The translations under genes and the position numbers were made by a program. A model generated the notes under the pieces. That model searched no databases, was not told where the DNA came from, and was given only the letters and a program-made list of their open reading frames with translations. Positions 1 to 64,000 of a stretch of 64,000 nt of DNA are shown in pieces (position 1 is the stretch's first letter; each line of letters opens with the position of its first letter). The stretch spans positions 2,294,001 to 2,358,000 of the forward strand of contig NZ_VFPG01000001.1 in the NCBI RefSeq assembly GCF_006716565.1, in the 5' to 3' direction. This stretch comes from Nocardia bhagyanarayanae. Lineage in GTDB: Bacteria; Actinomycetota; Actinomycetes; Mycobacteriales; Mycobacteriaceae.

Positions 1-101
1 ACAAGCGTCTCGACGACATCGCCTACGGCACCGGGCTCTGGCTCGGCGCCTACCGGGCGCGCAGCGTCGAGGCGCTCAAACCCACGGCGCCGTCGCGGTG
101 A
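1..101 (+). CDS. mftF: C-terminal end of probable mycofactocin glycosyltransferase MftF (partial)
   Basis: Only the last 32 codons are present, read from base 3 to the TGA at 99-101; the gene begins outside the window. The visible tail reads ..[23 protein letters not shown].. before a short polar end, which fits my recollection of the C-terminus of MftF. MftF is the glycosyltransferase that decorates the redox cofactor mycofactocin with glucose units. The assignment leans on the next gene, an MftG-like GMC oxidoreductase 71 bases downstream on the same strand, since mftF-mftG order is usual in mycobacteria and relatives. Codon use is strongly G/C at third positions, as expected for a real gene. 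A different membrane-associated glycosyltransferase cannot be excluded from so short a piece. Confidence 0.6.
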
Positions 102-172
102 GATCCACCGCGCCGCCGCGCTGATCGTTTTTTGCCGGGCCGACGGCCCGCCCGTCGGATGAGCTGGTTCCT

Positions 173-1645
173 ATGGTCGACACCCTGATCGTCGGTGGCG
201 GCACCGCGGGCTGCGTGCTCGCGGCGAGGCTGAGCGAACAGCCGGATCACACCGTGCGCCTGCTGGAGGCGGGCCCGGTGTGGTCGGCCGCGGCCGAGAT
301 GCCCGCGGCGCTGCGCGATGCCACGCGCCTGCCGATCGGGCCGGAGTCGCGGTGGCTGTGGCGGTATTCCGCGACGCTGGCGGCGAGCTCGGACGACGAT
401 CGCGCCGTCGAGGGCAGCCTGGTGCGCGGGCGGGTGCTCGGTGGGTCGAGCACGATCAACGGCAGCTACTTCGTGCGCGCGCCCGCGGCGGATTTCGTGG
501 CGTGGAGCGCGGCGCTCGGCGGGGCGGCGGAGTGGTCGTTCGAGTCCGTGCTGCCCGCCTACCGCAAGCTCGAGGACGACCGCGACTACGGCGACCGTCC
601 CGGCCACGGTCGCGGCGGCCCGATCCCGGTGCGCCGCACGGCCGTTCCGACTCCGGTCAGCCGCGCGTTCGCCGCGGCCGCGCACGATGCGGGCTTCGCG
701 GAGATGCCCGATTCGAACGCGCTGCCGGGTACGGGTCCCGCCGAAGGCGTCGCCCCGGTGCCGTGCAATATCGACGGCGGCGCGCGGGTCGGCACCGCGA
801 CGGCGTATCTGCTGCCCGCGCTCGGACGTCCCAATCTGACCGTGCGGGGCGGAGTCGTGGTCTCCCGCATCCTTTTCCGCGGTACCAGGGCGGTCGGTGT
901 CGACTACAAGCACGGCGAGACCACCGGCACGATGACGGCCGATCGGATCGTGCTGTGCGCGGGCGCTGTGGAGTCGGCGGCATTGCTGCTGCGGTCGGGG
1001 CTGGGGCCGCCGGACCAGCTTCAGGCGCTCGGCATACCGGTCGTGGCGCCGTCGCCCGTCGGCGCGCGGTTCGACGACCATCCCGAGATCGGTCTCGAAT
1101 ATCGGCTCGACGCGCCGACGCCCGCCGCGGTGCCGCTGGAGTACGTGCTGAGTCTCGACGACATCGAAATCCGCCCTTACACAGTCCCGTTCGCCGGGGA
1201 CCGGCACCGCATGGGTGTCGCGCTGATGCGTCCCGAGTCCGCGGGTGTGTTGCGGTTGCGCGGCCCGGATCCGCTCGCCGCGCCCAGGATCGAGCACCGC
1301 TACCTCGCGGGCGCGGCCGATCGCGCGCGATTGCGGGATGCCGTCGCACTGGCCGTCGATGTGCTGCGACGAATACCGGGTGCGTACCCGTGCCACCCGC
1401 CGCCGGAGGGCGGTGACGACGGCTGGCTGCGCGCGAATCTTTCCACCTCGCAACATCTCTCGGGCACCTGCCGGATGGGAGCCGAGCGGGACGAGCGAGC
1501 GGTGGTCGACGCGCGGTGCGCGGTGCGCGGGGTGAGCGGACTGTCCGTGGTGGATCTGTCCGTGGTTCCGGTGCCGCTGAGCCGAGGACCGCAGGCCACG
1601 GCCGTGATGCTCGCCGAACACGCTGCGGGCTGGCTCACATCGTGA
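173..1645 (+). CDS. mftG: GMC-family oxidoreductase, probable MftG
   Basis: A 490-residue flavoprotein of the glucose-methanol-choline oxidoreductase family. The N-terminus has the FAD-binding Rossmann glycine motif (GGGTAG, residues 8-13). Residues around 85-100 match the GMC signature (RGRVLGGSSTINGSYF). Near the C-terminus lies the HLSGTCRMG block with the catalytic-region histidine, followed by PQATAVMLAEHAA. Length and position directly after an MftF-like end fit MftG, which in mycobacteria is reported to re-oxidise reduced mycofactocin and pass electrons to the respiratory chain during alcohol growth (family knowledge). The ATG at 173 is used because the Rossmann motif starts at residue 5, leaving no room for a later start; the ribosome site in front is weak. 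The main alternative is another choline-dehydrogenase-like enzyme not tied to mycofactocin. Confidence 0.75.
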   Translation: MVDTLIVGGGTAGCVLAARLSEQPDHTVRLLEAGPVWSAAAEMPAALRDATRLPIGPESRWLWRYSATLAASSDDDRAVEGSLVRGRVLGGSSTINGSYFVRAPAADFVAWSAALGGAAEWSFESVLPAYRKLEDDRDYGDRPGHGRGGPIPVRRTAVPTPVSRAFAAAAHDAGFAEMPDSNALPGTGPAEGVAPVPCNIDGGARVGTATAYLLPALGRPNLTVRGGVVVSRILFRGTRAVGVDYKHGETTGTMTADRIVLCAGAVESAALLLRSGLGPPDQLQALGIPVVAPSPVGARFDDHPEIGLEYRLDAPTPAAVPLEYVLSLDDIEIRPYTVPFAGDRHRMGVALMRPESAGVLRLRGPDPLAAPRIEHRYLAGAADRARLRDAVALAVDVLRRIPGAYPCHPPPEGGDDGWLRANLSTSQHLSGTCRMGAERDERAVVDARCAVRGVSGLSVVDLSVVPVPLSRGPQATAVMLAEHAAGWLTS

Positions 1646-1677
1646 AGTGAAAGACGGATGGGTCACAAAATGAGGAG

Positions 1678-1704
1678 GTCCGCCCCGGGTGTGAGCTGGC
1701 GGAC
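1678..1704 (+). terminator. Hairpin between mftG and the GAF regulator
   Basis: GTCCGCC (1678-1684) pairs perfectly with GGCGGAC (1698-1704) across a 13-base loop, 33 bases after the mftG stop. There is no T-run, so it may be a weak terminator or an operator; the assignment is tentative. Confidence 0.3.
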
Positions 1705-1756
1705 AAACCGAAATAACCGCCCTTACCCCTGAATACGCGCCGGTACAGTTTGTGGC

Positions 1757-1770
1757 GGAAAGAAAGGCAA
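1757..1770 (+). promoter_or_regulatory. Ribosome binding site deciding the start of the GAF regulator
   Basis: GGAAAG (1757-1762) lies 8 bases before the ATG at 1771. This favours 1771 over the in-frame TTG at 1750. A TACAGT hexamer at 1744-1749 is a possible -10 element. Confidence 0.45.
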
Positions 1771-3141
1771 ATGGTCAGCAATCTTGCAGGTGGGCGGTCC
1801 CCACGGCACGGCGTCGAACCCGGCACGCAACTCGGCGCTTTGGAAGCCTATGCCGCACAAGCACACGGATATCTTAGCGCGGGTGGCGAACAGCTGTCGC
1901 AGCTAGCCGGTCTGCTGCGTCCGCTCGTGCTGGAATCCTGGCTGCGCAGCCTGCGTAGCGGCGTCGATCCGATGGACGTGCTCAGCGAGCGCGGCCTGCG
2001 CGGCGCCGATCTTCGCCGCTACCGCGACGCCCACCCGATGGCGGGCCTGATGCCGTTGATCGACAAATTGCTCGTCGAGGACGCGGCCAGCACCGGCTTG
2101 ATCGTTTTGATCGCCGACCAATTCGGCCGCGTCCTTTGGGTACACGGCAAACCCGAACAAGTCACCGCCGCCGCCGAAATCGGTTTGCGCGCGGGTGACG
2201 ATCTGAGTGAGCGCCGGGTCGGCACCAATGCCGTCGGCTTGGTGGTCCGCACCGGCCGCGCCGCCTGGATCCACGGGCCCGAGCATTTCCTGCACCGCAT
2301 GCACCAGATCACCGGCGCCGCAGCGCCCGTGCACGATCCGGACGGCAGGCTGGTCGGCGTCCTGGTGATAGCCGGCGGTGTGCGGGTGGCGAAGCCGGAG
2401 ATCCTCGCGCTGGTGAAGGCGACCGCCACCGCGGCGGAGATGGACCTCGTGCTCAGCGCGATGCGCTCGGGCCGGCACGGTCGGCCAGGGCGGGACCGGC
2501 CCGAGCCGGCGGCGCCCGCCGAGTCGCGCGGGCTCGGACTCGACGTGCTCGGCCTCGGGCAGCCGCAGCTGACCATCGCGGGTGACCGAGTTCCGTTGTC
2601 ACAGCGGCACGCCGAGATCCTGCTGCTGTTGGCCGAACATCCGGAAGGGCTCGGCGCGGACCATCTCGCGCTGCTGCTGGACGACACCGATCTGGACAAC
2701 GGAACGATTCGCGCCGCCATGTCGCGGCTGCGCTCGGTGGTCGGGCCGACCGTGTTCGGCTCGCGCCCATACAAGTTGCGCGTCCATGTCGCAACCGATG
2801 TGGAGGCGCTGCGGGCCGCGCTGGATTCCGGTGATGTCGATTCCGCATTACGTCTCTACGCCGGTCCGGTGCTGCCGCGTTCCACCGCTCCGGGAATTAT
2901 CGATATTCGTGACGAACTGCGCGTCCGATTGCGCACCGCGGTTCTCGGTTCGCGCGAGGCCTCGGTGTTGCGGCGGTGGACCGCCGGCGCGGAGGGTCGC
3001 GACGACGCCGCCGCATGGGCTGCGTACCGGTCGGTAGTAGATCGCGATTCTCCGCTGTATGCGCAGATCGAAGCCAAGATTCGGGTGCTCGATCGCCGCC
3101 TCGGCGCCGATGCAACGCGGATGCAACGTTCCGGCTCATAG
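1771..3141 (+). CDS. GAF-domain transcriptional regulator with C-terminal winged helix
   Basis: A cytosolic protein of 456 residues. After an N-terminal helical stretch (residues 20-85, LVLESWLRSLRSGVDP..), residues about 85-215 form a GAF-like sensory domain with the RRVGTNAVGLVVRTGRAAWIHGPEHF segment typical of AcoR-type activators. It lacks the sigma-54 AAA+ ATPase domain of AcoR. The C-terminal half (residues 245-350) has a winged-helix look (VPLSQRHAEILLLLAEHPEGL.., TIRAAMSRLRSVVG), so it probably binds DNA directly. In actinomycetes this kind of protein often sits near alcohol or aldehyde dehydrogenase genes (family knowledge), so it may serve the upstream mycofactocin locus rather than the NRPS downstream. 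A terminator-like hairpin follows at 3237. The effector is unknown. Confidence 0.7.
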   Translation: MVSNLAGGRSPRHGVEPGTQLGALEAYAAQAHGYLSAGGEQLSQLAGLLRPLVLESWLRSLRSGVDPMDVLSERGLRGADLRRYRDAHPMAGLMPLIDKLLVEDAASTGLIVLIADQFGRVLWVHGKPEQVTAAAEIGLRAGDDLSERRVGTNAVGLVVRTGRAAWIHGPEHFLHRMHQITGAAAPVHDPDGRLVGVLVIAGGVRVAKPEILALVKATATAAEMDLVLSAMRSGRHGRPGRDRPEPAAPAESRGLGLDVLGLGQPQLTIAGDRVPLSQRHAEILLLLAEHPEGLGADHLALLLDDTDLDNGTIRAAMSRLRSVVGPTVFGSRPYKLRVHVATDVEALRAALDSGDVDSALRLYAGPVLPRSTAPGIIDIRDELRVRLRTAVLGSREASVLRRWTAGAEGRDDAAAWAAYRSVVDRDSPLYAQIEAKIRVLDRRLGADATRMQRSGS

Positions 3142-3236
3142 TCTGCACATCCGAAAGTGCGGTAGCTCACAAAGCGGCCCCGTTTGTGGTCGCGCGCATA
3201 AATCTGCTCGGAGTTAACTGCCTGCCGAGATCTAGA

Positions 3237-3259
3237 TGGACAAGCGTCCAGATTTTTTT
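3237..3259 (+). terminator. Rho-independent terminator after the GAF regulator
   Basis: TGGAC-AAGC-GTCCA (3237-3250) is followed at once by GATTTTTTT. A 5-bp stem with a tetraloop and a run of seven T is a clear terminator shape, rare in such GC-rich DNA. It separates the regulator from the NRPS operon, so the NRPS should have its own promoter downstream. Confidence 0.6.
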
Positions 3260-3568
3260 AGCTGAACTTGTTCCTTTTTATTTCCGGACCGCCTAATGTT
3301 CGCAATGCGCGGTGACATCCGTGTGATGTAGGAAACACCACCGGGGGCGTGGACCGACCCCCCGGCAGCGGAGTTGGAGGAACGATCAAGAGTTAGGCCC
3401 GGTGGCTCCGGCCGCCGATCTCGTCTCACCAAATTGTTGGATCTCGCGCCGGTGACGTCGTCACCGTTCGCGCTCTCGCCGAATCGCCTTCCGGTAGCGC
3501 CCATGCCGTCTATTCGTGCTGCCCAAAAGCGCTCGGCCAGCTGTTGTTTCGCTAACGAGGAGGCTCTG
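3260..3568 (+). promoter_or_regulatory. Probable promoter and leader region of the NRPS operon
   Basis: About 310 bases lie between the terminator and the chosen NRPS start. The first part is AT-rich (TTTTTATTTCC, 3274-3284) and includes TAATGT at 3294-3299, a possible -10. A small dyad ACATC-N5-GATGT lies at 3315-3329. I looked for an iron-regulator (IdeR) box and found only a TTAGGC half-site near 3391, which is not enough to claim iron control. No further gene is seen here. Confidence 0.35.
3557..3563 (+). promoter_or_regulatory. Strong ribosome binding site fixing the GTG start of NRPS1
   Basis: GAGGAGG lies 5 bases before GTG 3569. Upstream in-frame candidates, including a TTG at 3374, have no comparable site, and the 65 residues they would add look nothing like an NRPS N-terminus. 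Confidence 0.7.
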
Positions 3569-6500
3569 GTGCACGGTACGGAGTTGGGTGGGTTCAGCGC
3601 GCGGCCGAACGGGAGCGCGGCGAGCCGTACACCGTCCCCCACACCGTTTTCGCTAGCTCCCGCGCAGCTCGGCCTCTGGTACGCGCAGCTGCTCGAGCCC
3701 GAGATCCCGATCAACGTCGCGCAATACGTAGACGTACGCGGCGAGCTGGACGCCGCTCTGCTGCAAGAGGTTTCGCGCGAGGCGGCGCTCGACTACGGGT
3801 CGACGCTGGTGCGGCTCGGCGAGGACGGCGGAACGCCGTATCAGTGCGTCGATCCCGAATTGCCCATCGAGATCCCGCTGATCGACTTCCGTTCGCACGC
3901 CGATCCGGTCGCCGCCGCGATGGAGTGGATGCGCGCCGACGCCTGCGCGCCGGTGGATCTGCTGCGCGACCGGCTGTTCGCGGGCGCGGTGCTGCGGGTC
4001 GCCGACCAGCGCTACTTCTGGTACCTGCGGGCCCACCACATCGTGCTCGACGGCTACGGCGCGCTCACCAACACCATGCGGGTCGCCGAGCGCTACACCG
4101 CGCGGGTGCTCGGCGCCGAGCCGGAAGCGATCCGGCCGGGCAGCCTGGAAGCGCTGGTCGAGGGCGAGATCGCCTACCGGCAGAGCGGGCGCTACCAGAC
4201 CGATCGCGCGCACTGGGCCGAACGGGTGGCCGGGCTGGACGGCGTGACCAGCCTGGACCCGCGCACCGCGCCGCGTGCCGCGAGCAACCTCATCGTCGGA
4301 CGCGGCTTGCCCGACCAGCTGGTCGAGCGGATGAACGCCGTTGCCGCAAGCCAGGATTCGACGATCGCGGTGGTGCTGCTCGCGGCCTTCGCCGGTTATC
4401 TCGGCCGCCTGACCGATCGCGACGACGTGGTGCTGAGTCTGCCGGTCACCGCGCGCACCACCGCCGCGATGCGGCGCTCCGCGGGCATGCTCTCCAACAT
4501 CGTGCCGCTGCGAATGGCGTTGGGCGCGGCCACCTGGGGCGACCTGCTGCGCGCCACCCGAGTGGAGGTCGCCGGGGCGCTGCGGCACCAGCGGTACCGG
4601 CACGAGGACATCCGCCGCGACGCCGAACACGACGGCCGCCCGGCCCGGCGTGCGCTGTTCGGGCCGCTGGCCAACATCATGCTGTTCCGCAGCGACCTCA
4701 CGCTCGGCGCCACGACCGGCCGGTACCACGTGCTCTCCACCGGGCCGGTGGAGGATCTGAGCCTGAACGTCTACTACGGCGAGCGCGACCGCGTGCACGT
4801 CGACTTCGAGGCGAACCCGAATCTCTACGCGGCCGACGATCTGGCCCGCCACCACGCGCGCTTCCTCCAGTACCTGGAGCGACTGGTGGCCGCGGACCTG
4901 GACACGCCGATTTCCGCGGTCGACGTGACGACCGAGCTGGAAATAGAGGTGAGCACCCGGATTTGGAACGCCACCGGCTGCGACGTCGACGCGCTGCTCG
5001 CCGCCCGCGCTCCCGGCGCGCACTCCGCCGCGACGCTGGTGTCGATGTTCGAGGCGCAGGCCGCCCGCACCCCGGACGCGGTCGCGCTGCGTTTCGCGGG
5101 CGCGCCGGAAGCCACTCTGACCTACCGCGAGCTGACCGCCCGGGTGAACCGGCTGGCCAGGTATCTCATCGAGCGCGGCGTCGGGCCGGAGAGCCTGGTC
5201 GCGCTGCACCTGCGCCGGTCACCGGAGTTGGTCGTCGCGATGTACGCGGTCCTCACCGCGGGCGCGGCCTACGTGCCGCTGGATCCGGATCATCCGGCCG
5301 AGCGCACCGCGCACATCCTGGCCACCGCCCGTCCGGTCTGCGTCCTCGGCGCCGAGGATGTGGAGCTCGACGCGCCGACGGTGCGGCTGGATCGCCTGGA
5401 CCTCGCCGGGTACCAGGAAGGACCGGTGTGGGAGCGCGAACGGCTCGCGGCGCTGCGACCGGACCACCCCGCTTATGTGATCTTCACCTCGGGCTCCACC
5501 GGCAAGCCCAAGGGCGTGCTGGTGACCCACGGCGCCATCGTGAACCGGCTGGTGTGGATGCAGGAGAACTACCGGCTGACAACCGCCGACGTGGTGTTGC
5601 AGAAGACCCCCGCCACCTTCGACGTCTCGGTGTGGGAGTTCTTCTGGCCCTTGCAGATCGGCGCCGAGCTGGTGCTCGCCCAGCCCGACGGACATCGCGA
5701 CCCGGCGTACCTGCGCGAAGTCATCGCCGAATATCGCGTAACGGTTGTCCATTTCGTGCCGTCCATGCTGGAAGCCTTTCTGGCGCATCAGGACGTCGCT
5801 CGCGACACCACCCTGCGCGCGGTGTTCGCCTCGGGCGAGGCGCTGCCCGCCCCGCCGGCCCAGCGACTGCGGGTGCTGACCGGCGCCCGGCTGCACAACC
5901 TGTACGGTCCCACCGAAGCTGCGGTGGACGTCACCTTTCACGAGGTGACCGATACCGATACCCTCTCGGTGCCGATCGGCGCGCCGGTGTTCAACACCCG
6001 GCTCTATGTGCTCGACTCGCGGCTGCGGCCGGTACCGGTCGGGGCTCCGGGTGAGCTGTATCTGTCGGGGGTACAGCTCGCCCGGGGTTACGTGGCCAGG
6101 CCCGGCCTGACGGCCGAACGTTTCCTCGCCGACCCGTTCGCCGGTCCGGACGGCCCCGCCGCGCCGGGCGACCGTATGTACCGCACCGGCGACCTGGTGC
6201 GCTGGACGACCAACGGCGAACTGGAATACCTGGGACGCACCGATTTCCAGGTGAAGCTGCGCGGCCTGCGGATCGAACTCGGCGAGATCGAGGCGGTGCT
6301 CGGCACGGTCGACTCGGTGGTGCGCGCCGTCGTCGTGGTGCGCGACGACGCGGGCGCGGGCGAGCAGCTGGTGGCCTACGCGGTCGAGTCCGAGCCCGGC
6401 ACGGTGCGTCCCGAGCAGCTGCGGGCCGCGGCGGCCGCGGCGCTGCCCGGCTACATGGTGCCCGCGGCCTACGTGGTGCTCGATGCCTTGCCGGTCAACG

Positions 6501-9500
6501 CCTCGGGCAAATTGGATCGCGGCGCGCTGCCCGCGCCGCCGCACCGCACCGGCGAGTACCGCGCGCCGGTCACGCCGGTCGAGCAGGCGGTCGCCCGCGT
6601 GTTCGGCGAGGTGCTCGGCCGCGAATCCGTCGGCCGCGACGACGACTTCTTCGCACTCGGCGGCAACAGCCTGGTGGCCACGCAGGTGGCCGCCCGGCTG
6701 GCCGCCGACTTGGGCTGCCCGCTCGGGGTTCGCGAATTGTTCACCGCCACCACGGTGACCGATCTCGCCGAACTGATCGAGCGGGCGGGCGGAACCGGCG
6801 GCGCGTCCGCGCCCCGCCTGCTGCGGGTGGTGCCGCGGCCGCCGCTGGTTCCGCTTTCTCTCGCACAGCAGCGGATCTGGTTCCTGAACCGATTCGAACG
6901 TTCCGCCGCCGACTACAACATGCCGTTCGTGGTGCGGCTGCGCGGCGATGTGGACGTGACCGCCCTGCGCCTGGCGGTCGCCGACGTGGTGGCGCGGCAC
7001 GAGGTGCTGCGCACGGTGTTCCCCGCCGTGCTCGACGAGCCCGGTGTCCCGGCGCAGCAGATCGTGCTGCCCGCCGGCGATGTCACCGTGCTCGAGGCGG
7101 CCGAGCCGATCGGCGTGGACGAACTGGACGCGGCGCTCGCCGGTTTCGCCGCCACCGGGTTCGACCTGGAGCGGGAGATCCCGCTGCGCGCCCGGCTGTT
7201 CGCCGTGGACGCCGACGGCTACGCGCTGGCGCTCGTGTTGCACCACATCGCCGCGGACGGACTCTCGTTGCGCGTGCTGGCCCGCGACGTGGCCACGGCG
7301 TACCGGGCCCGCCGCACCGGCGCCGCGCCGGACTGGGCGCCGCTCGCGGTGCAGTACGCCGATTACGGCCTGTGGCAGCGGGAATCGCTCGGCGCGGCGT
7401 CGGACCGGGACGCGCCGCTGGCCCGTCAGCTGGCCTACTGGACCGAGGCGCTGGCCGACGCCCCCGATCTGCTGGAGCTGCCCACCGATCGGCCGCGTCC
7501 CGCGATCGCCACCGGTCGCGGCGCGGTGTACCGCTTCCAGCTGCCCGCCGCGATCGCCGAGCGCGTCACCGCGACCGCGCGCGCCAACGGACTCTCCGAG
7601 TTCATGGTTCTGCACGCCGCGCTCGCGGTATTGCTCGCTCGGGTGTCGGGAAGCGCGGACATCGTGATCGGCACTCCGGTGGCCGGGCGCGGCGAACGCG
7701 AACTCGACGACCTGATCGGCATGTTCGTCAACACGCTCGTCCTGCGGACCCGGGTCGACGCCGCCGGGACCGGCGCGGAGTTGCTCGCCGCGGTGCGCGC
7801 GGCCGACCTCGCCGCCTTCGGTCACGCGCAGGTTCCGTTCGAGCAATTGGTCGAGGCGCTGAACCCGCCGCGCTCCCAAGCCAGGCATCCGCTCTTCCAA
7901 GTGCTGCTCTCGGTCGACAATGCCGCCGACATCGAGTTCGGGCTCCCCGGAATATCGGTGCGCACCGGTACCCTGGACACCGGGGTGACCAAGTTCGATC
8001 TCCAGCTCACGGTCACCGCAGGCTTCGCCGGTGCCGGACTCGGGGAAGGTTCGGCACCGGCGGGGGTTCCGGCCGAATTCACCTACGCCACAGATCTGTT
8101 CGACGAGGCGAGCGTCGCCGACTTCGCGCGGTGGTACCTGCGCGTGCTGGAAGGGCTGACCGGTGATCCGGAGACGGCGGTCGGTGATCTACCGCTGCTG
8201 GACACCGCCGAATTGCGCTGGGCGATCGAACGAGGCTGGGCCGGGGAGCCGGGTTCGTCTGTGGAGCCAGACTTCTCGCTCGCCGCCGAGGAGACCGTGC
8301 CTGTCGCGTTCGAAGCGCAGGTCAGCCGTACTCCGGACGCCGTCGCGATCATCGACGGCGAGCGCACTCTGACCTACGCGGAATTCGCGGCGCGGGTGCA
8401 TCGCCTGGCCCGGCATCTCATCGCCTGCGGGATCGGCCCCGAGACGCTGGTCGTGCTCGGCATGCGGCGCAGCGCGGATTTCGTGATCGCGGCCTACGCG
8501 GTGCTGACCGCGGGCGGCGGGTACGTCCCGGTCGATCCGGATCAACCGGCGGCGCGGATCACCCACGTGCTGGCATCCGCCCGCCCGGCGTGCGTGCTGA
8601 CCCGATCCGCCGACGGCTGGGTGTCGGAAGAAGTGCCGGTCATCGAGGTGGACGCACTCGACCTCACGGAATACCCGGACGTTCCGGTGCTCGACGGCGA
8701 GCGCCTGCGCCCGCTGCGCGCCGCCACCACCGCGTATGTCATCTTCACTTCGGGCTCCACTGGTCGCCCGAAAGGCGTTGCCGTGCAGCACGCCTCGGTG
8801 GCGAATCAGATCCGCTGGATCGTCGGCGAGTACGGTGTCGGCCCCGCCGATGTGGTGCTGTTCAAGACACCGGCCACCTTCGACGTCTCGGTCTGGGAAC
8901 TGTTCGCGCCGTTGACGAGCGGCGCGCGCTTGGTGGTCGCGGCGCACGACGGGCACCGCGACAGCGCCTACCTCGCGTCGACCATCGCCGCGCACGGCGT
9001 CACGATGACCTCCTTCGTCCCCTCGATGCTCACGGTGTTCGCCGCCGCCGCGCCCGCCGCGTCGCTCGCCACCCTGCGCGCCGTCCTCGTCGCGGGCGAG
9101 GCGATGACCGGCGAGGCCGCCGCGGCGTTCGCCGCCGTCAGCCGTGCCGAACTGCACAACCTGTACGGCCCGACCGAATTCACCGTGCACGCCACGCACG
9201 CGCCGGTCGTCGCGACGGCGGGCCCGACCCCGATCGGGCGGCCGGTGCGCGCCAGTCAGGTGCTCGTGCTGGACGGTCGGCTGCGCCCGGTACCGGAAAC
9301 CGTTGTAGGCGAACTGTATCTGTCGGGCGTGCAGGTCGCGCGCGGCTACCACGGCCGTGCCGAGCTGAGCGCCGAACGATTCGTCGCCAATCCGTACGGC
9401 CCCGCGGGCGCGCGCATGTACCGCACCGGCGATCTGGTGCGGCGCAACCGCGACGGACAGCTGGAATACCTGGGGCGCAGCGACTTCCAGGTGAAGCTGC

Positions 9501-12500
9501 GCGGCCAGCGCATCGAGCTCGGCGAGATCGAGGCGGCGCTGTCGGCCGCCGCCGATGTGCGCGCCGCCGCGGTGCGGGTCTTCGCCCATCCGGCCGGTGA
9601 ACTGCTGGCGGCGTACGTGGTGACCGACCTGCCGGAGGACGAGGTGGCCGCGGTGTTGACGGGCAGGCTGCGCGCGGCGCTGCCGTCCTACATGGTGCCG
9701 ACCGCGTACGTCGCGCTGGCGGCCATGCCGCTGACGGGCTCGGGCAAGCTGGATCGCAAGGCGCTGCCCGATCCGGTCTTGGCGGCCAAGGACTTCCGCG
9801 CCCCCGTCACCCCGGCCGAACGCGCGGTGGCCGAGGTGTTCGCCGAAGTGCTCGAACTCGACCGCGTCGGCTTGGACGACGACTTCTTCGCCGTGGGCGG
9901 AAATTCCTTGGTGGCCACCAGGATCGCCGCGCGGCTCGCCGCACGCACCGAGGTCGACGTGCCGGTCCGGCTGCTCTTCGAACATCCCACCGTGGCCGCA
10001 CTGGCCGCCGCGCTCGCCGCCGCGCGCACCACACGCACCCGTCATCCGCTGGTCGCCGCCGAGCGTCCCGACCTGGTGCCGCTGTCCTACGCCCAGCAGC
10101 GGATGTGGTTCCTGAACCAGTTCGACGCGGCGTCCACCGCGAACAATCTGACCGCGGCGGTGCGCCTCACCGGTCCGCTGGACCGGGCGGCCCTGGCCGC
10201 CGCCGTCACCGACGTCGTCGCCAGACACGAGACGTTGCGCACCAGGTACCCGGCCGTCGACGGCGTCGCGCGGCAAGAGGTGCTGCCCGCCGACCGAGGC
10301 CCCGTCCTTGCGGTCGATGAGGAAGCCGGTGACCTACTCGAACGGGTACATGCCCTCGCCGCAACACCTTTCGTCGTGACCCAGGCGCCGCCCGTGCGAC
10401 TGACGCTGCTGCGAGGCGCCGACGGGCACCACGATCTGTCGCGCACCGGCCCCGGCGGCCGTCGTAGTAGTGCCCGCGCCGTGGTGCACGACGAGCACGT
10501 GCTGGTCGTCGCGCTGCACCACATCACAGCGGACGGCTGGTCCATCGCGCCCTTCACGCGAGACCTTCTGCGCGCCTACGCCGCTCGCCGCGATGGCGCC
10601 GCGCCGGACTGGTCGCCCCTCCCGGTGCAGTACGCCGACTACACGCTGTGGCAGCGCCGAAACCTCGGCTCGGCGGACGATCCCGGCTCGCTGCTGGCCG
10701 AGCAGCTGCGCTTCTGGTCCGCCGAACTGGCCGACCTGCCCGATCTCCTCACCCTGCCCGCCGACCGGCCCCGCCCAGCCGCCGCTTCGGGGCGCGGCGC
10801 ACGGCATCCCTTCCACATCCCCGTCGCGACTCACCGCCGCCTGCGCGAGATCGCCGAGTCCGCGAACGCCTCGCTGTTCATGGTGTTGCACGCGGCCTTC
10901 GCCGTGACGCTGGCGAAGCTCTCCGGCCAGCGCGACATCGCGATCGGCACCCCGGTCGCGGGCCGCGGCGAGCAGGCGCTCGACGAGTTGGTCGGCATGT
11001 TCGTCAACACCCTGGTACTGCGCGCAGACGTGCGCCCCGAACGCACCTTCGCCGAGCTCGTCGCGGCCGTGCGCGACGGCGACCTGCGCGCGTTCGCCAA
11101 CGCCGACGTGCCGTTCGAGCGGCTGGTCGAGGCGCTCGACCCCGAGCGGTCGGCGGCCAGACACCCGCTGTTCCAGGTGATGCTGGACTTCCAGAACACC
11201 GCGAGCGCCGCCGTCGAGCTGGCGGGCCTGCGCGTCGAAAGACTCGACATCGACACGCGCACAGCGAAATTCGATCTCCAGCTCACCCTCACCGAGACGG
11301 CCGACGGCCTCGACGCCGCCTTCGACTACGCGACCGACCTGTTCGACGCCGACACCGTCGTGGCGTTCGCGGCCCGCTTGCGGCGCGTGCTCGACGCGGT
11401 CTGCGCCGATTCCGCGGTGCTCGTCGGAGACATCGACACACTGTCGGCGGGCGAGCGCACCCAGCTGCTGTGCTCGTGGAACGCCACCGCGCGCGCCCTC
11501 GACCCCGCCGCGACGCTGGTGTCGCTGTTCGAGGCGCAGGCCCGGCGCACGCCGGACGCGGTCGCGGTGAGCTTCGAAGGCCAGTCCCTCACCTATCGCG
11601 AGTTCGCGTCCCGGGTCAACCGCCTGGCCCGGCTGCTGGTGTCCATCGGCGTGGGGCCCGAGAGCACCGTGGCGATCGGTATGCGGCGCTCCGTGGATCT
11701 GGTCGTCGCTATGTACGCGGTGCTGACAGCGGGCGGGGCCTACGTCCCGGTGGACCCGGACCATCCGGCCGAGCGCATCGAGCGCGTTTTGCGCGGGGCG
11801 CGGCCGGTGTGCGTGCTGAGCCGCACGGAAGACGGCCTGGATCTCCCGCCGTCCGAGCGCGATTCACACGTGTGGGCGGTGCTGGACGTCGACCAGTTCG
11901 ACACCACCGACTACTCCGACGCCCCGCTGACCGACGCGGACCGGCTCGCCGCGCTCGTCCCTGGCAACGCGGCCTACGTCCTGTTCACCTCGGGGTCGAC
12001 CGGCGAGCCCAAGGGCGTCGTGGTGTCGCACGCGGCGATCGTCAACCGGTTGCTGTGGATGCAGGCCGAGTACGAACTCACGGCCGAGGACGTCGTCCTC
12101 CAGAAGACGCCCGCGACATTCGACGTCTCGGTGTGGGAGTTCTTCTGGCCGTTGCAGATCGGCGCACGGCTTGCGGTGGCGCGCCCGGACGGTCATCGCG
12201 ACCCGCGCTACCTGGCCGAGCTCATCGACCGGGAACGGGTGTCGGTGGCGCACTTCGTGCCGTCGATGCTGGCGGTGTTCGTCGCGGAACCCGCCGTGGC
12301 GCGGTGTGATTCGCTGCGCATGGTGTTCGCCTCCGGCGAGGCGCTGACGCCGGGGCCCGCGCAGCGGCTGCGCGCGTTGACCGGCGCCCGGCTGCACAAC
12401 CTGTACGGGCCGACCGAGGCGGCCGTGGACGTCACCTACCACGAGGTGGTCGACGCGGACACCGACAGCGTGCCGATCGGCGTTCCGGTGGCCAATACCC

Positions 12501-15500
12501 GGGTGTACGTGCTCGATTCGCGCCTGCGCCCGGTCCCGGTCGGCGTACCGGGCGAGCTGTACCTCGCGGGCGCGCAGCTCGCGCGCGGGTACGTGCGGCG
12601 GCCGGACCTGACCGCGGATCGATTCGTGGCCAACCCGTTCGCCTGCGCCGAGCGTATGTACCGCACCGGCGATCTCGTCCGATGGGTGCCCGCATCGCGA
12701 AGCGATTCGACGGGTGGTCCGAAGCTCGCCGAGCTGGAGTATCTGGGCCGCACCGATTTCCAGGTCAAGCTGCGCGGACTGCGTATCGAGCTCGGCGAGA
12801 TCGAGGCCGCGCTGACCGCGCTGCCGGAGATCGACCAGGCCGTGGTCGTGGTGCGCGACGACACCCGGCTCGTCGCGTACCTGATCGGCGCGTCCGTCAT
12901 CGACATCGACTCGGTGAAAGCGGCGCTGGCGCAGCGGATTCCGGCGTATATGGTGCCGTCGGCCTTCGTGCCGATGGACGAGTTCCCGCTCAACGCCTCG
13001 GGCAAGCTGGACCGCAAGGCGCTGCCCGCGCCGGTGTTCGAGGCAGCGGTCTTCCGCGCGCCGGTGACACCCACGCAGCACATCGTCGCGCGCGTCTTCG
13101 CCGACGTGCTCGGCGCACCGCGGGTCGGTCTCGACGACGACTTCTTCGCGCTAGGCGGCAATTCGCTCACCGCGACCCGGGTGGTGGCCCGGCTCGGCGC
13201 GGCGCTGGACACCCAGCTGCCGGTCCGGGTGCTCTTCGACGCGCCCACCGTGGATGCCCTCGCGACACAGGCCGAAGCGTCGCGCGGTCGCGGCGGGCGG
13301 CCCGCGCTCACCGCGCGCCGGCGCCCGGAGCGGTTGCCGCTCTCGCCCGCGCAGCAGCGGATCTGGTTCCTGAACCGCTTCCTCGCCGACTCCGACGGGC
13401 CGGGCGACGCGGTGAGCAACATCCCGGTCGCGCTCCGGCTCGGCGGTGACCTCGATGCCGAGGCGCTCACCGCGGCGCTCGGCGATGTCATCGAACGGCA
13501 CGAGGCGCTGCGCACGGTGTATCCGGCCGGGCCGGACGGCGCCGAGCAGGTGATCCTGCCGCGCTGGAGGCCCGTGCTGCGCCGCGAAGCGGTGCCGGAG
13601 CCGGCGCTGACCGAGCGCCTCGCCGCCTGCGCCGCGGTCACTTTCGACCTCACCGAAGAAACACCCCTGCGCGCCCACCTGTTCGCGCTGACCGGAACCG
13701 ACACTGTCGAGCACGTGCTGCTGCTCGTGCTGCACCACATCTCGGCCGACGGATTCTCGCTCGGCCCGCTGGCCGCCGACCTGATGACCGCCTACGCCGC
13801 CCGCCGCGACGGCGGCGCGCCGGGGTGGGGTCCGCTGCCCGTGCAGTACGCCGACTACACCCTGTGGCAGTCCGAAATTCTCGGCGACCCCGACGATTCC
13901 GAGTCGCGCGCGCGGCGCCAGCTGGAATTCTGGCGGCGCGCCCTCGGCGACCTGCCCGATCAGCTCGAGCTGCCCGCCGACCGCAAACGTCCGGCCGTGT
14001 CCACGCACCGCGGTGCGACGCACCGGCTGCGCATCGACTCCGACCTGCACAGCGAATTGCGCGAGCTGGCACGCAAGCGGGAGACGACGCTGTTCAGCAC
14101 CGTGCACGCGGCGCTCGCCGTGCTGCTCGCCCGGCTGTCGGGCAGCGCGGATATCGCGATCGGCACCCCGGTCGCCGGGCGCGGCGAGGCCGAACTCGAC
14201 GGCTTGGTCGGCATGTTCGTCAACACCCTGGTGCTGCGCAGCCGCATCGATCCGCGCGCCCGGTTCGAGACGGTCCTCGACGAAATCAGGTCGCGCGACC
14301 TGGAGGCGCTCGCGCACGCCGACCTGCCCTTCGAGCGGCTGGTCGAGCTCGTCGCCCCGAACCGCGCGCGCAACCGTCACCCGTTGTTCCAGGTGGCGCT
14401 CACCATGCAGAACTTCACCGTGCCCGCGCTCGAGCTCGCCGGACTCCGGGTGAGTCCGGTCGAGCTGGACGCGGTCGCGGCCGAGTTCGACCTCCAGTTC
14501 ACGGTGCTCGCCGCCGACGACTCGGACGGCCGCGCCGATGGCATCGACATCGAGATCACCTACGCCACCGATCTTTTCGAGCCCGAGACGGTAGCGGTGC
14601 TGGCCCGCCGGTTCACCCAGGTGCTCGCCGCGGTCGCCGCGGACGCGACGGTGGTCGTCGGCGACATCCAACTGCTCTCCGCGGAGGAGCAGCGGCGGGC
14701 GCTGGTCGAATGGGCGAGCACCGGTCCCGATCTGGCGGCCGCCGACGAGACGCTGGTGGACCGCTTCCGCCGCGCCGCGGCGCTCGACCCGGCGGCCGTC
14801 GCGGTGCGCGCGGGCGAGGACGTGCTGAGCTACGGCGAGCTGTCCGCCAAGGCGAACCGGCTGGCCCGGCGGCTGATCGCCGCGGGCGTCGGACCGGAAA
14901 CCTTGGTGGCGGTGGCGCTTCCGCGTTCGGTCGAGCTGGTCGTCGCGTTGCTGGCGGTCCTGGAGGCGGGCGGCGGCTACCTGCCGATCGATCCCGACTA
15001 TCCGGCCGACCGGATCGAGTACATGATCGACGACGCGCGGCCGATCTGCGCCGTCGGCTCCGCCACGACGGGTTTGCCGCGCGACTGGTTCGGCGGCCCG
15101 GTGCTGGACGTGGACGCCGACCTCGAGTCGGTGAGCGCCGAACCGCTGACCGACGCCGACCGCCGCGCCCCGCTGCACCCGGCGCAGACCGCCTACGTCA
15201 TCTACACCTCCGGGTCCACCGGCCGCCCCAAGGGTGTCGTCGTCCCGCACCGCAATGTGTTGCGGCTGCTGGACAACACCCGGCGCCACTTCGAGTTCGG
15301 TCCTTCGGACGTGTGGACGATGTTCCACTCCTACGCTTTCGACTTCTCGGTGTGGGAGCTGTGGGGCGCGCTGCTGTGCGGCGGCGAACTCGTGGTGGTG
15401 GACTACTTCACCTCGCGCTCACCGGAGCAGTTCCGTCGCCTGCTCGTCGAGCGCGGGGTGACGGTGCTGAACCAGACGCCGTCGGCGTTCTACCAGCTCA

Positions 15501-18500
15501 TCGCCGCCGACGCCGCGGCCGAACCGGCCGAATTCGCCTTGCGCGATATCGTTTTCGGCGGCGAGGCGCTGGAGCCGCAGCGGCTTGCCGGGTGGTTCGC
15601 GCGGTATCCCGACGGACCGCGCCTGGTGAACATGTACGGCATCACCGAGACCACGGTGCACGTGTCGTACCGCCCGATCGAGCCGGGCGCGGGCTCGGCG
15701 AGCGTCATCGGCGGCGCGATTCCTGGCCTCGCGGTGCGGGTGCTCGACGCGCGGTTGCGGCCGGTTTCGGTGGGCGTGCCGGGCGAGATCTACGTCTCCG
15801 GCGGCCAGCTCGCGCGCGGCTACCTCGGCAGGCCCGCGCTCACCGCGAGCCGCTTCGTCGCCGATCCCTACGCCGTGGACGGCTCGCTTGCCTACCGCTC
15901 GGGCGACCTGGCGCGCTGGACCGCCGACGGCGACCTGGAATACCTCGGCCGCGCCGACCAACAGGTGAACCTGCGCGGGTTCCGCATCGAGCTCGGCGAG
16001 ATCGAGGCGGCCGTGCTGGACACCGGCGCGGTCCGCGAAGCCGCGGTGGTGGTGCGCGCCGATCTGGTGGACGAGGCGCGCATCGTCGCCTACGTCGTCG
16101 CCGACGACTCGGTGGACGCGGCCGCGCTGCGCGGCGAGCTCGCGCGGACGCTGCCCGAGCACATGGTGCCCGCCGCCATCGTCACGCTGGAGCGAATCCC
16201 GTTGACGGTCAACGGGAAACTCGATCGCGCCGCGCTGCCCGCACCGGTCTTCGCATCGACGACCTACCGCAAGCCGGGCACGGTCGTCGAGGAGATCGTC
16301 GCCGGGGTGTACGCCGACGTGCTCGGTCTGACCGCCGAGGCGCGCCGGGTCGGCGCCGACGACGACTTCTTCGCCCTCGGCGGCAGCTCCCTGCTCGCCG
16401 CCAAGGCCGCCGCCCGCATCGGCGCGGCGCTGGGCAGGCCGGTCGGCGTCCGCGCGCTGTTCGAGGCGCCGCGGGTCGCCGAACTGGCCGCGAACGTCAC
16501 CGCGGGCGAGGCCGGAGCCGCGCGGCCGCCGCTGGTGGCCGGCGCGCGACCGGCGACGCTGCCGCTCTCGCCCGCGCAGCGGCGGATGTGGTTCCTGAAC
16601 CGCTTCGACGGCGCGTCCGCCGCATACAACATCCCGCTGGCGCTGCGGTTGACGGGCGACGTGGACGTACCCGCGCTCCAGTCCGCGCTGGCCGACGTCA
16701 TCGGCAGGCACGAATCGCTGCGCACCACCTATCCCGAGCGGGAAGGCGCGCCGACGCAGCGCATTCTTCCTGCGGCGCAGGCCGTTCCGGCGCTGTATCC
16801 GGTGGATATCACCGAAGCCGACCTGCCGCAGCGCGTTCGGGAGCTGGCGAGCACCGCCTTCGACGTCACCGCCGAGGTCCCCTTGCGAATGCGGTTGTTC
16901 CGCATCGGCCCCGCCGACTTCGTGCTGGCGGGCGTGCTGCACCACATCGCCGCGGACGGATCTTCCGTCGCGCCGTTCGTGCGCGATCTGATGACGGCCT
17001 ACACCGCCCGATTGGACGATCGAGTGCCGTGCTGGTCGCCGCTGGCGGTGCAATACGCCGACTACGCACTCTGGCAGCGGGAACTGCTCGGCGCGGAGGA
17101 CGATCCGGACTCCCGCGCCGCCGAGCAGATCGGCTACTGGACCGAGGCGCTGGCCGGACTTCCCGATCAGCTCGCGCTGCCCACCGACCGTCCGCGCCCG
17201 GCGCGGCAGAGTCTGCGCGGCGCGAAGACGACCCGGCCGGTGCCGCCGCGGCTGCACGAGCAGTTGATCGGCCTCGGTCGCGCGCACGGTGCGACGCTGT
17301 TCATGGTCGTGCACGCCGCGTTCGCCGCGCTGCTCGCCCGGTTGTCCGGCACCGGCGACATCGCCGTCGGCACACCCATCGCCGGGCGCGGCGAGGCGGA
17401 GCTGGACGACGTGATCGGCATGTTCGTCAACACCCTGGTGCTGCGCACCCGCGTCGAGGGCGGACAGACCTTCGCCGAGCTGCTCGGGCACGCGCGCGCC
17501 GCCGACATCGCCGCCTTCTCGCACGCCGACGTGCCGTTCGAGCGACTGGTCGAGGTGCTGGCCCCCGAGCGCTCCACCGCGCGGCACCCGCTGTTCCAGG
17601 TCGGCTACTCGTTCCAGAACCACGAGCGCGGCGAGTTGCGACTGCCCGGGCTCACGGTGCGCGAGCTCGAATTCGACAACGGCGTCGCGCAGTTCGATCT
17701 GCACCTGTTCGCCGTCGACCGCTACGCCGCCGACGGCACGCCGGAGGGCATCGAGCTGACCCTCGGCTACGCCACCGACCTTTTCGAATCCGGCACCGGC
17801 GAGCGGGTGATCGACCGACTGGTGGACGTGCTCGAATCCGTTGTCGCACTGCCCAACACGCTGATCGGCGACCTGGACGTGCTCGGCGACGAGCGTGCGC
17901 GCGTACTGGGGGAGTGGAACGCCACGGCCCATCCGGTCGAGCCGGTGACGCTCGCCGATCTGGTGGACCGGCAGGCGGCACGGACGCCGAACGCTCCGGC
18001 GCTGATCGACGCGGAGTCCGGAAAGACGTTGAGCTACGCGGAGTTCGATGGCCGCGTCAACCGGCTGGCGCGGGCGTTGATCGGGCACGGCGTCGGCCCC
18101 GAGCGCACCGTGGTGCTGGCCATGCGCCGGTCCGTCGAGCTGGTGATCGCAATGTACGCGGTGGTGCGAGCCGGTGGCGCGTACGTGCCGGTCGACCCGG
18201 ATCATCCGGCCGACCGCATCGCCTACATCGTCGACACCGCCGCACCGGTCTGCGCTCTCACCACCGTGGCGGACGGCATGCCGATCGAGACCTCGGTGCG
18301 CGTGCTCGAGGTCGACTGGCTCGAGGCGGCGCACCGATCGGCGGCGCCCATCACGGACGGCGAGCGGATTCGGCCGCTGCGCCCGGAGCACCCTGCCTAC
18401 GTCGTCTTCACCTCCGGCTCGACCGGGCGGCCGAAGGGCGTCACCGTCCCGCACGCGGCGATCGTCAACCAGTTGGCTTGGCTGCGCGAGCGTTTCGCGC

Positions 18501-21418
18501 TCGGCGCGGCCGACCGGACCCTGCTGAAGACGCCGGCGACCTTCGACCTCTCGGTGTGGGAGTTCTGGTCCCCGCTGGTCACCGGCGGCGCGCTGGTGGT
18601 GACCCGGCCCGGCGACGAGCGCGATCCGGATCGGCTGCACGCGCTGATGGCGCGGCACGGCGTGACGGTGCTGTACGCGGTGCCGTCCCTGGTCGGCATG
18701 CTGCTCGCCGCCGCGCCGGATGACCCGTTGCCCGCCGGGTTGCGGCAGGTCCTCGCCATCGGCGAGGCGCTGCCGCCCGCGACCGCCGCCGAGTTCCTCG
18801 ATCGGGCGACGGGCGCGCGGCTGCACAACCTCTACGGACCGACCGAGGCGGCGGTCTCGATCACCGCGCACGAGGTGGTCGCGCGGCCGAGCCGGACGGT
18901 GCCGATCGGCGCGCCCGCCTGGAACAGCCGGGTGTACGTGCTGGACAGCAGGCTCCAGCCGGTCCCGATCGGCGTCGCGGGCGAATTGTATTTGGCGGGC
19001 GCGCAATTGGCGCGCGGCTACCAGAGCAGGCCCGGATTGACGGCGGACCGCTTCGTGGCGGACCCGTTCGCGGCCGGGGCGTCGCGGATGTACCGCAGCG
19101 GCGATATCGTCCGGTGGCGCGCCGACGGCGAGCTCGAATACCTCGAACGGGCCGATTTCCAGGTCAAGATCGGCGGCTTCCGCATCGAGCTCGGCGAGGT
19201 CGAGACGGCGCTGCGGCGCCTGCCCGAGGTGCGGGCCGCCGTGGCCGTCGCCAAGACGGACGAGCGGGCGGGCGCGCGGCTGGTGGCGTACGTCGTGCTG
19301 GGTGACGGGCACGCCGAATCCGCAGCGGAGTTGCGAGCCACACTCGCGACGCGACTGCCGACCTATATGGTGCCCGCCGCCATCGTCGTGCTGGATACCT
19401 TGCCGCTCAACGCCAATGGCAAGGTCGATCGCGCGCGGCTGCCCGAGCCGGTCTTCGCCGAGGGGGCCTTCATCGCACCGGCCACCGACCTGGAGCGACT
19501 GGTCGCCGCCACCTTCGCCGAGGTCATCGATGGTGCGCACGACCCAGGAGCGGACCGAGTCGGCGCCGACACGGACTTCTTCGCCCTGGGCGGCAATTCC
19601 CTGCTCGCGACGCGGCTCTCGGCCAGGCTCGGCGCCGAACTCGGGGTGCGGGTGCCGGTCGCCGCGGTGTTCGAGGAGCCGACGGTGGCGGGGCTCGCGC
19701 TTCGGCTCGCGGATCTGGACGACGCCGGCGCTCGACCCGCTCTGGTGCGGCGCGACCCCACCCGTCCGGCCCGCCTCGCGCCCGCGCAGCAGCGCATGTG
19801 GGTGATGAACCGGCTCGCGCCGGACTCGGCCGCGTACAACATCCCCGTCGCCATCCGGCTCACCGGCGCACTGGACCACGACGCGCTGACGGCGGCCGCG
19901 CGGGACGTCCTCGCGCGGCACGAGGCGCTGCGCAGTCGCTACCCGGACCTGCCGGAAGGTCCGGTGCAAGATGTGCTGGACACCGATGGGGTGGCCTTCG
20001 ATCCGACGCCGATTCCGGTGCGGCCAAACGAGATCGACGCCCGTATCGCCGAGTTCGTCAGCGCCGGTTTCGACGTGACCATCGCGCCTCCGGTCCGGGC
20101 AGTGCTGTTCGCACCGGCCGCCGACGAGCACGTCCTGGTCGTCGTGCTGCACCACATCTGCGCGGACGGCTACTCCATCGCACCGCTGACCAGGGATCTG
20201 GTCCGCGCCTACGCCGACCGCGCGGCGGGCCGCGCGCCGGGCTGGACCCCGCTCGCCATCCAGTACAGCGACTACAGCGAATGGCAACACGCCCTGCTCG
20301 GCGCCGCCGGCGACCCTGACTCATTGCTCACACAGCAACTCCGCTACTGGACAACGGAATTGGCGGGCGCACCCGAAGTCCTGGCGCTGCCGACCGATCG
20401 TCCACGCCCGGCGCACCGCGATATGCGCGGCGCGGCTGTCGATTTCGAGATCGACGCCGAGCTGACCATCGCGCTCGAGCTGATCGCGCGCGAGCACGGC
20501 ACCACGCTGTTCACCCTGTTGCACAGTGCGCTCGCGGTGCTCCTCGCCAAGCTGTCCGGCGCGACCGACATCACCATCGGCGCACCGGTGGCCGGGCGCG
20601 GCGCGGCCGAACTCGACGACCTGATCGGCATGTTCGTCAACACCGTCGCGCTGCGCACCGAGATCGACCCGCGCTCCGGCTTCGCCGATCTGCTCCGCCA
20701 GGCCAGGGATCGCGACCTGGCCGCGCTCTCGCACGCCGACGTGCCCTTCGATCAGGTGGTCGAAGCGATGGGCCGCACCAGATCCAGCGCCTACACGCCG
20801 CTGTTCCAGGTGATGTTCACCTTCCAGAACATGCCCACCGGCCGCGTCGAACTGCCGGGACTCGCGGTCGAAGTCCTCGATCCCGCGCCGGACGAGGCGA
20901 AGTTCGACCTACAGCTCACCGGCATCGAGCGCTTCGACGCCGTCGGCGCGCGGACCGGTCTCGCGCTCCGATTCGGTTACGCGACAGATATTTTCGACAG
21001 GTCGACCGTCGAGCGCTACGCCGAACGGCTGCTGCTCGTGCTCGCCGCAGTGGCGGCGGACCCGACCGTCGCGATCCGCGCCATCGACATCCGCACCGAC
21101 GGCGAGCAGCGTCCCTCGGCAGCGCCGACGGCCACGGTCGCCGACCTGCCCGATCTGATCGCGTCGGCCGCCGCCGTCGCCCCCGGCGCGCTCGCCTTCA
21201 GCCACGGCGCGCACCGGGTGTCCTACGCCGACCTCGCCGCGAAGCTGGCCACCGTCGCCAAGGCCATGGGCGCGGCGGCGACACCGGAAGTCCTCATCAA
21301 CGTCTCGCTCGCCGGGCTGGTGCCCGGCGTGCTCGCGGCGCTCGGCGGCGATGGCCTCGCCGCCGCGCTGCACCGCCTCCTCGCCGAGGCTCAGGCCGTG
21401 GTCTCCGAAAGGAATTAG
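3569..21418 (+). CDS. Giant nonribosomal peptide synthetase, modules 1-5 plus the C domain of module 6
   Basis: A protein of 5949 residues with domain order C-A-T x5, then C6 and a broken A-domain N-terminus. Every C domain has HHxxxDG, every A domain has the TSGSTG loop and the GK(L/V)DR lysine, and every carrier has GG(N/S)SL with its phosphopantetheine serine. Pocket residues indicate Ser, unassigned, Ser, Thr, unassigned for A1-A5. The first C domain (residues about 26-460, HHIVLDG at about 155) resembles the N-terminal C domains of DhbF/EntF-type synthetases, so an external acyl or aryl donor may feed it. No epimerisation, methylation or reductase domain is present. The TAG stop is 3 bases before the ATG of NRPS2, so the pair is co-transcribed and the growing chain must pass between two proteins inside module 6. 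The product is not recognised. Confidence 0.95.
3640..6800 (+). other. NRPS module 1: starter C - A(Ser) - T
   Basis: C about 3644-4950, A about 5020-6530, T about 6560-6790. The pocket reads D-V-W-H-F-S-L-V-D-K, the classic EntF-type serine code. The C domain differs from all later ones ([31 protein letters not shown] near its end), which marks it as a starter-type domain. Confidence 0.85.
6840..10030 (+). other. NRPS module 2: C - A(unassigned) - T
   Basis: C about 6843-8200 with HHIAADG, A about 8270-9780, T about 9800-10020. The pocket reads D-V-W-S-L-A-L-V-H-K. The final H recalls threonine-type pockets, but the whole does not match a code I can name. Confidence 0.75.
10060..13290 (+). 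other. NRPS module 3: C (with insertion) - A(Ser) - T
   Basis: C about 10070-11440, A about 11500-13040, T about 13060-13290. The pocket D-V-W-H-F-S-L-V-D-K predicts serine. The C domain carries about 22 extra residues (10426-10493, rich in Arg, Gly and Ser) just before HHITADG. A short insertion at 12681-12712 lies between core motifs A7 and A8. Confidence 0.8.
13315..16510 (+). other. NRPS module 4: C - A(Thr) - T
   Basis: C about 13320-14690 with HHISADG, A about 14740-16250, T about 16280-16500 with GGSSL. The pocket D-F-W-N-V-G-M-V-H-K is a textbook threonine/allo-threonine code. This A domain is visibly different from its neighbours ([19 protein letters not shown]), so it has a separate ancestry. 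Confidence 0.85.
16540..19725 (+). other. NRPS module 5: C - A(unassigned) - T
   Basis: C about 16545-17890 with HHIAADG, A about 17940-19450, T about 19480-19720. The pocket reads D-L-W-Y-L-I-L-V-S-K. It shares the DLW-LILVS frame with module 13, where position 278 is T instead of Y. I cannot name the substrate. Confidence 0.75.
19755..21110 (+). other. NRPS module 6, first part: stand-alone C domain
   Basis: This C domain has HHICADG around 20150 and normal C-terminal core regions, but no full A domain follows it on this protein. Its partner A-T pair opens the next gene. Confidence 0.8.
21133..21415 (+). other. Broken A-domain N-terminus at the C-terminal end of NRPS1
   Basis: The last ~95 residues start with [16 protein letters not shown] and continue with an A1-like SYADLAAKL.. 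segment. They stop before any nucleotide-binding motif and finish in a helix-like tail ([13 protein letters not shown]). The piece is too short to adenylate anything. It resembles the N-terminus of NRPS2 (35 identities over about 84 aligned residues by hand count), so a docking or linker role is plausible. Confidence 0.7.
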
Positions 21419-21421
21419 CTG

Positions 21422-46806
<25,385 letters not shown>

Positions 46807-46810
<4 letters not shown>

Positions 46811-47025
46811 CAAACCCGTTCGACGACGATGACGCCCAGTTCTACGTCCTCACCAACGCCGAGGGCGAGCACTCCCTGTGGCCCGTCTTCGCCGCCGTCC
46901 CCAGCGGCTGGACCATCGCCTACGGCGCCGCCCCGCGCAGCGCCTGCCTGGAGTACGTCGAAACCCACTGGACCGACATGCGACCCAAGTCCCTGATCGC
47001 CGCCATGACCCCGAAGGCCAACTGA
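46807..47025 (+). CDS. mbtH: MbtH-like protein
   Basis: A 72-residue MbtH-family protein, the chaperone-like partner that binds NRPS adenylation domains and supports their folding or activity. It matches the family signature: [32 protein letters not shown], with the three conserved tryptophans at 25, 35 and 55. Its ATG overlaps the NRPS2 stop (ATGA), so translation is coupled, with a GAAAGG site just upstream inside the NRPS2 end. It is the last gene of the operon, and a strong hairpin begins 4 bases after its stop. The family assignment is secure; which of the 13 A domains need it cannot be told from sequence. Confidence 0.95.
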
Positions 47026-47028
47026 AAT

Positions 47029-47060
47029 GTGGGGGGCGCGCCGACCGGCGCGCCCCCCAC
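47029..47060 (+). terminator. Perfect 14-bp hairpin terminating the NRPS operon
   Basis: GTGGGGGGCGCGCC (47029-47042), loop GACC, then its exact complement (47047-47060). It lies between the mbtH stop and the end of the convergent regulator gene, so it may serve both directions. No T-run follows on either side, as is common in GC-rich actinomycetes. Confidence 0.7.
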
Positions 47061-47071
47061 CCCCGGGGCAG

Positions 47072-48454
47072 CTACACGTCCACCCGTTGGGCGTCGATGA
47101 CCTCCCTGGCTCGCTGCCGCCACTCGCCAACGGCGCGACCGCTGTTGTTCAGCAGCGCCGAGTCGAATCGCTTGGCGCGCTTGGTGACCGTCAGCCCGAT
47201 GTAGGTGTTCGCGTTGGTGATGGCGGCGGTGGCGACCGCGCAGGCCTCGTCCACCTCGCCGGAGGCCAGCAGCGCGGTCGCGTGCTCGAAGCTCACCAAC
47301 GCGGGTTCCATCGTCTCGCTCGGGTCGTACAGCGAGATGGCCTGCGCCGCCGCGATCGCCGTCTCGTCGGGCTTACCGAGCCTGGCGTACCCGATGGCGC
47401 GGTAGAAGGCGAGCTTCTCCGGTCGGAACGAGAAGATGCCGATCGGCAGCTCCTCGGACGAGACGCTGTCCAGCGCCCGCGCGGATTTGTCGATGCAGTA
47501 GGCGAATTGGCGTTCGTCGCCGAGATCGGCGTGCGCGCGCGCCGCCATGCCCCAGAGCCAGGCGGCGGCCGCGCCGGTCGCCGGGTCCTCCGCGAGACGC
47601 GGATCGAGCAGGCGCAGCACTTCCCTCGGCTTGTCGCTGTAGGTGGGCAGGTAGGCGAGACCGGCGAGCGCGATGTCTTCCGAGTAGCGGTCGCCGATGT
47701 CCTGGGCCGCGTGGATCGCGGTGGTGTACCAGAGCCGTGCCTGGCCGAAATGACCTTCGTTGAACAAGATCTCGCCGACCACGTTGGCCAGCCGACCGGC
47801 CGTGCGCACCAGCCGGATCTGGTGGGGCGTGGCCTGGCGCTCACCGAGACAGGCGCGCACTGTGCGGAATTGGTCGAGCGTGCCCTGCAACAGCTCGTGC
47901 GGCGGCACCTGGACGACCTGCTTGCCCAGCGCCGCGGTGGATTCTTCCAGGAAACCGAGCCTGCGCTCGCTCATCGACCCGGCGTCCAGGGTCGCGAGCA
48001 TCCGCTCCGGTTCGCTTGCCAAGAGTTCGGCAGCGTGTCCCGCCAGACCTGCGCTGATGCAGGCCAGCATTTCCCGCCTTCTCACGTCGTCATCCTCGAC
48101 TTCCTCGTCGAGCCCGATCGGCGCCTGCCGAACCTCCGGTCCGGCCTGCGCTTTGTCCCTACCGAGCTTGATTGTCCGATCGAGCGCCGCGCTCGCATCG
48201 TCGGTGTGGCCTGCCGCTTCGCGACCCGCCTTGATCGCCCGCTCGAATCGCGTGACGACGACTGAATCGGCCTCGGACAGCACTCGATCGAGTAATCGAC
48301 GGCTTGCGGCGTGCATCCGGGTTGTCCGGCCGTTCTCCCACAAGACCACGGTGCGCGGGGTAACGCCCACCAAACGTGCGAACTCGTAACGACTTCGCTT
48401 CATCGCCGTGCGAAGGGCAAGCACGTCCTCGCCCGTCCAGTCGACCTCAACCAT
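47072..48454 (-). CDS. XRE-family transcriptional regulator with TPR-like C-terminal region
   Basis: A protein of 460 residues. Residues about 13-45 form an XRE-type helix-turn-helix (ALRTAMKRSRYEFARLVGVTPRTVVLWENG). The rest is alpha-helical with repeated helix pairs (residues about 215-440: ARLWYTTAIHAAQDIGDRYSEDIALAGL.., AAWLWGMAARAHADLGD.., LAFYRAIGYARLGKPDETAIAAAQA), which look like tetratricopeptide repeats. Such XRE-TPR regulators are common in Nocardia and Streptomyces and often sense a small partner. The ATG at 48454 has GAGGAAG 9 bases upstream on the minus strand. It converges on the NRPS operon and is divergent from two small genes at 48710 and 48903, which are the most likely targets or partners (inference). 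Confidence 0.8.
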   Translation of the reverse strand: MVEVDWTGEDVLALRTAMKRSRYEFARLVGVTPRTVVLWENGRTTRMHAASRRLLDRVLSEADSVVVTRFERAIKAGREAAGHTDDASAALDRTIKLGRDKAQAGPEVRQAPIGLDEEVEDDDVRRREMLACISAGLAGHAAELLASEPERMLATLDAGSMSERRLGFLEESTAALGKQVVQVPPHELLQGTLDQFRTVRACLGERQATPHQIRLVRTAGRLANVVGEILFNEGHFGQARLWYTTAIHAAQDIGDRYSEDIALAGLAYLPTYSDKPREVLRLLDPRLAEDPATGAAAAWLWGMAARAHADLGDERQFAYCIDKSARALDSVSSEELPIGIFSFRPEKLAFYRAIGYARLGKPDETAIAAAQAISLYDPSETMEPALVSFEHATALLASGEVDEACAVATAAITNANTYIGLTVTKRAKRFDSALLNNSGRAVGEWRQRAREVIDAQRVDV

Positions 48455-48709
48455 AGGACCCGCTTCCTCGCATCAGGCCGATTCACTCGAAAATTACTCG
48501 CATTTATCGCATTCCGGGCTGTTATGTACCCAATCGCAACCCGCACTCTGTATTCGCACCCGGCGCCGGGGTTGTGCCCAGACCCTATGGGGGCGCCCAC
48601 TCTCCGGAACCCGGCGCACGGTCCCGAGGCGGTCATGATCCAGCCGCTTCGAGCGCGGTTCCGCCGGCGCTCCCGGCGCCGGGTGCACTGAACTCCGCGG
48701 AGGTGGACG
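48455..48709. promoter_or_regulatory. Divergent promoter region between the XRE regulator and the small genes
   Basis: This 255-base spacer must hold promoters in both directions. It has an AT-rich patch at 48486-48545 (GAAAATTACTCGCATTTATCGC). A GGAGGTG site (48700-48706) precedes the ATG at 48710. I see no clear operator. Confidence 0.35.
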
Positions 48710-48898
48710 ATGAACGTACCGCATTCGGACTTGCGCGAACTGTGGCTTGTCCAAAGTCGAGACTGCGCAACAGAACCGCAGGTCTTGGACTACGACAAGG
48801 CGAGGTTCATCCTCTCCGTCCACGCCGGTCACGGCAGTGGCTGCCGCCAGTATCTAGCCGCCTCCGCCTACTGCTTCCGGCGCGCCGTAGACAAGTGA
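48710..48898 (+). CDS. Small protein of unknown function (62 aa)
   Basis: A short gene with good third-position G/C bias and a strong GGAGGTG ribosome site 3 bases before the ATG, so I take it as real. The product is soluble-looking, with three cysteines and the segment GHGSGCRQYLAASAYCFRRA near the C-terminus. It resembles no family I can name and is not an obvious DUF397 partner. It lies divergent from the XRE-TPR regulator and 4 bases before the next small gene, so the two are probably one transcript. Actinomycete XRE regulators often neighbour small partner proteins; that is only an analogy here. Confidence 0.55.
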   Translation: MNVPHSDLRELWLVQSRDCATEPQVLDYDKARFILSVHAGHGSGCRQYLAASAYCFRRAVDK

Positions 48899-48902
48899 TC
48901 CG

Positions 48903-49169
48903 ATGTACTCGACGCTGTCCATCCTGACCGGATGCGGTCTGGTCGTCTCCCTCATCGGCATCATCGGAACCTGCGTCGGCGACCCCCGCTCTGCCGCCGG
49001 ACACCGCGCTCCCGCAACACCTTTCACGGTCTCGGAAGCACACCGCGCAATGCAGCTGCACCGGGGTTGCCGAGCCGATGCTTGCGCCCGCAAAGGCGCC
49101 GCCTTCCGCACCTTGGTCGCGGCGGGCCGCATTGTCCCCGACACCCGCGCCGACGGTTATTCGATGTAG
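48903..49169 (+). CDS. Small Cys-containing protein with N-terminal membrane segment (88 aa)
   Basis: Starts 4 bases after the previous small gene, with no strong ribosome site, which suggests coupled translation. Residues 5-26 (LSILTGCGLVVSLIGIIGTCVG) form a membrane anchor or signal. The C-terminal half contains AMQLHRGCRADACARKGAAFRTLVAAGRIVPDT. The spacing HxxC-xxxx-C-xRKxAAxxTLVxAGxIVPD looks to me like a motif recurring in small proteins of Nocardia and mycobacteria, with no known role; that recognition is from memory. Codon use supports a real gene. Function unknown. Confidence 0.55.
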   Translation: MYSTLSILTGCGLVVSLIGIIGTCVGDPRSAAGHRAPATPFTVSEAHRAMQLHRGCRADACARKGAAFRTLVAAGRIVPDTRADGYSM

Positions 49170-49666
49170 CTCTAGAAAGGTCTGCGCGGCAACGGAAGTC
49201 GCCGGTTCTGGTGTCGGCGAGGCTCCCGATAGACCGCGCTGTTCGGAGAAAGTTCGCTGTCTGGAGATCCGTTGCGCGAATGAATCATAAGGCGTTCAAA
49301 TCTCCGCAGTGTGCATTCATTTCGGGATAGATGTCGATCCGAGCGAGGATCCGTCCGGATGGTCGACGGGCACCGTAAAAGTGTCGCTTGGCGGCACAGT
49401 CCGGTGGTACACCACAGTAGTTGCGGACCTGCCCTTGTTGGCCCAGCCGCCGCCCGCTCGGGTCATCGTGCGAGTATCAGCTGTCTACCTGATCGGAAGG
49501 AATCGATCTGTCGTGAACATGGGCATGGTTCTGGGCGACCGCCGCTCCCGCGCTTCGGCATGGGAGCAAGCCGTGCTGCCTCCTTCGTGATCGGCGGGTA
49601 GCCACGCCTGCTCCCCTTCGAAGCGTCGTCGGTCAGTGTCACCTTCGACCTTCACGGGAGCACCAC
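49170..49666. other. Long intergenic region, no convincing gene
   Basis: About 500 bases with weaker coding bias than the neighbours. The best open frame (GTG 49309 to 49590, 93 codons) has no ribosome binding site and an unremarkable product, so I leave it out as a gene. The methyltransferase ribosome site (GGGAG, 49655-49659) lies at the right end. Confidence 0.4.
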
Positions 49667-50845
49667 ATGTCCACGGTCAGCTGGACCGAGAATGGAACGA
49701 GACATACCGCCTGTTGGCGTTCGGAGAACGGGACTCCAGCGCCGGCCCGCATCGTTGTCATCGACGATCGCACTTCCGCCAATGTTGCCTTTCGACTCGC
49801 CCAGTCGGGCTCTGGTCTGCTGTGGCGAGGTGACTTCCACAACGCCCGGCAACTCTTGCGTGCCATGGACCGACGCCTCCAGAGGCGGCCGGATCCAGGG
49901 CACGGCGGCATCGACGCCCTTTTTCGCGCACACAGGGAGGCTCGCGCGCAACGAGCGGCGCTGCTCGGGAAAGTACTGATCGCGCTGGAGCGGGATCACT
50001 CGATCCGGCTGCGCCGAGCGCCTGACGGGCGTGCAGCATGCGAGCACGCGTATGGGAAGCCGGCGGATGACGCAGGGGAAGACTCCAGCGGAGTTACGCT
50101 CGTCTCGCTTCCCGAACTCCTCGGCGTCATCAGTGCCTACGAGTGGCACCGGAAGGGCATCGACATACCTGCTCTCGGCGCTCGGCTCCACCCCGCGTAC
50201 GGTGTCTTCGCTCCCACCCGGAACGAATACATCGATCTCGTTGCCCATGCGCCCTTTCCCGCAGGCGTCGCCCACCCCGTCGTGTTCGACATCGGCACCG
50301 GCACCGGGGTGCTCGCCGCCGTTCTCGCCCGGCGTGGCGCCGGAGAAGTGCTAGCGACCGACATCAACCCGCGTGCGGTGCGATGCGCGCGCGAGAACAT
50401 GCGGCGACTCGGTCTCCTCGGCCGGGTTCGAGTCGCCGAGGCCGATATGTGGCCTGGTGGCCGACAGCGTGCCGACCTGATCGTCTGCAACCCGCCATGG
50501 TTGCCCGGATGCCCCAGCTCTGCTTTGGAACTCGGGATCTATGACCCCGCGTCCGACGTGCTGAACCGCTTCCTCGGTGATCTCACAGCTCACCTGACAC
50601 CGCACGGCGAAGGGTGGTTGATTCTGTCGGACCTCGCCGAACACCTCGGCCTACGAACCCGGGACCAGCTCCTCGCCCGCATCTTCGACGCCGGCCTCGA
50701 GATCATCGCCAGATACGAGACAGCTCCTCACCACTCACGCGTCGCCGACCCGACCGACCCGCTTCACGCAGCCCGAACACGCGAGCGAACCGCTCTCTGG
50801 CGACTCGCTCCAACCCCGCAACCACCATTTCTCTCCCGTCGATAG
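49667..50845 (+). CDS. Class I SAM-dependent methyltransferase with NPPW motif
   Basis: A protein of 392 residues. The C-terminal half is a Rossmann-fold methyltransferase: motif I VFDIGTGTGVLAAVLARRG at about residues 206-224, the acidic ribose-binding position in VLATDINPRAV, and DLIVCNPPWLPG at about 271-282. NPPW/NPPY motifs are typical of enzymes methylating planar nitrogen in bases or glutamine side chains (PrmC, RlmG and related MTS-domain proteins). The first ~190 residues have no recognisable domain and may bind the substrate. The ATG at 49667 has GGGAG 7 bases upstream. It stands alone, followed by an 18-bp inverted repeat. The substrate is unknown; it need not modify the peptide product. 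Confidence 0.75.
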   Translation: MSTVSWTENGTRHTACWRSENGTPAPARIVVIDDRTSANVAFRLAQSGSGLLWRGDFHNARQLLRAMDRRLQRRPDPGHGGIDALFRAHREARAQRAALLGKVLIALERDHSIRLRRAPDGRAACEHAYGKPADDAGEDSSGVTLVSLPELLGVISAYEWHRKGIDIPALGARLHPAYGVFAPTRNEYIDLVAHAPFPAGVAHPVVFDIGTGTGVLAAVLARRGAGEVLATDINPRAVRCARENMRRLGLLGRVRVAEADMWPGGRQRADLIVCNPPWLPGCPSSALELGIYDPASDVLNRFLGDLTAHLTPHGEGWLILSDLAEHLGLRTRDQLLARIFDAGLEIIARYETAPHHSRVADPTDPLHAARTRERTALWRLAPTPQPPFLSRR

Positions 50846-50855
50846 AGAAACGGAT

Positions 50856-50915
50856 TCGACGGTAGTCATATGGTCGCTAGTTGATCTTCCAGCGCCACCA
50901 TATGACTCCCGTCGA
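50856..50915 (+). terminator. 18-bp inverted repeat after the methyltransferase gene
   Basis: TCGACGGTAGTCATATGG (50856-50873) and CCATATGACTCCCGTCGA (50898-50915) are inverted with one mismatch, around a 24-base loop. The position 11 bases after the stop codon suggests a transcription terminator, but the AT-rich core (CATATG) and large loop would also suit an operator. Confidence 0.45.
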
Positions 50916-50948
50916 TCGCACCGATCGCTGTCGCGCATGCTGGGCAGC

Positions 50949-51120
50949 GGAGTGGTGAACTCCGGCGGTCTCGTGGCGCTGGCCGTTACGAGTGGAGTGG
51001 TGGGCGCCGGCGGTCTCGTGGCGTTGGCCGTTACGAGTGGAGTGGTGGGCGCCGGCGGTCTCGTGGCGCTGGCCGTTACGAGTGGAGCGGTGGGCTCCGG
51101 TGGCCTCGTTGCCTCGGGCC
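50949..51120 (+). repeat. 45-bp tandem repeat, three full copies and one degenerate copy
   Basis: Units at 50949-50993, 50994-51038 and 51039-51083 differ by only a few bases; a fourth starts at 51084 and decays by about 51115. The unit is a multiple of three and stays open on both strands (a hydrophobic GGLVALAVTSGVVGA-type repeat forward, an HHSTRNGQRHETAGA-type repeat reverse). Neither frame has a good ribosome site. There are no unique spacers, so it is not a CRISPR array. It sits 170 bases upstream of the serine hydrolase. Confidence 0.85.
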
Positions 51121-51276
51121 GTCAGCAATGGCGCGTGGTCATCGGTGGCTCTCGCCGCTCCGCCGTCATCAGCGGACCATGGGTGCCGGAGCTGGGGCTG
51201 GTCCGGCGTGGATTTGGTCTCCCGGGCTGAGGGGAAAATCGGGGTGGTCCCCGATGCGGGGGAGGTCCGCGGTGCC

Positions 51277-51282
51277 TACCGT
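51277..51282 (+). promoter_or_regulatory. Candidate -10 element for a leaderless transcript
   Basis: TACCGT fits the actinobacterial TANNNT -10 pattern and ends 6 bases before the ATG at 51289, so transcription would begin at or beside the start codon. This would explain the absence of a properly spaced ribosome site. Confidence 0.3.
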
Positions 51283-51288
51283 CGAGGT

Positions 51289-52416
51289 ATGCGTCTCGTA
51301 CCGATCGTCGTGACCGTTTCCGCAGTGGCCTTGCTGGCCGGCGGGTGCGCGGCGGAGAGCGCGACGGAGTCGGCGGGAGTCTCGGATGCTCGCGTCGTCG
51401 CGGTGCAGGAGGACATCGATCGAGTGGTCGGGGCGGGGGTTACCGGGGCGATCGCGACGGTGACCGAGAACGGCGAGACCGTGGTCCGTACGGCCGGGGT
51501 GGCGGACATCGGCACGGACGCGCCGATCCCGACACAACCCGCGCAACAGACCCGCGTCGGCAGCGTCACCAAGACGTTCACCAGCGCGCTGGTGCTGCAA
51601 CTGGTCGCGGAGGAGAAGGTGCGCCTCGACGAACCGATCGACACATACCTGCCCGGCCTGCTGCGCGGCGACGGCATCGATGGAGGCGCGATCACCGTCC
51701 GGCAGATCCTGCGCCACCAGAGCGGTCTGCCGGACTTCGCGGACGACCCGCGCGCCGACGAATACCGCGCGGGAGTCGAGAACCGCACGATGACGCCGGC
51801 GGAAGCCATCGCGATCGTCAACGGTGGGCGGGGGGAGTTCGCGCCGGGCGAGCGCTATGGGTACAGCAATGCGAACTATCTGGTCGCCGGGATGCTGATC
51901 GAGCGAGTGACCGGAGCTCCGTACGCCGAGGAGCTGGAACGGCGCATCCTGAAACCCCTCGGGCTGGCCGACACCTACCTGCCCGGCCCTGGCGAGCGCG
52001 ACATCCGTGGCCCGCACCCCGCGGGTTACGCCACCCTGGACGGCGTCGTCACGGACGTCTCCCGCATCGAGCCGTCGATCCCGTGGGCGGCGGGCGGCCT
52101 GGTCTCCTCGGGCACGGACCTGAACCGCTTCTACGGCGCCCTGCTTGCGGGCCGGGTGTTGGAGGCCGCGGAACTCCAGCAGATGCGCGACGGTGTGCCA
52201 ATCGACCCGGAGTCGGGAACGGCCTACGGACTCGGCCTCGGCTCTATCCGATTACCTTGTGGTGCAGAATATTTCGGCCACAGCGGCGGAATCCACGGCT
52301 ACAATACCGTATCCGGCGCGACCGTCGACGGTCGCGCGATCACCGTAGCCCTCACCAAGGCGCCCGAGACCGAACCCGACCTCATCGGCATGCTCGAACA
52401 CGCACTGTGCCCGTAA
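51289..52416 (+). CDS. Lipoprotein serine hydrolase, beta-lactamase/DD-peptidase fold
   Basis: A protein of 375 residues. The N-terminus is a lipoprotein signal (hydrophobic residues 4-17, then AGGC with Cys20 as the probable lipid anchor), so it acts outside the membrane. Catalytic motifs of the class C beta-lactamase / D-alanyl-D-alanine carboxypeptidase superfamily are in place: S92-V-T-K95 with the nucleophile, Y192-S-N194, and H331-S-G-G replacing KTG. Length is normal for the stand-alone domain. Likely substrates are peptidoglycan peptides, D-amino-acid peptides or esters; sequence alone does not decide. The start at 51289 is chosen because the signal peptide begins there. The gene ends 24 bases from the convergent oxygenase gene. 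Confidence 0.8.
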   Translation: MRLVPIVVTVSAVALLAGGCAAESATESAGVSDARVVAVQEDIDRVVGAGVTGAIATVTENGETVVRTAGVADIGTDAPIPTQPAQQTRVGSVTKTFTSALVLQLVAEEKVRLDEPIDTYLPGLLRGDGIDGGAITVRQILRHQSGLPDFADDPRADEYRAGVENRTMTPAEAIAIVNGGRGEFAPGERYGYSNANYLVAGMLIERVTGAPYAEELERRILKPLGLADTYLPGPGERDIRGPHPAGYATLDGVVTDVSRIEPSIPWAAGGLVSSGTDLNRFYGALLAGRVLEAAELQQMRDGVPIDPESGTAYGLGLGSIRLPCGAEYFGHSGGIHGYNTVSGATVDGRAITVALTKAPETEPDLIGMLEHALCP

Positions 52417-52440
52417 GGCTCGGCCGAACCCCGGCAGTCC

Positions 52441-53349
52441 TCAGACGAGGTTCTTCTCCTTGCGGATCCTGCGACGCAGATCGGCCATCAGCGCGTGGCT
52501 GCCACTGTGCCGAAGGAACCGCGGGATGAACCGGTTGACGAAGCCGACGAACACGAACAGGTGCTCGAAGCGGCGCTGATCGGCGGCCGTCCACTCCAGC
52601 CGCATCTGCTCGCGGAAGTACGGCGCGAGGAAGCCGATCGTCAAGAACTTCAACAGGTTCCGGAACGGCAGACGTAAGTACCAGTGGATCATGCGCAGGT
52701 TCAGCAGGTCGTCGACGTAGGCGCGCACGTAGTCGTCGAGGACGGCCTGGCGGCAGGCCTCGTTCCAGTAGACGTCGAACTCGGCGCGCGTCTTGGGCCA
52801 CATGTCCTCGGTGACCTGAAGCGTGGTGCCAAGAGTCGAGGACGAGGCGTAGAAGGCTTCGGCCTGCTCGTCGTTCATCTTGCCTTGGAGCAGCTGGTAG
52901 GTGTCCTCGAAGCCGATGTACAGGCATGCCGCGACCCACAATTGGAGGTTGCGGTCGAAGGCGTTGTACTTCACCGGCGCCCCGGGCTCGGACCGCACGT
53001 GGCGGTGCACCGAGTCGACCGCCTTGCGATAGGCCATGCGCTCTTCCTCGGTGCCCAGGATCGCCACCGCCAGGTACTGGGTGGTGGTGCGGGCGCGCTT
53101 CCACGGACGCTTCATCAGCGCACCGGATTCCACCTTGCTCTCCGCGACGCCGTAACCCACTCCGGGCCTTGCCATTTGCATCGCCACGTTGGCAGCCGCG
53201 CCGGCGAAGGACCAGAAGTCCAGCGCGTCGGACAGTCTGATCGGCCGCTTGGTGAACGGACGGTGCGCGGAGCTTATCGGGATGCGCGTCTGCTCCTTGG
53301 TCAGTGGCGCCGGTTCGTTCTGGTGCGAGGAGTGGGCGACCGCGGTCAT
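52441..53349 (-). CDS. MpaB-family oxygenase (DUF2236)
   Basis: A protein of 302 residues with the hallmarks of the MpaB / latex-clearing-protein family of b-type haem oxygenases: a KRPWKRARTTTQYLAVAILGTEEERMAYRKAVDSVHRHVR block with the candidate haem-ligand histidine, then YNAFDRNLQLWVAACLYIGFED. Family members catalyse oxidative cleavage or related oxidations of lipids and polyisoprenoids, mostly uncharacterised in actinomycetes. The start ATG at 53349 is preferred over the upstream one at 53388 because GGAAGGA lies 6 bases in front of it on the minus strand. A small ATCGGT-N10-ACCGAT dyad overlaps the upstream region. The gene converges with the serine hydrolase and is divergent from the small membrane protein pair. 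Confidence 0.75.
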   Translation of the reverse strand: MTAVAHSSHQNEPAPLTKEQTRIPISSAHRPFTKRPIRLSDALDFWSFAGAAANVAMQMARPGVGYGVAESKVESGALMKRPWKRARTTTQYLAVAILGTEEERMAYRKAVDSVHRHVRSEPGAPVKYNAFDRNLQLWVAACLYIGFEDTYQLLQGKMNDEQAEAFYASSSTLGTTLQVTEDMWPKTRAEFDVYWNEACRQAVLDDYVRAYVDDLLNLRMIHWYLRLPFRNLLKFLTIGFLAPYFREQMRLEWTAADQRRFEHLFVFVGFVNRFIPRFLRHSGSHALMADLRRRIRKEKNLV

Positions 53350-53386
53350 CGGAGTCCTTCCGTCGGGTTCCCGGGTGTGATCACCC

Positions 53387-53408
53387 ATCGGTCGATTATG
53401 TTACCGAT
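53387..53408. promoter_or_regulatory. Dyad upstream of the oxygenase gene, possible operator
   Basis: ATCGGT (53387-53392) and ACCGAT (53403-53408) form an inverted pair 10 bases apart, about 38 bases before the oxygenase start. The arm length and spacing suit a TetR-type operator, but no regulator gene is adjacent. Confidence 0.3.
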
Positions 53409-53664
53409 CATTCTGCATGACAAGGCTGCGCCATGCTCGGGATTTGCCCAGTTTCGCGGCGCTGCGAGACCGTAGAAGTGTGGTCGTGTTCTGAACAGGA
53501 ATATCGGCGAAAAGCTTCCGTCCCGGCGTGAATCGTGCGTAACATACGGGACCATGCCGGACCGGATCTCAGCGGTCGGGTACGCCCGCGACGTCGCGAT
53601 CTCCATCGGTGCGCGCGGGTGACCTCGATCGGGTGCGGCCGGTGCAGGAAAGGATGCGACGTAC
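53409..53664. other. Intergenic region upstream of the small membrane pair
   Basis: About 255 bases without a convincing gene. It should hold the promoter for the genes at 53665. AGGAAAGGA (53646-53654) is the ribosome site of the first small gene. Confidence 0.35.
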
Positions 53665-53889
53665 ATGCTCAAGAGGCTGGATCGAATATTCAGCTACGAG
53701 ATGAAGGTCTCCGAGTTCCTCGGGACGTTCATCATCCTCGGAATCCCGTACGTGCTCGTCGGAGTCGTCTGGACGCTGACTCACACGAGTCATCTGCGTG
53801 AGATGCACGGCATCGACGTGGTGATCTCGTTCCTCGGATCGATCGTGTGCTGGCCGGTGCTCACCTTCTCGAATGTGTGCATGACCTGA
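53665..53889 (+). CDS. Small membrane protein, first of a coupled pair (74 aa)
   Basis: Two hydrophobic segments (about residues 17-38, FLGTFIILGIPYVLVGVVWTL, and 51-70, VVISFLGSIVCWPVLTFSNV) suggest a two-pass inner-membrane protein. AGGAAAGGA precedes the ATG by 10 bases. The stop overlaps the start of the next gene (TGATG), the usual sign of coupled translation and of joint function. I recognise no family. It lies 609 bases before the mce operon, in the same direction. Confidence 0.55.
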   Translation: MLKRLDRIFSYEMKVSEFLGTFIILGIPYVLVGVVWTLTHTSHLREMHGIDVVISFLGSIVCWPVLTFSNVCMT

Positions 53890-54077
53890 TGATGATCCTG
53901 GTGTGGCTCATCGACATCCTGGTGATCGGCGTCAAGGTCCTCGGTGGGCGGATGAAAGTGAATCCGTTTCTGCGCTATGGGCTTTGGCTCGCAGTGCTGA
54001 GTGTCGTCGCCGCGGGCGTCGCCGTCGTCGGCTACGGGCTGGTTGAGTTGCGGCACTTCCTCGGCGAACCGGCGTGA
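53889..54077 (+). CDS. Small membrane protein, second of a coupled pair (62 aa)
   Basis: Starts inside the previous stop codon (TGATG; a second ATG follows at 53892). Two membrane segments: residues 2-16 (MILVWLIDILVIGVK) and about 29-50 (LWLAVLSVVAAGVAVVGYGL), separated by a short basic loop (GGRMKVNPFLRYG). It is of similar size to its neighbour, and the two may form a hetero-oligomer (inference). An earlier in-frame start at 53847 would overlap the first gene by more than 40 bases and is not favoured. Function unknown. Confidence 0.55.
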   Translation: MMILVWLIDILVIGVKVLGGRMKVNPFLRYGLWLAVLSVVAAGVAVVGYGLVELRHFLGEPA

Positions 54078-54497
54078 GCGGGTTTACCTGCTCGGGGTGT
54101 GGTTCTCTGCGTGAGTACCTGCCAACGGATAAGACCGGGTTGCTCGTGCGCCGTCTACGCATATGGGCACCTGCTCGGCGCTGACCGGACGTGACGTAGA
54201 TGGGTGTCCGGAATATGTGACTGTCTGGTCACTTGCCTGGCGTCGCGTGTCTGATATGGGCACGGAAGTACGGCGATCACTTCGACTTCTTCGCAGGTGA
54301 ACGGCCTGCTCGGTAATCGAAGCCAGCTCATCCCATGACAGCATTGCTTCGTAATTTGTTGAGAATTTCTATTCACATGTGACTTGTGTCGCTCGCTATC
54401 CCCGTGCGACACTTCACACGCTCCGCGCCCTCGAGGGGGTCACCGTTGACGGTCGGCGAAGTGAGCGAAATGAAGGCCGAGAAAGGACTCGGGCAGC
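54078..54497 (+). promoter_or_regulatory. Upstream region of the mce operon
   Basis: A 420-base gap of lowered GC content with no convincing gene. Its right part (54340-54420) is AT-rich and holds two symmetric elements listed separately, so it probably contains the mce promoter. An AAAGGA at 54482-54487 is a rather distant ribosome site for the GTG at 54498. Confidence 0.5.
54373..54412. promoter_or_regulatory. Two palindromic elements in the mce promoter region
   Basis: TCACATGTGA (54373-54382) is a perfect 10-bp palindrome. Just after it, GTGTCGC (54386-54392) and GCGACAC (54406-54412) form a 7-bp inverted repeat with a 13-base gap. Both look like regulator binding sites; mce operons are commonly controlled by FadR/GntR- or TetR-type repressors, though none is encoded here. 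Confidence 0.4.
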
Positions 54498-55379
54498 GTG
54501 ACAACCATCGAACGACCTCCGGGTCGGATCGAACCGGGTGATTCTCCGGAGCGCACCGATCTGGAGCAGGCCGTCGAGGATCTGAAAGGTCTGTGGCGGC
54601 GCCATCCGCAGCGGTCGCTGGAAACCCTCGGCAGGCAGGTGATGCTCGGGCGCGACGCGATGATCGAACTGTTCCGCGCGATCGTCGCCCGGCGCTTCCC
54701 GTACCACGAGTTCATCCGGCAGTGCGCCTTCATGTCGAGCGTCTCCGCCGCGCCGACGGTGTTCGTCGCGATCCCGATCGCCGTCGTCGTCTCGATTCAG
54801 GTCGGGGCGTTGGTGAATCAGGTCGGCGCGACGACGTTCATCGGCGCGGTCGCCGGACTCGGCATCATCCGGCAGGGTGCGCCGCTGGTCACCTCGCTGA
54901 TGATCGCGGGCGCGGTCGGCTCGGCGATCTGCGCGGACCTCGGGTCGCGCACCATCCGCGAGGAGATCGACGCCATGATGGTGATGGGCGTCGATCCGGT
55001 GCGCAGGCTCGTCGCGCCGCGTCTGGTGGCGGCGGTGCTGGTCAGCATGCTGCTGTGCGGGTTCATCGTGTTCGTCGGCTTCGCGACGGCCTACATGTTC
55101 AACGTGTACGCCCAATCCGGCACGCCGGGTTCGTTCATCGGCTCGTTCGCGTCGTTCGCGGTGGCCAACGATCTCATCGTCGCGCTGGTGAAAGCCGCCA
55201 TCTTCGGCGCGCTCACCGCGATCATCGCCTGCGATATCGGATTGCACGCCAAGGGCGGTCCCGGCGGTGTCGCGAACGCGGTGAACTCCGCGGTCGTCAC
55301 CTCGGCGCTGATGCTCTTCGCCACCAACATCATCCTCACCCAGCTGTACAACACGCTGTTTCCGACGAAGGTGATCTGA
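54498..55379 (+). CDS. yrbEA: YrbE-type (MlaE-family) permease A of the mce importer
   Basis: A multi-pass inner-membrane protein of 293 residues, first gene of the mce operon. It carries the MlaE/YrbE coupling motif EEIDAMMVMGVDPVRRLVAPR (about residues 155-175), where the MceG ATPase is thought to dock, and hydrophobic segments along residues 75-290. With YrbEB it forms the transmembrane pore of an ABC-type lipid import system. The N-terminal ~45 residues are charged and cytosolic. GTG at 54498 is used: it begins just ahead of the conserved region and only a distant AAAGGA supports it, so the exact start is less certain. It ends one base before the start of YrbEB. Confidence 0.9.
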   Translation: MTTIERPPGRIEPGDSPERTDLEQAVEDLKGLWRRHPQRSLETLGRQVMLGRDAMIELFRAIVARRFPYHEFIRQCAFMSSVSAAPTVFVAIPIAVVVSIQVGALVNQVGATTFIGAVAGLGIIRQGAPLVTSLMIAGAVGSAICADLGSRTIREEIDAMMVMGVDPVRRLVAPRLVAAVLVSMLLCGFIVFVGFATAYMFNVYAQSGTPGSFIGSFASFAVANDLIVALVKAAIFGALTAIIACDIGLHAKGGPGGVANAVNSAVVTSALMLFATNIILTQLYNTLFPTKVI

Positions 55380-55380
55380 G

Positions 55381-56244
55381 GTGGGTACGAAGTACACCCC
55401 GCCCGCCCTGAAACCATTCCGGGCAGTCGGTACCGCGGTCGCCGTGCCGTACCGGGCGAATCAGCGACTCGGCCACCAAGCCATCACGTTCTTCCAGGCG
55501 CTGGGCGCGATTCCGTACGTGCTGAAGCACTATCGCAAGGAAGTGCTTCGACTGACCGCCGATATCGGTTGGGGCAACGGCTCGCTCGTCGTCGGCGGCG
55601 GCACGGTGGGCGTGGTGATCATCCTGTGCGCGTTCGGCGGCATCACCGTCGGCATGGAGTCGTTCACCGCGCTCAACCTGCTCACGATGGGCCCGCTGAC
55701 CGGCGCGATCTCCGGATTCGCCACCACGCGCGAGCTGGCTCCGATCCTGGCGACGCTGGCCTTCGCCATCCAGGCCGGCTGCCGGTTCACCGCGCAACTC
55801 GGCGCGATGCGGATCTCCGAGGAGATCGACGCGCTGGAATCCATTGCCATCCGGCCGCTTCCGTATCTGGTGAGCACCAGGATGATCGCGTCCACGCTCA
55901 CCATCGTCCCGCTCTACACGGTCGGCCTGGCCATGGCGTACCTGGCGACCAAGCTCTCCGTGCTCTTCCTCGGCGGCACCTCGGCGGGCACCTACGACCA
56001 CTACTTCTTCCAATTCCTCATCGGGACCGATGTCTTCTTCTCGCTGCTCAAAGTCGTCGTCTTCGTGCTGCTCGCGTCGTTCATCCAGTGCTACTACGGC
56101 TATGTCGCCTCGGGCGGGCCGGAGGGCGTGGGCGTCGCGGCCGGTCAGGCCATCAAGATGGTGATCGTCGTGATGGTCTTCGCGAATCTGTTCATGACAC
56201 TGGCCATCTGGGGCATCGACCCCGGCTTCCGGATCTCGGGATAG
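55381..56244 (+). CDS. yrbEB: YrbE-type (MlaE-family) permease B of the mce importer
   Basis: A 287-residue membrane protein paralogous to the previous one and translated from a GTG directly after its stop. The MlaE motif reads EEIDALESIAIRPLPYLVSTR (about residues 142-162). Hydrophobic spans cover residues about 60-85, 98-130, 165-200, 215-240 and 255-275. It is the second half of the permease dimer for Mce-mediated lipid uptake. It is followed 9 bases later by the first Mce protein gene. The family is certain; substrate class (sterol, fatty acid, mycolate) cannot be read from the permease. Confidence 0.9.
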   Translation: MGTKYTPPALKPFRAVGTAVAVPYRANQRLGHQAITFFQALGAIPYVLKHYRKEVLRLTADIGWGNGSLVVGGGTVGVVIILCAFGGITVGMESFTALNLLTMGPLTGAISGFATTRELAPILATLAFAIQAGCRFTAQLGAMRISEEIDALESIAIRPLPYLVSTRMIASTLTIVPLYTVGLAMAYLATKLSVLFLGGTSAGTYDHYFFQFLIGTDVFFSLLKVVVFVLLASFIQCYYGYVASGGPEGVGVAAGQAIKMVIVVMVFANLFMTLAIWGIDPGFRISG

Positions 56245-56253
56245 GGGCCGCGC

Positions 56254-57678
56254 ATGCTTCTCGATCCCAGTGGCCGCGGGCCGAGCGCCCGCCAGCTCTC
56301 CCTGGCCGGTCTCGCCATGCTGACGGCCACCGCGATTCTGCTCGGCCTGCTGATGCTGCGCTACAACGGCTTCTTCGAGGACAAGGTCCGGGTGACCGCC
56401 GAACTGACCAGCACCGGCGACGGCCTGCCCACGCGGGCAGACGTGAAGTTCCGCGGCATGGTGGTCGGCACGGTCGCGGGCGTCGAGGTGGTCGCCAAGG
56501 GGGAACGGCAGCGCGCCGAGATCCACCTGAAACCCGCCGTCGCGCCGACGATTCCGGCCGGTGTCACGGCCAGAGTGGTGCCAAACAACCTGTTCGGCGT
56601 CACCGCGATCGAACTCGTCGACAACGGGTCGGCGGGCGCGAAACTGGCCGCCGGAGCGGTGATCCCGGAGGACACCAGCACCTCGACGATGCAATTGCAG
56701 ACCACGCTCACCGTCCTGCGCGACGTGCTCGACAACATCCAGCCCGAGAAGCTCGGCCGGGTGCTCGCGACCCTCGCCGCCGCGCTCGACCCCGCCGCGC
56801 GCGTACCGGGTTCGACGATCGAGCGGCTGGACCGCTGGGTCACGGAAGTGCGCGCGATCCCCGGCGTCGGCGAACTGCTCGGCGATCTCGGCCGGGCCAC
56901 GACGGAACTCAGCAAGTCGGCTCCCGACCTGGTGGGCGTGCTCGCCGAGTCGGTCACGGCGGCACGGACGCTCACCGAGCGCCGTGACAACCTCGTCGCG
57001 CTGCTCGCCAACGCTGGCAGCACCATCGACTCGGTCAACTCGCTGTTCGCCAGAAACCCGGACGCGGCAAAGGATCTCGTCCCCGGCTTGGACGAGCTGT
57101 TCGGCAGTCTGGCCCAGGACCCGCAGGCCATTCCGGACACCGCGCGCAACCTCAACGCGTCGCTGGCGAAGCTGGCCACCGTGTTCCACTTCGGCCCGAG
57201 CCGCCAGATGGTGTGGAAGATGGACGTCAGCTTCACGCCCTTCCAGCAGTACACCGCAGCGGACTGCCCGTCCTACGGTTACCTGACGGGCCCCCGATGC
57301 GGCGGTCCGACGGTACCGGAAGTCGCGCCGGAGCAGGAGTATCCCGCGCAGTTGCAGCCGCGCTGGCTCGACGCCGCCGGACCGCGGCCGACACTCGCCA
57401 TCCCGGGAATCGAAGTGACCCCTGCACTTCCGGGCCTCCCCAGTCTGCCCGTGATTCCCGGCCTCGAGATTCCCGGTCTCCCCGCGATTCCCGGAATCAC
57501 CGTGCCCGCCACGGGCACTCCCGCCGCGCGGCCGATCGCGGGCGGCCGGGGGCACGCCGGAGTCGCGGCGATCGTCGGCGGCCAACCGACCGCCGCGCAA
57601 CTCCTGCTGCTGACGCCGCTGCTGGCCGGCGGGTCGGTGACCGTGTACGACACCTCGCACACCGAAGGGGGCAACTAG
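56254..57678 (+). CDS. mceA: Mce protein, first of six (MceA)
   Basis: A 474-residue substrate-transfer protein of the Mce family. One N-terminal membrane anchor (residues about 17-36) precedes the MlaD/Mce domain (about 44-120, with DVKFRGMVVGTVAGVEV) and a long helical region to about 330 that would build the periplasmic tunnel. The C-terminal tail is unusual: residues about 385-425 repeat Pro-Gly/Leu/Ile units (LPGLPSLPVIPGLEIPGLP..), a flexible or extended arm. The gene follows YrbEB closely and its TAG directly abuts the next ATG. It should sit in the cell envelope bridging the inner and mycolate membranes. Confidence 0.9.
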   Translation: MLLDPSGRGPSARQLSLAGLAMLTATAILLGLLMLRYNGFFEDKVRVTAELTSTGDGLPTRADVKFRGMVVGTVAGVEVVAKGERQRAEIHLKPAVAPTIPAGVTARVVPNNLFGVTAIELVDNGSAGAKLAAGAVIPEDTSTSTMQLQTTLTVLRDVLDNIQPEKLGRVLATLAAALDPAARVPGSTIERLDRWVTEVRAIPGVGELLGDLGRATTELSKSAPDLVGVLAESVTAARTLTERRDNLVALLANAGSTIDSVNSLFARNPDAAKDLVPGLDELFGSLAQDPQAIPDTARNLNASLAKLATVFHFGPSRQMVWKMDVSFTPFQQYTAADCPSYGYLTGPRCGGPTVPEVAPEQEYPAQLQPRWLDAAGPRPTLAIPGIEVTPALPGLPSLPVIPGLEIPGLPAIPGITVPATGTPAARPIAGGRGHAGVAAIVGGQPTAAQLLLLTPLLAGGSVTVYDTSHTEGGN

Positions 57679-58701
57679 ATGAAATCCGGAAGAGCCCTCG
57701 CGGGCTTCGGCTTCTTCGCCGTGCTGGCCATCACGCTGACCTACACCATCTGGTCGACCCTGCAGCGCTCGGTGCCGGGTGACACGCACACCTATTCGGC
57801 GACCTTCTCCGATGTGATGGGCGTGCGGGTCGGTGACGACGTCCGCATGGCGGGCGTGCGGGTCGGCCGGGTCGACCGGATCGATTTCGACGACGACTAC
57901 AAGGCGGTCATCGACTTCCGCATCCAGGACCGGCAGCGACTGACCACATCGACCAGAGCGCTTGTGCGATACCAGAACCTGATCGGCCAGCGTTATATCG
58001 CGCTCGTCCCCGGCAAGGAGGAGGGCGATCCGCTGCCGCCCGGCGGCCACATCTCGCTGGCGAACACCGAACCGTCCTTCGACGTCTCGGCGCTGCTCTC
58101 CGGTTTCGAGCCGCTGTTCAGCGTGCTGCAACCCGACCAGGTGAACTCGCTGTCGGAGACGCTGATTCAGGCGTTGCAGGGCGACGGCGTCTCGCTGAGC
58201 GCCCTGATCACCCAGGCCGCCGATCTGGCGGGCACCTTCGGCCAGCGCGACCGCATCCTCGGCGAGGTGATCACCAACCTGAGCAGCGTCATCGCCGGAT
58301 TGGCCAACCGCTCAGCGGAATTGGAGACGCTCATCGCTCAGTCCAGGGCACTGGTGGAGGCGCTCTACGCCGAAGGCGAGTCGCTCAAGCAGTCCGTCGA
58401 TCTGGTGGCGAAGTCCACCGACTCCCTGGTCTCGCTCATCGCCCAGGTGCAGCCCGACCTCGCCGGGGCACAGAACGACGCCACCACCGGCATCGCGATG
58501 CTGCTGCTCAACGGCGCCGCGCTGGACAAGGCCGCGGTGCAGTTCCCGACCCTGCTCAACGCGCTGGCCCGCTTCACCAGCTACGGCGCGTACGGCAACG
58601 CCTACATCTGCCGCCTCGACGTCTCGCTCTGGGGCGTGCTGCTCCCGCCGGGCTTGTTCTCGCAGGTCGGCGGCGAATCCCAATCGGAGGTCTGCCGATG
58701 A
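57679..58701 (+). CDS. mceB: Mce protein, second of six (MceB)
   Basis: A 340-residue Mce-family protein. Anchor helix at residues about 6-25, Mce domain at about 35-120 (SDVMGVRVGDDVRMAGVRVGRVDRIDFD), then the helical tunnel-forming region with a cysteine pair near the C-terminus (YICRLD.., SEVCR). The ATG starts immediately after the MceA stop and the TGA overlaps the MceC start (ATGA), so all are translated as one unit. Length is normal for MceB. Confidence 0.9.
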   Translation: MKSGRALAGFGFFAVLAITLTYTIWSTLQRSVPGDTHTYSATFSDVMGVRVGDDVRMAGVRVGRVDRIDFDDDYKAVIDFRIQDRQRLTTSTRALVRYQNLIGQRYIALVPGKEEGDPLPPGGHISLANTEPSFDVSALLSGFEPLFSVLQPDQVNSLSETLIQALQGDGVSLSALITQAADLAGTFGQRDRILGEVITNLSSVIAGLANRSAELETLIAQSRALVEALYAEGESLKQSVDLVAKSTDSLVSLIAQVQPDLAGAQNDATTGIAMLLLNGAALDKAAVQFPTLLNALARFTSYGAYGNAYICRLDVSLWGVLLPPGLFSQVGGESQSEVCR

Positions 58702-59711
58702 TGGCTCGGATTCGGTTGCCGAGATATTCGACGAACCGCTATCTCTGGCTCGGCGTGCTCGCCGCGGCGTTCGTGGCGCTGCTGCTGGTCGGATCCAGCG
58801 TGGTGTCCGAGGCGCGGCTGTCGGACAAGACGATCAAGGCCGAGTTCGCCCAGGCGGCGGGCCTGCGGCCGGGCGCGACGGTCGACGTGTCGGGCATCGA
58901 GGTCGGTCAGGTCCGAGCCGTGCGGCTGGACGGTGACAAGGTTGTCGTCGACCTGCGCGTGCGCCGCGATCTGCGGCTCGGGCCGAACGCGCGGGCCGCG
59001 CTCGAGATGTCGACCATCCTCGGCAGGCTGCACATCGAACTCACGCCGGGCGACGGAAAGGGACTGCCGGACAACACCATCCGGCTGTCCAACACTTCCG
59101 TTCCGTACAACCTCGGCAAGGTCATCCAGGACCCGCAGTACAAGTCGTCCTTCGAGCGGATCGAGCGGATCGATCCCGGCAAGCTGCGCCAGGCGCTGGA
59201 TGTGTTCGACCAGCAGATGGGCGACTCACCGCAGCTGACCGTCGCCGCGCTGGACAGCATCGGCGCGCTGGCCAAGGTGATCAACGACCGTCGCGACGAG
59301 GTCGACCTGCTGCTGAAGAGCATGGACGAGGTCTCGCAGCTGGTCGCGGACAACCAGAACAGCGTGCTGCTGCTGCTCACCCGCGGCGAGGCGATCGGCA
59401 ACGCGGTCGCGCTGCGCCAGGACCTGCTGCGCCAGCTGCTCGACAACGTCGCGGCGCTGTCGGCCCTGCTCCAGGAGATGGGCATCGAGAACAACGACCA
59501 GCTCGGGCCGCTCATCCAGAACCTGAACACGATGACCGAGGGGCTGGAGAAGAACCGGGAGAACCTGGACCGGCTGTACGAGATCATGCCGGTGGCCATG
59601 CGGCAGTTCAACAACGCGCTCGGCAACGGGCCGTACGGCGAAGTCTGGGCGCCATGGGTCTTCCCGGACAACTGGCTGTGTTTCGCGCAAGCGGTACCGG
59701 GGTGCAACTGA
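58698..59711 (+). CDS. mceC: Mce protein, third of six (MceC)
   Basis: A 337-residue Mce-family protein: anchor at residues about 15-37 (LWLGVLAAAFVALLLVGSSVV), Mce domain at about 42-125 (AAGLRPGATVDVSGIEVGQVRAV), helical region to 300, and a short C-terminal domain with two cysteines (WLCFAQAVPGCN). The start overlaps the MceB stop by four bases; a second ATG follows at once. The stop overlaps the next gene (TGATG). It lacks the long Pro/Ser-rich tail found on some MceC proteins. Confidence 0.9.
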   Translation: MMARIRLPRYSTNRYLWLGVLAAAFVALLLVGSSVVSEARLSDKTIKAEFAQAAGLRPGATVDVSGIEVGQVRAVRLDGDKVVVDLRVRRDLRLGPNARAALEMSTILGRLHIELTPGDGKGLPDNTIRLSNTSVPYNLGKVIQDPQYKSSFERIERIDPGKLRQALDVFDQQMGDSPQLTVAALDSIGALAKVINDRRDEVDLLLKSMDEVSQLVADNQNSVLLLLTRGEAIGNAVALRQDLLRQLLDNVAALSALLQEMGIENNDQLGPLIQNLNTMTEGLEKNRENLDRLYEIMPVAMRQFNNALGNGPYGEVWAPWVFPDNWLCFAQAVPGCN

Positions 59712-60808
59712 TGACGATTCGTGGAGTCTCGAAGCTGGCCGCCCTGTGCGTGGCCGCGGCCGTGAGCAGCGGCTGTTCGCTGCTGCCCGAGAGCGTGAGT
59801 TCGCTACCCGACCGATATCTAGGCGAACAACTGCGGATCAGCGCGGATTTCGAGAACGTGGCGGGCCTGTACGCCGGCAACGAGGTCGCCGTACTCGGCG
59901 TGCCGGTGGGCCGGGTCGACACCGTCACCGCGCGCGGCAGCTACGTCGAGGTCACCATGTCCATCGACAAGGACGTGAAGGTGCCGGCCGACGCCATCGC
60001 GGCGCTGGTCTCACCGCAGCTGATCACCAACCGGCACGTCGAGCTGGCCCCCGCCTACACCGGCGGCCCGGCCCTCGCCGACGGCGCGCACATCCCGCTC
60101 GCGCGCACCAGGACGCCGGTCGAACTGGACCGGATCCTGGAGAATTTCGACCAGCTGGGCGCGGCGCTGAAAGGTGACAACGAGAGCGGCCCGATGGCGA
60201 GCCGGGTGCTGTTCCCGCTGCTCGACGGCAACGGCGACCGATTGCGGGAGACGCTCGACTCCCTCTCCGCCGCGTTCGAGGTGACTCTCGCCAACAAGGA
60301 CCAGATCGCCAACACCATCGTCGAGCTGAACGAGATCACCCACGTGATCGCGTCCAACGATCAGACGGTGCGCGACTTCAGCGGCAGGCTCACCGAATTG
60401 GTGCGTTTGATGGGCGAGCAGTCGCCCGGCCTGCACGCGGTGCTGACCCAGCTCAACGATTTCGTGAACAACACCGCGACGGTGGTGGGACAGAACCGAG
60501 ACCAGTTGGCAGGCGCGCTCACCCGTTTCGTCGCGATCACCGAGCAGATGCGCGCGAACTCGCGTCAGCTCATCGAGATCGTCGACGTCACACCGCTGTT
60601 CTTCGAGAACATCACCAATGCGATGAGCCGCGAGCATCAGGCCGTCCGGCTGCACGGCTTGCTCGACAAGGCCGTGCTGGATGGCGAGGCGCTCGCGTTG
60701 TTCTGCGAGCGGATTCAGCTGCGGCTGGACGGCTGTCGCACCGGAAAGATCCAAGACATGGGACCGGATTTCGGTCTCACCGCCGCACTGCTGGGGATCG
60801 CGAAATGA
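59711..60808 (+). CDS. mceD: Mce protein, fourth of six (MceD), with lipobox-like signal
   Basis: A 365-residue Mce-family protein. The ATG at 59711 lies in a TGATG overlap with MceC and begins directly before the signal peptide; an in-frame start 57 bases upstream would bury that signal and is rejected. The signal ends in VSSGC (Cys22), a lipobox-like site, although in well-studied mce operons only the fifth protein is a lipoprotein. The Mce domain follows (about 40-125, FENVAGLYAGNEVAVLGVPVGRVD), then the helical region and two further cysteines (LFCERIQLRLDGC). The stop overlaps MceE (ATGA). Confidence 0.88.
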   Translation: MTIRGVSKLAALCVAAAVSSGCSLLPESVSSLPDRYLGEQLRISADFENVAGLYAGNEVAVLGVPVGRVDTVTARGSYVEVTMSIDKDVKVPADAIAALVSPQLITNRHVELAPAYTGGPALADGAHIPLARTRTPVELDRILENFDQLGAALKGDNESGPMASRVLFPLLDGNGDRLRETLDSLSAAFEVTLANKDQIANTIVELNEITHVIASNDQTVRDFSGRLTELVRLMGEQSPGLHAVLTQLNDFVNNTATVVGQNRDQLAGALTRFVAITEQMRANSRQLIEIVDVTPLFFENITNAMSREHQAVRLHGLLDKAVLDGEALALFCERIQLRLDGCRTGKIQDMGPDFGLTAALLGIAK

Positions 60809-61917
60809 GGACGAAGGCGGCGTTGCGCCGCACCATCGCGGCCGGGTTGGCCGCCGCGAGCATCGGCGCGGCGACCGGCTGCGCCGTGACCGTGGACAAC
60901 GTGCCGCTGCCCAAGCCGGGCATCGGCGCACCCGGATACAAGATCCACGCCGCGTTCCGCGACGCGCTCAATCTGCCGGATCGCGCGCACGTGAAGATCG
61001 GCGGCACCGATATCGGCGTGGTGACCGCCATCAGCACCACCAACTTCCTCGCCGACGTGGAAATGGAGATCCGCGAGGACATCCGGCTGCCGCGCGGCAC
61101 CACCGCGGAATTGCGCCAGGCCACCCCGCTCGGCGACATCTTCGTCGCCATGACCCTGCCCGCCGCGCAGGACAGCACGGAGATGCTGCGCCCTGGCGAC
61201 ACGATCGGCACCGAGCACACCTCGGCGGGCGCGTCGGTGGAGCAGCTGATGGTCTCGATCTCCATGCTGCTCAACGGCGGTGGGCTCAATCAGGCCGCCA
61301 AGATCACCACCGAGATGAACTCGATGTTCGCCGGGCGGGCGCCGCAGCTGTCGCACCTGCTCATCGAATTGAGCAGCGCCATCGATGCGCTGAACCGGCG
61401 CACCGCCGACATCGACAGCGTGCTCTCCGGCATCAACTTGCTGACCGGCGAATTGGCGGCGCGCAAAGCGGAACTCGGCGCGGCGGCCGACACCTTCCCC
61501 GCGCTGCTCGGCCTGTTCGCCGAGAACAACAGGGACATCTCGGCATTGATCGGCAAGGTGTCGGTGACCATGTCCGCGCTCGGCGATTTCACCGAGACCA
61601 CCGGGCCGGAGTTCGTCGGCCTCTTCGACAGCATCCAGCGGCTGATGTCCGGATTCACCCAGATGGGCGAGGAATTGGGGCTGGCGCTGGAACGCTTCGA
61701 TCAGATGTATCCGTCCGTCATGGCGTCGTTCGACGGGCCGAATCTGTCGGTGGGGGCGACGGTTTCGTACCTCAGCCTGGGCGCGCTGACCGACCCGAGC
61801 GGCAGCCGTCCGCCGGAGCTCGGTGACGTGCCCGCCTTCATCGGCAGCCTCGCGCAGGTCATCGAGAAGGTGATCGGCAGGCTCAACAGCCCGCCGCGCA
61901 CGGAGGGCGGACGATGA
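60805..61917 (+). CDS. mceE: Mce-family lipoprotein, fifth of six (MceE)
   Basis: A 370-residue Mce lipoprotein. The N-terminal signal (RRTIAAGLAAASIGAATGC, Cys29) ends in a lipobox. It is followed by the VDNVPLPKPG stretch characteristic of MceE/LprK-type proteins, the Mce domain (about 45-125, DRAHVKIGGTDIGVVTAI) and the helical tunnel region. In the current model of Mce complexes the six proteins form a hexamer with a central lipid channel; this is the classic lipoprotein member. The start overlaps the previous stop by four bases, as does its stop with the next gene. Confidence 0.9.
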   Translation: MRTKAALRRTIAAGLAAASIGAATGCAVTVDNVPLPKPGIGAPGYKIHAAFRDALNLPDRAHVKIGGTDIGVVTAISTTNFLADVEMEIREDIRLPRGTTAELRQATPLGDIFVAMTLPAAQDSTEMLRPGDTIGTEHTSAGASVEQLMVSISMLLNGGGLNQAAKITTEMNSMFAGRAPQLSHLLIELSSAIDALNRRTADIDSVLSGINLLTGELAARKAELGAAADTFPALLGLFAENNRDISALIGKVSVTMSALGDFTETTGPEFVGLFDSIQRLMSGFTQMGEELGLALERFDQMYPSVMASFDGPNLSVGATVSYLSLGALTDPSGSRPPELGDVPAFIGSLAQVIEKVIGRLNSPPRTEGGR

Positions 61918-63092
61918 ACATCCCGCTCTGGAATTACTTGGTACACAAGCGCATCACGGTCGCCAACATCGGCCTGGTGCTCGTGCTGGTCGCGGGCTCG
62001 GTCTACCTGAGTTCGCAGGTGCTGCGCTTCGATCCGGTGCCGAACACGTACCTGGTCACCGTGCAATTGCAGACCTCCGGCGGGTTGCTGGCGAACAACG
62101 ACGTCACGTTCCGAGGCACCAGGGTCGGGTTGGTGCGCGAGGTCAGGGTGGCGGACGTCGGTATCGAGGCCATCGCCGAGATCCAGTCCTCGGCGCGCAT
62201 CCCGGTCGGTGGCACGGTCGCGGTCGGGCGCCTGTCCGCCGCAGGTGAGCAGTACCTGGACTTCCGGCCGGACTCCGACACTGGTCCCTACCTCGGCGAC
62301 GGCGATGTGGTGCCGGTGTCGCGCACGAAGGCCCCGGTCTCGGTGCAGTCCGTGCTGACGAACGTGAGCGGCATGATCGGCGGGCTGAACCCGCAGCGGC
62401 TCACCGTGATCGTCGACGAGCTGGACAAGGCGCTGGCGGGCGGCCCGGATCGCCTGCGCAACATGATCTCCGGCATCAGCAGGGCAATGGCGGGTCTCAA
62501 CGACCTGCTCCCGCAGACCAGGCAGTTGATCGAGAACCTCGAGATCATCGCGGAGACCACCTCGCACGCCCAGCCCGACCTGACGACCCTCACCACCGGC
62601 GCGGGCGCGCTGTTCGAGCAGCTGACCGCCGCCGACCAGGAGGTCCGCCGCTTCCTCGACCTAGCGCCCGGCCAGCTGGCAACGCTGGGCGGCTTCGTGG
62701 CCGAGACCGAGGATCCGGTGACCAATCTGGTGACGAACTTCGTGGCCATCACCAAGTCGGCGAAGCTGCGCCAGCCCGCCATCGCGGCGCTGTTCCCCGC
62801 CCTGCGCACCGGCACCGAGGCGATCGGTATCCCGGCGCACGACGGCGCCTTCCACACCCTCGTCGACCCCTGGCCTCGGCCGACCTGCGACTACGAGACC
62901 ATCCCGGTCGTGCCGACGCTGGCCACCACCGACACCAGGGTGCGGCTCTACAACTACTGCGTCACCAACAACCCTGCGCTCCAGGTGCGCGGTTCGGCCA
63001 ACGCGCCGCGGCCCAACGTGCCCGACAACGGTTCCGGCCCGCCGCCGGGCGTGACCGGAAACGAACTGTCCCGACCCGTTCCCGGGCGATAG
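61914..63092 (+). CDS. mceF: Mce protein, sixth of six (MceF)
   Basis: A 392-residue Mce-family protein with an uncleaved anchor (residues about 15-37, ITVANIGLVLVLVAGSVYLSS), the Mce domain (about 47-130, LQTSGGLLANNDVTFRGTRVGLVREV), helical region to about 290, and a C-terminal domain with two cysteines (RPTCDYETIP.., LYNYCVTNNP) ending in a Pro/Gly-rich tail. It closes the hexamer set. The ATG overlaps the MceE stop (ATGA). It is followed 12 bases later by the Mce-associated protein gene. Confidence 0.9.
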   Translation: MNIPLWNYLVHKRITVANIGLVLVLVAGSVYLSSQVLRFDPVPNTYLVTVQLQTSGGLLANNDVTFRGTRVGLVREVRVADVGIEAIAEIQSSARIPVGGTVAVGRLSAAGEQYLDFRPDSDTGPYLGDGDVVPVSRTKAPVSVQSVLTNVSGMIGGLNPQRLTVIVDELDKALAGGPDRLRNMISGISRAMAGLNDLLPQTRQLIENLEIIAETTSHAQPDLTTLTTGAGALFEQLTAADQEVRRFLDLAPGQLATLGGFVAETEDPVTNLVTNFVAITKSAKLRQPAIAALFPALRTGTEAIGIPAHDGAFHTLVDPWPRPTCDYETIPVVPTLATTDTRVRLYNYCVTNNPALQVRGSANAPRPNVPDNGSGPPPGVTGNELSRPVPGR

Positions 63093-63104
63093 GAAGGAAA
63101 AGCC

Positions 63105-63908
63105 ATGAGTGACAACGATGTCGACAACGGCGCCGCGCCCGAAGCGGAGGATAGCGGGTCCGCGGATTCGACCGCCGCGGTTGCCGAGGCGCAGGCCGCG
63201 CCGTCCACCGAGAAGTTCGCCCAGGGCGGAAAGGCCGCTGGGGTGGAGTCCGGGGTCTCCATCGACAAGGTCGGCGGGGATGCGAAAGACGCTGCGCCGC
63301 AGCATGATCAGCGGATGCGGGAGTCGGCCGACGAAGCCTCCGGAGACGGGAAACCTGCTGCGGTGGGGCCGAGCTGGCGGGACCGTCTGAAGATCCCCGG
63401 TGGCACGAAGGGCCTCGTCGCGGCACGCGCGGCCGTGGCCGTCCTGCTGGGCGGCGCGATCGCCTCGACCGGCTACTTCTACGTGCAGAACAAGAACAAC
63501 GAGGCCCTGCTGGCCGCCCACGAGGAGGCCAGGGCGGCGGCCTGCGCGTACGCGCCCGTGCTCGCCAACTACGACGCCAAGAACCTCGACGCCTACTTCA
63601 CCGCGGTGCTCGACGGCGCGACCGGCGACTGGAAGAAGCAGTTCGACGACACCAGCCGCGAGCTGAAAGAGGTGCTGTCCCAAGGCGAGGTGGTCTCCAA
63701 GACCAACGACGTGCAGTGCGCGGTGAAGACCGGCGACGAGACCTCGGCCGAGGCGATCGTGGTGATCGGCCAGACCATCACCAGCGTCGGCACCCAGGGC
63801 AAGCCCGCGCCCGGCCAGCTGTCCATGGTGATGCGCATGGCCAAGGTGGACGGTAAGTGGTTGGTGAACAAGGTGAACTCGCCGCTGGTCCCCGCGCCGC
63901 AGCAGTAG
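63105..63908 (+). CDS. Mce-associated membrane protein
   Basis: A 267-residue protein with an acidic, Ala/Glu/Asp-rich disordered N-terminus (residues 1-95), one transmembrane helix (about 104-126, GLVAARAAVAVLLGGAIASTGYF), and an extracytoplasmic C-terminal domain of about 140 residues. That domain fits the Mam family, an NTF2-like fold that stabilises Mce complexes in mycobacteria (family knowledge). AGGAAGGA lies 6 bases before the ATG. It is the last gene of the operon and is convergent with a minus-strand gene 7 bases away. Only one Mam gene is present, where many mce operons have two or more. Confidence 0.75.
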   Translation: MSDNDVDNGAAPEAEDSGSADSTAAVAEAQAAPSTEKFAQGGKAAGVESGVSIDKVGGDAKDAAPQHDQRMRESADEASGDGKPAAVGPSWRDRLKIPGGTKGLVAARAAVAVLLGGAIASTGYFYVQNKNNEALLAAHEEARAAACAYAPVLANYDAKNLDAYFTAVLDGATGDWKKQFDDTSRELKEVLSQGEVVSKTNDVQCAVKTGDETSAEAIVVIGQTITSVGTQGKPAPGQLSMVMRMAKVDGKWLVNKVNSPLVPAPQQ

Positions 63909-63914
63909 GTTCCG

Positions 63915-64000
63915 TCAGCGCCGCGATTTCTGCGCCGCGAGTTCGCCGGCGCAGTTGGTGAACGCGGCCGACCAGAGCGCGGTTCGTTCGGCGCGGCGCG
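63915..64000 (-). CDS. C-terminal end of an unidentified protein (partial)
   Basis: On the minus strand a frame enters from the right edge and stops at TGA (63917-63915). The 27 visible residues read ..RAERTALWSAAFTNCAGELAAQ.. and end KSRR. Third codon positions are almost all G or C, so a genuine gene end is likely. Too little is present to name a family. It is convergent with the mce operon. Confidence 0.45.
   Translation of the reverse strand, partial: RRAERTALWSAAFTNCAGELAAQKSRR

Follow-up and report, generated by a model that had tools for sequence, protein, structure and literature searches.

The window analysed here, a stretch of 64,000 nucleotides from the 7.56 Mb genome of Nocardia bhagyanarayanae, carries two consecutive NRPS genes in the same frame of the forward strand. 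NRPS1 (3374..21418; 6014 residues in the listed open reading frame, with a putative start codon) has the domain order (C-A-T)x5-C-[C-stub], and NRPS2 (21422..46810; 8462 residues) follows as [N-stub]-A-T-(C-A-T)x7-TE. The last C domain of NRPS1 (residues 5468-5906, 19775..21091) is succeeded by the C-stub (residues 5919-6014, 21128..21415), which is the final element ahead of the TAG stop codon (21416..21418), while the N-stub (NRPS2 residues 24-118, 21491..21775) precedes a complete A domain, the first of NRPS2 (residues 134-627, 21821..23302). The domain order was taken from local profiles, with which Pfam agrees for the C, A and T families of NRPS1 and for the first A domain of NRPS2, and the stubs were delimited by local profiles and a stub alignment. 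Since NRPS1 ends in C-[stub] and NRPS2 opens with [stub]-A-T, the break in this line of 13 modules falls within module 6 and leaves its C half on NRPS1 and its A half on NRPS2. Near the NRPS genes lie a GMC oxidoreductase (173-1642) and an MPAB/Lcp-type oxygenase (52444-53388), and downstream of them six MlaD/Mce-type proteins, of the lipid importer type, stand in a run (56254-63089).

Relation of the stubs to each other and to A domains

The initial annotation had counted by hand about 35 identities over 84 positions between the two stubs, and this close likeness is borne out by BLASTP, which aligns NRPS1 residues 5919-6014 (21128-21415) with NRPS2 residues 29-118 (21506-21775) at 37 identities over 92 positions and 65.9 bits, and by a Smith-Waterman score of 161, where 2000 shuffles average 35.8 (sd 6.8) and reach 73 at most. 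Between the two stubs phmmer gives 38.8 and 40.1 bits, and no A domain of NRPS1 or NRPS2 reaches more than 13.0 bits with either of them. Profile comparison with hhalign gives an E-value of 1.5e-23 for the C-stub against the N-stub, and of 8.4e-11 and 7.9e-10 for the C-stub and N-stub, respectively, against the A-domain N-termini of the window. Judged from sequence, both stubs thus appear to be homologous to the N-terminal part of an A domain (AMP-binding). A search of its own genome with the C-stub returns the C-stub itself first, the N-stub second (E 8e-12) and then ten weaker places with E-values of 4.6e-4 or higher, which are taken for putative A domains of other NRPSs.

Judged by their motifs, both stubs are non-catalytic. 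Neither window stub alone matches any Pfam-A family, docking families included, at E<=10, a simple A3-type glycine-rich pattern is found in 0 of 130 stub pairs, and the full AMP-binding Pfam match begins only behind the N-stub, at NRPS2 residue 134, where the A domain is complete; the absence of nucleotide-binding motifs and the presence of a full A domain behind the second stub had been recognized correctly at the outset. The fold predicted by AF2 for the stub is a-b-b-a-a-a, and no COM, PAX, beta-hairpin or other docking-domain fold is named among the matches listed in structure libraries. In the tightest rows, 41-45 stub residues superpose on A-domain structures at 1.3-2 Å, with all Foldseek E-values above 1, and in the second half of the stub a helix is predicted in place of the strand of the A domain. 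The short superposition and the helical second half make the modelled stub look like a domain of its own rather than a plain truncation, which was rejected for the second half; the initial description of the stubs as truncated copies of an A-domain N-terminus seems right for about the first 45 residues only. The two halves of the pair also differ in charge, with a mean of -11.3 for the N-stub versus -3.0 for the C-stub, and in all 130 pairs it is the N-stub that is more acidic, an argument against a homodimer of N-stubs.

Distribution and history of the pair

Among 148 Nocardia genomes, 94 carry both stubs, one the C-stub only and five the N-stub only. The cut-offs were 110 bits or more for the C-stub (95/148 genomes) and 88 bits or more for the N-stub (99/148), with search profiles built from 37 C-stubs and 37 N-stubs of the same Nocardia genomes, so that those rows match by construction; weaker matches, kept outside these counts, raise the totals to 125 for the C-stub profile and 100 for the N-stub profile. 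The window stub alone as a query finds 104 of the 148 genomes at E<=1e-4. In the Nocardia loci read by script, 0-143 residues, mostly 5-13, separate the end of the C-stub from the stop codon, and every organism name given for the protein relatives of the NRPS1 tail (83 proteins among the matches listed) is Nocardia. The exceptions are of two kinds. In G026 a diverged C-stub lies behind an A domain and the NRPS2 frame opens without an N-stub, and in G005, G085, G096, G105 and G110 the N-stub is kept and the preceding frame is an NRPS1 remnant of 305-554 residues without a C-stub match (L127-L131), which indicates that an N-stub is able to outlive its partner. These cases fit a decay of the assembly line, the alternative being repeat collapse in draft assemblies; G105 is assembled as one contig.

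The pair extends beyond Nocardia. A family draw of 301 genomes from 31 genera contains the C-stub in 86 genomes of nine genera (E<=1e-18), and all 86 also have an N-stub at 70 bits or more. From other genera 53 loci, chosen from stub matches, were fetched; 45 contain a C-stub, and in 45 of 45 a C domain lies ahead of it and the locus also has an N-stub, with an A domain behind the N-stub in all except L189, a short fragment. The named loci belong to Rhodococcus in the wide sense (including Rhodococcoides and Prescottella) or to Antrihabitans, and in all 43 of those found via the C-stub the N-stub is within 2 kb; the distance between the halves is about 11 kb in G174 and 0.9 kb in G177. An order-wide search of 348 genomes from 79 genera gave 12 matches at its threshold, none of them from outside the family. 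The stubs hence appear as matched elements at the donor C-terminus and the acceptor N-terminus, with unpaired N-stubs, in-chain stubs and stand-alone stubs as the exceptions.

A stub tree of 102 rows and 97 columns, which are few for the purpose, places the A domains on one side of a long branch, the C-stubs in one clade (96/95) and the N-stubs in another (96/87), each clade spanning Nocardia and Rhodococcus; two stand-alone stubs fall inside the C-stub clade and three inside the N-stub clade. With one clade per half across both genera, the pair is most simply read as predating the separation of Nocardia from Rhodococcus, or else transfer between the two genera may account for its presence in both. 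The pooled NG86 omega is 0.446 for the C-stub, 0.440 for the N-stub, 0.388 for the C domain and 0.314 for the A domain, estimated from 3930 overlapping and thus not independent pairs of 120 loci with a method that is rough for GC-rich DNA. By this estimate both stubs appear to be under purifying selection close to that of their catalytic neighbours.

In 17 of the 94 two-stub Nocardia genomes (G016, G032, G038, G046, G058, G061, G065, G076, G095, G113, G114, G123, G125, G127, G128, G136 and G146) the two stubs are found on separate contigs or at a distance of over 1 Mb, and both are kept. The separation is on a single contig in G038 (1.8 Mb), G095 (1.4 Mb) and G113 (1.5 Mb); in the remaining genomes, where the stubs are on different contigs, the flanks fetched around the N-stub gene show no C-stub. 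The NRPS1 domains of G038 and G058 follow the order of the window, except for A2 in both and one C2 piece in G058. Their terminal C domains are 69% and 64% identical to that of the window, respectively, and for the first A domain of the NRPS2 lying apart, A1 of the window NRPS2 is the closest in both genomes, at 67%, with a less regular match in the later NRPS2 modules; in G038 both values are the best among all window domains. By sequence, the two halves in G038 look orthologous to those of the window. The N-stubs of the two separated genomes that were sampled form one clade, which probably reflects one rearrangement, inherited since. A frame of A-like domains without an N-stub overlaps the NRPS1 end in L124 of G058 (1030 residues), L136 of G095 (1038 residues) and L133 of G114 (816 residues), and in the frames of G058 and G114 the usual glycine-rich motif is absent by eye.

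Stubs away from the main junction

Stubs are also present in a second NRPS family, for which 18 genomes were taken from the weaker matches of the family draw. In 16 of them an open frame reaches 11,265-11,944 residues, and its stub matches are spaced by approximately 2250-2320 residues (two matches in 15 genomes, and in G190 one at the threshold used). In the five uncut NRPSs of about 11.3 kaa that were read (G165, G190, G221, G318 and G328) module 3 and module 5 each carry a stub, placed between C and A; loci with such in-chain stubs are L306-L308 of G221, L313-L314 of G318 and L323-L324 of G328. In G168 and G225 the break falls on the C|A junction of module 3, with a stub on each side, and these stubs group with the internal module-3 stubs (99/94), with the long-branched G165 stub outside; NRPS2 yielded a second in-chain stub in neither genome. 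As the cut junction has two stubs and the uncut one has one, the pattern appears to be repeated apart from the main family, and the single stubs in unbroken chains imply that a partner across a break is not required for a stub to be there.

At least nine genomes of other genera (G173, G188, G201, G311, G353, G382, G393, G408 and G418) carry two N-stubs to a single C-stub, and the two N-stubs of G188 are nearly identical. The context of the second N-stubs comes from the loci read, with those of G173 and G311 outside: in L214 and L220 they follow a plain terminal C domain, and in the fetched pieces of L200, L211, L213, L216 and L231 no NRPS domain was found upstream. In L211, L213 and L216, from some Rhodococcus, the NRPS with the second N-stub starts beside a secreted-esterase-like frame, which we take to be mycolyltransferase-like, and not behind another NRPS. 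Finally, stubs are encoded on their own in seven genomes of one Rhodococcus-type genus (L173-L179; for example L174:3052-3393, minus strand), as proteins annotated with 113 residues in public records, and eight clusters of this kind came up in the protein database, two of which are named NRPS in Rhodococcus. Directly behind the stand-alone stub, a frame of 512-520 residues, presumably carboxylesterase-like, is present in all four of these loci whose flanks were read. Stand-alone stub frames are found upstream of the giant NRPS gene in G165 and G190 as well.

Function of the stubs and comparison with known systems

In the AF2 prediction of the read-through stub pair each stub folds with a mean pLDDT of 85, and the pTM is 0.46 from a shallow alignment with 23 paired rows; for the whole split module, from an equally shallow 21 rows, the mean pLDDT is 72 and the pTM 0.43. 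At these pTM values the relative placement is not predicted confidently, hence the confident heterodimer that the initial annotation had named as support for docking was not reached, and the split-module model is too poor to guide the C-A geometry. A deeper mixed alignment had set C-only rows on the N half and was left out of the folding. Mean-field DCA of 130 stub pairs (Neff 58) was without a clear signal, and the partial correlation beyond neighbours over 62 loci is 0.31 for stub-stub distances and higher, 0.40, for the N-stub and the C domain; neither coevolution measure is taken as support for docking.

It nevertheless appears fairly probable that the stubs are a heterotypic docking pair which rejoins the split module 6. 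The C-stub, attached to the terminal C domain of NRPS1, and the N-stub, ahead of the first A domain of NRPS2, would bind each other, presumably with specificity, and thereby rebuild a C-A-T module from two polypeptides with the C-A contact restored, so that the NRPS1-bound peptide could meet the amino acid loaded by NRPS2. This reading draws on the terminal placement of the stubs, their co-occurrence, the single clade for each half, the purifying selection and the retention of both after the genes had moved apart. The docking interface suggested in the initial annotation is thus favoured, if indirectly, by recurrence at matched C- and N-terminal ends across species of Nocardia and Rhodococcus, by clades and selection and by retention over more than 1 Mb; charge and clades favour a heterotypic use. 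Stubs without a partner, named there as a sign against docking, were in part observed, in the five Nocardia genomes with an N-stub only and in at least nine genomes of other genera with an extra N-stub.

The stub could instead be an adaptor of the C-A linker which binds its own C or A domain, a carrier protein or a third protein, the copies at both broken ends not binding each other. Such a role would suit the single stubs at the C-A border of the five unbroken chains that were read, the stand-alone stub proteins and the lack of a confidently predicted stub-stub interface; it seems rather unlikely, however, as it leaves unexplained both the two separate clades of the main family and the retention of both stubs by separated genes. 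The homology of the paired stubs, the occurrence of two in-chain stubs, in modules 3 and 5, per giant NRPS and the stand-alone frames upstream of two such genes would also agree with a domain for self-association, through which NRPS chains dimerise or cluster and of which split, in-chain and stand-alone stubs would be one mutual-binding family, but the main-family C- and N-stubs are distinct in clade and charge, which favours a heterotypic use and makes this account improbable. Scars of a gene fission or duplication without present function, the other suggestion of the initial annotation, are very improbable: although the stubs look like A-domain fragments at a gene break and N-stubs last where NRPS1 is a mere remnant, this idea is hard to keep, and a fission scar was rejected, in view of the selection close to that of catalytic neighbours, the clades and the wide retention in two genera, to which the compact predicted fold is added.

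Returning to the docking reading, a more tentative and somewhat doubtful extension would unite all stubs in one family of approximately 90-residue, mutually binding, A-domain-related domains which in Nocardia and Rhodococcus would belong to the C|A junction and would act in cut modules as a C-stub/N-stub pair, in the 11.3-kaa synthetase as one in-chain stub each for modules 3 and 5, and elsewhere as free proteins; the one-donor/two-acceptor genomes, at least nine, could then run branched lines in which one half-module serves two. Natural controls are at hand in the uncut chains with one stub, the donors with two possible acceptors and the free stubs. Engineers use the C-A border for NRPS recombination, and if the docking reading is true, the pair would offer a natural, portable means of cutting an NRPS module between C and A, and would explain how one module can be shared by enzymes encoded 1.8 Mb apart. 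The stubs also provide an annotation handle for a domain overlooked by Pfam.

No report of A-related stubs at NRPS ends, including C-A linkers and the mycobacterial glycopeptidolipid synthetases, was found among the titles and abstract openings searched in the open-licence literature, with most subscription papers outside this scope, and as far as the searched literature goes the stubs are a probable candidate for a docking pair of a new class. A study of Nocardia genomics describes, in the portion available, a conserved 7-13-module Nocardia NRPS as GCF 6 together with its neighbour genes (PMC7413640); the word docking is absent from its main text, and the neighbours it gives were not found among the flanking ORFs scanned here. 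In the sections available of a 2021 review (PMC9113145), COM and PAX are the NRPS-only docking classes, the former joining E to C by a helix-hand and the latter PCP to C by a three-helix element, and a beta-hairpin class is common to hybrids. Like these, the stubs are small non-catalytic elements at matched subunit termini, held to order subunits. Unlike COM and PAX, compared by their description in these sections, they are about 90 residues long, homologous to each other, related to the A-domain N-terminus and placed where a module is cut between C and A.

A chain that breaks off within a module and is linked up again by docking elements is likewise known from the split modules of trans-AT PKSs, but those consist of PKS domains with four-helix or DHD-type docking, and no A-related pair is named in the same sections (PMC9113145). 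The SyrB1/SyrE system is similar in that the A-T and C parts of one module reside on separate proteins, whereas there SyrC carries the substrate between the proteins, and paired stubs are unmentioned in the accessible part of that account (PMC8949500). A further likeness is to the PCP-like adaptor of TomB in the tomaymycin NRPS, a non-catalytic N-terminal look-alike of an NRPS domain, also of about 90 residues, which recruits a partner chain; as set out in the excerpt available, that adaptor resembles a carrier protein and has the donor PCP as its binding partner, while here an A-related domain stands on both sides and no carrier protein is implicated (PMC11186497). The TomB adaptor shows that a partner can be recruited by a look-alike of an NRPS domain (PMC11186497).
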